The notes under the pieces are model-generated. The model was not told the origin of the DNA. It did not search any database and saw only the letters and a list, made by a program, of their open reading frames with translations. Below are positions 1 to 49,216 of a DNA stretch of 49,216 bases, piece after piece (position 1 is the stretch's first letter; each line of letters opens with the position of its first letter). The translations under genes were made by a program, and so were the position numbers. This DNA comes from Candidatus Woesearchaeota archaeon (GTDB lineage: Archaea > Nanobdellota > Nanobdellia > SCGC-AAA011-G17 > JAGVZY01): contig JAGVZY010000014.1 of the NCBI GenBank assembly GCA_018302225.1, positions 1-49,216 on the forward strand. The letters are read 5' to 3'.

Positions 1-5
1 ATAAA

Positions 6-98
6 ATGAAACTATGGGAAATAATTTTAATTAGTGTAATTTATTTACTCTGTATAATAATTATTCTTCTAATCAAAGGTTTAATTCATACTGCTTAA
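6..98 (+). CDS. Tiny predicted membrane peptide
   Basis: An ATG-initiated reading frame of 30 codons encodes a peptide starting MKLWEIILISVIY that is almost entirely one hydrophobic helix. Its 3' end overlaps the 3' end of the convergent transposase gene by 18 bases. No promoter can be judged because the window begins five bases upstream. Single-helix peptides this small are easily produced by chance in A+T-rich DNA, but two similar small membrane genes lie 1.2 kb away. The function is unknown. Confidence 0.3.
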   Translation: MKLWEIILISVIYLLCIIIILLIKGLIHTA

Positions 99-945
99 CT
101 TAATCAAATCCATCCACCTATCTTTACCTAACTCTAAATTTATTCCTGCTAACTCACAAGGTATCTTTCCTGTTGTTGAATGTTGCTCTATAAAGTTATG
201 TTGCAAGATTAAACCTTTAATTAAGATTTCAGCACACTCTTTAGACTTTAAACTTCTAAAGTCATCAATCCTGTCTTTAAGTTTAGAGAAGACAGTTTCT
301 ATTCTCACGTTGTATTTTCCAGTTCTTCTTGTATTAATTACTCTATGCTCTACTTCGTTGTTCTTTCTTTTATGATAAGCAAAAGACTTTCTAAAGGCGT
401 AAGGATAAAACATAGCAGAGTCAGTTTGAACAAATTTAGTATTACCTTTGCTTTTTATATCATCAAAAATTTCTCTTGCTTTTTCACAGCTTCTAAAAGT
501 AGTATATTGCGATGAAGGGATAAATCTTGTATCCCAATCCACACCAACCCAAAGAAAATGATATTTGCCTTTACAATTTATTTCAGTTTCATCTAAATAT
601 ATTTTTCCAGAAATATTGGGTTTTAGTTTGCGTGTATATTTATCAACTCTTTTTATATACTTTAAACACCAATTAAGAATAGTTACGTGTGAAGCGTTAT
701 GCTCTAAGTGTCTTCTAAAGAAGTTTCTTGTTTTTCTGCTTGAAAGATTAGAGAGGTATAAGTCTATTGCAGAAGTTATCTTATTTGGATTATTTCTCAT
801 TCTCAAAAAACCATCATTAACAGCAAAGGATTTATTGCATTTTCTACAAATATATCTTTGTATTAAACCTCTATTTTGTGTCTTTCTAAAGCCTCTTTTA
901 GCTGTATTCTCAGAGCCACAAAACCTACATTTTATTTTTTTTCAT
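81..945 (-). CDS. DDE transposase (IS6/IS240-like), N-terminal zinc ribbon out of frame by one base
   Basis: The uninterrupted part (806 down to 81, 241 residues) carries a DDE catalytic core: Asp in LDETEI, Asp in VQTDSAMFY and Glu in RIETVFSKLKDR, the arrangement of IS6/IS240-type transposases. It is expected to cut and rejoin insertion-sequence ends. Directly upstream, in the same frame, lies an open stretch encoding a zinc ribbon (CRFC, about 30 residues, then CRKC) that continues into the core. It has no start: an in-frame TGA precedes it. An ATG at 945-943 is followed by a run of eight A. With seven A the product would read MKKIKCRFCG and give one 287-residue protein. The gene is therefore a frameshifted copy, a slippage-expressed gene or an assembly indel. 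Terminal inverted repeats were not found; the left end may lie outside the window. Confidence 0.75.
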
Positions 946-953
946 ATTACTAT

Positions 954-1021
954 TTAGATACCTAAATATATAAACCTTTCGGTATCTAAAACGAAACATT
1001 TATATAGTATTAGATACCTAA
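954..1021. promoter_or_regulatory. Divergent promoter region with three copies of a TTAGATACC operator-like motif
   Basis: TTAGATACCTAA occurs exactly at 954-965 and again at 1010-1021, and its first nine bases occur inverted at 981-989. A minus-strand AAAGGTTTATATA box (967-979) would serve the transposase, and a plus-strand TTTATATA box (about 999-1006) the AbrB-like gene. The outer copies sit between each TATA box and the gene it serves, where a bound repressor would block both promoters. The adjacent AbrB-like protein is the obvious candidate binder, which is inference. Confidence 0.6.
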
Positions 1022-1028
1022 CTAATTT

Positions 1029-1193
1029 ATGCAATTACAAGCTCAAATAAGTAGAGAATATCAAGGCACAAAATATGAGAAGTTTTGGATTGTAATACCT
1101 TCCAGAGTATTAGAAAAACTTAATTGGAAAAAAGGTCAAGAATTAAACGCAGAAGTAAAAAACGATAAACTTATAATAGAAAAAAATAAATAG
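1029..1193 (+). CDS. AbrB/MazE-like swapped-hairpin DNA-binding protein
   Basis: The gene encodes 54 residues with the typical AbrB/SpoVT pattern: a short beta segment with WIVIPSRVLEKLNW, then KKGQELNAEVKNDKLIIEKN, matching the family's IPxxVxxxLxxxxGDxxxxxxxxxxIxI layout. Such proteins form swapped-hairpin dimers that bind DNA as transition-state regulators or antitoxins. The TATA box about 25 bases upstream suggests a leaderless or nearly leaderless mRNA. It is the first gene of a compact group with two small membrane genes and is divergent from the transposase. Repeated motifs upstream suggest autoregulation. No toxin is recognisable beside it. Confidence 0.75.
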   Translation: MQLQAQISREYQGTKYEKFWIVIPSRVLEKLNWKKGQELNAEVKNDKLIIEKNK

Positions 1194-1214
1194 GTGTAGA
1201 ACTTATCTTAAAAA

Positions 1215-1388
1215 ATGATGAAAAAAGGACAAATTCACTTAACAACTGGAATTACGATTAGATTAATCTCTGGGGTAGTAATTGGTCTATCTTTACCTTT
1301 CTTGATAATAAATCCTCAAAACCCAATATTTCAAGGTATATTCGCCTTTGGAAACTTTTTAATGGTAATAGGAGCTAATGTGAAATGA
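1215..1388 (+). CDS. Small two-helix membrane protein
   Basis: The frame encodes 57 residues with two hydrophobic segments (about 14-32 and 40-55). A second ATG follows the first immediately; either could start translation. Its TGA overlaps the ATG of the next gene (ATGA), which implies translational coupling. It lies 21 bases behind the AbrB-like gene and is probably cotranscribed with it. The family is not recognised. Confidence 0.5.
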   Translation: MMKKGQIHLTTGITIRLISGVVIGLSLPFLIINPQNPIFQGIFAFGNFLMVIGANVK

Positions 1389-1528
1389 ATCCAATAAACT
1401 TTATACCCATAATACTTGCAACACTTTCCCTATCATTTGCGAGTTTTATTAAGAATAAAAATTGGGCAATAATCTCTTTCATAGTTTGGTTAGTTATATT
1501 TGTATTAACATTTTTAGTATTTAAATAA
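1385..1528 (+). CDS. Small membrane protein overlapping the preceding gene
   Basis: The frame encodes 47 residues as two short hydrophobic helices separated by a KNKNW turn, giving a likely helical hairpin in the membrane. The start overlaps the previous stop by four bases, a common sign of coupled translation. With the preceding gene it may form a two-component membrane unit under control of the AbrB-like regulator. No function is assigned. Confidence 0.5.
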   Translation: MNPINFIPIILATLSLSFASFIKNKNWAIISFIVWLVIFVLTFLVFK

Positions 1529-1629
1529 ATAAAAGGTTAATCTTTTATTTTTTAAAGAGCTTATATCCCTCTAACTTAACAGCTCACTCAATCGATATAA
1601 ATATAAATAAACTCTTTTTAAATGAATTT

Positions 1630-2595
1630 ATGATTTGCCTAGGAATAGAAAGCACAGCACATACATTTGGAGTAGGAATAGTTTCATCTAAAGGAAATAT
1701 TTTAGCTAATGTTAAAAGAGTCTTTACAACAGAAAAAGGTGGGATGATACCTACAGAAGTTGCAGAACATCACAAAAAAATAGCGAAAATTGTAATAGAT
1801 GAAGCAATCATTGCAGCAAAAATAAAACCTGAAGATATAGATTTAATTTCTTATTCAAGAGGTCCAGGAATGGCACCTTCTTTACATGTTGGATTTAATC
1901 AAGCAAAACAACTTTCAGAATCGCTTAAAAAACCTTTAATTCCAGTTAATCATTGTGTTGCTCACCTAGAAATTGGGAAAATTCAAACAAAAGCAAAAGA
2001 TCCTGTTTTATTATATACTTCTGGAGCTAACACTCAAATTATTGCTTATGAAGGAAAACGTTATAGAATCTTTGGAGAAACTTTAGATCAAGGAGTTGGA
2101 AATTTTTTAGATTCTTTTGCAAGATATATGGGACTAGGATTTCCTGGTGGACCAAAAATCTATGAATTATCTCTAAGTTCAAAAAATTATATTAAATTGC
2201 CTTATTCTGTAAAAGGTATGGATATCTCAGTTGCAGGTTTATTAACAAATCTAAAAACAAAATATGATCAAGGTTTAAATCAAAATGATTTATGTTATTC
2301 AGCACAAGAAACCGTTTTTGCAATGCTTTTAGAAATTTCAGAACGTGCAATGGCACATTGCAATAAAAAAGAACTTTTATTGGGTGGGGGAGTTGCTTGC
2401 AACAAAAGACTGCAAGAAATGGCTAATATTATGTGTAAAGAAAGAAATGCCAAATGTTTTATTCCAGAAAATCAAGTTCTTGTCGACAACGGAGCTATGA
2501 TTGCTTGGCAAGGCTACCTAGAAAGAAACTCTAAAGAAAAGCAAGACATAAGACCTTATGAAAGAACAGATGATGTTATAGTTAATTGGATTTAA
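1630..2595 (+). CDS. kae1: Kae1/TsaD, tRNA threonylcarbamoyladenosine synthase subunit (KEOPS)
   Basis: The 321-residue protein is a full-length, unfused Kae1. It transfers the threonylcarbamoyl group to A37 of ANN-decoding tRNAs within the KEOPS complex. Diagnostic features are the N-terminal GIESTAHTFGVG ASKHA-fold nucleotide motif, the HCVAHLE metal-binding H-x3-H (about residue 107), the TSGANTQI segment, and the C-terminal LGGGVACNKRL and LVDNGAMIAWQG motifs. Many archaea fuse Bud32 kinase to the C terminus; here there is none, so Bud32 must be encoded elsewhere. An A+T-rich stretch with TATA-like sequence about 30 bases upstream suggests leaderless transcription. The 3' end overlaps the convergent membrane gene by 14 bases. 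Confidence 0.96.
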   Translation: MICLGIESTAHTFGVGIVSSKGNILANVKRVFTTEKGGMIPTEVAEHHKKIAKIVIDEAIIAAKIKPEDIDLISYSRGPGMAPSLHVGFNQAKQLSESLKKPLIPVNHCVAHLEIGKIQTKAKDPVLLYTSGANTQIIAYEGKRYRIFGETLDQGVGNFLDSFARYMGLGFPGGPKIYELSLSSKNYIKLPYSVKGMDISVAGLLTNLKTKYDQGLNQNDLCYSAQETVFAMLLEISERAMAHCNKKELLLGGGVACNKRLQEMANIMCKERNAKCFIPENQVLVDNGAMIAWQGYLERNSKEKQDIRPYERTDDVIVNWI

Positions 2596-3271
2596 TCAAA
2601 TATTTCTCAGAAAGATAATTTAAATATACTGAATTATTTTCAACCCAATTAAAACCATTAAATTTACTAAACTCTTCTTTCAAACTTTCATTATCTTCAT
2701 TTAAGAAAATATTAATATTCAAAGTATTTCTAGAAAATAAAGTTTGTTCATTTAGTGTGTAATTGATTACATTGGTTTTATTAAATAATTGTATAATCTC
2801 CTGATTTACTTGAATATCCTCAAGAGTATAATTCTCTTTAAAGATAAGATAAACATTAACTACACTTTTAGCTTCAGTAGGTGCAACAATCTTATTCGGG
2901 TTTAGTTTAACAAACCCAATTTGCATGATTAAACTAATTAAAAAAATAAATAAAAGCCAGAATAAAACAAACTTAAGTAAAATCTTTTTGTCAAAGATAT
3001 AAAAATAATATTTAATAAGATAATAAGCTATACAAAAATATATTAAAAATGAAACAATTCCCGCAATCCAACTTGGAAATATTAAACCAACTAAAAAAGA
3101 TAATATTCCTACTATCAATAAATAAGCTACAGAAAAACTTAAACATTTGTAAAATTTAATTTTTTCACCCTTAGGATTAAATTTTTTAGAATTCAACAAG
3201 TAGTATAAAAGTAAACTACCTAATACAAAAGGTAGAATTAACAATAATAGTAAAATAATTATAATTCCCAT
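2582..3271 (-). CDS. Four-helix membrane protein with C-terminal soluble domain, unknown function
   Basis: The protein has 229 residues. Four hydrophobic segments lie at about 2-26, 43-66, 70-92 and 100-120, followed by a roughly 105-residue soluble domain with alternating beta and alpha character. The product resembles no family I can name. It stands alone on the minus strand, convergent with kae1 and divergent from the coiled-coil gene at 3374. Its A+T-rich base composition matches the host genes around it. Confidence 0.75.
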   Translation of the reverse strand: MGIIIILLLLLILPFVLGSLLLYYLLNSKKFNPKGEKIKFYKCLSFSVAYLLIVGILSFLVGLIFPSWIAGIVSFLIYFCIAYYLIKYYFYIFDKKILLKFVLFWLLFIFLISLIMQIGFVKLNPNKIVAPTEAKSVVNVYLIFKENYTLEDIQVNQEIIQLFNKTNVINYTLNEQTLFSRNTLNINIFLNEDNESLKEEFSKFNGFNWVENNSVYLNYLSEKYLIKSN

Positions 3272-3373
3272 AGCTTTATTGTATAACCTTCTTTATTTAA
3301 GGTTTATTGTTTTGTATCTTAGAATTGAATAAAAATAGCAAACTTTTTAAATAACCCTCGCTTTTGTAAAATC

Positions 3374-3688
3374 ATGGCTGAAAAAAATCAAATCTCAGAA
3401 AAAGAGCTTCTACACAAATTACTTGAAAGTAATGTTTTATTGCAATCAAAAGTTGTTGAGTTAGTATCCTCAATCAAAGAGAATAATAAGCAAGTTTCAG
3501 AGCTTGTTGGCTTCTTTAAAGAAGCTGGAGAGCAAATGGTTGCAGAAAGTGAAGATGAAAAATTGAGGCCTTTATTTGATAAACTTGAATCTTTGCTTGA
3601 GCAGAATAAGACCATTGCAAAGGGATTAATACTTTTAGAAAAATATATCAAAACAACAAGCGGAATGCAAGAATCATCCCGCTTCTAG
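3374..3688 (+). CDS. Small coiled-coil protein
   Basis: The 104-residue product is almost wholly helical and charged, with heptad-like spacing through residues 10-95, and has no Cys cluster, signal or membrane segment. The start lies about 15 bases behind a TTTAAATAACCC promoter-like stretch. It is followed after 15 bases by a damaged gene carrying a secretion-ATPase N-domain, with a GAGGTG ribosome site between, so the two were probably one transcript. A structural partner of that ATPase-like protein is possible but unproven. Confidence 0.7.
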   Translation: MAEKNQISEKELLHKLLESNVLLQSKVVELVSSIKENNKQVSELVGFFKEAGEQMVAESEDEKLRPLFDKLESLLEQNKTIAKGLILLEKYIKTTSGMQESSRF

Positions 3689-3703
3689 GCTTAGAGGTGT
3701 GGA

Positions 3704-4572
3704 ATGGTAAATTTTTTGTATCCAAATGAAAAAGAAATAAAAGACATAGAAGAATTACAAAATATTATCAGACTTCTTTCTAGAAAACCTACTTTACAAC
3801 AAACAAAGTATATTCGACTTCTTAGAAGACTTACAAAAGGCATGTTTTTAGCTGGTAAAACAGAGAAAAAAGATAAAGAAAAAATTGAAATATTAAAAAA
3901 AGCCAAAGTTACAAATTTAGAAATGGCTCTACCAAAAGAACAACCCTTTAGATTACCCCCACCCCCCCCACCACCAGGAATAGATTTAGATAATTATTCA
4001 TATTCTCTAATATCTACAAATATCAATAATAAAAAATCTTAGCTAGTGTTAATATAAAAAAGACACCTGAAGGGAGAGTATACGAATTAGTAGAATCTCA
4101 GCTTTCAGAAACAGATAGACAAATAATTAATAGAACCAGACTACTAGTTTTAGATGATTTAGACAAAGATTCTGAACTAACTAAAAAATTAGATTACCTT
4201 GATACTAAGATAATAAAAGTTTGTAAAGATATGGGTCTTCCAATATCTGAAGAATATACTCTAAAAATAAAATATAATCTATTTAAGATAATTTTTGGAT
4301 TTGGGTTGTTAGATCCTTTAATTGACGATAAATCTATTTCTTCAATTATTTGCGATAGTTTTGATAAAATTTCAATAACTAGAGATTCGCAAACAATACC
4401 TACCAATTTAAATTTTAATTCTGAAGATGATTTGAGAAGTTACATCAATCAGATAGCTTCAAAGTTTAATAAAAAACTTTCTGAAGAAAATCCCCTTGAA
4501 ATCATAAATTATAAAAACCTTAAGATTCAACTTTCAATCAATCCTTTAAAATTTGGATTTGCAAAATCTTAA
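3704..4572 (+). pseudogene. Truncated, frameshifted type II/IV secretion ATPase N-terminal domain
   Basis: Two reading frames together encode one protein. Frame one (3704-4042) has a helical lysine-rich start and a proline run. Frame two is open from just after 4030 to 4572. Adding one A to the A6 run at 4031-4036 joins them seamlessly (NINNKK then ILASVNIKK). The joined product of about 289 residues resembles the N-terminal domain of GspE/FlaI/TadA ATPases: GLLDPLIDDKSISSIICDS corresponds to EIEPLMKDYHIEDIECNG of the intact pilus ATPase at 17755. It stops before any Walker A, Walker B or His box, so it cannot be an ATPase. It may be a pseudogene, a slippage-dependent regulator or a base lost in assembly. 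The upstream GAGGTG ribosome site is intact. Confidence 0.7.
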
Positions 4573-4573
4573 A

Positions 4574-4810
4574 ATGACAAATGTAACAGTTTATTCAACT
4601 AACGCCTGTCCTTGGTGTACTGTAGCAAAGAACTTTTTTAAAGAGAAGAATATAAAATTTACAGAAAAGAATGTTCAAACAAACAGAGAATATGCTCAAG
4701 AAATGATTAAAAAATCAGGGCAAATGGGTGTTCCAGTAATTGAAATCGGTTCTGAAATTATAATTGGTTTTGATCAAGCAAAAATAAAACAACTTCTAAA
4801 GATTAAATAA
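4574..4810 (+). CDS. Glutaredoxin-like protein
   Basis: The 78-residue protein is a minimal glutaredoxin fold. It has a CPWC active site (Cys12 and Cys15), the cis-proline segment GVPVIEI and a C-terminal IIGFDQAKIKQLL helix. It probably reduces protein disulfides or passes electrons in thiol redox pathways in the cytoplasm. The ATG at 4574 is preferred over one at 4553, because translation from there begins with the beta strand of the fold and the earlier ATG lies inside the preceding coding region. It follows the truncated ATPase gene by one base and is presumably cotranscribed. Confidence 0.88.
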   Translation: MTNVTVYSTNACPWCTVAKNFFKEKNIKFTEKNVQTNREYAQEMIKKSGQMGVPVIEIGSEIIIGFDQAKIKQLLKIK

Positions 4811-4886
4811 GTTTTTGACCAACTCCAGAGTAAATAGATTAGTTTAAATATTCTTTAATCTTATTTTTAAAAAGAGGTGGTATTTA

Positions 4887-5177
4887 ATGATGTTTTATAA
4901 TAATTTTGGGATAAGTATAGGGCCCACGCTTATAGGAATTATGTTAATTATCTTCATTTGGAGTGCTATTTGGAAAGGTCTTGCTTTATGGAAATCTGCA
5001 AGAAGTAACCATATGGTTTGGTTTATTATCTTGCTATTATTCAATACTTTAGGTTTGCTTGAGATTTTATACATATTTGTATTCTCAAAATGCTGCCAAA
5101 AAATTGAAGTAATTCCAGTTAAAAAAGCAGTTAAACCCGTTTTAAAAGCAAAATCTAAAAAGAAGTCAAGAAGATAA
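4887..5177 (+). CDS. DUF5652-family membrane protein
   Basis: The 96-residue protein has two transmembrane helices (about 10-32 and 44-67) joined by WKGLALWKSARSNHMVWF, followed by a very basic Lys/Arg tail. This order, including the NTLGLLEILYIF segment, is that of the DUF5652 family common in DPANN archaea and candidate-phyla bacteria. The function is unknown. A GAGGTGG ribosome site precedes the ATG by eight bases. A T-rich tract after the stop likely ends the transcript. Confidence 0.85.
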   Translation: MMFYNNFGISIGPTLIGIMLIIFIWSAIWKGLALWKSARSNHMVWFIILLLFNTLGLLEILYIFVFSKCCQKIEVIPVKKAVKPVLKAKSKKKSRR

Positions 5178-5212
5178 TTCTTTTTGTTTTTTTCTCTCTT
5201 TTCTTGTAAATT
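5178..5212 (+). terminator. Archaeal T-tract terminator
   Basis: Runs of five, seven and four T follow the stop codon of the DUF5652 gene without a hairpin. Archaeal RNA polymerase terminates at such oligo-T tracts. Confidence 0.55.
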
Positions 5213-5274
5213 TAGTTTTTTAACACCTTATTTAGCTCCCTCTGTATTTAACTGCTATAAAATAACAATAAATA

Positions 5275-5307
5275 GAAAGTTTATATTTCCGTTACTAAAT
5301 TGTAACG
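5275..5307 (+). promoter_or_regulatory. TATA box followed by palindromic operator
   Basis: GAAAGTTTATATTT (5275-5288) matches the promoter pattern used elsewhere in the window. Directly after it lies a perfect dyad, CGTTAC (5290-5295) and GTAACG (5302-5307), spaced by six bases and placed to cover the transcription start. A related dyad follows the promoter at 7424-7463. The expected product is the non-coding stretch after it. Confidence 0.55.
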
Positions 5308-5485
5308 CTTTCGCCAAAATCGTTATTAGCGGATGAGCATGCTTGTTTTTGACTTTCTGGCCTTTTTCTGTTTATCGTCAGAAATGGCCCGTCTTATCTG
5401 GTTAATGGGTGGACTTGGATAAATACTTTGCATCCACCATGTCAAGTGGACAAATCCAGGCAAAGCATAAGCAACAGAAAAAGAA
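5308..5485 (+). ncRNA. Candidate structured RNA of about 180 nt
   Basis: No reading frame of useful length is present on either strand. The stretch is visibly richer in G+C than its surroundings and self-complementary. CTTTTTCTGTT (5362-5372) pairs with AACAGAAAAAG (5473-5483) over 11 bases. GGTGGA (5408-5413) pairs with TCCACC (5433-5438). GGCC and TCTG near 5360-5370 can pair with CAGA and GGCC near 5379-5388, and ATGCTT (5339-5344) with AAGCAT (5463-5468). The 11-base helix is mutually exclusive with the local hairpin, so the RNA could switch. A TATA box lies at the right distance upstream and an A/T-rich tract follows. It matches no RNA family I know. Confidence 0.4.
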
Positions 5486-5520
5486 TTTATTTTTATTATT
5501 AAATAATTTTCTGACAGCCA

Positions 5521-5847
5521 TCAGCCGAAGGTCAGGACTTTATCTGATTCCTCAACTAACTTTAACAGATCTTGCATTGTTGATATAGAGCAGACGTTGC
5601 TTCCTTTTTTATACCTTGACTTGAGACAAGTTCCGCAGGCAAGAATCTGTCCGTTGTTCTGCAGGAATGCATCAGTCTGCTCTTTCACATTATATTTTTC
5701 ATCTGCTATCTCTTCAATATCAACGCCTTTATTCATAAGAAATGCTTTGACTTCATGATTTGCTTTCAGTGCGGTTACTGCAAATCTGAATGCGTTCCAA
5801 ACTGCCTCTGGCTCATTTGTCCCGATAACAATACCTATTTTAATCAT
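5521..5847 (-). CDS. DsrE/DsrF-like sulfur-transfer protein
   Basis: The 108-residue protein has the DsrE fold pattern: an N-terminal IKIGIVIGTNEPEAVWNAFRFA strand-helix, a central KAFLMNKGVDIE segment, then ILACGTCLKSR with Cys71 and Cys74, and another Cys at 86. DsrE/TusD-like proteins carry persulfide sulfur on a conserved Cys. It is the last gene of a four-gene operon led by an ArsR regulator and starts one base after the preceding gene ends. Its codons are more mixed and G+C-rich than those of the host genes, suggesting acquisition. The physiological sulfur donor or acceptor is unknown. Confidence 0.85.
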   Translation of the reverse strand: MIKIGIVIGTNEPEAVWNAFRFAVTALKANHEVKAFLMNKGVDIEEIADEKYNVKEQTDAFLQNNGQILACGTCLKSRYKKGSNVCSISTMQDLLKLVEESDKVLTFG

Positions 5848-5848
5848 A

Positions 5849-6157
5849 TTACCTAATTAGCTCTTTTCCCATTTCTTCGTACTGCTTTTTGGAGATTTCT
5901 CCTTTGGCGTATCTTTTCTTGAGTATTCCCATTGCATCTTCTCCTTCACTCTGTGTATTTGACTGGGCTGCCTTAATCAAGGTGTAGACAAGCCATATGA
6001 TAACTCCCCAGAATAAGATCATAAACAGAAAGCCAAATCCCATTCCAAAGCCCATCATTCCGTATCCGCCCATACTAAAGCTTCCGAAAAGAAAAAGCAA
6101 AGCTACAACAACAAAGATCCAAATCCACACATTCTTATTTTCTTCCATGATTCTCAT
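5849..6157 (-). CDS. SHOCT-domain membrane protein
   Basis: The 102-residue protein has two hydrophobic helices (about 10-25 and 35-63) around a Gly/Met-rich turn, followed by the short C-terminal SHOCT motif GILKKRYAKGEISKKQYEEM. SHOCT is a widespread oligomerisation-type tail of bacterial and archaeal membrane proteins. The start codon overlaps the TGA of the upstream gene (ATGA), which supports this start and coupling. It is a shorter paralogue of the preceding gene product, as both end in nearly the same SHOCT sequence. The substrate or partner is unknown. Confidence 0.85.
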   Translation of the reverse strand: MRIMEENKNVWIWIFVVVALLFLFGSFSMGGYGMMGFGMGFGFLFMILFWGVIIWLVYTLIKAAQSNTQSEGEDAMGILKKRYAKGEISKKQYEEMGKELIR

Positions 6158-6699
6158 TCCCCCATTTCCTTTTTTATATCATCAAACTGTTTTTTGGTAA
6201 TTTCTCCTTTGGCAAATCTTTTCTTTAAAATGCCAAGAGATGTTTCTGTTGACTTTTTTATTCCAAATTTGTAGCTAAGCCACCATATGACACCGATGAG
6301 AGCTATGAAGATTAGCATCCGCACATAATTCCCATACCCATAATCATATGATGAGAGATAGTTGCCCATCATCCTTCCAGATTGCATCATTTCATAACCA
6401 ACGTAAACACCCTCATTGCAATAGAGTCTCCTTGCCATGTTGATATGCACTTGTTCCAGAGATTCAGAGCCTTTGCCACCCATCATGTTATCCATAATCT
6501 CGTGGGCCTCGCCAGGATGCATCTGCTCCATATAGTAATCTCCAATTTCTTCAAGCTGTTCATCAGTAAGCTCGCTACAGCCGACTCCAGAATCAATAAT
6601 ATGCTTTGCTTGGGTAAAATCATGATCTTTCTGGGCAAATACAGAACTCATTAAGATCACAAAAAACAGCACATTTATTAATATTTTTTTCATATTCAT
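6154..6699 (-). CDS. Secreted or membrane-anchored SHOCT-domain protein
   Basis: The 181-residue protein has a signal peptide (about residues 1-22, ending VFAQ), then a helical Met/His/Glu-rich extracellular part (YYMEQMHPGEAHEIMDNMMGG), one transmembrane helix (about 128-145) and the C-terminal SHOCT motif GILKKRFAKGEITKKQFDD. The Met and His density is reminiscent of metal-responsive surface proteins, which is inference. It begins directly after the ArsR stop codon and shares four bases with the next SHOCT gene, so the operon is tightly packed. Confidence 0.82.
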   Translation of the reverse strand: MNMKKILINVLFFVILMSSVFAQKDHDFTQAKHIIDSGVGCSELTDEQLEEIGDYYMEQMHPGEAHEIMDNMMGGKGSESLEQVHINMARRLYCNEGVYVGYEMMQSGRMMGNYLSSYDYGYGNYVRMLIFIALIGVIWWLSYKFGIKKSTETSLGILKKRFAKGEITKKQFDDIKKEMGE

Positions 6700-7008
6700 T
6701 TACCCCCAGAAGGGTTTTTTTGACAATCGTTCAGACAAAACTTCCCGTATAATATCAAATGCTTTAATGATTTTTAGGTTTGCGAGTTTGTAATAGATAT
6801 TTTTGCCATCTCTTCTTGATACAACAATTCCTTTTGCTTTCATAATCGATAAGTGCTGGGAGATGTTTGCCTGGCTCAGATTTGTTTTCTGAATCATTTC
6901 ACTAACTGATAACTCCTTATCGTTCAATAGGTTTAGAATTTCAAGCCTAGTCGGATTGGAAAACACTTTACACATTTCCGCATGCAGTTCAAAGAGTTTT
7001 TTCTTCAT
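6700..7008 (-). CDS. ArsR-family winged-helix transcriptional regulator
   Basis: The 102-residue protein is a complete ArsR/SmtB winged helix: FSNPTRLEILNLLNDKELSVSEM, then the recognition helix QANISQHLSIMKAKGIVVSRRDGKNIYYKL. It has one Cys near the N terminus (Cys13) and no classical CxC metal motif in the recognition helix. The inducer could be a redox or sulfur signal rather than a metal, which is inference. It leads a four-gene operon with two SHOCT membrane proteins and a DsrE-like protein. A perfect inverted repeat just upstream of its start is probably its own operator. Confidence 0.9.
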   Translation of the reverse strand: MKKKLFELHAEMCKVFSNPTRLEILNLLNDKELSVSEMIQKTNLSQANISQHLSIMKAKGIVVSRRDGKNIYYKLANLKIIKAFDIIREVLSERLSKKPFWG

Positions 7009-7010
7009 AA

Positions 7011-7046
7011 CATATTAGTATATTCTAATATGATTATAAATCTTTT
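7011..7046 (-). promoter_or_regulatory. ArsR promoter and autoregulatory operator
   Basis: The minus strand reads AAAAGATTTATAAT (7046-7033), a TATA box with upstream element, followed at once by CATATTAG (7032-7025) and CTAATATG (7018-7011), a perfect 8-base inverted repeat with a six-base A/T spacer. The dyad ends two bases before the arsR start codon and covers the likely transcription start. This is where ArsR repressors typically bind their own promoter. Confidence 0.75.
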
Positions 7047-7104
7047 GGTGCAAAAATATCCTGCATAGTCCCAGATAACTAATCATCATGTTATGTTCAT
7101 TAAT

Positions 7105-7330
7105 AGTAAGCTTACCCTTTCTGATTTGCCTAATTATCTACAGAGCGCTGTTCTGCATAGTCTTTCTTTACTCATTTATCAACTTCACTTTGGCGGTACT
7201 TTTAGACCATCTCCATATTTTTCAGGGTTATTACTCCTTGTTTTTTCGGTTTCTCCCCTCCATAGCAGGCAAACCTCGGTTCAAAGTCAGTCTTTTTGGC
7301 CTCTTGACAGTTCTGGCAGTATAGAGCCTA
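7105..7330 (-). pseudogene. Possible decayed gene with a CxxC motif
   Basis: One minus-strand frame reads like degraded protein. From about 7320 it gives YCQNCQEAKKTDFEPRF and CYGGEKPKKQG, then runs through several stop codons while keeping a coding-like composition (KYRQSEVDK, VKKDYAEQR). No start codon is available. Plus-strand frames across the same bases are low-complexity and have no ribosome site. I do not recognise the parent family. The remainder of the 570-base gap between arsR and the gene at 7577 holds the promoter and leader listed separately. Confidence 0.3.
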
Positions 7331-7423
7331 AAACTCTAAAATTCGAGGTTTTCAAGTTTTATACTTATCGATGACTGAATAACTGATTTTCAGAAAAAAG
7401 CGCTATTACCCCTACTTAGTAGC

Positions 7424-7463
7424 GAAAGATTTATATATAACCTAGTATTACTAAATAGTAATA
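7424..7463 (+). promoter_or_regulatory. TATA box followed by palindromic operator
   Basis: GAAAGATTTATATATA (7424-7439) is followed by TATTACTA (7446-7453), two bases, and TAGTAATA (7456-7463), a perfect 8-base dyad. The core TTACTAAATnGTAA is shared with the dyad at 5290-5307, which also sits just behind a TATA box on the same strand. A common repressor for both promoters is likely. Confidence 0.55.
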
Positions 7464-7478
7464 AAACACCTCTCTTTT

Positions 7479-7539
7479 CCCAGGCTAGCTCCGAAGATAA
7501 TTTGGAGCTATCTTGGGTTATAATCCTACTCTCGGATTA
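7479..7539 (+). other. Structured 5' leader with two hairpins
   Basis: TAGCTCC (7486-7492) pairs with GGAGCTA (7504-7510), and the helix is extended by CCCAG (7479-7483) with TTGGG (7513-7517). A second hairpin follows: TAATCC (7521-7526) with GGATTA (7534-7539). Both lie in the leader between the promoter at 7424 and the start at 7577. They could form a regulatory leader or a short independent RNA. No T-tract follows, so an intrinsic terminator is unlikely. Confidence 0.45.
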
Positions 7540-7576
7540 ACAAAATTTAATAACTCTAACAATACCTAAACTTAAA

Positions 7577-7864
7577 ATGGAACAACAAAGAAGTTATCCT
7601 GCCCCCACTAAAAATTGTGGGACTTATGCAACTTTATTTTATGGAGATTTCGCATTCTTAACCACCTATTCTGGTTCAGTTATTTTTTGTACTAAATCTA
7701 ATACTCGAATAGACGAAAATGTAGAAAAAATATTAATTGATTTAGATTATATTCAAAAAAAGGCACAAGCTTCAAATAATTTAGAAAATTTACCTTTCTT
7801 GATAGATATAGTACTCTCAAAGACTTTTTTACTTTCAAATTTATTTCCAAAAACGCTTAAATAA
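7577..7864 (+). CDS. Small hypothetical protein
   Basis: The 95-residue frame begins MEQQRSYPAPTKNCGTYATL, with a mixed beta-like N-terminal half and a helical C-terminal half. No motif, signal peptide or clear membrane segment is present. The promoter and structured leader upstream support expression. Its 3' end overlaps the convergent endonuclease IV-like gene by eight bases. The family is not recognised. Confidence 0.5.
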   Translation: MEQQRSYPAPTKNCGTYATLFYGDFAFLTTYSGSVIFCTKSNTRIDENVEKILIDLDYIQKKAQASNNLENLPFLIDIVLSKTFLLSNLFPKTLK

Positions 7865-8654
7865 ATTTATAATTTAACTTTTCAAATATCTTCTTTTGTT
7901 TTAAAGAATCCTCAAAAGTAATAGGAGATTCAGATATTATTTGCACATCTATTTTTCTTTTAAGTATTTCTTTTGCAAGTTCATCAAAATCTGGTTTGCC
8001 CATAACTTCATGATTTAGTTCTCCAGTTTTACCAAATTTAATTCCAGAAAAATGTATATGTAAATCTTTCAAATTTAAAATTTTTAATTTATCAAAAATT
8101 TCAGAATAGTTAATTCTGCCTTGTTGCCTTGCGTAAATATGTGCAAAATCAACACAAATAGATGTTTTACATTCTTTAACTAATCTTATTGTTTCTTCTA
8201 AAGAACCAAAAACTGTAGTTTTTCCAGTTGTTTCAATTGCTAGTTTAATTTTCCATTTCTTAGAATTTATTTCTTTTTGTATTTCTAAAACCTTTTCTTT
8301 TATTATTTTATAAGTTTCATCAGGAGTTTTTTTAGAATAATATCCTGCGTGAAATACAAGATAATTTGCACCCATTATTTCTCCCAATTCACAACTTTTC
8401 AAAATTCTTTGTTTAGAGGCTGTTATTTTTTCACTTTCTAAAGAATTTAAATTGATAAAATAGGGTGCATGTATACTCAAAGTTATATTTTTTCTTTTTG
8501 CTTCTTCACCTATTTTTTTAGCAAGTTCCTTAGACATATTAATTCCATGTGTAAATTGGACTTCTATACATTGTAATCCCAATCTTTTTAACTCAGAAAT
8601 ACCTTCTAAAGTAGAACTTAAAGGAGAGCCTGCGGGACCAAGTAATATTTGCAT
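7857..8654 (-). CDS. nfo: Endonuclease IV-like TIM-barrel protein
   Basis: The 265-residue protein carries the metal-ligand motifs of the AP endonuclease 2 / xylose-isomerase-like barrel in order: LSIHAPYFINL (about 59), YLVFHAGYY (about 98), LAIETTGK (about 139), ICVDFAHIYAR (about 168), LHIHFSG (about 199) and NHEVMGKPDF. Endonuclease IV cuts DNA 5' to abasic sites in base-excision repair using three Zn ions. The length fits the compact archaeal forms. It is divergent from the TIM-barrel gene at 8727, with a 72-base shared promoter region. A sugar isomerase of the same fold is a less likely alternative. Confidence 0.85.
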   Translation of the reverse strand: MQILLGPAGSPLSSTLEGISELKRLGLQCIEVQFTHGINMSKELAKKIGEEAKRKNITLSIHAPYFINLNSLESEKITASKQRILKSCELGEIMGANYLVFHAGYYSKKTPDETYKIIKEKVLEIQKEINSKKWKIKLAIETTGKTTVFGSLEETIRLVKECKTSICVDFAHIYARQQGRINYSEIFDKLKILNLKDLHIHFSGIKFGKTGELNHEVMGKPDFDELAKEILKRKIDVQIISESPITFEDSLKQKKIFEKLNYKFI

Positions 8655-8726
8655 AATCCTAAAAAGAGTTACATTTATTTAAACCTTTTTCATTATTTTT
8701 ATAAACTTAAGGATTTATTACAAAAT

Positions 8727-9527
8727 ATGCAAAAAGTCAAACCCCAACCTTATATTGGCATAACTGGATTAACTTCTATGTCTGAAATAAGAGCAATATT
8801 TGAAATAAATAAAAATCTCAATCTTTCCTTGGAAAGTAATCATTTGCCTATGTTAGGATTTTTAGTCTCAGATAAAACCTTAAGAGGTTCTTCAACAGAA
8901 AATTATAGATATCCATCAGTAAGAGATATACCCTATTTAGTCGAGAAAGCAAGTAAAGAAGCATTTAGTATGATTCACTATAACACTCATGATAAAACAA
9001 CTATTTTTGAGCAAGTTAAGGAATTGTTTGATAAGATCTACCCATTGGGTTGCAGAGCTATACAATTTAATGTAATCTGGCCTCCAGCTGAACAAATAAG
9101 TCTCATTAAAGATAGTTTTCCAGAAATGAAAATAGTTTTTCAGGCTTCAAAGAAAGTAATGACTGAGCATCAAAATGAAATTGTTGAAAAGCTTAACAAG
9201 TATGTTAATAATCTTGATTATTTTTTGATTGATCCCTCTAGCGGAATAGGTAAAGAGTTTAATTTAGAAGAATCCTTAAATTTTTATAATCTAATAACTA
9301 ACAATTTTTCACATTTAACTATTGGTTTTGCAGGTGGTCTTAACAGCACAAATGTTTATTCTGAAACAAACAAAATTCTAAATTTAATTAAATCTTCAGA
9401 TTTCTGTATAGATGCTGAAGGCGGATTAAGAAATAAAGTCACTGAAATCTATGGACAAGATTTTTTAGATATTAATCAAGCAAAAGGGTATCTAAGTAAT
9501 GCTCTAAAAGCATTTAACAAATTATAG
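8727..9527 (+). CDS. TIM-barrel protein resembling phosphoribosylanthranilate isomerases
   Basis: The 266-residue protein has a beta/alpha-barrel pattern starting YIGITGLTSMSEIRAI, with the phosphate-binding-like strand ends TIGFAGGLNSTNV (about 213) and CIDAEGGLRNK (about 244). These resemble TrpF-like barrels, but no other tryptophan genes are present and the function may differ. The ATG at 8727 is preferred over one at 8649, because the earlier start lies inside the divergent gene and upstream of a TTTATAAAC TATA-like box at about 8699-8707. Confidence 0.6.
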   Translation: MQKVKPQPYIGITGLTSMSEIRAIFEINKNLNLSLESNHLPMLGFLVSDKTLRGSSTENYRYPSVRDIPYLVEKASKEAFSMIHYNTHDKTTIFEQVKELFDKIYPLGCRAIQFNVIWPPAEQISLIKDSFPEMKIVFQASKKVMTEHQNEIVEKLNKYVNNLDYFLIDPSSGIGKEFNLEESLNFYNLITNNFSHLTIGFAGGLNSTNVYSETNKILNLIKSSDFCIDAEGGLRNKVTEIYGQDFLDINQAKGYLSNALKAFNKL

Positions 9528-9562
9528 AAAACTATATAAGCTATTTTTATAATCTTTAATTA

Positions 9563-10732
9563 ATGAACTTTAACTTTCCAACATTAAAAGATGAAAAAGA
9601 AATTCTAAAACAAATTAAACCTATTTTAAACAAAATTAAACCCTTAAAAACCGAATTATTAATTGGGGGTTCTTTTGCAAAACATACTTGGTTAAAAGAT
9701 AATTATGATTTAGATATATTTATTAGATTTCCAAAATCCTCAAACACAGAAAAAATTTCAGAGATTTTACACAAACATTTAAAAAAGAAATTTAAAAAAA
9801 TTGAAGTCCTACATGGCTCAAGAGATTATTATAGAATTATACAAAAACCCTTTTCCTTTGAAATCGTTCCAATAATAAAAATAAATAAATCTTCAGAAGC
9901 TAAAAATATAACTGATATTTCTCCTTTGCATGTCACTTGGGTAAACAAACACATTTCAACAGAAAAACTTTCAAATGAAGTTAGAAAAGCAAAATTATTT
10001 TGTAAGGCAAATAATGTTTATGGTGCTGAATCATTTATTAAAAGTTTTTCTGGATATAGTCTAGAGATTTTAATTTCAAAGTACAAATCCTTAGAAAATC
10101 TGCTTAAAAATGCTTTAAAATGGAAAATAGGGGATAGAATAGACCTTGAAAAGCATGGAATTAAATCTTTAAATCATTCAAAACTTTCACCCCTAATTAT
10201 TATAGATCCAGTGCAATACGACCGAAATGCTGCAGCTGCTTTATCCCAAGAAAAATTTTTGGAATTTAAAAAAATTGCAGAATCTTACCTAAAAAAACCT
10301 TCAGACGAATTTTTTATAGAAAAAAAAGTAGACGATTCCAAATATAATTTAATAATTAAAGCCATACCCTTAGAAAGAAAAGAAGATGTTGCGGGTGCAA
10401 AAGCACTAAAAGCTTTTGAATTTATTTTAAGAAAACTTAGAGAATTTAAAGTTTTAAAATCCGAATGGAGATTTTCAGAAAAAGAAGCTTTATTTTATAT
10501 CTCTATAAAAAACAAAGAAATTCCAAAAAAAGTTTTAATCTTTGGTCCACCTTTAAAACTTACCGAGCATGCTTTTGCTTTTAAAAAGAAACACAAATCT
10601 ACTTTTGAAAAAAATAAACGTTTATGTACTTACTTAAAAAGAAAGCAAACAAGCCTTAAAGACATTTTAAATACTATTTTAAGGGATAATTATTTAAAAG
10701 ACAAAGTATTAAATTTAAAACAAATAAAATAA
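9563..10732 (+). CDS. cca: Archaeal-type CCA-adding enzyme (tRNA nucleotidyltransferase, class I)
   Basis: The 389-residue protein adds or repairs the 3'-terminal CCA of tRNAs. The catalytic motif GGSFAKHTWLKDNYDLDIFI holds the GGS loop (35-37) and the metal-binding Asp49 and Asp51. VPIIKI (about 111) supplies the third carboxylate neighbourhood, and the central SGYSLEILI and DPVQYDRNAAAALS segments are typical of the archaeal enzyme. It is somewhat shorter than most archaeal homologues (about 430-450 residues), mainly toward the C terminus. A short A/T-rich promoter region of 35 bases separates it from the preceding gene. Confidence 0.95.
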   Translation: MNFNFPTLKDEKEILKQIKPILNKIKPLKTELLIGGSFAKHTWLKDNYDLDIFIRFPKSSNTEKISEILHKHLKKKFKKIEVLHGSRDYYRIIQKPFSFEIVPIIKINKSSEAKNITDISPLHVTWVNKHISTEKLSNEVRKAKLFCKANNVYGAESFIKSFSGYSLEILISKYKSLENLLKNALKWKIGDRIDLEKHGIKSLNHSKLSPLIIIDPVQYDRNAAAALSQEKFLEFKKIAESYLKKPSDEFFIEKKVDDSKYNLIIKAIPLERKEDVAGAKALKAFEFILRKLREFKVLKSEWRFSEKEALFYISIKNKEIPKKVLIFGPPLKLTEHAFAFKKKHKSTFEKNKRLCTYLKRKQTSLKDILNTILRDNYLKDKVLNLKQIK

Positions 10733-10744
10733 TAAGAATTTTAA

Positions 10745-11110
10745 ATGAAACCTAAAAAAATTAGTAAATTTATATACTGGACCCCAAGAATATTATCAAT
10801 TGCTTTCATTCTTTTCTTAGCATTATTTTCTTTAGATGTTATCTCACCAGAATTACCTCTGGAACAAATATTATTAAGATTATTTATGCATAATATTCCT
10901 GTATTTATTTTAACAATAGCTTTAATTATTTCTTGGAAATATGAAATTGTCGGCGGAATAACTTACATTTTGGCAGGAATTACTTATATTTTTTTTACTC
11001 TTGGAAGAAATGAATTTCAATGGCATTTTTTAGTTTGGATTTTACAAATCTCAGGAATTGCATTTTTAGTAGGAATCTTATTCTTAATAAATTGGTATAA
11101 AAAGAAATAA
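10745..11110 (+). CDS. Four-helix membrane protein, conserved family of unknown function
   Basis: The 121-residue protein has four hydrophobic helices (about 10-30, 48-64, 66-86 and 92-116), starting with an IYWTPRILSIAFILFLALFS motif seen in a widespread small prokaryotic membrane family. It has no signal peptide and no catalytic motif. It starts 12 bases after the CCA enzyme and is probably cotranscribed with it. The 3' end faces the convergent phosphoesterase gene with two bases between. Confidence 0.7.
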   Translation: MKPKKISKFIYWTPRILSIAFILFLALFSLDVISPELPLEQILLRLFMHNIPVFILTIALIISWKYEIVGGITYILAGITYIFFTLGRNEFQWHFLVWILQISGIAFLVGILFLINWYKKK

Positions 11111-11112
11111 AT

Positions 11113-11826
11113 TTATTCTTTTAAATCTTTTAATTTTCCAAAATTTAAAATTTCATCAGTAATAACATAAACTTCAAAAGTGTCTATATTTTCAATTAAA
11201 GGGCTTAATAAGCTCTCCTTAGTAATATCAGAACCCTCATTTAAAAAATTAAAAGAGGGCATAACCACCAAAGTTTTTCCTTTATATTTTCCCTTTAAAA
11301 AACATTTATATTTCTCAGTTCTTCTTTCTGGAAAACTTATTGCAGGATGCTCATGCCCAATAATTATAATCTTAATATCCTTAATTTCTTTTTCATTAAT
11401 TATTTTATCTCCATGAATAATCAAAATATCTCCAATTTTAAAATTATCAACAACCGCTAGATTTTTTTTGTTTGCTAAAGGTTTCAAAATAATATCATGA
11501 TTTCCTTTTATAAGAATTATTTTTTTATTTTCAAATAAATCTAAAAACTTCAAAGTATCATTCCATTCTTGTTTAGAAATTAAACCAAATTCATGTTTTA
11601 AATCTCCATTGATAATTACCTTTTCAAACTCAACTTTACTTTTTATTTCATTAATTTCTTTAATTATATCTTCCAATTGAAATCTTGGAACTAACAATCC
11701 TTGCTTGTTTAATGCTTCTTCTTGACCAATATGCAAATCAGAAATAATCAAAATTTTTTCTTTTTCTAAATACAAACATTCTTTTACTATTCTAATTCCT
11801 TGGATTATTTCAACTACTTTTTCCAT
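11113..11826 (-). CDS. Helicase-associated metallophosphoesterase (COG1407-like)
   Basis: The 237-residue calcineurin-like phosphoesterase shows the metal motifs ISDLHIG (about 29), INGDLKHE (about 72), IKGNHDII (about 105), IIHGDK (about 134) and IIGHEHPA (about 153). Archaeal members are almost always encoded beside an Lhr-type helicase and are predicted nucleases or phosphodiesterases in DNA repair. Here its start codon lies inside the last 17 bases of the helicase gene upstream, so the two are translated from one mRNA. The substrate is not known. Confidence 0.9.
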   Translation of the reverse strand: MEKVVEIIQGIRIVKECLYLEKEKILIISDLHIGQEEALNKQGLLVPRFQLEDIIKEINEIKSKVEFEKVIINGDLKHEFGLISKQEWNDTLKFLDLFENKKIILIKGNHDIILKPLANKKNLAVVDNFKIGDILIIHGDKIINEKEIKDIKIIIIGHEHPAISFPERRTEKYKCFLKGKYKGKTLVVMPSFNFLNEGSDITKESLLSPLIENIDTFEVYVITDEILNFGKLKDLKE

Positions 11827-14422
11827 TTTTCAAGGCAATCTTAGTCAGCACCATATCATGCATTCTTCGAATGAATTCAACTCTATCCTCCATTTTTAAG
11901 AGGTCTGAATAACCTTGTAATATAATATTAAATGCAAATGGTGAAGGTATTAATGTAAATCCTTCTTTGACCTTTATTTTGCCTTCTTTTAATTGTGAAA
12001 TTATAAATTCACAATTTTTAACATCCATCAAATCTTCTAAAACTTCTCTTTTAGCTTCTCTTAAAATTGAAAAATCATCAGAAATTCTTCTTACAGCATT
12101 TAGTAAAATCATAGAACTTACTTGTTGTCTTCCTGCTGCCTTTCGTCTCCCTTTATAATTTCTTAATATCATCAAAGCTCTTCCTGCACAATGTCTGAAT
12201 CTTCTTCTTAGAATTTCAGAATTATCAATTGCCATCTCAGCTAACTTTCTTGTTTCTTTTACATTTTCTTTCAAATAATTTAAAGCTTTTACAACATTAA
12301 TATTTTTTCCAGATAAATAAAAACCATTATCATTAATTCCAACTTCAACATCTTTATGCTCTCCTCGACCCACTATTAAACCTAAAATTCTAGATAAAGC
12401 ATCATTAACCCTTCTTCCATATAATGTATGGAAAACATGATATTTCTTTTTTCCATCATCATAAGTCTCAATTAAAATATCATCTATATCTGCAATTTCT
12501 GAAAAATCATATTGTTCTTTTAAATAACGATAAATTGCTTCTGCAGCATTTTCATCAACATAAAGATAATCTAAAATAAATTTAATTATTTCTTCTTTTT
12601 CATCGCATTTTTTCAATCTTTGTTTTATTAATTTTCTAAATCTTTGTATTTCTAAAGCTAAATCAAAACTTAAAGGCAACATTTCAGAAAACCAAGAGGG
12701 TACTGTTGGTTTTTTTCCAGAAACGGCTTCAACTTGCGCAGTCATTCCTCTACCAAATTTAAATCTATAAGTATCTCCGCCTAAAACAAATATATCTCCT
12801 CTCTTTAATCTTTCAAGAAAACCTTCATCAATCATTCCAATTCTATGTTCTCCAACTTTTACTATAATTCCAGATTGATCAGGAATAGTACCTATATTTG
12901 TCATATAGATAACTCTAGCCATCTTACCTCTTCTACCAATTATACCTTCTTTATTCCAAATTTTAGCATAAACATGCCTATCTTCTAAAGTAGCAAATTC
13001 TCCAGATAAATAATCTAAAATATCCTTAAAATCTTTTTTAGTTAAATTTCTATAAGGATAAGCTTGTTTAACAATTTTAAAAACTTCTTCAACTTCCCAT
13101 TCTTGTTCAGTACACATTCCAAATACTTGCTGTGCTAAAACATCTAAACAATTTTCAGGAATATGTATTTTATCTATCTTTTTTTCGACTGCATTTTTTA
13201 ATAAAACAGAGCATTCAACTAAATCATCTCTATCCATTACAATTATTCTTGCTTTTGTTTTTGCATGTAATTGATGACCACTCCTACCGCATCGTTGGAG
13301 TGCTCTTGCAACAGATTTGGGACTACCAAGTAAAATAACCAAATCAATATAACCAATATCAATTCCTAATTCTAAAGAAGTTGAACAAACTACACATTTC
13401 AATTTGCCTTCTTTTAACGCATTTTCAATTCTAAATCTATGATCTTTAGATAATGAGCCATGATGTGCCCCAATTAAACTGGTTACAATTTGGGGTGGTC
13501 CTTCTTCAATTTCAGTATACTTACTAGGATATTTATCTTTTAAATGATGAACAACTCTCTCAGTTCCTGCCCTAGTATTTGTAAAGATTAAAGTTGTTTT
13601 ATGTTCTTGAACTAATTTATCAATTAACTCATAAGTTTTTCTAGTTGTTTCTTCATAACTTTTATTAATCATATCTTTTGAAGGACTCAAAACTTTCAAA
13701 TCAAGTTCTTTAATAAACTGCACATCAACAATTTTACAATCTCTATTATTTCCAACTAAGAATTTTGCAATTTCTTCTATTGGAGAAATAGTTGCACTTA
13801 ATCCAACTCTTGTTATTCCAGGACTTGCTAAATTTAATCTTTCTAAACTTATGCTTAAATGAGTTCCTCTTTTATTTTCTGCTAAAGCATGAATTTCATC
13901 AACTATACACCAATCAGTATTTCTAAAATACTCTTTAAATTTTATAGAACTTAATAGAATGCCTAAAGACTCAGGTGTAGTAATTAAAATATGTGGCGGA
14001 TGTTTTAACATTTCAGATTTTTCTGCTTGCGTAGTATCTCCAGTTCTTACTGCAACCCTTATTCCTAAATCATTGCCTTGAATATTTTCAATTTCTTTTA
14101 ATGGTTCAACTAAATTTCTAAAAATATCATTTGACAAAGCTTTTAATGGAGAAATATAAATACAATAAATTTTATCTTCTAATATTCCTTTTTGTGAACA
14201 ATCAACCAATTCATTTAAAATAGATAAAAAAGCTGTCAAAGTTTTAGTTGCCCCTGTTGGAGCAGAAATGAGAATATTACCTCTTGAATGAATTTCTCTA
14301 ACTCCATACAATTGAGGTAAAGAAAATTCCTTAAACTTACTAAAGAACCATTTATCTACAACAGGATTTAATATCTTTCTTACCTGCTCTTCAGTATCTG
14401 GTTTTTCTTTTATGTTTATCAT
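11810..14422 (-). CDS. lhr: Lhr-type superfamily 2 DNA helicase
   Basis: The 870-residue protein has the Lhr core: Walker A in SAPTGATKTLTAF (GATKT rather than the common GSGKT, with Lys and Thr kept), ISPLKALSND, TTPESL, the DEIH box in CIVDEIHAL, GLSATI, CSTSLELGIDIG and the arginine-finger motif QRCGRSGHQ. The Lhr winged-helix and C-terminal domains follow. Lhr enzymes unwind branched DNA and RNA-DNA hybrids in repair. It forms an overlapping pair with the phosphoesterase downstream. It is divergent from the pilus locus, with 155 bases between them. Confidence 0.93.
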   Translation of the reverse strand: MINIKEKPDTEEQVRKILNPVVDKWFFSKFKEFSLPQLYGVREIHSRGNILISAPTGATKTLTAFLSILNELVDCSQKGILEDKIYCIYISPLKALSNDIFRNLVEPLKEIENIQGNDLGIRVAVRTGDTTQAEKSEMLKHPPHILITTPESLGILLSSIKFKEYFRNTDWCIVDEIHALAENKRGTHLSISLERLNLASPGITRVGLSATISPIEEIAKFLVGNNRDCKIVDVQFIKELDLKVLSPSKDMINKSYEETTRKTYELIDKLVQEHKTTLIFTNTRAGTERVVHHLKDKYPSKYTEIEEGPPQIVTSLIGAHHGSLSKDHRFRIENALKEGKLKCVVCSTSLELGIDIGYIDLVILLGSPKSVARALQRCGRSGHQLHAKTKARIIVMDRDDLVECSVLLKNAVEKKIDKIHIPENCLDVLAQQVFGMCTEQEWEVEEVFKIVKQAYPYRNLTKKDFKDILDYLSGEFATLEDRHVYAKIWNKEGIIGRRGKMARVIYMTNIGTIPDQSGIIVKVGEHRIGMIDEGFLERLKRGDIFVLGGDTYRFKFGRGMTAQVEAVSGKKPTVPSWFSEMLPLSFDLALEIQRFRKLIKQRLKKCDEKEEIIKFILDYLYVDENAAEAIYRYLKEQYDFSEIADIDDILIETYDDGKKKYHVFHTLYGRRVNDALSRILGLIVGRGEHKDVEVGINDNGFYLSGKNINVVKALNYLKENVKETRKLAEMAIDNSEILRRRFRHCAGRALMILRNYKGRRKAAGRQQVSSMILLNAVRRISDDFSILREAKREVLEDLMDVKNCEFIISQLKEGKIKVKEGFTLIPSPFAFNIILQGYSDLLKMEDRVEFIRRMHDMVLTKIALKNGKSS

Positions 14423-14577
14423 TTTATTATTCTATAAAACTAGCTTTAAATAGTCTATGCATAGATGTCATTATGTCAGTAGAACTTCACTTATAAACTC
14501 TGAAAAAACTATTTAAAACTATCTTAAACTCTAATTTTGGCGACAATTATTTAAATAACCTTATTTATTTAATAATC

Positions 14578-15471
14578 ATGCGTTATAAAAAAGAGTATAA
14601 AATAAGTCTGGTGCTATTAATAACACTCTTACTATGTCTTTCTGTTTCTGCTTTTTCCTTGCAAGAAACATGGAATAAAATAACTGGAAAAGCTTTTGAT
14701 AGTAATTATGATTCTTCTAAAAAAGCGCCAACAACTCTTGGTCCAAGTCAAGATTCTATAACTTGCATGGCTAGTTGTATGAATTGTGTTTCTATTGGTG
14801 TGAATTGCACAGGTAATCAGGCTGAATGTATGGGTAAGTGTAATTTAGAGCCAGAACCTCAAGATGAAGACCAAAAATGTATGCAAAGTTGTATTACTCA
14901 AGATTGTGATAAGTATGATTTTGCTTGCCAGAATAAATACAAAGACAAATGTGAAAAACAATGTAATATGATTAAACAACCTGAAGCAAAGAGTGAAGAA
15001 GAACAATGTATTAGGGATTGTATTGCAAAAGTAGATTCTTCAATAATGTGTCAAGCTGCACAAGGTGGCGAGCAAGGAAATGAAGTTTGCAAAAGATGTG
15101 CTGAAGAATGTGTTCATCTCTATGCTGGGCCTTGTCTAAATGAAGAAAAATTAGAAGCTAAAAAATCAGCATGTAATACTTGTGAACGCTGTTATGGTGA
15201 ACCTATAATGGGAGATTCAGGTGAAGGTTATGAATGCATAGTTGATGTTGAATGTAAAGATGCTTCTACAGAATTTGGAGATGAACCTGGAACTGGTCCA
15301 GGGATAATTTTATCTAAAGTTGGAGATACAGTTGGAAATGTAATTGATGCAATTGGCGGATTCTTTAAAGGATTATTTGGTTCTGATAAAGAAAGTTTAA
15401 CAGAAGAAAATCCTAGCACAAGCTTAGATGAATTACCTGAATCAAATCAAGAAACAAATATAGAACAATAA
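14578..15471 (+). CDS. Secreted cysteine-rich protein at the head of the pilus locus
   Basis: The 297-residue protein has a signal peptide (residues 7-26) followed by KITGKAF, an ITGKA-type segment frequent in surface proteins of these archaea. Residues 60-230 contain 24 cysteines in CxxxC, CxxC and CxxxxC spacings, in three roughly similar blocks, suggesting a disulfide-knotted extracellular domain. A Gly-rich amphipathic segment (FFKGLFG) and an acidic tail follow. It lies directly upstream of four pilin-like genes in the same orientation and may be a pilus-tip or adhesin protein, which is inference from position. Confidence 0.75.
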   Translation: MRYKKEYKISLVLLITLLLCLSVSAFSLQETWNKITGKAFDSNYDSSKKAPTTLGPSQDSITCMASCMNCVSIGVNCTGNQAECMGKCNLEPEPQDEDQKCMQSCITQDCDKYDFACQNKYKDKCEKQCNMIKQPEAKSEEEQCIRDCIAKVDSSIMCQAAQGGEQGNEVCKRCAEECVHLYAGPCLNEEKLEAKKSACNTCERCYGEPIMGDSGEGYECIVDVECKDASTEFGDEPGTGPGIILSKVGDTVGNVIDAIGGFFKGLFGSDKESLTEENPSTSLDELPESNQETNIEQ

Positions 15472-15542
15472 ATCTTTGAAAAAATGAATGAACAGCTTAA
15501 AACTAGTTAAGTTTTTAAATCCCAAAGTTTTCTTAATTTAAA

Positions 15543-16094
15543 ATGAGATTTAAAAGAGGTGTATCTCCATTAATTGCTGCCGTTCTATTAATTGCTTTTA
15601 GTTTAGCTATTGCAGGCATAGTTATGAATTTTACTACAAGTTCTACAGATAAATTAATTGATAAAACAAAAGGTATGGTTGAAGAATCTGAATGCAGAGA
15701 AGATGTTGGTTTGCAGATAATTGAAGGATGTACTACTACTACTACTCCTCCTCCTACTACTCAACATAGATTTACAATTTCTAACACAGGAACATTAAGT
15801 ATAGTTAAAGTTGCAACAAGACAATATTATGATGATGGAAGTATATCTACTGACCCAAGCTTAAAAGATAAATTTTCAATAAGCTCAGAAACAAAACTTT
15901 ACCCTTCAAATGGTGAAGGTAAACCCAGTGTATGTACTATAACTCTTGGAGATACAATTCAAAGATTAGAAATAATTCCTTTCATTAATGATGAAGATGG
16001 AAATCCAAAAGCTTGCAGTAATAAAAAAGTAAGTTTTGAAGCTTCAGGTGGAACTTGTCCAGCAAGTACCTTCCCACCATGTGGGCTAGTATAA
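15543..16094 (+). CDS. Type IV pilin-like protein 1
   Basis: The 183-residue protein begins with a short basic leader, then GVSPLIAAVLLIAFSLAIAG, the class III signal peptide of archaeal pilins, which a FlaK/PibD-type peptidase would cut after the Arg-Gly region. The soluble head has a Thr/Pro-rich stretch (CTTTTTPPPTTQ, about 62-73) and six Cys that could form disulfides. It is the first of four consecutive pilin-like genes; seven bases separate its stop from the ATG at 16102. No prepilin peptidase is visible in the window. Confidence 0.88.
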   Translation: MRFKRGVSPLIAAVLLIAFSLAIAGIVMNFTTSSTDKLIDKTKGMVEESECREDVGLQIIEGCTTTTTPPPTTQHRFTISNTGTLSIVKVATRQYYDDGSISTDPSLKDKFSISSETKLYPSNGEGKPSVCTITLGDTIQRLEIIPFINDEDGNPKACSNKKVSFEASGGTCPASTFPPCGLV

Positions 16095-16113
16095 TATTCA
16101 AATGGTGATAAAA

Positions 16114-16596
16114 ATGACAAATTTAAAAAATAAAAAAGGTGTTTCACCTTTAATTGCAACAGTTCTACTAATAGGATTCGCAGTTGCAATTGCAGGAGTT
16201 CTTTTTGTCTGGATAAGAAGTTCAACAGGAGAACTTGGACAAAAACAATCAGAAAAACTTAATGCAGATAGTATTTGTTTAAAAACCGTAATTGGATTCG
16301 AAGTTACAAGAAGTGGAAATACAATTACAGTTAAAAATGGCTCTCCAAGAACAATTAAAGACATTTTTGTTCAAATAAATCCAGATACTGCCGATATAAA
16401 AACTTATATGGCAAGTTCTTTAAAATCTGATTGGGCAGAATTATCCAATTATGGTTCTAGTTCATTTGATATACCTGGATTAAGTCCATCTAGTAAAGTA
16501 AAAGTTTTTCCTCAAATAATTATAGAAGCTAATGAAGCAAAAGAAGGTACAGAAGTAGGAACCAATGTTTGCTCAACCGTTTCAAAAACAGTCTAA
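16114..16596 (+). CDS. Type IV pilin-like protein 2
   Basis: The 160-residue protein begins with NKKGVSPLIATVLLIGFAVAIAG, a class III signal peptide with hydrophobic pilin helix. The head domain is beta-rich (VTRSGNTITVKNGS). The ATG at 16114 gives the usual short basic leader; another at 16102 would add four residues. It lies between two other pilins in one operon and could be a minor or major subunit. Confidence 0.88.
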   Translation: MTNLKNKKGVSPLIATVLLIGFAVAIAGVLFVWIRSSTGELGQKQSEKLNADSICLKTVIGFEVTRSGNTITVKNGSPRTIKDIFVQINPDTADIKTYMASSLKSDWAELSNYGSSSFDIPGLSPSSKVKVFPQIIIEANEAKEGTEVGTNVCSTVSKTV

Positions 16597-16597
16597 A

Positions 16598-17047
16598 ATG
16601 ATAAATAAAAAAAGTTCAAATAAAAAAGGTGTTTCACCTTTAATTGCAACCATATTATTAATTGCATTTACAATTGCAATTGGTGGAACAATATTTACTT
16701 TTATGCGTTCAACAACTGAAAAAGCAATAGATTCAACACAAGAAGGTCTTATTACTTCTGTTGAATGTGATAAAGTTGCAATGGACTTAAAAAAAGCAGA
16801 CACTAATTTAATTATAACTAATGATGGTGAAATAGATATAATTGGTTTTCATTACAGAAAAAATGGTGCTGCAGCAGAAGATTATACAACTCATTTAATT
16901 CCTGCATTCGGAGCATATACTCTTTTAGACGCGACAAATACCCCGATTTCATTTAGTACAAACAATGAAGTCACAATAGTTCCAAGAATAAAAGCAGATA
17001 ACAAATTAATTGACTGCCCAGAAAGAGCAATGAGTTTAACATTTTAA
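16598..17047 (+). CDS. Type IV pilin-like protein 3
   Basis: The 149-residue protein starts MINKKSSNKKGVSPLIATIL and has the same pilin helix as its neighbours, followed by a compact beta-rich head with two Cys. The start at 16598 is one base after the previous stop codon; an earlier ATG at 16565 lies inside the upstream gene and would give an implausibly long leader. The leader-helix bases are nearly the same as those of pilin 2, which points to tandem duplication. Confidence 0.87.
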   Translation: MINKKSSNKKGVSPLIATILLIAFTIAIGGTIFTFMRSTTEKAIDSTQEGLITSVECDKVAMDLKKADTNLIITNDGEIDIIGFHYRKNGAAAEDYTTHLIPAFGAYTLLDATNTPISFSTNNEVTIVPRIKADNKLIDCPERAMSLTF

Positions 17048-17049
17048 AA

Positions 17050-17625
17050 ATGAAAAAATACAACAAAAAAGGTGATATGTGGATATCAGTTGCTATTTAC
17101 ATGGCTCTTAGTGTTGTAGTTTTAACAGTTATTCTTGCAGCAGGAAATCCAATTCTTGCAAAAATGCGTGCAAAAAATACTTTTACTCAAACAAAAGATA
17201 TAATGAATAATATCAATGATATGATAAGACAAGTTGCAAGTGAATCTGCAGGCTCACAAATGCCTGCTTCAGTTAATATTAAAGAAGGTGAGTTAAAAAT
17301 TTTAGGTTATAATTCTACTATAGCTGGAAATTCAGAAAATAATTCTTTAATCTGGACATTTGATTCTAAAAATAATTTGGGAATTGAACCTGGATTATGG
17401 GTAAAAGAAGGAGCTTTATTATTGCATGCAGACAAAATTTCAGAAGATTCATACAAATTAAAAATAAAATTAGATTACTCAGATAGAGCAATTATTATAA
17501 CTGAAGATAGTATTCCTAAAATTGCAAAGACAAATATTTTAGTTTCTAATGAAGGATATAGAGCATACTTCGATGAGATAGATTCAAAGTCAGGAATAAT
17601 AATCAAAATCTCCTCACCCCAATAA
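17050..17625 (+). CDS. Pilin-like protein 4, divergent
   Basis: The 191-residue protein begins KKYNKKGDMWISVAIYMALSVVVLTVILAAG. It has the basic leader, Lys-Gly junction and hydrophobic helix of pilins, but lacks the SPL motif. The head starts with a helical NPILAKMRAKNTFTQTKDIMNN region and ends beta-rich. It probably acts as a minor pilin or assembly-initiating pseudopilin. It ends 129 bases before the ATPase gene; this gap has only a weak TTTAAAA promoter-like stretch. Confidence 0.75.
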   Translation: MKKYNKKGDMWISVAIYMALSVVVLTVILAAGNPILAKMRAKNTFTQTKDIMNNINDMIRQVASESAGSQMPASVNIKEGELKILGYNSTIAGNSENNSLIWTFDSKNNLGIEPGLWVKEGALLLHADKISEDSYKLKIKLDYSDRAIIITEDSIPKIAKTNILVSNEGYRAYFDEIDSKSGIIIKISSPQ

Positions 17626-17754
17626 CTATTTCAATCTTAATTTTTATCTTACTTTAACCTTATCATTCAAGGCTATCTAATCAAAATTAACTCATTTTCT
17701 CACCAAAACATTTAAAAGTAAAGTTTTCTTTTGATTTAAAAAAGAGGTGATATT

Positions 17755-19464
17755 GTGCCTGAATCTGAAGACTCTAAAAAAGAGGGCTTTAATATCCAAG
17801 AAGAACAAAAAATACCTGTAATTCCAGATTTTAAAAGTAAAGATCAGGTAGATGTAAGATATCCCTTAATAGAACCCTTTGCTTATGCCCATATTTATTG
17901 GGATTCTTCTAGAAACGAACTTATTTATCAAGTTGAAGAGCCAATAATAGATGAATCAGAACAAAAAACTCTTAATATAATTAGCGAAGGAATTAAAGAA
18001 TTAATTAATATGAGCTTTATAGCTGTCAACAAAAAAGAAACAGTTATAGAATATCTAGAAAAAAATGTAAAACTTTTAATCTCAGAATTAGGATTAAAAA
18101 TCACTGAAGATACTTATTACAAAGTTATGTATTATATTTACAGAGATTTTGTTGGTTTAAATGAAATTGAACCTTTAATGAAAGATTATCATATTGAAGA
18201 TATAGAATGTAATGGGCTTGGTGCACCCATTTATATTGTCCATAGAAAATTCAGAAATATTAGAACAAGTGTTGCTTATACTGATATGAAAAAACTTGCA
18301 AACTTTGTAGAAAAACTTGCACAAAAATCAGGACGTTATGTTTCTTATTCAAATCCTTTATTAGATGCTTCACTGCCGGATGGATCAAGAGTCAACGCAA
18401 CATACACAGAAGATGTCTCTTCAAAAGGTCCAACATTTACAATTAGAAAATTCACAAAAACACCTTGGACACCAACTAAAATGATAGAAACAAGAACTCT
18501 TAGTCCAGAAATTATGGCTTACTTATGGTTAGCAGTAGAATATGAATTTAATATTTTGATGGTTGGTGGGACAGGTTCAGGTAAAACTTCGTTGTTAAAT
18601 ACAATTGCCTTTTTTATTCCCCCACAAGCAAGAGTAGTAAGTATTGAAGATACTCACGAATTGCAATTATCTCATGATAACTGGCTTCCAAGTGTTGCAA
18701 GAGAAGGTTCTGGTTCAGTAGATATAGAAGGAAGAAAACACGGAGAAGTTACATTATTTGATTTATTAAAAGAAAGCTTTAGACAAAATCCTAATTATGT
18801 TATAGTTGGAGAAATTAGGGGTGCAGAAGCTTATGTTTTATTTCAGGGTATGGCCTCAGGTCATCCAAGCTTTGGTACAATGCATGCAAATGATGTTCCA
18901 ACTGTAGTCAGAAGACTTGAAACTCCACCAATAAATCTTTCTCCTGCTTTAGTAGAAAGTTTAGACACAGTTTGTTTAATGGCACATGTAACTATAAAAG
19001 GTGCACCTGCAAGAAGATTAAAAGCTATTCAAGAAGTAGTTTCAGTAGGACAAACCCTTGGAGATGTTAAACTTAATACTCCTTTTGTTTGGGATCCTGC
19101 AACAGACAGATTCTTTTTCAAAACACAAAGTAGAATATTTGAAAAAATAACTACACGCCATGGAGTTACAAAAGAACAATTGGCCTCAGAATTTAGAATA
19201 CGTTCAAAATTATTAATGGAAATGCTTAATAAAAAAATATTTGATTCTGAAAAAGTACAAGAAATAATCCATAGATATTATAAAAATCCAAAAGACATTC
19301 TAAAAGAGTTTAACATAGATACAAATGCTCAAATTATAACTGCCCGTCCTTCACTACAGCAAAAAACTCCTCAAATTAATCAATTGGGTCAAGCACCAAC
19401 TCAACAAACCCAACCAAAAAATGAAGCAGGATGGTTTGAAAACTTAAAAAAGAGGTTTGCTTAA
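17755..19464 (+). CDS. Type IV pilus assembly ATPase (PilB/FlaI/TadA-like)
   Basis: The 569-residue protein powers pilus subunit assembly at the membrane. The N-domain (about 95-170) has the FVGLNEIEPLMKDYHIEDIECNG signature. The ATPase domain has Walker A GGTGSGKTS (271-279), the Asp/His boxes (IEDTHELQL, FGTMHAND) and a Walker B region in VIVGEIRGAEA. Translation begins at GTG 17755, supported by GAGGTGA ten bases upstream. The C terminus is Gln/Pro-rich. It is followed by a small coiled-coil gene and two TadC/FlaJ-like membrane genes. A damaged paralogue of its N-domain lies at 3704-4572. Confidence 0.95.
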   Translation: MPESEDSKKEGFNIQEEQKIPVIPDFKSKDQVDVRYPLIEPFAYAHIYWDSSRNELIYQVEEPIIDESEQKTLNIISEGIKELINMSFIAVNKKETVIEYLEKNVKLLISELGLKITEDTYYKVMYYIYRDFVGLNEIEPLMKDYHIEDIECNGLGAPIYIVHRKFRNIRTSVAYTDMKKLANFVEKLAQKSGRYVSYSNPLLDASLPDGSRVNATYTEDVSSKGPTFTIRKFTKTPWTPTKMIETRTLSPEIMAYLWLAVEYEFNILMVGGTGSGKTSLLNTIAFFIPPQARVVSIEDTHELQLSHDNWLPSVAREGSGSVDIEGRKHGEVTLFDLLKESFRQNPNYVIVGEIRGAEAYVLFQGMASGHPSFGTMHANDVPTVVRRLETPPINLSPALVESLDTVCLMAHVTIKGAPARRLKAIQEVVSVGQTLGDVKLNTPFVWDPATDRFFFKTQSRIFEKITTRHGVTKEQLASEFRIRSKLLMEMLNKKIFDSEKVQEIIHRYYKNPKDILKEFNIDTNAQIITARPSLQQKTPQINQLGQAPTQQTQPKNEAGWFENLKKRFA

Positions 19465-19465
19465 A

Positions 19466-19717
19466 ATGAGTTTAGAACTGGCTAAGCAGACTGTAGAATC
19501 ATTAAATAAGGTTATTTCTGAATATGAATCTTTTAAAGATGAAAAGTTAAAACTAGAAAAAAATAAACCTCTTCTTAAAGATAGAGATAAACTTGCCTAC
19601 TCAAACAAAAGAATAGAAGAATTAAAATTAAAAACTGCAGAATTAGAAAAATTTATCTCCTCTGCTTCAGAAAAACTAAAAAATCTTCTCCAGGAAGAAT
19701 TAGAAAATGTCGCTTAG
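19466..19717 (+). CDS. Small coiled-coil protein of the pilus operon
   Basis: The 83-residue product is almost entirely charged coiled coil (residues 5-80), with no membrane segment. The ATG at 19466 follows the ATPase stop by one base, and its end overlaps the next gene by 11 bases, which implies tight coupling. Its conserved position between the ATPase and the membrane platform suggests a role bridging the two. No named family is recognised. Confidence 0.75.
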   Translation: MSLELAKQTVESLNKVISEYESFKDEKLKLEKNKPLLKDRDKLAYSNKRIEELKLKTAELEKFISSASEKLKNLLQEELENVA

Positions 19718-21101
19718 TGATAGCACACGAAAAATAATAGAGAATGTAAATAGAGCAATACTCTATTCTAATTATAAAAAGAATTTTGAAGATTATATAT
19801 TAAAATTAAGAACCTGGAAATCTCAAAAGAAAATAACTGAAGAGCAATTCCAAACGTCAATGAAAAAATTGCTTAAAGACAAAACTGAAAACCAATGGCA
19901 CGAATACTATCTAGAAAATGTTAAAACCGCTATAGAGAATGCCTTAAACCTCACTTTCCAGCTATTAACCTTAAATTCCACAAGTCTTTCAAAAAAAGAT
20001 TTTGTTTTACCAAAACAAATTTCAGAAACACCCATACCAGAAAATAATTCTGGAAAAAAATATGGTTCTGAAAATCCTCTTAGAGCAGATTCAAAAAGAC
20101 TCGCAAAAGAATTAAACTTAGATCCTTATGTACTAAAAGAAATTAAAGAAAATTTAACTAAACAAACCAAATCACAAAAAGATTTAAAGAAAGAAGAGGT
20201 TTATTCAGCTTATCAAACCTCTACTTTTGGAGCAATGTCAAACAGATTTTTCAGTTCAATTACCTCTGATTATATTGAAAAAAATCCTCAAACTTTCAAA
20301 GATTTATTTTACTCATTAAACCTTTCAGGCATGAAAATATTTTCCAAAACTTATGTTAATATGATTTTTATGGCTGGTCTTCTTGGAGGAATATTTGGTT
20401 TTATTATAGTAACTATTCTAAGTATAAGAGGTTCAATACCTCTTGCAATTTTAAAAGGTTTTGCTGCAGGGTTTGTAGCTGCAGTTATAGCTGCAGCAGT
20501 AACTTATTATTATCCTTCTATGCTAGTAGATGATAGACGTAGAAGCATAAAAAACAGTATTCCTTTTGCAACAATACACATGTCTGCAGTTGCAGGTTCT
20601 GGTGCTCAGCCTATAACTATATTTCAAATGCTTTTAGATAATAAAGAATATGGTGAACTTGCAAATGAAATTAAACGTTTAATGAATTATATTAATTTAT
20701 TTGGTTATAACTTAACAACTGCTTTAAAATTAGTTGCAAACACTACACCTTCAAAAGAATTTTCAGAATTATTAAATGGTATTGTAGCTACAATAGAAAG
20801 TGGTGGTGATTTAAAATTATATTTAAAAGGAAAAGCAGAAGATTCTATGAATACTTACAGATTAGATAGAAAAAAGTATGTTGAAAGCTTATCAACTTAT
20901 TCAGAAATTTATACTGCATTACTTATCGCAGGCCCATTATTATTTGTAGTTATTTTAGCAATTATGAATGCTATTCCAGACTTAGCAAGCTTAGGTGGAG
21001 TATCCATAAACACAATAGGTTTAATAGGTGTTTTTGGTTTAATACCTTTCCTTAATATAATATTTATGGCTTTCCTTAATATTACTCATATGGAAATATA
21101 A
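19707..21101 (+). CDS. Pilus assembly membrane platform protein (TadC/FlaJ-like), first copy
   Basis: The 464-residue protein has a long soluble N-terminal region (about 1-210), two transmembrane helices (about 217-270), and the T2SF domain with IHMSAVAGSGAQPITIFQML and ATIESGGDLKLYLKGKA. Two further C-terminal helices (about 405-460) follow. Such proteins form the inner platform over the assembly ATPase. The extended N-terminal region may contact the small coiled-coil protein encoded upstream. Confidence 0.9.
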   Translation: MSLSDSTRKIIENVNRAILYSNYKKNFEDYILKLRTWKSQKKITEEQFQTSMKKLLKDKTENQWHEYYLENVKTAIENALNLTFQLLTLNSTSLSKKDFVLPKQISETPIPENNSGKKYGSENPLRADSKRLAKELNLDPYVLKEIKENLTKQTKSQKDLKKEEVYSAYQTSTFGAMSNRFFSSITSDYIEKNPQTFKDLFYSLNLSGMKIFSKTYVNMIFMAGLLGGIFGFIIVTILSIRGSIPLAILKGFAAGFVAAVIAAAVTYYYPSMLVDDRRRSIKNSIPFATIHMSAVAGSGAQPITIFQMLLDNKEYGELANEIKRLMNYINLFGYNLTTALKLVANTTPSKEFSELLNGIVATIESGGDLKLYLKGKAEDSMNTYRLDRKKYVESLSTYSEIYTALLIAGPLLFVVILAIMNAIPDLASLGGVSINTIGLIGVFGLIPFLNIIFMAFLNITHMEI

Positions 21102-21117
21102 ACTGGGAAAAATAAAA

Positions 21118-21999
21118 ATGTATGAAATAAAATTTAGTGCAAAACACGCAATTTCAATATTTGTAGGAATAATTTTATTAGTTGCAAGTGTCTTAGTTAC
21201 ATTCCAATTAGCTTTAATAAATGCAAGGTGGTTCTGGCCAACTTTAGTAGTTTCAATAGTAATTATATTTTTGCCTTTCTTATTAGATTTCTTAGCAGAA
21301 AATAAAAGACAAAAAGAAATAGAAACAAAATTCTTAGAATTTGTTAGAAATTTAGTAGAAACTGTAGGTTCAGGAATTCCAATACCTCAAGCAGTAAAGC
21401 ACGTTGCAGAAGAAGATTATGGTGCATTATCTCCTTACATAAAAAAATTAGCAAACCAACTTGAATGGGGAATTCCAGTTCATGAAGCACTAAAAAGATT
21501 CTCTTATGATACTAAAAACGCAGTAATCAAAAGATCTATGGCTATTGTTATACAAGCAGAAGAGAGTGGTGGAGATATGGGTGATGTTCTTCAAAGTGTT
21601 TCTAATTCAGTTATTGAAGTCAAACAATTAAAAGAAGAAATGAAAGCAAGTTCATATTCTCAAACTATGCAAGGTTATGTAGTTTTCTTTGTATTTTTAG
21701 GAATTATGTTGTTATTAGAAGTTAAATTGCTTCCAAAGATTGCAGACATGGCTGTAGATATTGGTACTGGTTTGAGTGGTGCAGGCGGAGTACTCTCAGT
21801 CGCAGGAGTAGCTGCTGCAAAATCAAATTTAAATTTCTCAATGATATTTACAGCGTTAATTTTAATTCAAGGTTTATTTGCAGGTTTGATGATAGGTAAA
21901 TTCTCAGAAGGACATTTTAAAGATGGAATTAAACACGCAGTTATTTTAGTTATTACCTCTGCTTTAATTATGTTAACCTTTGCACCCCCTACATTTTAG
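21118..21999 (+). CDS. Pilus assembly membrane platform protein (TadC/FlaJ-like), second copy
   Basis: The 293-residue protein has two N-terminal helices (about 12-55), a T2SF domain with FVRNLVETVGSGIPIPQAVKHV and VIQAEESGGDMGDVLQS, and C-terminal helices (about 185-205, 235-260 and 270-288). Together with the preceding larger copy it gives the locus two platform proteins and one ATPase, an arrangement also seen in Tad-type (TadB/TadC) systems. It follows the first copy by 16 bases and is the last gene of the pilus operon. Confidence 0.9.
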   Translation: MYEIKFSAKHAISIFVGIILLVASVLVTFQLALINARWFWPTLVVSIVIIFLPFLLDFLAENKRQKEIETKFLEFVRNLVETVGSGIPIPQAVKHVAEEDYGALSPYIKKLANQLEWGIPVHEALKRFSYDTKNAVIKRSMAIVIQAEESGGDMGDVLQSVSNSVIEVKQLKEEMKASSYSQTMQGYVVFFVFLGIMLLLEVKLLPKIADMAVDIGTGLSGAGGVLSVAGVAAAKSNLNFSMIFTALILIQGLFAGLMIGKFSEGHFKDGIKHAVILVITSALIMLTFAPPTF

Positions 22000-22057
22000 A
22001 TAATTTATTTATAAACTAAAAAAAAGCTATTTAAATCTTTAATTTCTCGGTTATTTT

Positions 22058-22327
22058 ATGGATGAACAGCAATATAAACAAATTATTGTACATATTTCTA
22101 AAGATGAAATAAACAAAGCACAAGAACTATATAATCGCGTTATAAGAAAGCAAGAAATAGTTCCTGATAATATTAATTATTATATTAATATTATGCGCAC
22201 CCTATCTCAAAAAGGAGAAGTCTTAGACATTCATTCAACACCTTTGTCAAATAAGATAACCTATAATAGCCCAATATCTGAAATAAAAGATGTTACTAAT
22301 TGTTTATTTGAAATCCTAAAAATTTAA
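22058..22327 (+). CDS. Small hypothetical protein
   Basis: The 89-residue product has a helical N-terminal half (EQQYKQIIVHISKDEINKAQELYNR) and a mixed remainder. It contains no motif or membrane segment that I recognise. An A/T promoter-like stretch (AAAAGCTATTTAAATC) lies 25-35 bases upstream, suggesting a leaderless transcript separate from the pilus operon. Composition matches host genes. It marks the left border of accessory island 1. Confidence 0.6.
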   Translation: MDEQQYKQIIVHISKDEINKAQELYNRVIRKQEIVPDNINYYINIMRTLSQKGEVLDIHSTPLSNKITYNSPISEIKDVTNCLFEILKI

Positions 22328-22405
22328 CACGAATCTGATTTGGATAAAGATAAACAAGCAAGTTTAGAAAATTGTTGTGAGAGATAATTTTATTTTTTAA
22401 TCTTA

Positions 22406-22427
22406 AATATTAACAATAGTTAATATT
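22406..22427. repeat. A/T-rich dyad shared with island 2
   Basis: AATATTAAC (22406-22414), a four-base spacer and GTTAATATT (22419-22427) form a perfect 9-base dyad. Eighteen consecutive bases recur at 39328-39345 in the opposite orientation. In both places the dyad lies just outside a hairpin terminator at the 3' end of an accessory island. It may be an island-end or integration sequence, or coincidence in A/T-rich DNA. Confidence 0.4.
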
Positions 22428-22436
22428 CTGAGAAAT

Positions 22437-22489
22437 AAAAAAGGCACTCTCAACTTCTTTTTATAGAAATTAAAGAAGATGCCTTTTTT
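22437..22489. terminator. Bidirectional hairpin terminator
   Basis: AAGGCA (22441-22446) pairs with TGCCTT (22480-22485), and CTTCTTT (22454-22460) with AAAGAAG (22472-22478). A-runs on the left and T-runs on the right give a U-tract in both directions. This bacterial-style intrinsic terminator ends the minus-strand genes of island 1. Confidence 0.7.
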
Positions 22490-22515
22490 TAATGGAACAG
22501 TTAGTAGCTACTTCT

Positions 22516-22740
22516 CTAGTCTCCGCGTTCTTTTTCACACTTCGCGCCGGCTTGGACATGATGCATTTTGTTGGAATGCGCTCCGCCATCAGGTTTATCG
22601 CTGCAGCCTTCATTTTTTGCATGTAATCCTTTTCTGCTTTCTCTTGCAGTTGATGTGCTCGCGCCTTCACAACTGAAACCTTCATCAGGTTTCCTCCCGC
22701 CATCATTCGGCTTTTTTGCTCCGTCACCTGGTTTTCCCAT
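22516..22740 (-). CDS. Small Gly/Lys/Asp-rich hypothetical protein
   Basis: The 74-residue product begins MGKPGDGAKKPNDGGRKPDE and is highly hydrophilic and probably disordered, with three Cys and three His (CSDKPDGGAH, MHHVQAGAKC). A perfect AAAGGAGG ribosome site ends about nine bases before the ATG and decides the start. G+C content is far above that of the host genes. A second minus-strand frame (22727 to 22470) is open over the same bases, so the true product is not certain. It is the last gene of island 1, followed by the bidirectional terminator. Confidence 0.5.
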   Translation of the reverse strand: MGKPGDGAKKPNDGGRKPDEGFSCEGASTSTARESRKGLHAKNEGCSDKPDGGAHSNKMHHVQAGAKCEKERGD

Positions 22741-22916
22741 ACTATCTACCTCCTTTAATAGAAAATTAAAAAGCCACTCCAACACTTACTTATCTAACAC
22801 CTATTACATACACTTTTTATGAGAGTGCATGATTTATGCAAGGTTAGGTGGTTGAAGTAGCTTTTATTAAACAAATAAAAAATATATCTCTTCTTGGCTT
22901 GTTTTCAAAATTAAAA

Positions 22917-22989
22917 GCGCCCCGAATAGTAGATATCCTTATGACATCATTAATTATAAATTAAGTCAAGGCCTAATTATTCGGGGCGC
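22917..22989 (-). terminator. Long G+C-rich inverted repeat, likely terminator
   Basis: GCGCCCCGAATA (22917-22928) and TATTCGGGGCGC (22978-22989) form a perfect 12-base stem around a 49-base loop, which itself can pair (CCTT...GAC with GTCAAGG). On the minus strand the stem is followed by TTTTAATTTT. The G+C-rich arms stand out sharply from the surrounding DNA. It ends the region after the gene at 23278. Confidence 0.55.
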
Positions 22990-23031
22990 CATACATAAAA
23001 TAAAAGGAATTTCCTTGCAAAATAGTCTAAA

Positions 23032-23232
23032 CGATTAGATTCAAAAAGCAGAGACAAGATAACCCATTGAGGTTTATTTGTTGGGCTGCTTTAATCGAAC
23101 CGATATACCCTAGATTAAGCACAAGTAAGAACTATAGCAAAACTCATTGCACTTAATAATATTGCAAAGAAATTCCAGTTGCACTAAATCAGTGCGAATT
23201 CTTCCTGCATTAATCGTGCAGAAATAGCTATA
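23032..23232. ncRNA. Candidate structured non-coding RNA
   Basis: No convincing gene exists between 22786 and 23277. CGATTA (23032-23037) and AAGCAG (23046-23051) pair with CTGCTT (23086-23091) and TAATCG (23092-23097), a 12-base helix with an eight-base bulge. A second domain is closed by TATAGC (23133-23138) and GCTATA (23227-23232), and contains hairpins GCACT/AGTGC (23181-23195) and CTGCA/TGCAG (23205-23221). Either strand could be transcribed. The stretch lies upstream of the Gly/Lys-rich gene and could be its leader. It resembles no RNA family I know. Confidence 0.4.
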
Positions 23233-23277
23233 ATTTTAAATTTTTATTACTCATCTTTTTTCTATGAAAAGAACAAA

Positions 23278-23505
23278 CTACTTCCCTCTTTTGAGCTGAC
23301 GCTTGAAAAACATCGAAGAATTGCTATTGCGATTTTTCCTGCCACCAGTTATAATAACGCTGTCAGAAACAATCAAATCCTTAAGATGCTGAGGAACATC
23401 TTCCACAGTCTCAAAGATATGGTATATCTTTCCAACCTTGACTGAAACACCCGCGGCAGCTTCACTCTTGTTCTCACCCACCATTATCGCATTTTTTGAT
23501 GCCAT
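23278..23505 (-). CDS. Small hypothetical protein, island 1
   Basis: The 75-residue protein starts MASKNAIMVGENKSEAAAGV and has a beta-rich centre (VGKIYHIFETVEDVPQHLKDLIVSDSVIITGG), then a basic tail with RKNRN and KRQLKRGK. The tail may bind nucleic acid. AAAAAGGAGG lies seven bases before the ATG. The G+C content is above host level. It follows the gene at 23531 by 25 bases, so they are probably cotranscribed. Confidence 0.65.
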   Translation of the reverse strand: MASKNAIMVGENKSEAAAGVSVKVGKIYHIFETVEDVPQHLKDLIVSDSVIITGGRKNRNSNSSMFFKRQLKRGK

Positions 23506-23530
23506 TTTTCAACCTCCTTTTTAACAAACT

Positions 23531-23785
23531 TTAGAATTTCTTGCGATGATTAGTGAGAGCACAAGTAACTGCACTATGAAGTGCCTTGTCCAAAGGTTCG
23601 CTACTGCGGATTTTAATAATCTGCTCGTTTCCTTCTCCATCTCTACCCATATGGATACTCATATCTCTTCCATTCTCTCTGAATACTTCTACAGCCTGGA
23701 TAGCTGCAAGCACAACTTTTTTCTCTTCAGGAGTTCTTGCTCTTTTTTTGAGATTAATAGTTAAAGGATCACTAAGTTTTAGCAT
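23531..23785 (-). CDS. Small hypothetical protein, island 1
   Basis: The 84-residue product (MLKLSDPLTINLKKRARTPE...) looks like a small mixed alpha/beta domain: a helix with EEKKVVLAAIQAVEVFREN, a strand pair around MSIHMGRDGEGNEQIIKIRS, and a helix ending in a basic HRKKF. The start at 23785 is chosen for its GAGGT ribosome site five bases upstream; an in-frame ATG at 23845 would add 20 residues and overlap another small frame. The function is unknown. Confidence 0.6.
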   Translation of the reverse strand: MLKLSDPLTINLKKRARTPEEKKVVLAAIQAVEVFRENGRDMSIHMGRDGEGNEQIIKIRSSEPLDKALHSAVTCALTNHRKKF

Positions 23786-23799
23786 ATGTACCTCTTTTT

Positions 23800-23934
23800 C
23801 TATTTTTTTGTGTTCATCCTTGAACAATTTCTTTCCTTGGTACATTCCCTATTCCTTGAATTGACCCAATCTGGACGTGAAAGGGGCAATAAAGATTCAT
23901 ACACCCCCTTCTCCATGATTTTAAAACAAATCAT
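23800..23934 (-). CDS. Possible short leader ORF with strong ribosome site
   Basis: A 44-residue frame starts at 23934, six bases after TAGGAGGTGAG, the best Shine-Dalgarno match in the island. The peptide (MICFKIMEKGVYESLL...) has no recognisable motif and ends 15 bases before the next start. It may be a genuine small gene or a leader that couples translation to the gene at 23531. Confidence 0.35.
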   Translation of the reverse strand: MICFKIMEKGVYESLLPLSRPDWVNSRNRECTKERNCSRMNTKK

Positions 23935-23990
23935 ATCTCACCTCCTAAAATTTGTTTAAGAAATTTATTACACATTGAAATTGTTTTCAA

Positions 23991-24036
23991 CCCGCTTATT
24001 TTCAGCTTAAAAAAGCATTGAAAATTTACAAGCGGG
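23991..24036. other. Strong intergenic hairpin
   Basis: CCCGCTT (23991-23997) pairs with AAGCGGG (24030-24036), ATTTTCA (23998-24004) with TGAAAAT (24019-24025), and GCTT (24005-24008) with AAGC (24013-24016). This gives an 18-base interrupted stem. It lies between two minus-strand island genes. No T-tract follows, so it may be an RNA-stability or processing element rather than a terminator. Confidence 0.5.
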
Positions 24037-24086
24037 CTGTCATAGAAAATAAGGATGTAATTGCTTACTCCTTTTTCAGCCTTTAT

Positions 24087-24269
24087 TTAAACAAAACTTT
24101 TTATTTGTTGATTTCGAAATGGATTTTCCCCGGATTCAAGTTTTTTTCTCAGTTTTTCATTTGCTTTAATCTCTTTTTGAACAGCCACCTTAATAATTTT
24201 TAATCTTTCAAAATTTTCACTTAAAAATTTCTTTATTTCTTTTTTAGATAGTTGTTTCGCCAGATTCAT
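24087..24269 (-). CDS. Small basic helical protein, island 1
   Basis: The 60-residue product (MNLAKQLSKKEIKKFLSENF...) is predicted to be mostly helical and is Lys-rich, resembling small nucleic-acid-binding proteins in composition only. TTAGGAGTG lies six bases before the ATG. It is the first complete gene of island 1 and is preceded on the minus strand by two hairpin terminators, so its expression may depend on readthrough. Confidence 0.6.
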   Translation of the reverse strand: MNLAKQLSKKEIKKFLSENFERLKIIKVAVQKEIKANEKLRKKLESGENPFRNQQIKSFV

Positions 24270-24308
24270 AAATCACTCCTAAATTTATTTAAAAATGAAT
24301 TAAATTCA

Positions 24309-24368
24309 AAAAGAGGGAGCAGACATATTATAACTTCTCAATTATAATTTCAAAATTGACCTGCTCCC
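24309..24368 (-). terminator. Hairpin terminator upstream of island 1 genes
   Basis: On the minus strand GGGAGCAG (24368-24361) pairs with CTGCTCCC (24322-24315) and is followed by TCTTTTT. The loop is 38 bases and A/T-rich. It sits in the leader of the gene at 24269, a position suited to attenuation. Confidence 0.6.
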
Positions 24369-24394
24369 TGAGAATCCCTACCCTTATTAATTTC

Positions 24395-24438
24395 AAAAAA
24401 GGAGGCAGATGAATATAACCATAAAATTAATCTGCCTC
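24395..24438 (-). terminator. Second hairpin terminator in the same leader
   Basis: On the minus strand GAGGCAGAT (24438-24430) pairs with ATCTGCCTC (24410-24402), a perfect 9-base stem with a 19-base loop followed by six T. Together with the terminator 27 bases further on it makes a tandem pair. The stretch 24270-24594 holds no convincing gene, only a 36-codon frame without a ribosome site. Confidence 0.65.
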
Positions 24439-24594
24439 AAAATGAAACATTCAGCCATGCTAACCCACCATAAATTCAAACAATTCCAAGGTATTCCGCA
24501 CATATTTCAAAAGAATTTAATTTATTTCAGAAAATAATTTATCCCTAAATCTAAAAAAATCAGAAATAAAACCAGTTTTTCCAGTCTATTCCAC

Positions 24595-26370
24595 TTACTT
24601 AATGGCTTCAAGAATCTTTTTCCAACCTTTGTCGTTCTTTTCAACAACTTCTTTGATTAATCCTTTTGCCATTACTTGACTTTTAAGTATATTGCCTTTT
24701 CGAGCTGATACGCCTAAAAGTTTGTATATCTCTGCTGTGCCAGAACCTGGGTTCTGCTTAACTGCATTGATAAATTTGTTTTCTTCTTCTGAAATATCTG
24801 ATAAATTAGAAATATCAAGTTGTTCCTTTAAAAAACTTTCTGTTGTTCCCACACCTGAAGTCCCAAAGGTATGGTATAAGTCTTCTATTTTCTTTTTTAA
24901 CTCAGAATCTTTGACAGACTCATTAAATATCTCTATTCTTTTCATATTTTTCATTTTTTCAGTCATAAAGTTATGGACATGTTCATTTGTTACTATCTTT
25001 TCTCTTAAAGGTATTAAAGGCGTAGTAATAATAAAAGGTAAATGAAATCTTTCAACAAGCTTTACAACTGCTGAACCAACAGGCAACATAGAGAAGAATT
25101 TTTTTCTATCATACATTTGCATAATATTTGCAATAGTATCAACATCTTGGGGTAAAGTCTGTTGGAATGCAATCTCACAAGCACTATTACCTGCAACAAC
25201 ATCACTCAACTTAGAGATATGCTGATCCAAACATATCAAACTAACCCCATACTCTCTAATTTCTCTATAAATCATTTCAGTTACAGTTTCTTTCATAAAA
25301 CTAGGTTTATCTTTAAGTAAAATATTATGCGCCTCATCAATTAAAATCGCAGATTCAAAATTATGTTTGGTTTCATAATTGGCCTTTTTCAATTTAAATA
25401 TATGAGTTAGCATATATTCACAGAAGAATTTCTTTTCTGCAGTATCTAATGAATTCAATTCAAATATTATCTTTTTAGACATTAATTTTTCTATATCTAA
25501 AGAATCTGGGCCTTTATAATTTAAAGCCTCACCGAATGCACCAAAAGTTAAAGAATGAGCAATTCTTAAAGCACTTTCTAACCATTCAGATTCTCTACCT
25601 CTAAACTTTTTATCATTTTGCATTTCATTTAATCTATCTTTTATTTGGTACCAAGTTGGGTAGTTTTCAGAACCTTCATACACTTTAAATTCTGTAAAAG
25701 TTCTGTCTAAAGTTTCAGATAATAATTTATGTACTCCAAAACTTGCAGAGAAGCTTTCATTTAAAATATCACAAAGAATATTTATCCATTCTTTTGGTGG
25801 AACCCCTTTTGGAGGTTTGTTTATATTTAATTTAAAATAATTACTTATTTTTTCCGTTCCAACTGTAAAACATAAAATCTCTTCATTAATTAACATCAAA
25901 GGTCTAAAAGACTTTTTCCAATCAAATGCGATAAACGGTTTTTGTTTTTTTATAAAATTAAATAATATCTGAAAAGCAAAATTAGTTTTTCCAGAACCAG
26001 ACATACCTGTTATACAAACATGTCTTGGCCAGTCAGACTCTCGTAAACCAAAAGTATAAAGCTGCTTATTTGCATAAACTATTTTTCCTAGGGGATATTC
26101 TCCATTTACAATACCTTGTTCTGGAGGCTCTAATAATAATTCTTCAACCAATAAACTTTCACTCAAATGTTTTTGATAAAGTGCATTTATTGTTTGCTCA
26201 ATTTCTCTTTTTTGATTTAAGTCATCAGACAAAGTATATCTTAAAAAAAGAACATCAATTCTTTTACCAAATATTGGTTTTAATTTCCTGCAAATTTCCG
26301 GCACTGTTAAATAATTCTCTGGTCTCATTCTATTGCCCTGTTGATGACGATTTGGATTATAAAAGCCCAT
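24595..26370 (-). CDS. HerA/VirB4-like AAA+ ATPase with C-terminal winged helix
   Basis: The 591-residue protein has an N-terminal domain with GKIVYANKQLYTFGL, then Walker A GMSGSGKTN (122-130), FDWKKSFRPL, and Walker B with DEAH in AILIDEAHN (about 345). The YGVSLICLDQHISKLSDVV segment is typical of VirB4/TraG-like and HerA DNA or protein translocases. The last 75 residues look like a winged helix (GSGTAEIYKLLGVSARKGNILKSQVMAKGLI). It starts one base after the coiled-coil gene at 26372 and is probably cotranscribed. Without partner secretion proteins in the window, its role as a DNA pump, secretion motor or pilus component stays open. Confidence 0.85.
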   Translation of the reverse strand: MGFYNPNRHQQGNRMRPENYLTVPEICRKLKPIFGKRIDVLFLRYTLSDDLNQKREIEQTINALYQKHLSESLLVEELLLEPPEQGIVNGEYPLGKIVYANKQLYTFGLRESDWPRHVCITGMSGSGKTNFAFQILFNFIKKQKPFIAFDWKKSFRPLMLINEEILCFTVGTEKISNYFKLNINKPPKGVPPKEWINILCDILNESFSASFGVHKLLSETLDRTFTEFKVYEGSENYPTWYQIKDRLNEMQNDKKFRGRESEWLESALRIAHSLTFGAFGEALNYKGPDSLDIEKLMSKKIIFELNSLDTAEKKFFCEYMLTHIFKLKKANYETKHNFESAILIDEAHNILLKDKPSFMKETVTEMIYREIREYGVSLICLDQHISKLSDVVAGNSACEIAFQQTLPQDVDTIANIMQMYDRKKFFSMLPVGSAVVKLVERFHLPFIITTPLIPLREKIVTNEHVHNFMTEKMKNMKRIEIFNESVKDSELKKKIEDLYHTFGTSGVGTTESFLKEQLDISNLSDISEEENKFINAVKQNPGSGTAEIYKLLGVSARKGNILKSQVMAKGLIKEVVEKNDKGWKKILEAIK

Positions 26371-26371
26371 T

Positions 26372-27025
26372 TTATTCGAGTATCTTTCCTATAGTTGCAA
26401 GACTACTTTCTTTTTCTCTAAACTCTTTTATTCTTTCTCTTAATTCTTCTTTTAAGTTAGCAATATCTCTCCAACAATTTAATTTCTCTTGAATTTTTAT
26501 TTCTTCTATATCTACTTGTTTCTGTCTTAATTTTAATTGCTCTGCTTTATTGACATCTGTATCTGTTCCAAGTTGTAAGATATAATTATTAATATCTGTT
26601 TTTATAGCTTCTAAATCTCTAAACAATTCTAGATTTAACATCTTTCTTGCCTCAATCAGAATATTAATATCATTAATTACTTCTTTAAGAGAATCAATTC
26701 CAGAACCTTGAATCTCTTTAAGCAAAGCATCCATATCATCCTCATCTTCAGGAACTTTCAAAGGATTTTCTTGTCTTAATTGTGGTGGAGTTATATATTG
26801 AATAGGTTTAGCAGGTCTTTGCTGAAAATCCATAGTATAATGGTGAGGATTATTCACAAAAGACTCTTGCATTTTTGGTGCTATAGGTGGAATTGATTTT
26901 TGTAAAACCTCTTTAGATTTTTGAGGTGTTAGAGGTATATTAAAAGGATTAGCTTTAACAGGAGTTTTACCTTTATTAGTATCTTCATCTAAAAATCCTG
27001 CAAGTAAATCTTCTTTCATATTCAT
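26372..27025 (-). CDS. Coiled-coil partner of the HerA/VirB4-like ATPase
   Basis: The 217-residue protein has a Pro-rich, probably disordered N-terminal half (PFNIPLTPQKSKEVL, YITPPQLRQENPLKVPEDEDD) and a long coiled coil from about 110 to the end. The start at 27025 is chosen because the TATA box at 27068-27082 places transcription initiation near 27043, downstream of an alternative start at 27052. It lies directly before the ATPase gene in the same operon. It may be an adaptor linking the motor to its substrate, which is inference. Confidence 0.7.
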   Translation of the reverse strand: MNMKEDLLAGFLDEDTNKGKTPVKANPFNIPLTPQKSKEVLQKSIPPIAPKMQESFVNNPHHYTMDFQQRPAKPIQYITPPQLRQENPLKVPEDEDDMDALLKEIQGSGIDSLKEVINDINILIEARKMLNLELFRDLEAIKTDINNYILQLGTDTDVNKAEQLKLRQKQVDIEEIKIQEKLNCWRDIANLKEELRERIKEFREKESSLATIGKILE

Positions 27026-27067
27026 TAACCCGGAATAGCCCCGTAATAACAATGGAATAACCTTTTT

Positions 27068-27082
27068 ATTTATAAACCTTTT
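27068..27082 (-). promoter_or_regulatory. Archaeal promoter (AAAGGTTTATAAAT)
   Basis: The minus strand reads AAAAGGTTTATAAAT, the same upstream-element and TATA pattern seen at rpoK and rnp2. It is about 45 bases from the chosen start of the coiled-coil gene. Confidence 0.7.
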
Positions 27083-27160
27083 GGTTACTTATTAGTGATA
27101 AAATAATCTCTATTCTACTGCATAGAAAACTTTAAAAACAATCTAAAATAGCAAAAATAC

Positions 27161-27790
27161 ATGCTAAAAAAGTTAAGTCTATTTTTTAATAAATTCTTTA
27201 AGCAATTATTCAGAGGTAAGAAGCAAATCAAATTAGGATTATACGGCCCACCAAATTCTGGTAAAACTACTCTAGCAAATAGGATCTGTAGAGATTGGAT
27301 TGGAGAAGAAATGGGTTCAGTTTCCAATATTCCTCATGAAACAAGAGAGATTCACATTAAAGAAAAAATTACTGTCGAATCAAAAGGTAAAAAGTTAAGT
27401 TTTAATTTAGTAGACACACCTGGAATCGCAACAAGAATAGATTATGAAGATTTTCTTAAAGAAGGTTTAAAAAGAAAAGAAGCAAGAGATAGAGCAAAAG
27501 AAGCAACAAAAGGTGTTGTTGAATCCATAAAATGGTTAGATGATATGGATGCAATAATTGTTGTTTTAGATAGTACGATGGATCCATACTCTCAAGTTAA
27601 TATAACTATTATTGGCAATATTGCCGCAAGAAACATTCCTGTTTTAATTGCTGCAAACAAAGTTGATTTAAAAAAAGCAGATTTGAAAAAAATAGAAGCT
27701 GCATTCCCACAATACAAAGTTTTAGGAATTTCAGCGGAATATGGAGATAATATCGAAAACTTTTACGAATCATTATTCGAATTAGTTTAA
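27161..27790 (+). CDS. Era-like small GTPase
   Basis: The 209-residue GTPase has G1 GPPNSGKTT (about 29-37), G3 DTPG (about 87), G4 NKVD (about 169) and G5 SAEYG (about 194). The basic hydrophobic N terminus (MLKKLSLFFNKFFKQLFRGKK) is amphipathic and could touch membrane or RNA. A KH domain like that of bacterial Era is absent. It forms a gene trio with a DUF2073 protein and a zinc-ribbon protein, an arrangement conserved in many archaea and suspected to act in ribosome or RNA biology. Confidence 0.9.
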   Translation: MLKKLSLFFNKFFKQLFRGKKQIKLGLYGPPNSGKTTLANRICRDWIGEEMGSVSNIPHETREIHIKEKITVESKGKKLSFNLVDTPGIATRIDYEDFLKEGLKRKEARDRAKEATKGVVESIKWLDDMDAIIVVLDSTMDPYSQVNITIIGNIAARNIPVLIAANKVDLKKADLKKIEAAFPQYKVLGISAEYGDNIENFYESLFELV

Positions 27791-27823
27791 TTTGAATTAG
27801 TCTAAAAAAGAGGTTATGAAAAA

Positions 27824-28207
27824 ATGGTAAAACTGCAATTGCAATATGTTCCACATTATGAATTACAACATTTAAGTTCAGAAGAAAAAATAAGAAAATT
27901 ATTAAAAATAGTAAAAGCAGAAAAAATAATTTTATTAGAAGGAAAATTATCTTCTCTAGAAGAAGCAAAATTAATAGAAATTACCATGCAAGAGATTAAA
28001 GGAAAATTTAAAGGAATTGAAATTTGTACAATCTCTTCAAGCTCAAAAAATCTTACAGTGTTAGAATCTTTTTCCAAAACAGTTTACAGTTTACTTCTTG
28101 GAAAACGAGAAGGATTAACAATAATTGGTCCTGCAAGTATAATCAAAGAAATCAAAAGAGACCCAGATAAAATAACTTTACTGACAAGTTCAGTTAGGAG
28201 AAGTTAA
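27824..28207 (+). CDS. DUF2073 family protein
   Basis: The 127-residue protein (KLQLQYVPHYELQHL...) matches the archaeal DUF2073 family in length, in the KIILLEGKLSSLEEAKLIEITM segment and in the C-terminal GKREGLTIIGPASIIKEIKRDPDKI motif. The molecular function is unknown. A GAGGTTATG ribosome site precedes the ATG. It lies between the Era-like GTPase and a zinc-ribbon protein, and its stop overlaps the next start (TAATG). Confidence 0.88.
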   Translation: MVKLQLQYVPHYELQHLSSEEKIRKLLKIVKAEKIILLEGKLSSLEEAKLIEITMQEIKGKFKGIEICTISSSSKNLTVLESFSKTVYSLLLGKREGLTIIGPASIIKEIKRDPDKITLLTSSVRRS

Positions 28208-28602
28208 TGCCTCACAGATGTGTAAAGTGTGGTTCTTATTATGAGGATGGTTCTGCTGAACTTTTAACTGGATGTAAATGTGGTGGAAAATTTTTCTATT
28301 TTATTCGACAAGAACAATTTGATAATTTAAAAAAAGAAGAAGATAAAATTGTTAACCTTTCAAAAGATCAGAAAAAACAAATTGAAGTAGACATAAGAGA
28401 AATAATTGGTGATCAAGATGAAGACAAACCAGTTATCCTTGATTTCGAAAGTATAAGAGTTCTAGAACCAGGGAAATTCGAGATCGATTTATTACACTTA
28501 TTTGATGGAAATCCTTTAATTTACAAAATGGATGAAGGTAAATATATTATTGACATTGCTTCAAGCTTTCAATTAATGCATAATAAGAAAAAAGCCAATT
28601 AA
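28207..28602 (+). CDS. Zinc-ribbon protein of the GTPase/DUF2073 operon
   Basis: The 131-residue protein starts with a zinc ribbon: CVKCGSYYEDGSAELLTGCKCGGKFF, with four Cys in CxxC plus CxC spacing. An acidic helical linker and a C-terminal beta-rich domain (PVILDFESIRVLEPGKFEIDLLHLF) follow. It matches the archaeal Zn-ribbon family (DUF2072-like) usually encoded after DUF2073. The start overlaps the preceding stop by one base. A nucleic-acid-linked role is plausible but not shown. Confidence 0.85.
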   Translation: MPHRCVKCGSYYEDGSAELLTGCKCGGKFFYFIRQEQFDNLKKEEDKIVNLSKDQKKQIEVDIREIIGDQDEDKPVILDFESIRVLEPGKFEIDLLHLFDGNPLIYKMDEGKYIIDIASSFQLMHNKKKAN

Positions 28603-30462
28603 CTAATTTTTCTTAAAAAATTTATCAATCTCTTCAAGATAATTTTTAGTTACTTTCAAATTAGAATCATTAGGAAAACATTTTCTATAACTTTCCCAAG
28701 CATATCTTTCATCTACAAAAGCAATTATTCCTCTATCAGTTTCAGAACGAATACATCTTCCACTATTTTGCATTACTCTTGTTATTGCAGGTAAAATATA
28801 ACCATAATCCCACCCTTTTTTAAATTTATTTTCATAATAATCAATTAAAGCTTTAGTTTCAATATTTGGCCTATCTAATGGTAAACCAATTATAACCACA
28901 CCTTTTAGAAAATCTCCCATTAAATCTATTCCTTCACCAAAGTTTCCAGAAGATGTTGCTAATAAAACTGCACCTACATCTTTATAACATTTAAATCTTT
29001 CAAGTAATTCATTCTTTTCTTTTTTCTTTAAACCTCTTTGCTCTAAGAAAGCAGTTTTACTTGAAATTTTATTAAAATAAATATATACTTTATCTCTTAA
29101 ATCATAAGATGGAAAAAATAAAATTGTATTCCCTGGAACAGTGTTTGTTATTCCTGCAATAATTCCTGCAATTCTTTTAAACATAGATTCATCTCGTGCA
29201 GTATATTTTGTAGTTGTATCTGGAATAATTAAACTTAATTTATTTCCTTCTGGAAAAGGATTTTTATATTCTCTTAAAAGTGTTTTATTATCAAAACCCA
29301 TTAAATCTCTATACATTTCTAAGGGTGTTAATGTTCCTGACATACAGACTACAGAATGTGCATTTTCGATTAATTCTTTTGTACAAAAACTTGGATCTAA
29401 ACATCTATAAGTCAAGACTGCATTAGTTCCATGTTTACTAAAAACTCGTTTTAATATTCTCACAAAACCATAATCTGGACCAAGCCAAGAGCTCATAAAT
29501 GCACCAAGATTTCCAATATAAGATTTTTTTCTTTGTTCTCTAACTGCTTCAGCTAAACTTTCAAATTCTTTAATTAATTTAGAATAATTATATTTTATAT
29601 TTATTTTATCTACAAATTCATTAATTTTGATTGTAATTTCATGAGTGTTTAAATCCAACCTACTATAAAGTTCATTTAAAGCATCGCCTACAACTTTAAT
29701 CTTGTCTAAGGCATCTTCAAAATTAAAGGCTCTTGCCTCTTTTAATGCAAATTTAATTGCAATTAAACTTGTAGCTGTAGTTAAAATTTCTCTTGCTCTA
29801 GAAGGAACATTATGCGCTTCATCAATTATAACAATTGCATCATCAATAGATTTTCCCGTTTTTAATAATAAATTTTTTCTTATACTTGGTTGTAACATAT
29901 GATAATAATCTCCAATTATTACATTTGCTTCTTTACCAATTGCACCAGTTATTTCATAAGGACAAAGTCTTTTTTGTGAACATAAACTACATAATTCTTC
30001 AGCATGCAATGGATTATGCATTGCTTGCTCAGCAGTATAGCTTCCTAAAGTCGTCAAATCCTTTCCTTTTCGAGTATTTGAATAAAAATCACACAAACCC
30101 TTTTCTTTTGCTTCTCTACAATATTCAGAAAATTCTTGATTTGATAAAGTATCAATTCCAGGAATACAACACATCCACTTTTTTCCAATAAAATCTGCAG
30201 CAACTACTTTTGTTTTTTGATTAATTAATCTCACAGTTTCTATAATTATTTTATGTTGTGTGTGTTTAGGAGTTATAATAAAAATAGTTTTTTTCTTTTC
30301 TAGTGCATATTTTAAAGCAGCCGTTAGAGATGCAGCGCTTTTTCCAATACCTGTTGGAGCATGCGCAATTAAGTGATTTTCAGTTTTTATTGCTAAGGAT
30401 ATATCATTAATTAAGTCTATTTGTGACTCTCTAATCTTTTCATAAGGAAATATTTTTTCCAT
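28603..30462 (-). CDS. XPD/Rad3-like superfamily 2 DNA helicase
   Basis: The 619-residue helicase has Walker A APTGIGKSAAS (about 34-44), DEAH in VIIDEAHNVPSR (about 213), SGTLTPLEM, TSSGNFGEGIDLMG and the C-terminal QNSGRCIRSETDRG motif VI. Between motifs I and II it has Cys clusters (MCCIPG, YCREAKEKGLCDFY, CSLCSQKRLCPYE) in the position of the 4Fe-4S domain of XPD. This 5'-3' helicase family acts in excision repair. It ends directly beside the convergent zinc-ribbon gene. A DinG-type assignment is less likely. Confidence 0.93.
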   Translation of the reverse strand: MEKIFPYEKIRESQIDLINDISLAIKTENHLIAHAPTGIGKSAASLTAALKYALEKKKTIFIITPKHTQHKIIIETVRLINQKTKVVAADFIGKKWMCCIPGIDTLSNQEFSEYCREAKEKGLCDFYSNTRKGKDLTTLGSYTAEQAMHNPLHAEELCSLCSQKRLCPYEITGAIGKEANVIIGDYYHMLQPSIRKNLLLKTGKSIDDAIVIIDEAHNVPSRAREILTTATSLIAIKFALKEARAFNFEDALDKIKVVGDALNELYSRLDLNTHEITIKINEFVDKINIKYNYSKLIKEFESLAEAVREQRKKSYIGNLGAFMSSWLGPDYGFVRILKRVFSKHGTNAVLTYRCLDPSFCTKELIENAHSVVCMSGTLTPLEMYRDLMGFDNKTLLREYKNPFPEGNKLSLIIPDTTTKYTARDESMFKRIAGIIAGITNTVPGNTILFFPSYDLRDKVYIYFNKISSKTAFLEQRGLKKKEKNELLERFKCYKDVGAVLLATSSGNFGEGIDLMGDFLKGVVIIGLPLDRPNIETKALIDYYENKFKKGWDYGYILPAITRVMQNSGRCIRSETDRGIIAFVDERYAWESYRKCFPNDSNLKVTKNYLEEIDKFFKKN

Positions 30463-30589
30463 ATTTTGAGGATATAACTCCTATTTATATAACCTCTGCA
30501 TCTATGTCAGGATGTCAGGTATCCTTTAAAATTGTTTAAAAGAAAATTTGGCTCATTAGTTTTATAAAGCTTATTTAGCTTTTCAGATT

Positions 30590-31003
30590 ATGGGTAAATT
30601 AAGAATAAACAAAGACCTTATAGACTGCGCAGATTTAACTAATCTAGGTTTTCCTAGTGAGGAATATAAAAATATAGTTAAATCATTAAAAAAAGGAATT
30701 ATTCCTTCTTATATTATTAATACCCTTTTAGATAATCAAGAAATCAATTTACATCCAGATAAATATCCTTGGCAACCAAATGTAATAGATGATATTTGTG
30801 ATGATTTTAAACAAAGAAGAATAAACTTTAACAAATTATATGATTATTTTAATGGTTATATCTCTACAAAAAAGAGTTCAAATATATCTCTAGTATCAAA
30901 CAAAAAAGATTGGGCCCTAGTTAATCTATTTGAACGATATGCTTTACTAACTTTTTATGATATAAATAAATTAGATATAACCAAAAAAGAAATTCATTTT
31001 TAA
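30590..31003 (+). CDS. Hypothetical protein
   Basis: The 137-residue product is soluble, mostly helical and rich in Asp, Asn and Lys. It has no Cys motif, signal or membrane segment. An A/T box (TTTATAAAGC) about 30 bases upstream suggests leaderless transcription. Its codon use matches host genes. It faces rpoK convergently with an eight-base gap. The family is not recognised. Confidence 0.65.
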   Translation: MGKLRINKDLIDCADLTNLGFPSEEYKNIVKSLKKGIIPSYIINTLLDNQEINLHPDKYPWQPNVIDDICDDFKQRRINFNKLYDYFNGYISTKKSSNISLVSNKKDWALVNLFERYALLTFYDINKLDITKKEIHF

Positions 31004-31011
31004 AAATAATT

Positions 31012-31218
31012 TTACTCTTTTTTTTGAGGCATTGGCCTTTTAATTGTTAAAGGTATAATCTCTTTATCATACTCTAACTTTGCAATCTCAATAGGATTGT
31101 AATGTAACTTCTCAAAATCTTCTTTTCCTAGCTTAGCAATTATAGGTGCACCCATAGCTATTTGTAAGGCTCTAGCACCAATTATTCTTGCTTTTTCGTA
31201 TTTAGTATTTTGAATCAT
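31012..31218 (-). CDS. rpoK: DNA-directed RNA polymerase subunit K (RpoK/Rpb6)
   Basis: The 68-residue protein carries the RpoK signature: KYEKARIIGARALQIAMGAPIIA, then the ENPIEIA-like segment YNPIEIAKLEYDKEIIPLTIKRPMP. The subunit stabilises the clamp side of the archaeal RNA polymerase. A TATA box 29 bases upstream indicates a leaderless mRNA. It lies behind the exosome cluster but has its own promoter, separated by four tandem hairpins. Confidence 0.96.
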   Translation of the reverse strand: MIQNTKYEKARIIGARALQIAMGAPIIAKLGKEDFEKLHYNPIEIAKLEYDKEIIPLTIKRPMPQKKE

Positions 31219-31246
31219 TTTGAATATAAAAAATAAAAAAGAAAGC

Positions 31247-31260
31247 GTTTATAAACCTTT
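31247..31260 (-). promoter_or_regulatory. rpoK promoter
   Basis: The minus strand reads AAAGGTTTATAAAC. The spacing of 29 bases to the rpoK ATG is that of leaderless archaeal genes. Confidence 0.8.
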
Positions 31261-31261
31261 T

Positions 31262-31337
31262 GTTAGCGAAGCTAACAACTCTCTGTTTTACAGAGATTTT
31301 GTTGGTTGAGACCAACAACCCTTTGTTTTTACAAAGG
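31262..31337. repeat. Four tandem perfect short hairpins
   Basis: Four back-to-back stems occupy nearly every base: GTTAGC/GCTAAC (31262-31276), TCTCTGT/ACAGAGA (31280-31296), TTGTTGGT/ACCAACAA (31299-31318) and CCTTTGT/ACAAAGG (31320-31337). Loops are 3-4 bases and all stems are perfect. They lie between the end of the exosome cluster and the rpoK promoter. They may end or protect the exosome-cluster mRNA, or be a remnant of a repeat element. The sequences differ while the architecture is the same. Confidence 0.75.
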
Positions 31338-31354
31338 TTTCCTTGTAGAATGGC

Positions 31355-32137
31355 TTACAAAACTTTTCTCAAGTCTGCAGTTCTTTTAATAGCAATTGCA
31401 GTCATTTTTTTAACATCTTCTGAAGTTAGAGTTCCAGAGCCACCTTTTTGCAGTGCACATAACATCCCATTGTCATCAACTGCAATAGTTAGCTTAGAAT
31501 CCATCACTTCTTCTTCTGCTAAAGAAGCATCTGCAACAATTTCATCGCCTATTTTAATTAAAGTAACTTCAAGAGGTTTTCTTACAAGTGGAATTTTTCC
31601 TGTTCTTTTCTTATAATCAACTTTGTCTTCTTTTTCATTATAGGTAGGTAATTTTGCATCCATTAATGCACCTAATGCGGCTAATGATGCTGCATCTTGT
31701 AGATTTCCAGCGTCATTTAGAGTATAGATATCAATACAAACCATCCATACTTTTTCTCCAGATTTTATGCACAATTTTTTCAAATCAATTGCATGACTTT
31801 CTCTTATACCTCTATCAACAACTCTTGCCAATTCAATGCTTTTATTGTTTGGCGGCCCCATTTCAAAATCAGGAGATGATAAGGGTAACATTTCTGCACC
31901 AACCATAATTGCACCTTGATCAGGTGTATCAGGATAAGCTTCGCCGACTTCTAATTTAACTCCAGCTGCAACAATAGTTTCACCTATTATTACTCTCGCA
32001 CTTCCTTCAGCTTTGTTGCTTATCCCATATTCAATCTTTATTGGTTTTCTAAATTCATCTAATTTTCTTCCATCCAATCTTTTTCCTTCTTTAAGTAATT
32101 TTAAAATATATTCTTTTGAAGCTTTAATTTGACTCAT
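31355..32137 (-). CDS. rrp42: Archaeal exosome subunit Rrp42
   Basis: The 260-residue RNase PH-fold protein is the non-catalytic partner of Rrp41 in the exosome hexamer. Features include RLDGRKLDEFRKPIKIEYG, GSARVIIGETIVAAGVKLEVGEAYPDTPDQG and the family-typical SPDFEMGPPNNKSIELARVVDRGIRES. The start overlaps the rrp41 stop by four bases (ATGA). It is the last gene of the psmA-SBDS-rrp4-rrp41-rrp42 series and is followed by tandem hairpins. Confidence 0.97.
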   Translation of the reverse strand: MSQIKASKEYILKLLKEGKRLDGRKLDEFRKPIKIEYGISNKAEGSARVIIGETIVAAGVKLEVGEAYPDTPDQGAIMVGAEMLPLSSPDFEMGPPNNKSIELARVVDRGIRESHAIDLKKLCIKSGEKVWMVCIDIYTLNDAGNLQDAASLAALGALMDAKLPTYNEKEDKVDYKKRTGKIPLVRKPLEVTLIKIGDEIVADASLAEEEVMDSKLTIAVDDNGMLCALQKGGSGTLTSEDVKKMTAIAIKRTADLRKVL

Positions 32138-32859
32138 TTTTCATCAGCCCCTATTTCTTTGTATTTTTTGTATAAAGCTTCTCTTTGAACTTCATTTATT
32201 TTCTTAGCAGCTATTTTTGCTTTTTCTATAGCTTCTATTAGTTCTTCAGCTTTTAATTCCCCATCCATTTGCAATAAACTTACTTCACCGGTTCTAGGCA
32301 AAATTGCAACAGGTATATCAACAGATTTGTGTCCATCTTTTGGTTCATAATCTTCTTCTTCTTTGTTAAGATCAACAACTATCTTATCTCCAACTTTTCC
32401 AACAGATACTGCAGCTATTAAATCTCTCATAACCAATCCTGCATCAGCCAAAGCCATTGCAGCAGCAGTTATTCCTACACATCTTGTTCCAGCATCAGCT
32501 TGTATAATTTCTATAAATACATCTACAACTGCATTTGGAAATTGACTTAAGTCAAGAACACTTGATAGTGCAGATTCAGTAACATAACTGATTTCTTTAC
32601 TTCTTCTTGATGGACCCGGTCTTATTCTTTCATCTACTGAGAATGCAAGCATGTTGTAATTACATCTCAATATTCCTTTTTGAGGATCTTGTAAGAATTT
32701 AGGATAAAGGTTTCTTGGGCCATATACAGCAGCTATAGCTATTGTATCTCCCATTCTAAACATGGCACTTCCGTCAGCTCTTTTTACAACGCCAACTTTA
32801 GCTTCCATTTTTCTTGGTTCATCAAATTTTCTTCCGTCTACTCTTTTGTCGTAACTCAT
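32134..32859 (-). CDS. rrp41: Archaeal exosome catalytic subunit Rrp41
   Basis: The 241-residue RNase PH-fold subunit carries out 3'-5' phosphorolytic RNA degradation and tailing. It shows DGRKFDEPRKMEAKVGVVKRADGSA, the phosphate-site region RIRPGPSRRSKEIS, DAGTRCVGITAAAMALADAG and ILPRTGEVSLLQMDGEL. It overlaps rrp42 and rrp4 by four bases each, so the three are translationally coupled. Confidence 0.97.
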   Translation of the reverse strand: MSYDKRVDGRKFDEPRKMEAKVGVVKRADGSAMFRMGDTIAIAAVYGPRNLYPKFLQDPQKGILRCNYNMLAFSVDERIRPGPSRRSKEISYVTESALSSVLDLSQFPNAVVDVFIEIIQADAGTRCVGITAAAMALADAGLVMRDLIAAVSVGKVGDKIVVDLNKEEEDYEPKDGHKSVDIPVAILPRTGEVSLLQMDGELKAEELIEAIEKAKIAAKKINEVQREALYKKYKEIGADEK

Positions 32860-33578
32860 TTTTTAGCCTCCTTGTCCTTACTGTTTTTCTTTTCAGTCTC
32901 GCTTTCAAGAAGCTGTTTTATTTTGTCTGTTAATCCTTCAGTATGACTTTCTCTTTCTATTTTTAATATAACTTCAGTAGCTCTTAATTCTGCTTCTGCA
33001 TTATCTCCAGAAATCCAAATTAAACCATTTTGTCCAACAACAATTTTACAACCTGTTGCTTCTTTTATCATAGTTATCATACTTCCTTGTTTTCCAATTA
33101 TTCTTGGAACTTTAGAAGGTGCAACTTCAATAATTCTTCCACCAATTAATTTTCTTAATCCTGGTCCTCTCATTGATAAATCAACAGTTTTTGTAGCTGA
33201 AACACTTAAAATGTTTGTTGCAACTATGTCGCCATAGTCATAAAACTTGGTTAAATCAGCACCTTTTGTTATAAATTCTTGTGTTGCTTCTTTCATTGAA
33301 AGAAATGCTTGGTATGCACAATTTATTTCAAATCTCCATCCATAAACATTTATATCAACAACTTTTGCTATTACTGTGTCTCCTTTTTTAGGAGCGTATT
33401 TTCCACTTAAAGCAATGACTTTTATAAGTCTACCATCAACATTTGCTAATCCCATTTGTGATGCGACAATTTTATCATTTTCTCTAAATGCTCCTCCAGC
33501 CGGCAAATAATCCATTCCCTCTGCCAAGACTTGTCCAGGAGTTACTATATCTTTATTTTCTACTAATATTTTACTCAT
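32856..33578 (-). CDS. rrp4: Exosome cap subunit Rrp4
   Basis: The 240-residue protein has the N-terminal domain (VTPGQVLAEGMDYLPAGGAF), an S1 domain (KKGDTVIAKVVDINVYGWRFEI) and a KH domain (PRIIGKQGSMITMIKEATGCKIVVGQNG). It binds RNA at the exosome cap and feeds it to the Rrp41/Rrp42 ring. The C terminus is charged and disordered. GGAGGATATAAG precedes the ATG. The gene sits between the SBDS homologue and rrp41. The other cap protein, Csl4, is not in the window. Confidence 0.97.
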   Translation of the reverse strand: MSKILVENKDIVTPGQVLAEGMDYLPAGGAFRENDKIVASQMGLANVDGRLIKVIALSGKYAPKKGDTVIAKVVDINVYGWRFEINCAYQAFLSMKEATQEFITKGADLTKFYDYGDIVATNILSVSATKTVDLSMRGPGLRKLIGGRIIEVAPSKVPRIIGKQGSMITMIKEATGCKIVVGQNGLIWISGDNAEAELRATEVILKIERESHTEGLTDKIKQLLESETEKKNSKDKEAKK

Positions 33579-33589
33579 CTTATATCCTC

Positions 33590-34282
33590 CTACGATATGA
33601 TTTTTGTTTCTATTTCACCATGACTTATTCGATTTATTTCGTCATAAAATTCTGTTGAAAGTCCAGCAGGCATTTCTACTTCAGCTTTCAAAGAGCCATC
33701 ATTGCCCCACTCAGACTTTTTTATTTTTCCAAAATTTTTCAAAACATTATTTACCTTTCCAGCAAAATGTGCAGCAACCTTAACTTCAATTATTCTTGTT
33801 TCAAATTTAATTGGAAGAACACCAGTTAATTGTTTCACAACATCTTGTATTTGGTCTTCTGCATTTTTAAATTCGCTAATTTTTACTTTAGCTTCAATCA
33901 TTGCAGCCTCAATTCTTTGAGGTGGATGGGGTAATTTTGTTCTTGGGTCTATTGCATTTTTGTGTATAATTGAAACTATTTGTTTTCTTTTTTCTTCAAA
34001 CAATTTCCTTTTATGATCTGCATTTACTTCTAAGTTTCCTTCTCTAATTACTATTTCAGCAACTTTTCTAGAATCGTCAGTTCCAAAGATTTTTTTCATT
34101 TCATTTTCAGAAGCTCTCATTCCTTTTTTAGAGTCTTTATAGACTGTATCTGCGACTAAAACATCATCTAAACTTATTATTTCATTTTTTCTAAATTTTA
34201 GAGCTTTTTCTAATTCTACAAGAACTTCAAATTCTTCTCCAGCTTTTCTTAATTTTACAATTGTAGCTTTATTGAAATCCAT
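33590..34282 (-). CDS. Ribosome maturation protein SDO1/SBDS homologue
   Basis: The 230-residue protein has the SBDS three-domain layout: an N-terminal FYSH domain (TIVKLRKAGEEFEVLVELEKALKFR), a central helical domain with HPPQRIEAAMIEA and a C-terminal ferredoxin-like domain. The eukaryotic homologue releases eIF6 from 60S subunits. Its place between psmA and rrp4 is conserved in many archaea. The family call is certain from sequence. Confidence 0.96.
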   Translation of the reverse strand: MDFNKATIVKLRKAGEEFEVLVELEKALKFRKNEIISLDDVLVADTVYKDSKKGMRASENEMKKIFGTDDSRKVAEIVIREGNLEVNADHKRKLFEEKRKQIVSIIHKNAIDPRTKLPHPPQRIEAAMIEAKVKISEFKNAEDQIQDVVKQLTGVLPIKFETRIIEVKVAAHFAGKVNNVLKNFGKIKKSEWGNDGSLKAEVEMPAGLSTEFYDEINRISHGEIETKIIS

Positions 34283-34289
34283 TTTAACC

Positions 34290-35003
34290 TCATGCGTATT
34301 TTTTTAATTCTTTTGGTCCTATTGCAACATATTTCTTATCTTTTAATGCAATATATGATGCACAGAATCTATTTATATCAAATTCTTTCTGTAATACTTT
34401 TTTGAAAATACTTATTGCTAATGCAAAGCCTTGTTCCATAGTTAAATTATCTTTATACTCTTTTTCAAGAGCATCCATAATTTCAGTTTCACCTTCACCA
34501 ATTGCGGCTGCATTATATTGAAAGAAAATTCCACTCGGTTCAGTTGCAAATAATTTTGCACCATCTTCATCTATTCCAGCAAACAATAAACTTACACCAA
34601 AGGGTCTTGCTCCACCATACTGACTATAGGCTTGTTTAACATTACAAATATCTTTAACTAAACTTTGAATATCTATGGGTTCATCATAAGTAACTTTATG
34701 TTGTTGTGCTTTTATTTGGGCTCTTTCAAACAAAATTCTTCCATCACTCACTAATCCAGAAACCGCAGCACCAATATGCTCATCTATTTGAAATAATTTT
34801 TCTATACTCTTACTAACAACTAATTTACTTATAATCCTCTTATCACTAATTAGTATAACTCCATCTTTACATACCATACCTAAAGCAGTTGTTCCTTGTC
34901 TTACAGTTTTCTTTGCATATTCAATCTGTAATAATCTTCCATCTGGACTGAACATTGACTGAGTTCTATCATAACCCATCATTTGATTTGACATTTGTTG
35001 CAT
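34290..35003 (-). CDS. psmA: 20S proteasome alpha subunit
   Basis: The 237-residue protein has the alpha-type N-terminal gate segment GYDRTQSMFSPDGRLLQIEYA, then TALGMVCKDGVILISDKRI and GAAVSGLVSDGRILFERA. Alpha subunits form the outer rings that gate substrate entry and bind the regulatory ATPase. A shorter start at the Met of MGYDRT is possible; the longer start has AAAGGAGGAATA immediately upstream and is kept. The beta subunit is not in the window. Confidence 0.97.
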   Translation of the reverse strand: MQQMSNQMMGYDRTQSMFSPDGRLLQIEYAKKTVRQGTTALGMVCKDGVILISDKRIISKLVVSKSIEKLFQIDEHIGAAVSGLVSDGRILFERAQIKAQQHKVTYDEPIDIQSLVKDICNVKQAYSQYGGARPFGVSLLFAGIDEDGAKLFATEPSGIFFQYNAAAIGEGETEIMDALEKEYKDNLTMEQGFALAISIFKKVLQKEFDINRFCASYIALKDKKYVAIGPKELKKYA

Positions 35004-35005
35004 TT

Positions 35006-35332
35006 TTATTCCTCCTTTAATACTATTGAATCTATTTTCTTTTTTACCTTATTTATTACACCTGAAGTGTATAAAGTTTTTATTTTTGTATGTTCTAAAC
35101 TTTCTTTTAGTTTATTTAAATATTCTCGGTTTATTACTATTATTCCTATTTGTTTATTTTTATTAAATTCGTGAGAAAGTAGCCTTAATCCTGTTTTTGA
35201 ACAGTCTTTGTTAAGCTTTGAATAAGCTTCAATAATACTTTTGCTTATTTCCTTTGCATCATAATATGCTTTTTCTTCTAACCTAAATGCTATATATCTT
35301 TTGTTCGGTCTTAAACTAGGTTTCAAAGACAT
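35006..35332 (-). CDS. rnp2: RNase P protein component 2 (Pop5/Rnp2)
   Basis: The 108-residue protein has the Pop5 fold features RPNKRYIAFRLEEKAYYDAKEISKSI, TGLRLLSHEFNKNKQIGIIVINREYL and the C-terminal TSGVINKVKKKI motif. It supports the catalytic RNase P RNA in tRNA 5' processing. It is the first gene of the supercluster, with a promoter at 35413-35428 and a leader of about 55 bases. Position next to psmA is common in archaea. Confidence 0.93.
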   Translation of the reverse strand: MSLKPSLRPNKRYIAFRLEEKAYYDAKEISKSIIEAYSKLNKDCSKTGLRLLSHEFNKNKQIGIIVINREYLNKLKESLEHTKIKTLYTSGVINKVKKKIDSIVLKEE

Positions 35333-35412
35333 ATTATTGAGAAAGTAAATGTCTTAATTCTCATCTTGCTCTTATTCTCTTTCTCTCTCACAATAACACT
35401 TAAACAAAACAT

Positions 35413-35428
35413 TATTTATAAACCTTTT
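35413..35428 (-). promoter_or_regulatory. Promoter of the exosome/proteasome supercluster
   Basis: The minus strand reads CAAAAGGTTTATAAAT, matching the rpoK and ATPase-operon promoters. It lies about 80 bases before the rnp2 start, so this transcript has a leader. Confidence 0.7.
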
Positions 35429-35493
35429 GATTAGTTTTATAAACTCTTTAAATATAAATACTTGGAATTAATTTAACTGAAATAGGAGCTTAT

Positions 35494-35556
35494 ATGGATG
35501 CCTTTCAAAGGCGAAATACCTTTGAATTTTTGGATATTCCAACTTTTTCAATTTAA
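35494..35556 (+). CDS. Possible 20-residue leader peptide, island 2
   Basis: An ATG at 35494 follows ATAGGAG by seven bases and opens a 20-codon frame beginning MDAFQRRNTFEF. A small hairpin (GCCTTT and AAAGGC, 35500-35512) lies inside the frame. It precedes the first larger island gene by 114 bases, and the remaining leader has no other frame. It may be a regulatory leader peptide or chance. Confidence 0.3.
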   Translation: MDAFQRRNTFEFLDIPTFSI

Positions 35557-35670
35557 GCATATTTTTGTTTAGTTTTAAATCTCAAACTTTTTTCTAATTT
35601 AAACTTATTTTAATAAAAACCCTTGGAATAACTTGGAAAATAAATTTTAATCTTTAAGGAGGATATTATT

Positions 35671-35898
35671 ATGTTTAATTTTTTTCATAGTCTGGTAATT
35701 CAGAACCAACCCCCCACCTTTTTTATAGCTCTCTTTTTTGTAACTCTAACTCTCTTTTATTTTGTTCTTTTTCTTTTAACATTCTTCTTTAGATATCACT
35801 TTAAAGAAGACATTTTTTATGCTTATTTAATCCTTTCATTTATCTGTGCAATAAGCATTTATGTTGTGCCTTTAATTACTCCTCTTTTAAGAGAATAA
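35671..35898 (+). CDS. Two-helix membrane protein, island 2
   Basis: The 75-residue protein has two transmembrane helices (about 15-40 and 51-71) with a short loop (RYHFKED). AAGGAGGATATT precedes the ATG. Small hydrophobic products like this are common in mobile elements as holins, pilot or toxin peptides, but nothing in the sequence identifies one. It is the first sizeable plus-strand gene of island 2. Confidence 0.6.
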   Translation: MFNFFHSLVIQNQPPTFFIALFFVTLTLFYFVLFLLTFFFRYHFKEDIFYAYLILSFICAISIYVVPLITPLLRE

Positions 35899-35935
35899 AT
35901 AATTAATCATTTAAATTTTAAGTTTGGAGGAAGTC

Positions 35936-36499
35936 ATGAAAAGGATTATATTTAGCTCACGAATTATTTTCTTTCTTATAGTTTTGATATTTATTTGCCT
36001 CGCTTCAGCATCTCTTTTTTTATATCAAAACAAAGAATATACTTCACTTGAACAAAAATACAACTCTCTCCAAATAGAATACACCACTCTCCAGGAATCT
36101 TCGCAAAAAGCAACACCTATTCCAATCACTTCAGATACAAAGACTCACAAGATTACTAATTCAGAAGATTCAGTTGCTTATCTAAAATACCAAGTATCAG
36201 AAGAACTTTCGAAATTAGCTTATTTATGGGGGGCTAGAATGAAAAATATCGGCAAAGAATATTCTGAAGATCTAGAAATTCTAAAAAGAAATAACCTTTC
36301 AGACACACCCTATTTTCTTACCAGAGAAGAAGAAATTCTCACAAGGGCAGTAGGTGCAAAACACTGGGGAGATATCTGGAGAAAAGAAGATGAAAAAGTC
36401 ATTCTGGATAAATATCCCCAGGAAATAAAGGACTATTTTAGTAAATCGTTAAGGATAAAATTATTTCATTTTCTTAATTCTAATTCTGATACTCAATAA
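35936..36499 (+). CDS. Membrane-anchored coiled-coil protein, island 2
   Basis: The 187-residue protein has one N-terminal transmembrane helix (about 7-29), a short coiled coil (about 33-55) and a helical globular part with KYQVSEELSKLAYLWGARMKN. The layout resembles secreted or membrane-tethered accessory proteins, but no family is recognised. The ATG at 35936 has TTTGGAGG six bases upstream; an in-frame TTG at 35924 is less likely. It belongs to one series of plus-strand genes with intergenic spacings of 17-77 bases. Confidence 0.65.
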   Translation: MKRIIFSSRIIFFLIVLIFICLASASLFLYQNKEYTSLEQKYNSLQIEYTTLQESSQKATPIPITSDTKTHKITNSEDSVAYLKYQVSEELSKLAYLWGARMKNIGKEYSEDLEILKRNNLSDTPYFLTREEEILTRAVGAKHWGDIWRKEDEKVILDKYPQEIKDYFSKSLRIKLFHFLNSNSDTQ

Positions 36500-36524
36500 T
36501 ATTTTTACTAAGGAGGAAATTTAA

Positions 36525-36848
36525 ATGTCAGAAACAAATATAGAAAGAAATGGATTAATGGTTTTTCATTTTTACGAAGCGTCTAAAAATGCCGGAACTA
36601 AGTACAGGGTACTTTGCATAGATAAGGGTGAAGATAAATCCAAACGTCTGTTTTCATATATTATCTTCAGAAGAGACAAGATCATACCCCGAGACACAGC
36701 ACAAAGAGCATTTGATGATTTAAACTCTATCCCCCACAACATAGAAAAGGGAGAAAAGGTTGCATCAGAATTGCTCTCTTCTTGGTTTCCAGAAAAAAAT
36801 GGATACAAAATTCTATTTGGATTTGATAATCTTAGAAACATTCTTTAA
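36525..36848 (+). CDS. Hypothetical soluble protein, island 2
   Basis: The 107-residue product is soluble with mixed alpha/beta character (MVFHFYEASKNAGTKYRVLCIDKG, then RAFDDLNSIPHNIEKGEKVASELL). AAGGAGGAAATT precedes the ATG by seven bases. Composition is richer in G+C than the host genes. No motif or family is recognised. Confidence 0.65.
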   Translation: MSETNIERNGLMVFHFYEASKNAGTKYRVLCIDKGEDKSKRLFSYIIFRRDKIIPRDTAQRAFDDLNSIPHNIEKGEKVASELLSSWFPEKNGYKILFGFDNLRNIL

Positions 36849-36865
36849 AGGAGAAGTGATTCATT

Positions 36866-37003
36866 TTGTTTAATTTTTTAGGTCACATCGCGAATTTGAT
36901 TATTTCATTTCCTGGGCTAGTTCAACCAGACAATTTATTCTTAGGAACTATGCTCACTTCATTTTTCGGAATAATTTTCTATGCACTTCGTAAAGGGATA
37001 TAA
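36866..37003 (+). CDS. Small membrane peptide with TTG start, island 2
   Basis: A TTG at 36866 follows AAAGGAG by about 12 bases and opens a 45-codon frame. The peptide has hydrophobic segments around FNFLGHIANLIISFPGLV and TMLTSFFGIIFYALRKGI, a likely helical hairpin. The MFNF start echoes the first membrane protein of the island (35671). It is too short to assign. Confidence 0.5.
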   Translation: MFNFLGHIANLIISFPGLVQPDNLFLGTMLTSFFGIIFYALRKGI

Positions 37004-37041
37004 ACTTTGATTATTTTTTTGAAAGGAGGTGAATTTTTTCT

Positions 37042-37128
37042 TTGTATTTTAAAAAATTTGACAAAGGAGTAACCAAGTATGTCAAACACACAGGGCGTAG
37101 CCCAGATTTCAAACGCGGATCAGATTAA
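37042..37128 (+). CDS. Possible 28-residue basic leader peptide
   Basis: A perfect AAAGGAGGTGA (37022-37032) has no other start at the right distance than TTG 37042. The short basic frame runs into the start of the 477-residue gene in another frame, which would couple the two. It could be a translated leader; alternatively the ribosome site is vestigial. Confidence 0.25.
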   Translation: MYFKKFDKGVTKYVKHTGRSPDFKRGSD

Positions 37129-38512
37129 GTACAAGAATTTGTTTAATTCTTTTCTGGAAAAATTAGGAGATCCAAAGAATCTTGATTTTCCAGAAATTCC
37201 TGCAGAACATTTGTCAGAGTTAATTCTCCACAGTAAAAGCATCGGAGCATTCAAACTTTTTCTAAAAAAGTATCCTGAAAAAAAGGAAACTTTGAATCAG
37301 GAAATTTTTGTAAGAAATTTGTTTGATGGTGTAAAGGGTATAAACAATGTTGAGACTTTAACAGATAGTTTATTGGATGCTTCATTCCCTCAATCGATTA
37401 TTCAGGAAAATATTCCTTTTCAGAAGGTTTTTGAAGAAATGGACACCTATTTTAAGGATATCATTTCTGGAATGGATGAAGACAAAGTAACCTGTTACTA
37501 TTTTGAAAAATGTTTCTCATTCCTTCGTAAGTTTGATAAAGCAAGTGATGTCTCTTTCCAAGAAGGGACATACTTTTTTGCCAAACTCTTAGAAAGCCAG
37601 GAGCCAAGAAATCGTTCTACTTTGAGAATTCTCTTTTTCCTGTACAAGACTTGCTTTCCTTCAGGTGGTTCAGCACTTCCAAATGAATCTCCCACTAGCA
37701 TCTCTAAGTTGCTTACTTCTTTTTCATTAAATTATCTTGCAACCGAAACAGATGTGAATGGAAGGTTAAATAATCTCAGTTCTATATACTCTCTTTTTTC
37801 CTGCGGACCTGAATTTAACAAAGAGATTATAAAAGCTGAGTTTTCAAAAATCTTGTCATCTATAACTCTTAAGAGAGAATTAGATGATGAAGATGATGAC
37901 TTTGTAGACATTTCTGCAAATCCCCTCATGCGCATAAGACAGCTAAAGCAACTGGTTGGCTTGGCCAATTGCACAAAGTTGTTTAATAGAACTGAAATCC
38001 TTGAGGCAATTTCTAAGATAAAAAGTGGTTCAAGCAAAAGCAAAGAAAGAAAGTTACTTTTGCTTTCAGAAATCATAGGCGAAAAGTTATATCCCTATTA
38101 TAATAGTTATCCTAAATTTGAGGATAAACTCCGGGAGATAATCGGGCCACTTTTAAGATCAGGTAAGCCTCAAGCAGTGAAAGATTATCTTGGGGCCTAT
38201 GGGTTTCGCAGTTTCTATTTTAACGATTCTTCTGAAGGTGCAAAGTATTTCGAGATTTATCTTTTGAAAGAATGGTGGAACAAGCTGGATTTACTTTCCA
38301 GATTATTTCATCACAATATATCTCCAGATGATATTAAAGATACGGTCTGGGAAGAATTGTTTTCATCAAAATTTTCAAAAGATCAACAGAAAGATCTGAT
38401 TTCAATACTTGCACCCATTTGGAACTTTCCTAGTGCGAGCATAGATCATTATGAATCAAAAGCTTTTTCAAAGCTCTTGACTCGTTTCGGACTGAAAGAA
38501 TTTATTTTCTAA
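37079..38512 (+). CDS. Large helical hypothetical protein, island 2
   Basis: The 477-residue protein is the largest of the island. It is soluble and predominantly helical, with repeated short helix pairs (LSELILHSKSIGAFKLFLKKYPEK, LYKTCFPSGG, KLREIIGPLLRSGKPQAVKDYL) that suggest an alpha-solenoid. No enzymatic motif, Cys cluster or membrane segment is visible. ACAAAGGAG precedes the ATG. Codon use is more balanced than in host genes. A 29-base hairpin terminator follows the stop codon. Confidence 0.75.
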   Translation: MSNTQGVAQISNADQIKYKNLFNSFLEKLGDPKNLDFPEIPAEHLSELILHSKSIGAFKLFLKKYPEKKETLNQEIFVRNLFDGVKGINNVETLTDSLLDASFPQSIIQENIPFQKVFEEMDTYFKDIISGMDEDKVTCYYFEKCFSFLRKFDKASDVSFQEGTYFFAKLLESQEPRNRSTLRILFFLYKTCFPSGGSALPNESPTSISKLLTSFSLNYLATETDVNGRLNNLSSIYSLFSCGPEFNKEIIKAEFSKILSSITLKRELDDEDDDFVDISANPLMRIRQLKQLVGLANCTKLFNRTEILEAISKIKSGSSKSKERKLLLLSEIIGEKLYPYYNSYPKFEDKLREIIGPLLRSGKPQAVKDYLGAYGFRSFYFNDSSEGAKYFEIYLLKEWWNKLDLLSRLFHHNISPDDIKDTVWEELFSSKFSKDQQKDLISILAPIWNFPSASIDHYESKAFSKLLTRFGLKEFIF

Positions 38513-38517
38513 ATTTT

Positions 38518-38546
38518 AGCAGGGTGGACTATACATCTACCCTGCT
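38518..38546 (+). terminator. Hairpin terminator after the 477-residue gene
   Basis: AGCAGGGT (38518-38525) pairs with ACCCTGCT (38539-38546) around a 13-base loop and is followed by TTATTTC. The form is bacterial-style and partly T-rich. Confidence 0.65.
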
Positions 38547-38590
38547 TTATTTCAATTTAAAATTTAATTTTTATTCAGGAGGAAAATTTT

Positions 38591-38989
38591 ATGTTTAATG
38601 CTACTTTGTCAGTAATGCAATTTGCTCATTTTGGTATTATAATGTGGGGCATCTTTATAACTTTCATTTTTTTTCTAGGTAATATAACTGAGCTCAAAAT
38701 AAAAGATAAAAAAGCAATCACTACTATTAGTAATTCCGAAATCTTTGAGAAAGAAGAGAATAGAAAGTGCAATCGGAAGCATACCTACTTAGTAATAGTA
38801 TTTAACCTCCTAATCAGTTTTGCTTATTTGTTATGGCCTAATCAAAATGAAGTATTTGGAACAATACCCTCTAATCTTCCAATTTCAATACATTTATTCA
38901 TTTATACCTCTACAATAGGCATAGCCATGCTAATTATTACAGGTTTAATCGGTGCGTGCGATATAGTCTATTTCTTTTTTGAATCTTAA
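38591..38989 (+). CDS. Three-helix membrane protein, island 2
   Basis: The 132-residue protein has three hydrophobic helices (about 12-32, 68-84 and 100-128) and a charged cytoplasmic-type loop (KIKDKKAITTISNSEIFEKEENRKCNRKH). CAGGAGGAAAATTTT precedes the ATG. No family is recognised. It lies between two hairpin terminators with the next small membrane gene. Confidence 0.65.
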   Translation: MFNATLSVMQFAHFGIIMWGIFITFIFFLGNITELKIKDKKAITTISNSEIFEKEENRKCNRKHTYLVIVFNLLISFAYLLWPNQNEVFGTIPSNLPISIHLFIYTSTIGIAMLIITGLIGACDIVYFFFES

Positions 38990-39039
38990 TTCAATTAATT
39001 TATTTCAAGGATATCAAAATCAATTAAAAGGAGAAAATT

Positions 39040-39258
39040 ATGTTAAGGTTATACAGTTTCATTTCTTTAGTATTCAGTTCTTTTAGCTATTTTGTATATT
39101 ATGAAAATAAATACCCTACCAATTACATTTGGACATCAAATCCTAAAGTTCAGATGAGTATCAAGAAAGCTGCATTAATATGCACTTTTGTGTTTGGAAC
39201 AATAAGTGCTTTACTCATTTTACTTTATCTAACCTACCTTGCAATCAACAAAAATTAA
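39040..39258 (+). CDS. Two-helix membrane protein, last gene of island 2
   Basis: The 72-residue protein has an N-terminal hydrophobic stretch (about 3-20) and a C-terminal helix (about 46-68), with NKYPTNYIWTSNPKVQMS between. AAAAGGAGAAAATT precedes the ATG. A terminator with seven T follows 30 bases after the stop, then the A/T dyad shared with island 1. Confidence 0.6.
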   Translation: MLRLYSFISLVFSSFSYFVYYENKYPTNYIWTSNPKVQMSIKKAALICTFVFGTISALLILLYLTYLAINKN

Positions 39259-39289
39259 ATGAGAAAACTCATCATTAAACCCAATTTTC

Positions 39290-39319
39290 AAAAAGCCAGG
39301 CCTGATTATGGCTTTTTTT
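39290..39319 (+). terminator. Terminal hairpin terminator of island 2
   Basis: AAAAAGCCA (39290-39298) pairs with TGGCTTTTT (39309-39317), followed by more T. It parallels the terminator at 22437-22489 that ends island 1 in the other orientation. Confidence 0.75.
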
Positions 39320-39327
39320 CTAAATTT

Positions 39328-39345
39328 AATATTAACTATTGTTAA
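39328..39345. repeat. A/T-rich dyad shared with island 1
   Basis: AATATTAACTATTGTTAA is the exact reverse complement of 18 bases at 22410-22427. It lies nine bases after the island 2 terminator, as the other copy lies next to the island 1 terminator. Degenerate relatives occur nearby at about 39410-39426. Confidence 0.4.
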
Positions 39346-39443
39346 ATTAGAAAAATTTAACTTAGTTTTTTTAAGAAACTATAATTTATTTTTAAAATAA
39401 ACTTAATTTCGTTAAATTATAGTTAACAAATACACACAAAAAA

Positions 39444-42400
39444 TTATTTCTTTTTTTCTTTCATTCTCTCAAGTTGTTTTTTTATTCTTTCTTCTTCATT
39501 TTTTATACTTCTATATCTGGCCAACTCAATGATACCAAATGTTAACGAAACTAAAATAAATGCAATTCCTAAATAATTATACCATTCAAATATGTCTACT
39601 TCTTCTTTAATATCTGAAAGAAAAACAGATTCTTTTATTTCACTGATTTTTAAATCAACCTTTTTATTCACAGAATACTTTATTTCTTGGCTTTCATTCA
39701 TTTTTACATTTTCAAATGTAAACATAAATATTGGATCTGCTTGAATTATAGTAATATTAGCATTAGTAATAACTTCAATTTGATCTGCATTTTCTGCAAA
39801 TCTTTTATCAACTTCATCATAGATATAGAGTTTATTGATATTCTTTTCGCCTGTATATTCAATTTTCACACTTAATTCACTTTTATCTTCATTTATTTCT
39901 AATCTTTTTGAACTCTTTATACTTTTTGAAACTTCTGCAGAATTAATTATCTTTTTACTATACTCCTTTCCAAAAATACTTTCGGCAGTTTGTTTTAACG
40001 AATTATCTAACTCTACTTTAGCAAGATAATCATTTTCTGAATACACCAAGTTTTCATATTCTTTTTCTTCAATTATAGGACCAGAAGAAGTTATAACTGG
40101 TTTAATTTCAGAAGTAACTATTCTAGTTAAAATTACGGGGGTACTTGCAATAGTTGAACTTCCACCGCCTCCGCCACCCCCACCAGAAGAACCACCACCA
40201 GAACTTTCAGTCTGACAAGAATTTGAACATCCGTCTCCACTTGCAGTATTTCCATCATCGCATCCTTCTCCAGATTCTTTATTTCCATCTCCACAATCAG
40301 CAGTGTTAGAAACTGTTAAGGTAATATTATTACTTTCTATGCTAGCAAAACTTGAATCATAAGCATAGAATACTACATTTTCAGAACCATACCAATTAGA
40401 TGTAGGTGTAAAAGTTGCAATGCCTGTTAAGTTCTCAATAGAAATACTAATACTTTCTGTTTCACTTGCTCTAAAAGTTAAAGTATCCCAATGATCAGGA
40501 TCACTAAAGTTTAAACTTAGATTCATAGCAGTTGAAGTATCTTCATTCCAACTCAAATCATTAAAATTATCTAAAAATATGGGCACATCATTATAATCTG
40601 AAATTGCAGTTCTATTTTCACTGAACCAACCTTCGGTTGTTGCATCAGCTGCATAACAACCAAAAATAAAACTAGTATTATCAGGAACATTAGTTATGTT
40701 AAATTCAGTTTCATTAAAAATACTTAAGATTTCAGTTGTTTGGTTTAATACAAACTCGTCAGTTAAATTATGGTATAAACTAATATTATTTACTAAAACA
40801 TTGTCTGTTGCATTACATATAACTGTAAAATTTCCTGTTGAGCCAATATAATTATCGCTTGGAGAAATTATATAACTCAAAGGTAAATCTCCACTAGCTG
40901 TAAAGTCTAATTGTGTTGCATTTATATTTCCTTTACTATCGTTGGAATATAAAAATAAACTATGGCTTCCATCGCTTACATTAAATTCTATTTCCCCATT
41001 TAAAGAGAGATTATTAGTATTATCAACCCCATACCATACACTTTCTAAGAAAATATCACTTGTTGTATAATTTAAAATTAAACTTTCATTATAATTATAT
41101 GTTTGATTTAGTGGAGAAGATAGTTCTAATGCAGGTGCAAGACCATCACTTATTATGGTTGCATTTAAAATATCTATTCTTTGAAAATTTAGACCAGAAC
41201 TAGCATCATTGATTAAAATTCCTGTACTATTAAGATAAGATTCAATTTCTTGGGGTGTTAAAGTTGTATTAGATTCTAACCTTTTATATTGCACAATTAA
41301 AATTGCTGCACCAGCAACATGGGGTGTAGCCATACTTGTTCCAGAACAAGTTCCAGAGCCATCACTACTTGGTGCGCCACATACAGACCCTTGACTTGAA
41401 CTCGTAGAAAGAATATCTACACCTGGAGCCAAAACATCCAATATACTTCCACGATTATATAAAATTGAATCTGCTGAATTTACAGCACCAACACTTGTAA
41501 CATTAATTCCACATGCAGGTGAACTTATACCTTCTGTAGAACCATCATTTCCTGCAGCTGCGGCGACAAATATTCCATAGGAAGCAGCTTCACTTGCAGC
41601 TGCTGCAATACCACTTGTATCACTGCTATCACAATAACTTGAAAATATTTTTTCTGTTAAGTTTGCATAAGTTAAAGCCAAACTTAAAGTCATTGAAGTA
41701 ATGTTATAATTTTCTTTATAAGTAATACACCAATCAATTCCAGATGCAACATCACTAGTAGATCCCCCACCACTTGAGTCTAAAACTTTTAAAGCAACAA
41801 TATTTGCTCCAGGTGCAACACCGACAATAGTTCCATTTCCAGCTACAATGCCTGCAACATGAGTTCCATGTCCATTATCATCTAGAGGATTAGAATCATC
41901 ATTTGCATAGTCATAACCGCCAACAATCTTACATCCTGAACCAAAACACTCTCCAAGGCTTTCATGAGTATAATCAACACCCGAATCAACAACACACACA
42001 GAATTATCTACACCCGTAATATTTAAATTATCAATAATTTTTGTATTTAACACACTTGAATTTATCTGAGCAGTATTAACACTTAATTTTACAGGATAAT
42101 CATAAGAGATTGATTCAATTTCTTCATTATATTTTAATTTATTTAATCCTTTTTCAGTCATTTTTCCAGAAAAAAATCTTAATGTTAAACCAACATTTTC
42201 TGTTTTAAATTCATTTTCTAAAACCCCTGATTTTGCAAGTTCTTTTTGTTGTTTTACATTTAATTCAGAAGTTCTCATTTGAATAATAACTGGAATTTCA
42301 ATTTCTTTTTCATTCCCTTGAGATTCACTCTTTACTTTTTCAAACTGTTTTTCAATTTCAGAATCTACTTTTGCAGTTTTAATTGTAAACCCCAAACTAA

Positions 42401-42449
42401 TATTAATTAAAAGAAACAATACAATCAAACCAAATTTTAATGATTTCAT
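39444..42449 (-). CDS. Large secreted subtilisin-like serine protease with C-terminal membrane anchor
   Basis: The 1001-residue protein (start at 42449, which overlaps the preceding stop as TAATG) has a signal peptide, a propeptide-like region with an inhibitor-type pattern, and an S8 domain. The S8 triad is Asp in VVDSGVDYTHE (about 155), His in NGHGTHVAG (about 194) and Ser in SGTSMATPHVAG (about 372), with Asn in AAGNDGS (about 301). Ig/cadherin-like beta modules follow, then a Cys-rich module (CGDGNKESGEGCDDG, DUF4215-like), a Gly-rich spacer, a further beta domain, one transmembrane helix (about 965-985) and a basic cytoplasmic tail. It is thus a surface-anchored protease, possibly for nutrient capture or host interaction. 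Confidence 0.93.
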   Translation of the reverse strand: MKSLKFGLIVLFLLINISLGFTIKTAKVDSEIEKQFEKVKSESQGNEKEIEIPVIIQMRTSELNVKQQKELAKSGVLENEFKTENVGLTLRFFSGKMTEKGLNKLKYNEEIESISYDYPVKLSVNTAQINSSVLNTKIIDNLNITGVDNSVCVVDSGVDYTHESLGECFGSGCKIVGGYDYANDDSNPLDDNGHGTHVAGIVAGNGTIVGVAPGANIVALKVLDSSGGGSTSDVASGIDWCITYKENYNITSMTLSLALTYANLTEKIFSSYCDSSDTSGIAAAASEAASYGIFVAAAAGNDGSTEGISSPACGINVTSVGAVNSADSILYNRGSILDVLAPGVDILSTSSSQGSVCGAPSSDGSGTCSGTSMATPHVAGAAILIVQYKRLESNTTLTPQEIESYLNSTGILINDASSGLNFQRIDILNATIISDGLAPALELSSPLNQTYNYNESLILNYTTSDIFLESVWYGVDNTNNLSLNGEIEFNVSDGSHSLFLYSNDSKGNINATQLDFTASGDLPLSYIISPSDNYIGSTGNFTVICNATDNVLVNNISLYHNLTDEFVLNQTTEILSIFNETEFNITNVPDNTSFIFGCYAADATTEGWFSENRTAISDYNDVPIFLDNFNDLSWNEDTSTAMNLSLNFSDPDHWDTLTFRASETESISISIENLTGIATFTPTSNWYGSENVVFYAYDSSFASIESNNITLTVSNTADCGDGNKESGEGCDDGNTASGDGCSNSCQTESSGGGSSGGGGGGGGSSTIASTPVILTRIVTSEIKPVITSSGPIIEEKEYENLVYSENDYLAKVELDNSLKQTAESIFGKEYSKKIINSAEVSKSIKSSKRLEINEDKSELSVKIEYTGEKNINKLYIYDEVDKRFAENADQIEVITNANITIIQADPIFMFTFENVKMNESQEIKYSVNKKVDLKISEIKESVFLSDIKEEVDIFEWYNYLGIAFILVSLTFGIIELARYRSIKNEEERIKKQLERMKEKKK

Positions 42450-42751
42450 TAACAACATCCTTCAGTCAATACTGGCTTTGAAGTACATTTATTATTAACA
42501 CACCTACAATCAATACATCGAGCACACAGAGCAGTGCATATAACATCTTCACCACATTCTTGTTTAAACTCCTTGTTTATACAACTACTTGGATGACAGC
42601 ATTGCCCTTTAACACAATCAGAATCTTGGTTACAAGAATATTTATCTAAAATTTGATTGTCTTTCTTATTAAAATAAAATCTATTAAAATAAAAGAAACC
42701 TGTTAAAATCAAGATAACTATAATTGCACCAATAATCATCCTTTTTTTCAT
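42449..42751 (-). CDS. Membrane-anchored cysteine-rich protein
   Basis: The 100-residue protein has an N-terminal membrane helix or signal anchor (about 5-22) and a compact extracellular domain with 16 Cys (CNQDSDCVKGQCCHPSSC, CTALCARCIDCRCVNNKC, GCC). The C-rich pattern resembles small disulfide-rich inhibitors. It directly precedes the subtilisin gene and overlaps it by one base, so it may modulate or anchor that protease. This role is inference from position. Confidence 0.75.
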   Translation of the reverse strand: MKKRMIIGAIIVILILTGFFYFNRFYFNKKDNQILDKYSCNQDSDCVKGQCCHPSSCINKEFKQECGEDVICTALCARCIDCRCVNNKCTSKPVLTEGCC

Positions 42752-42789
42752 ATAATCTCAAAAAACCCAGAAATATTTAAGTTTATCTC

Positions 42790-43215
42790 TTATTTCCCAT
42801 CACTACAATTACCCAAAAGTGCGTCCATATCTTCGGGGCTTATTGATTTAGCAATTTCTCTGCCTGCTTCATTAATTTTGTCACACAACTCTTGTGTAAT
42901 AGTCTCATCTTCAAGATTAAACCCTGACCACTGACTTGGAAACTTATATCTTTTTAATCGAAATTCAATATTTTGTTTATACCTATATATCTCCTGCTTT
43001 AATGATTTGTCTTGTAATAATGCTAGAGGAATATTATCTATCTGTTTTAATAAAATTTCAAGTTTATTTTTAGTCTCTTTATTAGCATTTAAATCTATCC
43101 TGCCAGATTCCACCGCTAAAGATCGATATAAATCGATAATAAACCTTAAATCATTAAAGGTATATATTGAATTAACATCTTTTCCTTTTAATGAGCTAGA
43201 ATTGTATTCAGGCAT
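42790..43215 (-). CDS. Hypothetical soluble protein
   Basis: The 141-residue product is mostly helical (YTFNDLRFIIDLYRSLAVES, LKQEIYRYKQNIEFRLKRY) with an acidic C-terminal half. Only two Cys are present and no motif is recognised. It lies 38 bases before the Cys-rich membrane gene and 51 bases after the peptidase gene; an A/T stretch (TTTATAAAAATATT) about 20-30 bases upstream suggests its own promoter. Confidence 0.65.
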   Translation of the reverse strand: MPEYNSSSLKGKDVNSIYTFNDLRFIIDLYRSLAVESGRIDLNANKETKNKLEILLKQIDNIPLALLQDKSLKQEIYRYKQNIEFRLKRYKFPSQWSGFNLEDETITQELCDKINEAGREIAKSISPEDMDALLGNCSDGK

Positions 43216-43266
43216 ACTTTTCTAAAATTTTTAATCTTTATAAAAATATTGCTTTTTATTCATAAA

Positions 43267-44844
43267 CTAACAAAATTCTTTAACCCAATATTTAAGGTTC
43301 AATTCTTCTCCAGTAGAATATTTAATCAATTCATTCCAAGGATACTTTGTACCTGGAGAAAATATCTTACTGATTAAATAGTTTCCAATTTCCTTATCAC
43401 CATAATCTAAATTTTTCGCATTTTTTTGTTTTAAAATATTTTTAGTAATATAATTATTTATTTGTGAAGCATATAATTCTCCTAACATATAGTTATGATA
43501 ATAAGCTGGAGAAGTTGCTATATGTATTTTTGAAGCCCAATCAGGTTTATCTCTCTCAAAATCAATTAATTGATATTTTTTGATTAAATCATACCATAAT
43601 TTATTTAGATTTTGATCTGGATGTTCATACATTTTCATTTCAAAATTAACCATTACTTGCTCCCAACTTGAGAATACTAATTGTCTTATTTTCAAACTTA
43701 TTTCAATATCTTTTTGAATTTGTTCAATTTCATTAGAGTTTACATTTAAATATCTTTTAATAAAAAGGAGATTTTTAGAATTTCTTTCTAATAACAAAGC
43801 AATTGCTTCTGTAGTTAATATATGCGAAGCCTCTCTTAACAAGAAAGGCAATTTCTTATCAATATATTTATTATAAACTGCATGTCCTAACTCATGTAAT
43901 GAAGTAGTAAACCAATACGCATCATCTTTAAGATTCATGATTACTCTGATATCATTAGTTTTATCTAAACTCATACAACAAGCATGCTGATATTTTCCTT
44001 TCTTTTCATACAAATCACTTCGATTAAAAATATCTTCAGTTTCCAATCCCATATTTGAGTAGAATCTATTGGTTACTCTCAAAATATTCTTACAATATTT
44101 ATTTAATTTAACTTTAGAAATCTCTGGACCTGTCTGAAAAAATAATTCCTGATAGTGCCAAGGTTTTATTTCTTTAACATTTAATCTTTTTTTAAGATAA
44201 TAGTCTATTTCCTGTTTTACCTTCTTAAACGGCCGTTTAGTAAGTTTATATAACTCATCAAATATTTTTTTTATTTCTTCTTTTTTTTGTTCATTTAAAA
44301 AAAGAGACATTTCATAATAATTATTAAATCCTAAACTCTTAGCCAACTGATTTCTTAATTTAACAAGTTCAATCAAATCTTTTTCAACTAATGCTCCCTG
44401 TTCTTTACTTGCTTCCCAAACCTTTTGTAATCTTTCAGAATTTAAGTCTTTTTTAAGAATTTCTTTAATTTCATTATCTGTTAACTCTTTTTCATCAACT
44501 TTAGCTCTAAAAGTATTAAATTTTTTCTCAATTTCTGTTGATTTTTTAATTATTTTATTTATTAAACTTATATCTCCTTGACTTCCAAGATAAGAATTGT
44601 ATAATAATTTTAATTGTCTTTCAACTAGCCTATCTTTTATTTTTGTTTTTAGAAATCTCTTAACAATTTCAAAATTTTTATTATTATTAAAGAATTTTGC
44701 ATATTCTTTACTATATTTTTCAGATTTTTTGTAATCTTCTAGCTTTCCAGAAATCATTGAATCCCACCAAGCATAAGCAGACTGAATATATAATCTCTTT
44801 ATTTCTCTAGTTTGGGATTCTAAGAATTGATTTACTTCTTCCAT
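43267..44844 (-). CDS. M2/M3-like zinc metallopeptidase
   Basis: The 525-residue protein is a mostly helical gluzincin. The zinc site is HELGH (about 317-321), followed by REASHILTTEA, matching REGANPGFHEA of M2 (ACE-like) peptidases, where the Glu is the third ligand. The N-terminal AYAWWDSMISG also resembles the family. A signal peptide is not evident, so it probably works in the cytoplasm on peptides. M3 oligopeptidases share the HExGH motif and remain an alternative. It stands alone with 95 bases to the next minus-strand gene upstream. Confidence 0.85.
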   Translation of the reverse strand: MEEVNQFLESQTREIKRLYIQSAYAWWDSMISGKLEDYKKSEKYSKEYAKFFNNNKNFEIVKRFLKTKIKDRLVERQLKLLYNSYLGSQGDISLINKIIKKSTEIEKKFNTFRAKVDEKELTDNEIKEILKKDLNSERLQKVWEASKEQGALVEKDLIELVKLRNQLAKSLGFNNYYEMSLFLNEQKKEEIKKIFDELYKLTKRPFKKVKQEIDYYLKKRLNVKEIKPWHYQELFFQTGPEISKVKLNKYCKNILRVTNRFYSNMGLETEDIFNRSDLYEKKGKYQHACCMSLDKTNDIRVIMNLKDDAYWFTTSLHELGHAVYNKYIDKKLPFLLREASHILTTEAIALLLERNSKNLLFIKRYLNVNSNEIEQIQKDIEISLKIRQLVFSSWEQVMVNFEMKMYEHPDQNLNKLWYDLIKKYQLIDFERDKPDWASKIHIATSPAYYHNYMLGELYASQINNYITKNILKQKNAKNLDYGDKEIGNYLISKIFSPGTKYPWNELIKYSTGEELNLKYWVKEFC

Positions 44845-44939
44845 ATTAGATTATGGTCTGAAGTGATATAAAAAGTTATTGATTATGGTGGGCTATTGAT
44901 TGGGTGTTACTAATTAAAAATTAAAAGAAAGAAAATAAG

Positions 44940-45104
44940 TTACTTTTCGTTATCTTCTACAAATTTCTTAATATCATTAATATGTTGAAGTATTAACTTT
45001 GCTTTTTTCAATCCAAAAGAAAATGGAAATTTATCTTGTTCAGCATCTCCTTCTGTTAATATTAAGGTTTTGTGTCCTTTAAATTCTCCGATTTTTGCTA
45101 CCAT
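44940..45104 (-). CDS. Small conserved-looking hypothetical protein
   Basis: The 54-residue frame begins MVAKIGEFKGHKTLILTEGD and continues with a strand-helix pattern (FPFSFGLKKAKLILQHINDIKKFVE). AAAGGAGG lies five bases before the ATG, a perfect ribosome site. The pattern of a short beta hairpin, a KFPFSFG segment and a terminal helix recalls small proteins widespread in these archaea. It lies 62 bases downstream of the zinc-ribbon gene. Confidence 0.6.
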   Translation of the reverse strand: MVAKIGEFKGHKTLILTEGDAEQDKFPFSFGLKKAKLILQHINDIKKFVEDNEK

Positions 45105-45166
45105 TTTTCCTCCTTTACTTTTTCTTGAAATAATTTACTTATATATAAATATACTTTAAATTAGAA

Positions 45167-45646
45167 TTAATTTTTTTTAATTTTACTCTTTTTTGCTTTT
45201 TTCTCTTCAACAGATTTTTCTTCAATTTCTTCTTCATCTTCTGAATCGTCAGCATCCATAGGTTCAAATTCAAGACTTTCAAGTATTTTTAAAATCTTAT
45301 CTACTTTTAAATTAAGTTGGTTAAATTGATCTGCTGATATACCTGAAGATCCTTCTCTTGAAGGTCTATGAGTATTACCTTGTTTTTCAAAACATTCGCT
45401 ACATAAAACAGGTTTATCTCCACTTGGTCTAAATGGAACTTGACAACTTTTTCCACATTTATCACAAGTTGCTTCATGCATTTCACGTCGAGGTTTTCTT
45501 CCAAAGCCGCCACCAAATCCACCAGAACTTCTTCCTCCAAAGCTTCTTCTTTCTCTGAAGCCACCAGAATCTCCGTCTCTATCAAAATCTCTTGAGCCTC
45601 TATTATCACGGCCTCTACTTCCTCTATCGCGTCTGAAATCTCCCAT
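45167..45646 (-). CDS. Arg/Gly-rich protein with CxxC-x17-CxxC zinc ribbon
   Basis: The 159-residue protein has an RGG-like N-terminal region (GDFRRDRGSRGRDNRGSRDF, then GGRSSGGFGGGFG), a zinc ribbon (ATCDKCGKSCQVPFRP to VLCSECFEK), a helix (FNQLNLKVDKILKILESL) and an acidic-then-basic tail. This architecture is common in candidate-phyla bacteria and DPANN archaea, and RGG regions often bind RNA. The start at 45646 is placed by the TATA box at 45665-45678; a longer frame from 45736 would start upstream of that promoter. Confidence 0.8.
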   Translation of the reverse strand: MGDFRRDRGSRGRDNRGSRDFDRDGDSGGFRERRSFGGRSSGGFGGGFGRKPRREMHEATCDKCGKSCQVPFRPSGDKPVLCSECFEKQGNTHRPSREGSSGISADQFNQLNLKVDKILKILESLEFEPMDADDSEDEEEIEEKSVEEKKAKKSKIKKN

Positions 45647-45664
45647 TTGCTTTAGATTAAGAAG

Positions 45665-45678
45665 TCTATTTATAAAGC
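45665..45678 (-). promoter_or_regulatory. Promoter of the zinc-ribbon gene
   Basis: The minus strand reads AGCTTTATAAATAG, about 25 bases before the chosen ATG, the spacing of a leaderless gene. Confidence 0.65.
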
Positions 45679-45710
45679 TATTCATTAAGAAAAAATAAGT
45701 ACGCTCCCGC

Positions 45711-45899
45711 CGAATTGCTCTGTTATAACAACGCAATACCTCCCAACTAGTTTTCTGATTTTAATTATGTGAAAACCTTCAAATTATTTAATATCTTCTG
45801 CTTGCTGAACAGCAGCAACTCAAACTTCTTACTATAAAGCAATGCATATTAATAAATGCGTTTGACTAAAAGTGTACAAGGAAGGCACAAGGATTATCT
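45711..45899 (-). repeat. Intergenic repeat copy A
   Basis: Bases 45810-45890 match repeat B (46624-46704) at 70 of 81 positions without gaps. Bases 45784-45814 match repeat C (48115-48145) at 29 of 31. A and C also share GTTATAAC...AACGC...TCCCAAC and the end GG.TTATCTT. The copy contains a 26-base dyad around GTTATAAC (45713-45738) and a hairpin GCAT/ATGC near 45844-45859. It lies between the toxin gene and the promoter of the zinc-ribbon gene. Confidence 0.7.
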
Positions 45900-46268
45900 T
45901 TTTCTATAATCAAAGACTTTATTATATTTATTATGATCCATAAATTCAAGAACAAATGCAATTATTTTTACTTCATCTCCAGTGAGAGTATATATCATTC
46001 TCCAATAGCCAACTAAATCTACTTTCCACAATCTATCAGTTCCATAACGAGTGATAGTAGCTTTAGAAATATTTTGTCTAGGAATATGGATTCCATGTTG
46101 AGGATCAATTTTAATATTATTCTTTTCTCTTTCAATAGCTTTTAACAATTGCATATTTTGTGAATTTTCAATGCCTTGCTCTATTTCAAGTAAGACTTTT
46201 TTTTGTAATTCTTTATAGCTACTATCTGCATCTTTTGAAAATTGCACCCAAACTTCTTTACCTTTCAT
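45894..46268 (-). CDS. RelE-like toxin
   Basis: The 124-residue protein has the RelE/ParE fold order: VWVQFSKDADSSYKELQKKV, a helical part, then LWKVDLVGYWRMIYTLTGDEVKIIAFVLEFMDHNKYNKVF. The terminal ILEFMDHxxYxKxF pattern is typical of archaeal RelE-like toxins, ribosome-dependent mRNA endonucleases. The gene follows the winged-helix gene with no gap and is probably translated with it. The pair lies between repeat copies A and B. Confidence 0.82.
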   Translation of the reverse strand: MKGKEVWVQFSKDADSSYKELQKKVLLEIEQGIENSQNMQLLKAIEREKNNIKIDPQHGIHIPRQNISKATITRYGTDRLWKVDLVGYWRMIYTLTGDEVKIIAFVLEFMDHNKYNKVFDYRKR

Positions 46269-46532
46269 TTATGCTACCCTCACTGCATCTTTTAGTAACG
46301 CTTTTAGCTTTGGACTTGTATCACTAATCCAAGTTATCCCCTTTGATCCCACCATTATTTTACCACTTTCTTCTAAGTAATCTAAAATCAGATTTAAAGT
46401 TTGATGCATAATTTGGGCAGGCAGTTTTCTCTTTAATTCCGCTTTAGAAACCACAGTATCAGATTCTTGTATAATCTTTTCGATTATCAATACGGTCCTT
46501 AAATTTGGATAGTGTAATATTTGACTTTGCAT
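46269..46532 (-). CDS. Winged-helix antitoxin partner
   Basis: The 87-residue protein (MQSQILHYPNLRTVLIIEKI...) fits a winged helix: a helix with VLIIEKIIQES, a recognition helix around KAELKRKLPAQIMHQTLNLILDYLEESG and the wing KIMVGSKGITWIS. The ATG at 46532 is chosen because AGGTG ends five bases before it; a GTG at 46541 lies within that ribosome site. It is directly followed by the RelE-like toxin, so it is the likely antitoxin and autoregulator. Repeated promoter sequences support this. Confidence 0.75.
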   Translation of the reverse strand: MQSQILHYPNLRTVLIIEKIIQESDTVVSKAELKRKLPAQIMHQTLNLILDYLEESGKIMVGSKGITWISDTSPKLKALLKDAVRVA

Positions 46533-46549
46533 GTTTTTCACCTAGTTAT

Positions 46550-46593
46550 ATAAACTTATATATTCATAAACTTATATAATATATAAACCTTTC
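46550..46593 (-). promoter_or_regulatory. Toxin-antitoxin promoter with direct-repeat operator
   Basis: The minus strand has GAAAGGTTTATATA (46592-46579). Downstream of it lie two copies of ATAAACTTATAT in plus-strand notation (46550-46561 and 46566-46577), 16 bases apart. The repeat pair covers the transcription start and suits cooperative binding by the winged-helix antitoxin. Confidence 0.65.
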
Positions 46594-46611
46594 GAATTTT
46601 AAAGCCATCTT

Positions 46612-46704
46612 CCAACTGCCTTTCAGCAGCAACACAAACTTCTTACTAGAAAGCAATGCATATTAATAAAAGTGATTGACCGCAAGTGTACAACGGAAGC
46701 ACAA
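46612..46704 (-). repeat. Intergenic repeat copy B
   Basis: The 81-base core (46624-46704) is 86% identical to copy A, with identical blocks GCAATGCATATTAATAAA and AAGTGTACAA. It lies between the recombinase 3' end and the toxin-antitoxin promoter. A and B are direct repeats that flank the toxin-antitoxin pair. Confidence 0.75.
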
Positions 46705-46723
46705 ATAAAAAAATAAAAAAAGT

Positions 46724-47926
46724 TTAATTCTGCTCAAGAATTTCAATGGCGTGTCTTAATTTTGGATTTTTGGCTATTCTCATAAACAATTGACTATTGT
46801 CTAAATCTTTTTCTTGAATTTCATTTTCTGTACCAATAAATTCTTCAAGTTCCAAAACTAGACCACATTGAGAACAAAATTTACTATTTGCAGGATTAAG
46901 AGTGTTGCATCTCGAACAATTAACATTTTTACTCACTCTTTCTTTACTTCTTTGAAGAGAACTTAATCCATAATATCCTAACATACTACTGTCTATATCT
47001 CTACCACTTAAATGCACATAAACAGAAGCCATATTGGATCCTTGAGTCCAACCAAAATAAGCTTTCATTTGTGCTTCCGTCAAATATTTAGCTAACTCAG
47101 TTGCTCTTGAATGTCTAAATAAATGTAGATAAAGCCTTTTTTTGCTTATTCCTGCACGATTGAATAGTCTCTGAATTAAAGCTCTTGCACCACAATACAT
47201 CAATCTTTCAGGAAGAACCGAATCAGATTTTTTAAGCCAAAAATAACTTTCAGGATTATCTCTTGAAGGATGAAAACTAAGATATTGATTAAGATAAGGA
47301 ATTGATTGCACAATCAAAACCTCTCTTGGTCCAGTCTTTCCAGTTACTCTTACTTTACCATACTTTTGTTCATTTTTGAAATCTCTAATTTTCATTCCTA
47401 ATATTTCTCCAATTCTAAAACCCCCTTCATAGAGTAAAGAAACAAGTGCTTTATCTCGCGGAGTAACACAGCACGAAATAGCTTTCTTAATATCTTTGGG
47501 AGTAAGAATATCCATCCCTTCTTTACCATTAACTTTTTCCTTACCTCTTATCCAATCAACCTTTTCAGGATATCTTCGATTGTTTCCTTCTAACCACTTG
47601 TAAAATCTTTTTATTGTTTTTTTATAATCTACTTTGGTCATTTCAGATAAAGGACAACCATTTCTAATTCCTTGAAGCTTGTTGACATCAACAATCAAAG
47701 TTCTAAGGTCTTCCTCATTTGTGTTAAGAAAATCTTTTTTTAACAGAATCGCAATTCTCCTAAGTTCCCCAGAAACTTTTATGACCCTATTTTTACTCAC
47801 CCCATCTGAAAAAAGATGTTTATGATATTTCAAAATGTGTTCTTTATTTTCTTGGCTTATATTTCCTGATTCTAAACGCTTCAACTCTCTCTCATAATTT
47901 GGTTCTCTTCGGTAGATATCTTGCAT
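46724..47926 (-). CDS. Tyrosine recombinase/integrase with C-terminal zinc ribbon
   Basis: The 400-residue recombinase has an N-terminal SAM-like DNA-binding domain (about 20-125) and a catalytic domain with Arg in EGGFRIGEILG (171), Lys in TGKTGPRE (about 198), HLFRHSRATEL (His268, Arg271), Trp in FGWTQ and the nucleophile Tyr303 in ASVYVHLSG. A zinc ribbon (CSRCNTLNPANSKFCSQCG, about 336-354) follows, which is common in archaeal XerA-like integrases. It is expected to cut and rejoin specific DNA sites. It lies between repeat copies B and C, with a heavily folded stretch upstream of its start. Confidence 0.95.
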   Translation of the reverse strand: MQDIYRREPNYERELKRLESGNISQENKEHILKYHKHLFSDGVSKNRVIKVSGELRRIAILLKKDFLNTNEEDLRTLIVDVNKLQGIRNGCPLSEMTKVDYKKTIKRFYKWLEGNNRRYPEKVDWIRGKEKVNGKEGMDILTPKDIKKAISCCVTPRDKALVSLLYEGGFRIGEILGMKIRDFKNEQKYGKVRVTGKTGPREVLIVQSIPYLNQYLSFHPSRDNPESYFWLKKSDSVLPERLMYCGARALIQRLFNRAGISKKRLYLHLFRHSRATELAKYLTEAQMKAYFGWTQGSNMASVYVHLSGRDIDSSMLGYYGLSSLQRSKERVSKNVNCSRCNTLNPANSKFCSQCGLVLELEEFIGTENEIQEKDLDNSQLFMRIAKNPKLRHAIEILEQN

Positions 47927-47963
47927 TCAAATCCCCTCCTTATTGTGTGGATCTCAGAAAAAG

Positions 47964-48071
47964 TTGAGTGTAAAAAAGATAGACAAGTCTACCCTCACTC
48001 AAATCGAGGGGTACTGTTAAGTTATAACTCAAACGCTCCCAACGAGGTGCATTCCTCTTGGAATGCATCCC
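47964..48071. other. Densely folded region upstream of the recombinase
   Basis: TTGAGTG (47964-47970) pairs with CACTCAA (47996-48002) around an inner TAGAC/GTCTA hairpin (47980-47991). An alternative helix pairs TACCCTC (47990-47996) with GAGGGGTA (48006-48013). A second hairpin, GGTGCATTCC with GGAATGCATCC (about 48046-48070), has a four-base loop. The stretch holds no gene. It may be a recombination site with protein-binding arms or a regulatory leader. Confidence 0.5.
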
Positions 48072-48253
48072 ACTTAATTTTCTCTTTTGAACTTACATTT
48101 TTTAAAACCCTCCGTTATTTAATTTCTTCTGCTTGCTGGACAGCAATGACAATTCATACTAATCTTATAGTAGCAGAAATATATTAATGGTTTTAATGAA
48201 AAATACGTAACCCTGCGGAGCGTTGAACTACTGAAAGGGGCATTAGGTTATCT
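48021..48253 (-). repeat. Intergenic repeat copy C
   Basis: C shares GTTATAAC..AACGC.TCCCAAC with the left part of copy A and TTATTTAAT.TCTTCTGCTTGCTG.ACAGCA with its middle (29 of 31 bases), and both end in an AGG.TTATCTTT tract. Terminal arms AACGCTCC (48032-48039) and GGAGCGTT (48217-48224) pair perfectly, enclosing about 180 bases. It is longer and more diverged than A and B and lies upstream of the recombinase. Confidence 0.6.
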
Positions 48254-48320
48254 TTACTTTCTAAAAAGTTTATTTCATATCACAATAATCTTTTTATACT
48301 TCTTTAATCAAATAAGTTAG

Positions 48321-48524
48321 ATGAACCTAAAAGTGAAAGTCTGCCCAACTTGCGGAAAGCTTAAAATTAGTTCTAGTAAGCTTCCGAAAGAATTTAAGTA
48401 TAGAATTGAATTACAAGATAAGAAAGGGTCAAGTTTATTTTCTATGCCCCTCAACGAACAAGAATTTGATAAACTTCTAAAATATGATTTTAAAGTTAGA
48501 TATAGAAAAACTAAAAAAGGATAA
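48321..48524 (+). CDS. Small protein with an N-terminal CxxC
   Basis: The 67-residue protein starts MNLKVKVCPTCGKLKISSSK and has a basic C terminus (VRYRKTKKG). One CxxC pair suggests half of a zinc ribbon, perhaps completed by dimerisation. A TTTTTATACT box 20-30 bases upstream supports a leaderless mRNA. It faces the ribbon-helix-helix gene convergently, with seven bases between them. The function is unknown. Confidence 0.6.
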   Translation: MNLKVKVCPTCGKLKISSSKLPKEFKYRIELQDKKGSSLFSMPLNEQEFDKLLKYDFKVRYRKTKKG

Positions 48525-48531
48525 ATAAACT

Positions 48532-48696
48532 TTAACCTCTCAGCATACCTCTTCTTTCTAACTCTTTTAATGTAGTCATTCTAATAAATGAAGAGATAGA
48601 TATATTATCATTACACTCTTTTTTAATTCTCTCCCATAATTCCAAGGATATACTAATGCTTTTGGATCTCATTCTTTTTCTAACCTTTTCTAACAT
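48532..48696 (-). CDS. Ribbon-helix-helix-like DNA-binding protein
   Basis: The 54-residue frame contains RSKSISISLELWERIKKECNDNISISSFIRMTTLKELERRG, the strand-helix-helix pattern of MetJ/Arc-type regulators. Translation may start at 48696, inside the end of the upstream gene, or at 48672 (MRSKSIS), which gives a standard 46-residue domain. It overlaps the preceding RHH-like gene by 17 bases if the longer start is used, implying coupling. Confidence 0.65.
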   Translation of the reverse strand: MLEKVRKRMRSKSISISLELWERIKKECNDNISISSFIRMTTLKELERRGMLRG

Positions 48697-48865
48697 CTTC
48701 ACACACTTTCTTATGAATCTGATTTATTTTTTCAATAAAAGAAAGTTCCATAAAAACCATAAATCTAAGATAGTCACTCTTTTTAGCAAAGCCCATAGCG
48801 TCTGCTCTTTCTTTAAGCTTATTTTCTTGTTCTTCAGTTAAACGTAATTCGTAACGCTTTTTCAT
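48680..48865 (-). CDS. Small ribbon-helix-helix or mobilisation-type DNA-binding protein
   Basis: The 61-residue protein begins KKRYELRLTEEQENKLKERADAMGFAKKSDYLRFMV, a beta strand followed by two helices. This is the pattern of RHH proteins such as MobC-like accessory factors and antitoxins. A short helix (IEKINQIHKKVCED) follows. A perfect GTGAAC/GTTCAC palindrome lies between its TATA box and start, which suggests autoregulation. It forms a tandem with the RHH-like gene downstream; the pair may act as heteromer or as separate regulators. Confidence 0.72.
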   Translation of the reverse strand: MKKRYELRLTEEQENKLKERADAMGFAKKSDYLRFMVFMELSFIEKINQIHKKVCEDVRKG

Positions 48866-48912
48866 ATTGAATTAAACGCAGAAGTCGGATATATAGTTGA
48901 TGTGCACGATTT

Positions 48913-48943
48913 GTGAACTTTTAGTTCACTGCTTTATAAATAA
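48913..48943 (-). promoter_or_regulatory. Promoter and palindromic operator of the ribbon-helix-helix genes
   Basis: On the minus strand ATTTATAAAGC (48943-48933) is followed by GTGAAC (48929-48924) and GTTCAC (48918-48913), a perfect 6-base dyad with a five-base spacer. It lies about 50 bases upstream of the gene start, at the expected transcription start. Confidence 0.6.
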
Positions 48944-48994
48944 AATTAAGATTCAGAATAAGATTTATAAGGCAGAACAAATTTAGAAGATATT

Positions 48995-49216
48995 ATGAAC
49001 AAACGTCAATGGTTTGTGTTTGCAGTAGGAGCATTAGTTTTGAGTTTTTTTCTTGAATTATTATCTTTAAGTTGGGGAAAAACTTGTACTGCCTTAACAT
49101 CCAGTAGCCTTTATACTGCTTGTATAATAAAAGAACAAAGTTACACCCTATCTGCAATTATCTTCGTTTTTGTTGCACTAACCTTTTTTATCTGTGCTTC
49201 ACTTGAAAAACAAAAG
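48995..49216 (+). CDS. Membrane protein, 3' end outside the window
   Basis: The frame is open for 74 codons to the window edge. It has two hydrophobic helices (about 6-25 and 52-70) separated by a loop with two Cys (WGKTCTALTSSSLYTACIIKEQ) that could form a disulfide. A TTTATAAGG TATA box lies about 30 bases upstream, so the mRNA is probably leaderless. The product is incomplete and the family cannot be named. Confidence 0.55.
   Translation, partial: MNKRQWFVFAVGALVLSFFLELLSLSWGKTCTALTSSSLYTACIIKEQSYTLSAIIFVFVALTFFICASLEKQK

Follow-up and report, generated by a model that had tools for sequence, protein, structure and literature searches.

Bacterial-type operons have been acquired by DPANN archaea (e.g., PMC8204110), and integrons and CALINs, which also occur in archaea, have been seen as a route of cross-domain transfer (Ghaly et al. 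2022, PMC9668308). Band-7/flotillin-YqiJ(YuaF)-PspA operons represent a known membrane-stress set of both bacteria and archaea (PMC11237479). How bacterial genes become usable in archaea with different promoters, and in the present case with mostly leaderless mRNAs, is an open question. The locus described here, island 1, resembles the first of these systems in that bacterial-looking genes are present in a small archaeon, but it is one of at least six units with common 5' and 3' tags and common codon use. Like archaeal integrons and CALINs, it carries short same-strand ORFs with hairpins between them; however, no integron integrase or attC boxes were found, the hairpins with T-tracts are terminator-like, and a palindrome lies at the island ends. 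The YqiJ-flotillin-PspA set is present in one sister island only and is absent from island 1. Another relevant system is an autoregulated archaeal HTH regulator, which we take to be COG2522-like: the palindrome at the island ends is the one found close to its promoter in relatives, but in the islands it is put to an unusual use, downstream of the last gene and away from the promoter. A small search of the open-access literature found no description of islands sharing 5' and 3' DNA tags and codon use.

The window analyzed in this study is an entire contig (C14; 49,216 nucleotides) of a 0.81-Mb (814-kb) genome in 21 contigs, rated 99% complete with a contamination estimate of 0.78%. The rRNAs of this genome are archaeal, archaeal exosome-type genes and a TadA/TadC-type system are present in the window, and from genome size and gene content we infer that the host is a DPANN archaeon. 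The closest genomes found belong to other families of the same order, none being from the host's own family. A TATA-like box, CTTTATAAAT, lies upstream of 108 leading host genes that lack an SD, with a peak at about -33 nt from the ATG, pointing to leaderless mRNAs. An SD precedes only 46 of 275 host genes, as compared to 30 of 37 island genes; the original prediction that host genes mostly use leaderless starts is therefore borne out. The 16S rRNA of the host ends in GGATCACCTCCTTT at its 3' end with the anti-SD intact, so that full pairing with SD sites of the AAAGGAGGTG type is possible. Core exosome genes are SD-led as well (the operon at 32134-35003 has four such genes, with strong SDs and host codon use), and an SD by itself is thus no mark of foreign DNA. 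Four short hairpins are found in a row at 31260-31337, just 3' of the end of an exosome-type gene. A group I intron lies within the archaeal 23S rRNA gene on C15 (L023, 12294-12535).

Island 1 occupies 22406-24594 on the minus strand, a region of 2.2 kb with four to five short ORFs carrying strong SD sites (Table 1). Five small genes with near-perfect AGGAGG sites had been predicted; all five ORFs are indeed SD-led, but the full AGGAGG is limited to three of them (g1, g2 and g4), the other two having AGGAG (g5) and GAGGT (g3). As an in-place SD of this kind is found at only 34 of the 1473 ATGs of the window (2.3%), five out of five is far beyond chance. The predicted rise in G+C applies to g1 (0.49), g2 (0.42) and g3 (0.39), as compared to about 0.29 in the surroundings; g5 is host-like at third positions (GC3 of 0.15). 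The frame of g1 is overlapped by a second SD-led frame (22470-22685), and neither scores clearly as coding.

Table 1. Positions of features of island 1 and of its sister island in the window
Feature	Position	Strand	Details
3' palindrome AATATTAAC-TATT-GTTAATATT	22406..22427	.	Island 1 left edge
Hairpin F	22437..22489	.	T-tracts on both strands; between convergent genes; -19.9 kcal/mol, z -5.4
g1	22516..22740	-	74 aa; SD AAAGGAGGT; codon log-odds +0.156; frame uncertain
Hairpin E	22770..22865	-	T-tract; ends ~15 nt upstream of g1 SD; -31 kcal/mol, z -4.3
Hairpin D	22917..22989	-	12-bp perfect outer arms; T-tract; -30.9 kcal/mol, z -4.8
Gene-free stretch	22990..23260	- (either strand)	Folds better than shuffles: z -3.6 (minus), -3.5 (plus)
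g2	23278..23505	-	75 aa; SD AAGGAGGT; codon log-odds +0.264
g3	23531..23785	-	84 aa (or 104 aa from 23845); SD GAGGT; codon log-odds +0.118
g4	23800..23934	-	44 aa; SD AGGAGGTG; codon log-odds +0.158
Hairpin C	23986..24040	-	No T-tract; directly upstream of g4 leader; -24.2 kcal/mol, z -6.3
g5	24087..24269	-	60 aa; SD AGGAG; coiled-coil-like; host-like codon use
Hairpin B	24311..24370	-	T-tract; 41 nt upstream of g5 start; -20.9 kcal/mol, z -2.8
Hairpin A	24402..24438	-	T-tract; from scan; -14.1 kcal/mol, z -4.1
Second, degenerate 5' box copy CGGAATACCTTGGAA	24484..24498	-	From sequence
5' box TGGAATAGACTGGAA	24579..24593	-	Directly 3' of HerA-like gene stop; one of four TGGARWARNYTGGAW matches
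5' box of sister island	35624..35638	+	TGGARWARNYTGGAW pattern match
Sister island (island 2, C14b)	35671..39258	+	Six SD-led genes, none recognisable
3' palindrome core of sister island	39332..39345	.	From pattern search

At least three hairpins followed by T-tracts had been foreseen, and six hairpins were counted (-14 to -31 kcal/mol; z -2.8 to -6.3), five of which, all except hairpin C, run into a T-tract on the minus (gene) strand. By sequence, these have the form of a terminator, i.e., a GC-rich stem plus a T-tract. Only a few dozen bases separate the ends of hairpins B and E from the SD of the following gene, so that, if they are terminators, the next gene would start within or after the hairpin; alternatively, these two might be processing or stability elements. 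In a uniform scan for hairpins with 9-bp perfect arms containing at least 4 G/C, 10 were found in 27.0 kb of island DNA versus 2 in 207.9 kb of host DNA, a 38-fold higher density. The gene-free stretch between hairpin D and g2 may be a structured RNA, as judged from its folding; an Rfam search of island 1, including this stretch, returned no known RNA family. The stretch that follows the 5' box resembles the leader of a gene in the C6 island but has no SD, and no gene lies between the members of the hairpin pairs A/B and D/E. This gene-less 5' stretch, these hairpin pairs and the two overlapping frames at g1 suggest decay, and in our view island 1 belongs to a series but has partly decayed. 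The word "remnant" in the original prediction thus fits, but the virus or plasmid to which it was attached has no support, as the proteins tested gave no viral, phage or plasmid match and no replication or capsid gene was found.

The architecture of island 1 recurs on C6, C7, C11, C14 (twice, island 1 being C14a) and C15, giving at least six islands. The island noticed originally is real, and it belongs to a genome-wide series that had gone unnoticed. This count of islands is a minimum, as only about one third of the genome was taken as sequence and the remainder was searched by pattern. Most islands were located through the 3' palindrome described below, making its association with the islands partly circular; however, a genome-wide list of GGAGG-N3-9-ATG sites yields the same clusters independently. 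By eye, this list contains seven clusters of at least three sites (C6, C11 start, C11:41-46 kb, C14a, C14b, C15 and the exosome operon), all of which are islands save the exosome operon. The C7 island, with two such SDs and one GAGGT, was located via the palindrome. The cluster at the C11 start runs off the contig end and shares a 225-nt repeat with the C6 island (92%); it may be the missing start of that island. Leader units are repeated both within and between islands. In the C6 island (L022), a lipoprotein-like gene is tandemly duplicated (7676-8139 and 8285-8748, 80% identical), and a hairpin-plus-leader unit is also present twice (814-921 and 3579-3684, 89%).

The islands begin with a common box, a direct repeat of the form TGGAA-N5-TGGAA. 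The exact pattern TGGARWARNYTGGAW is found four times in the 814-kb genome, each time at an island start (C7, C11-start, C14a and C14b), and degenerate forms are found at the C11b and C15 islands; since the counted sites themselves served to define the pattern, the count is descriptive, while the absence of further copies is informative. When island leaders were searched for host-type TATA boxes, one exceeded shuffled sequences (C11) and none was clear in island 1. Sigma-70-type promoters showed no excess over shuffles in 15-35 kb, a test that has no power against this AT-rich background. A C10 site with an SD and a near-box was considered as an island and rejected; by eye, it looks like an ordinary AbrB/PIN toxin-antitoxin pair.

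The 3' ends of the islands carry the palindrome AATATTAACTATTGTTAATATT, 52-209 nt past the last gene. Its exact core occurs four times genome-wide, including twice within the window, and stands at the 3' end of four islands; a core with one mismatch stands at the 3' end of two further islands. With one-mismatch copies included, there are seven intergenic palindromes, on C6 (two), C7, C11, C14 (two) and C15. Six island 3' ends align around this palindrome, two of them sharing 57 bp at 82%. At each island, it is flanked on one side by AT-rich host DNA and on the other by an array of SD-led genes pointing toward the palindrome. A search of 60 related genomes with TTAACTATTGTTAA gave 24 matches versus 1 for the reversed control, and about a dozen of the copies in relatives lie, by eye, upstream of one HTH-regulator gene, between its start and a TATA box. 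This conserved gene (PQEIEVWYVIP...) has the site in many families of the order (e.g., L030-L032, L035-L037, L039, L040, L044 and L047), where its upstream position would be that of a conserved autoregulatory operator. In the leader of the host's own copy of the gene (C15:27738-28076, 47% identity), TTAACTATAGTTTAA is present together with a related site. As the palindrome overlaps the promoters of the regulator genes in relatives, it is probably the operator of this HTH regulator, and an insulating, silencing or roadblock role might be proposed for it 3' of the islands.

Codon use was compared with that of the host, as had been suggested, by leaving out one island at a time, training the model on the other islands and scoring the island left out. 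Scores were positive for 31 of 34 island genes and for 0 of 42 host genes, and 2.7% of 75-codon host pieces scored above zero. Genes g1-g4 match the other islands and are unlike the host (+0.12 to +0.26), while g5 (-0.022) is near the host, as are several genes of the C6 and C11 islands. The codons CTC, CTG, CGC and CAG are used by island genes and are much less frequent in host genes. The shift is a general one toward G+C, including the G-ending codons CTG, CGG and GCG, and thus points to import more than to selection at the level of translation. A foreign origin of the islands is thus supported, even though some island genes could be native orphans. Gene order beside island 1 is not conserved among relatives that keep its HerA-like neighbor, and no empty site, recombinase, target-site duplication or terminal repeat was found for the islands. 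The bacterial donor of the original prediction is plausible, given the expression signals and the flotillin/YqiJ/PspA genes on C11, but no donor was found and this gene set is also archaeal; scans with the C11 flotillin, which covered close relatives, gave one 32% match in Clostridium.

The island 1 products had been called unrecognisable, and no homologue or known family emerged for them in the searches run. Profile searches of g1-g5 against Pfam and PHROGs, the two databases used for g4 and g5, gave chance-level matches only. No homologue was found in IMG/VR for g1-g3, among plasmids for g2, or in 40 related genomes, 84,980 species genomes and phages for g3; likewise, the 477-aa protein of island 2 had none in 102 genomes of the order, IMG/VR and plasmids. 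The reach of most homologue scans was that of close relatives. When the DNA of island 1 was searched against 60 relatives, only short AT-rich matches were obtained besides the palindrome. AlphaFold models had pLDDT values of 69 for g3 (fold order H-H-E-E-H) and 51 for g2, and a structural search with the g3 model gave no convincing match (best E values of 0.02 among viral structures and 0.27 in the PDB). No known families are present among the proteins of islands 1 and 2. In other islands, the C11 genes encode YqiJ_N, flotillin and PspA_IM30 proteins in that order, C15 has a Band_7 protein (prohibitin), and C6 and C7 carry, by eye, small signal-peptide or lipoprotein-like proteins. As the nameable products are membrane, lipoprotein and envelope-stress proteins, an accessory cell-surface function is likely.

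Across the islands, anatomy is common, codon use is foreign and homologues of the proteins tested went undetected. We favor, with reasonable rather than firm confidence, the reading that this genome carries a family of at least six dispersed, self-contained accessory operons of foreign, perhaps bacterial, origin, of which island 1 is a partly decayed representative. Under such a scheme: each unit would start with the TGGAA-N5-TGGAA box, probably as promoter or regulator DNA; its co-oriented genes, with near-perfect SDs, could be read by the host 16S anti-SD; GC-rich hairpins, often between genes, would terminate, process or protect the mRNA; and the unit would end with a terminator hairpin and the TTAACTATTGTTAA palindrome, probably bound by the host HTH regulator, which has a similar site in its own promoter, leaving the island insulated or repressed. 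A bolder version, in which these dispersed, expression-autonomous operons form a class not described before and are all insulated or silenced at once by a single host regulator acting via the 3' operator, so that imported surface genes would be under a regulon or xenogeneic-silencing system, is speculative and, on present evidence, unlikely. Six or more islands keeping bacterial-style signals and end tags would show that imported operons are handled as one class; the islands also supply defined motifs and a putative host regulator that can be tested, and their envelope products are relevant to the interactions of small archaea with other cells.

The common 5' and 3' motifs are also what a native archaeal regulon might look like, that is, surface genes that evolve fast, are translated via SDs and have a promoter box of their own and a common regulator, their codon bias reflecting expression or function instead of recent import. 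The secreted and membrane gene content and the palindrome of a host regulator conserved across the order agree with this. However, the G-ending CTG, CGG and GCG codons mark a shift toward G+C in general, and none of the genes tested is present in the remainder of the order (40-102 other genomes), so that we consider this explanation rather unlikely. An integrated virus or plasmid would account for small genes of no known family with foreign composition, decay signs and no homologues, but it is improbable: the proteins tested lack viral, phage or plasmid matches (none in IMG/VR for g1-g3, none in phages for g3 and none among plasmids for g2), replication, packaging, capsid and terminase genes are absent from every island, the cargo includes envelope genes, and no terminal repeats or target duplications were found.

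Short co-oriented ORFs with hairpins between them could also represent an integron-type cassette array with the hairpins as attC sites, an explanation that is largely refuted and very unlikely. The genome has just two tyrosine recombinases; with the TIGR02249 integron integrase model, the window copy reaches 23.5 bits, short of the cut-off of 265, and the one on C2 is likely XerA, by position and score. Moreover, the hairpin arms are unlike one another in sequence, and in a simple scan attC-like box pairs (RYYYAAC / GTTRRRY) were not in excess: C14a and C14b have two palindromic pairs, no more than chance would give, and C6, C7, C11 and C15 have none. Finally, the metagenome-like assembly in 21 contigs and the foreign composition might suggest an assembly chimera or contamination, but the islands of C7, C11, C14 (twice) and C15 have archaeal genes on either side, the junction motif of 14-22 bp is short for contig joining, and the contamination estimate is 0.78%, so that we regard this as highly improbable too.

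Some other features of the window were observed. The gene adjoining island 1 (24595-26370, minus strand) encodes a HerA/VirB4-like ATPase that matches the CedD DNA-import model only weakly (55.5 bits versus a cut-off of 600); this gene and its partner (26372-27013) are kept together in 8 of 79 genomes, the host genome included. A toxin-antitoxin-like small gene pair and a zinc-ribbon tyrosine recombinase (46724-47926) lie amid three related stretches of about 100-130 bp (45780-45890, 46610-46710 and 48120-48240). About 500 nt of gene-free DNA, without a match to an Rfam family, precede a stretch at 5521-7560 (minus strand) that is richer in G+C and, by eye, encodes an ArsR-like regulator, SHOCT-like membrane proteins and a DsrE-like protein; this stretch is possibly another import, one without SDs.
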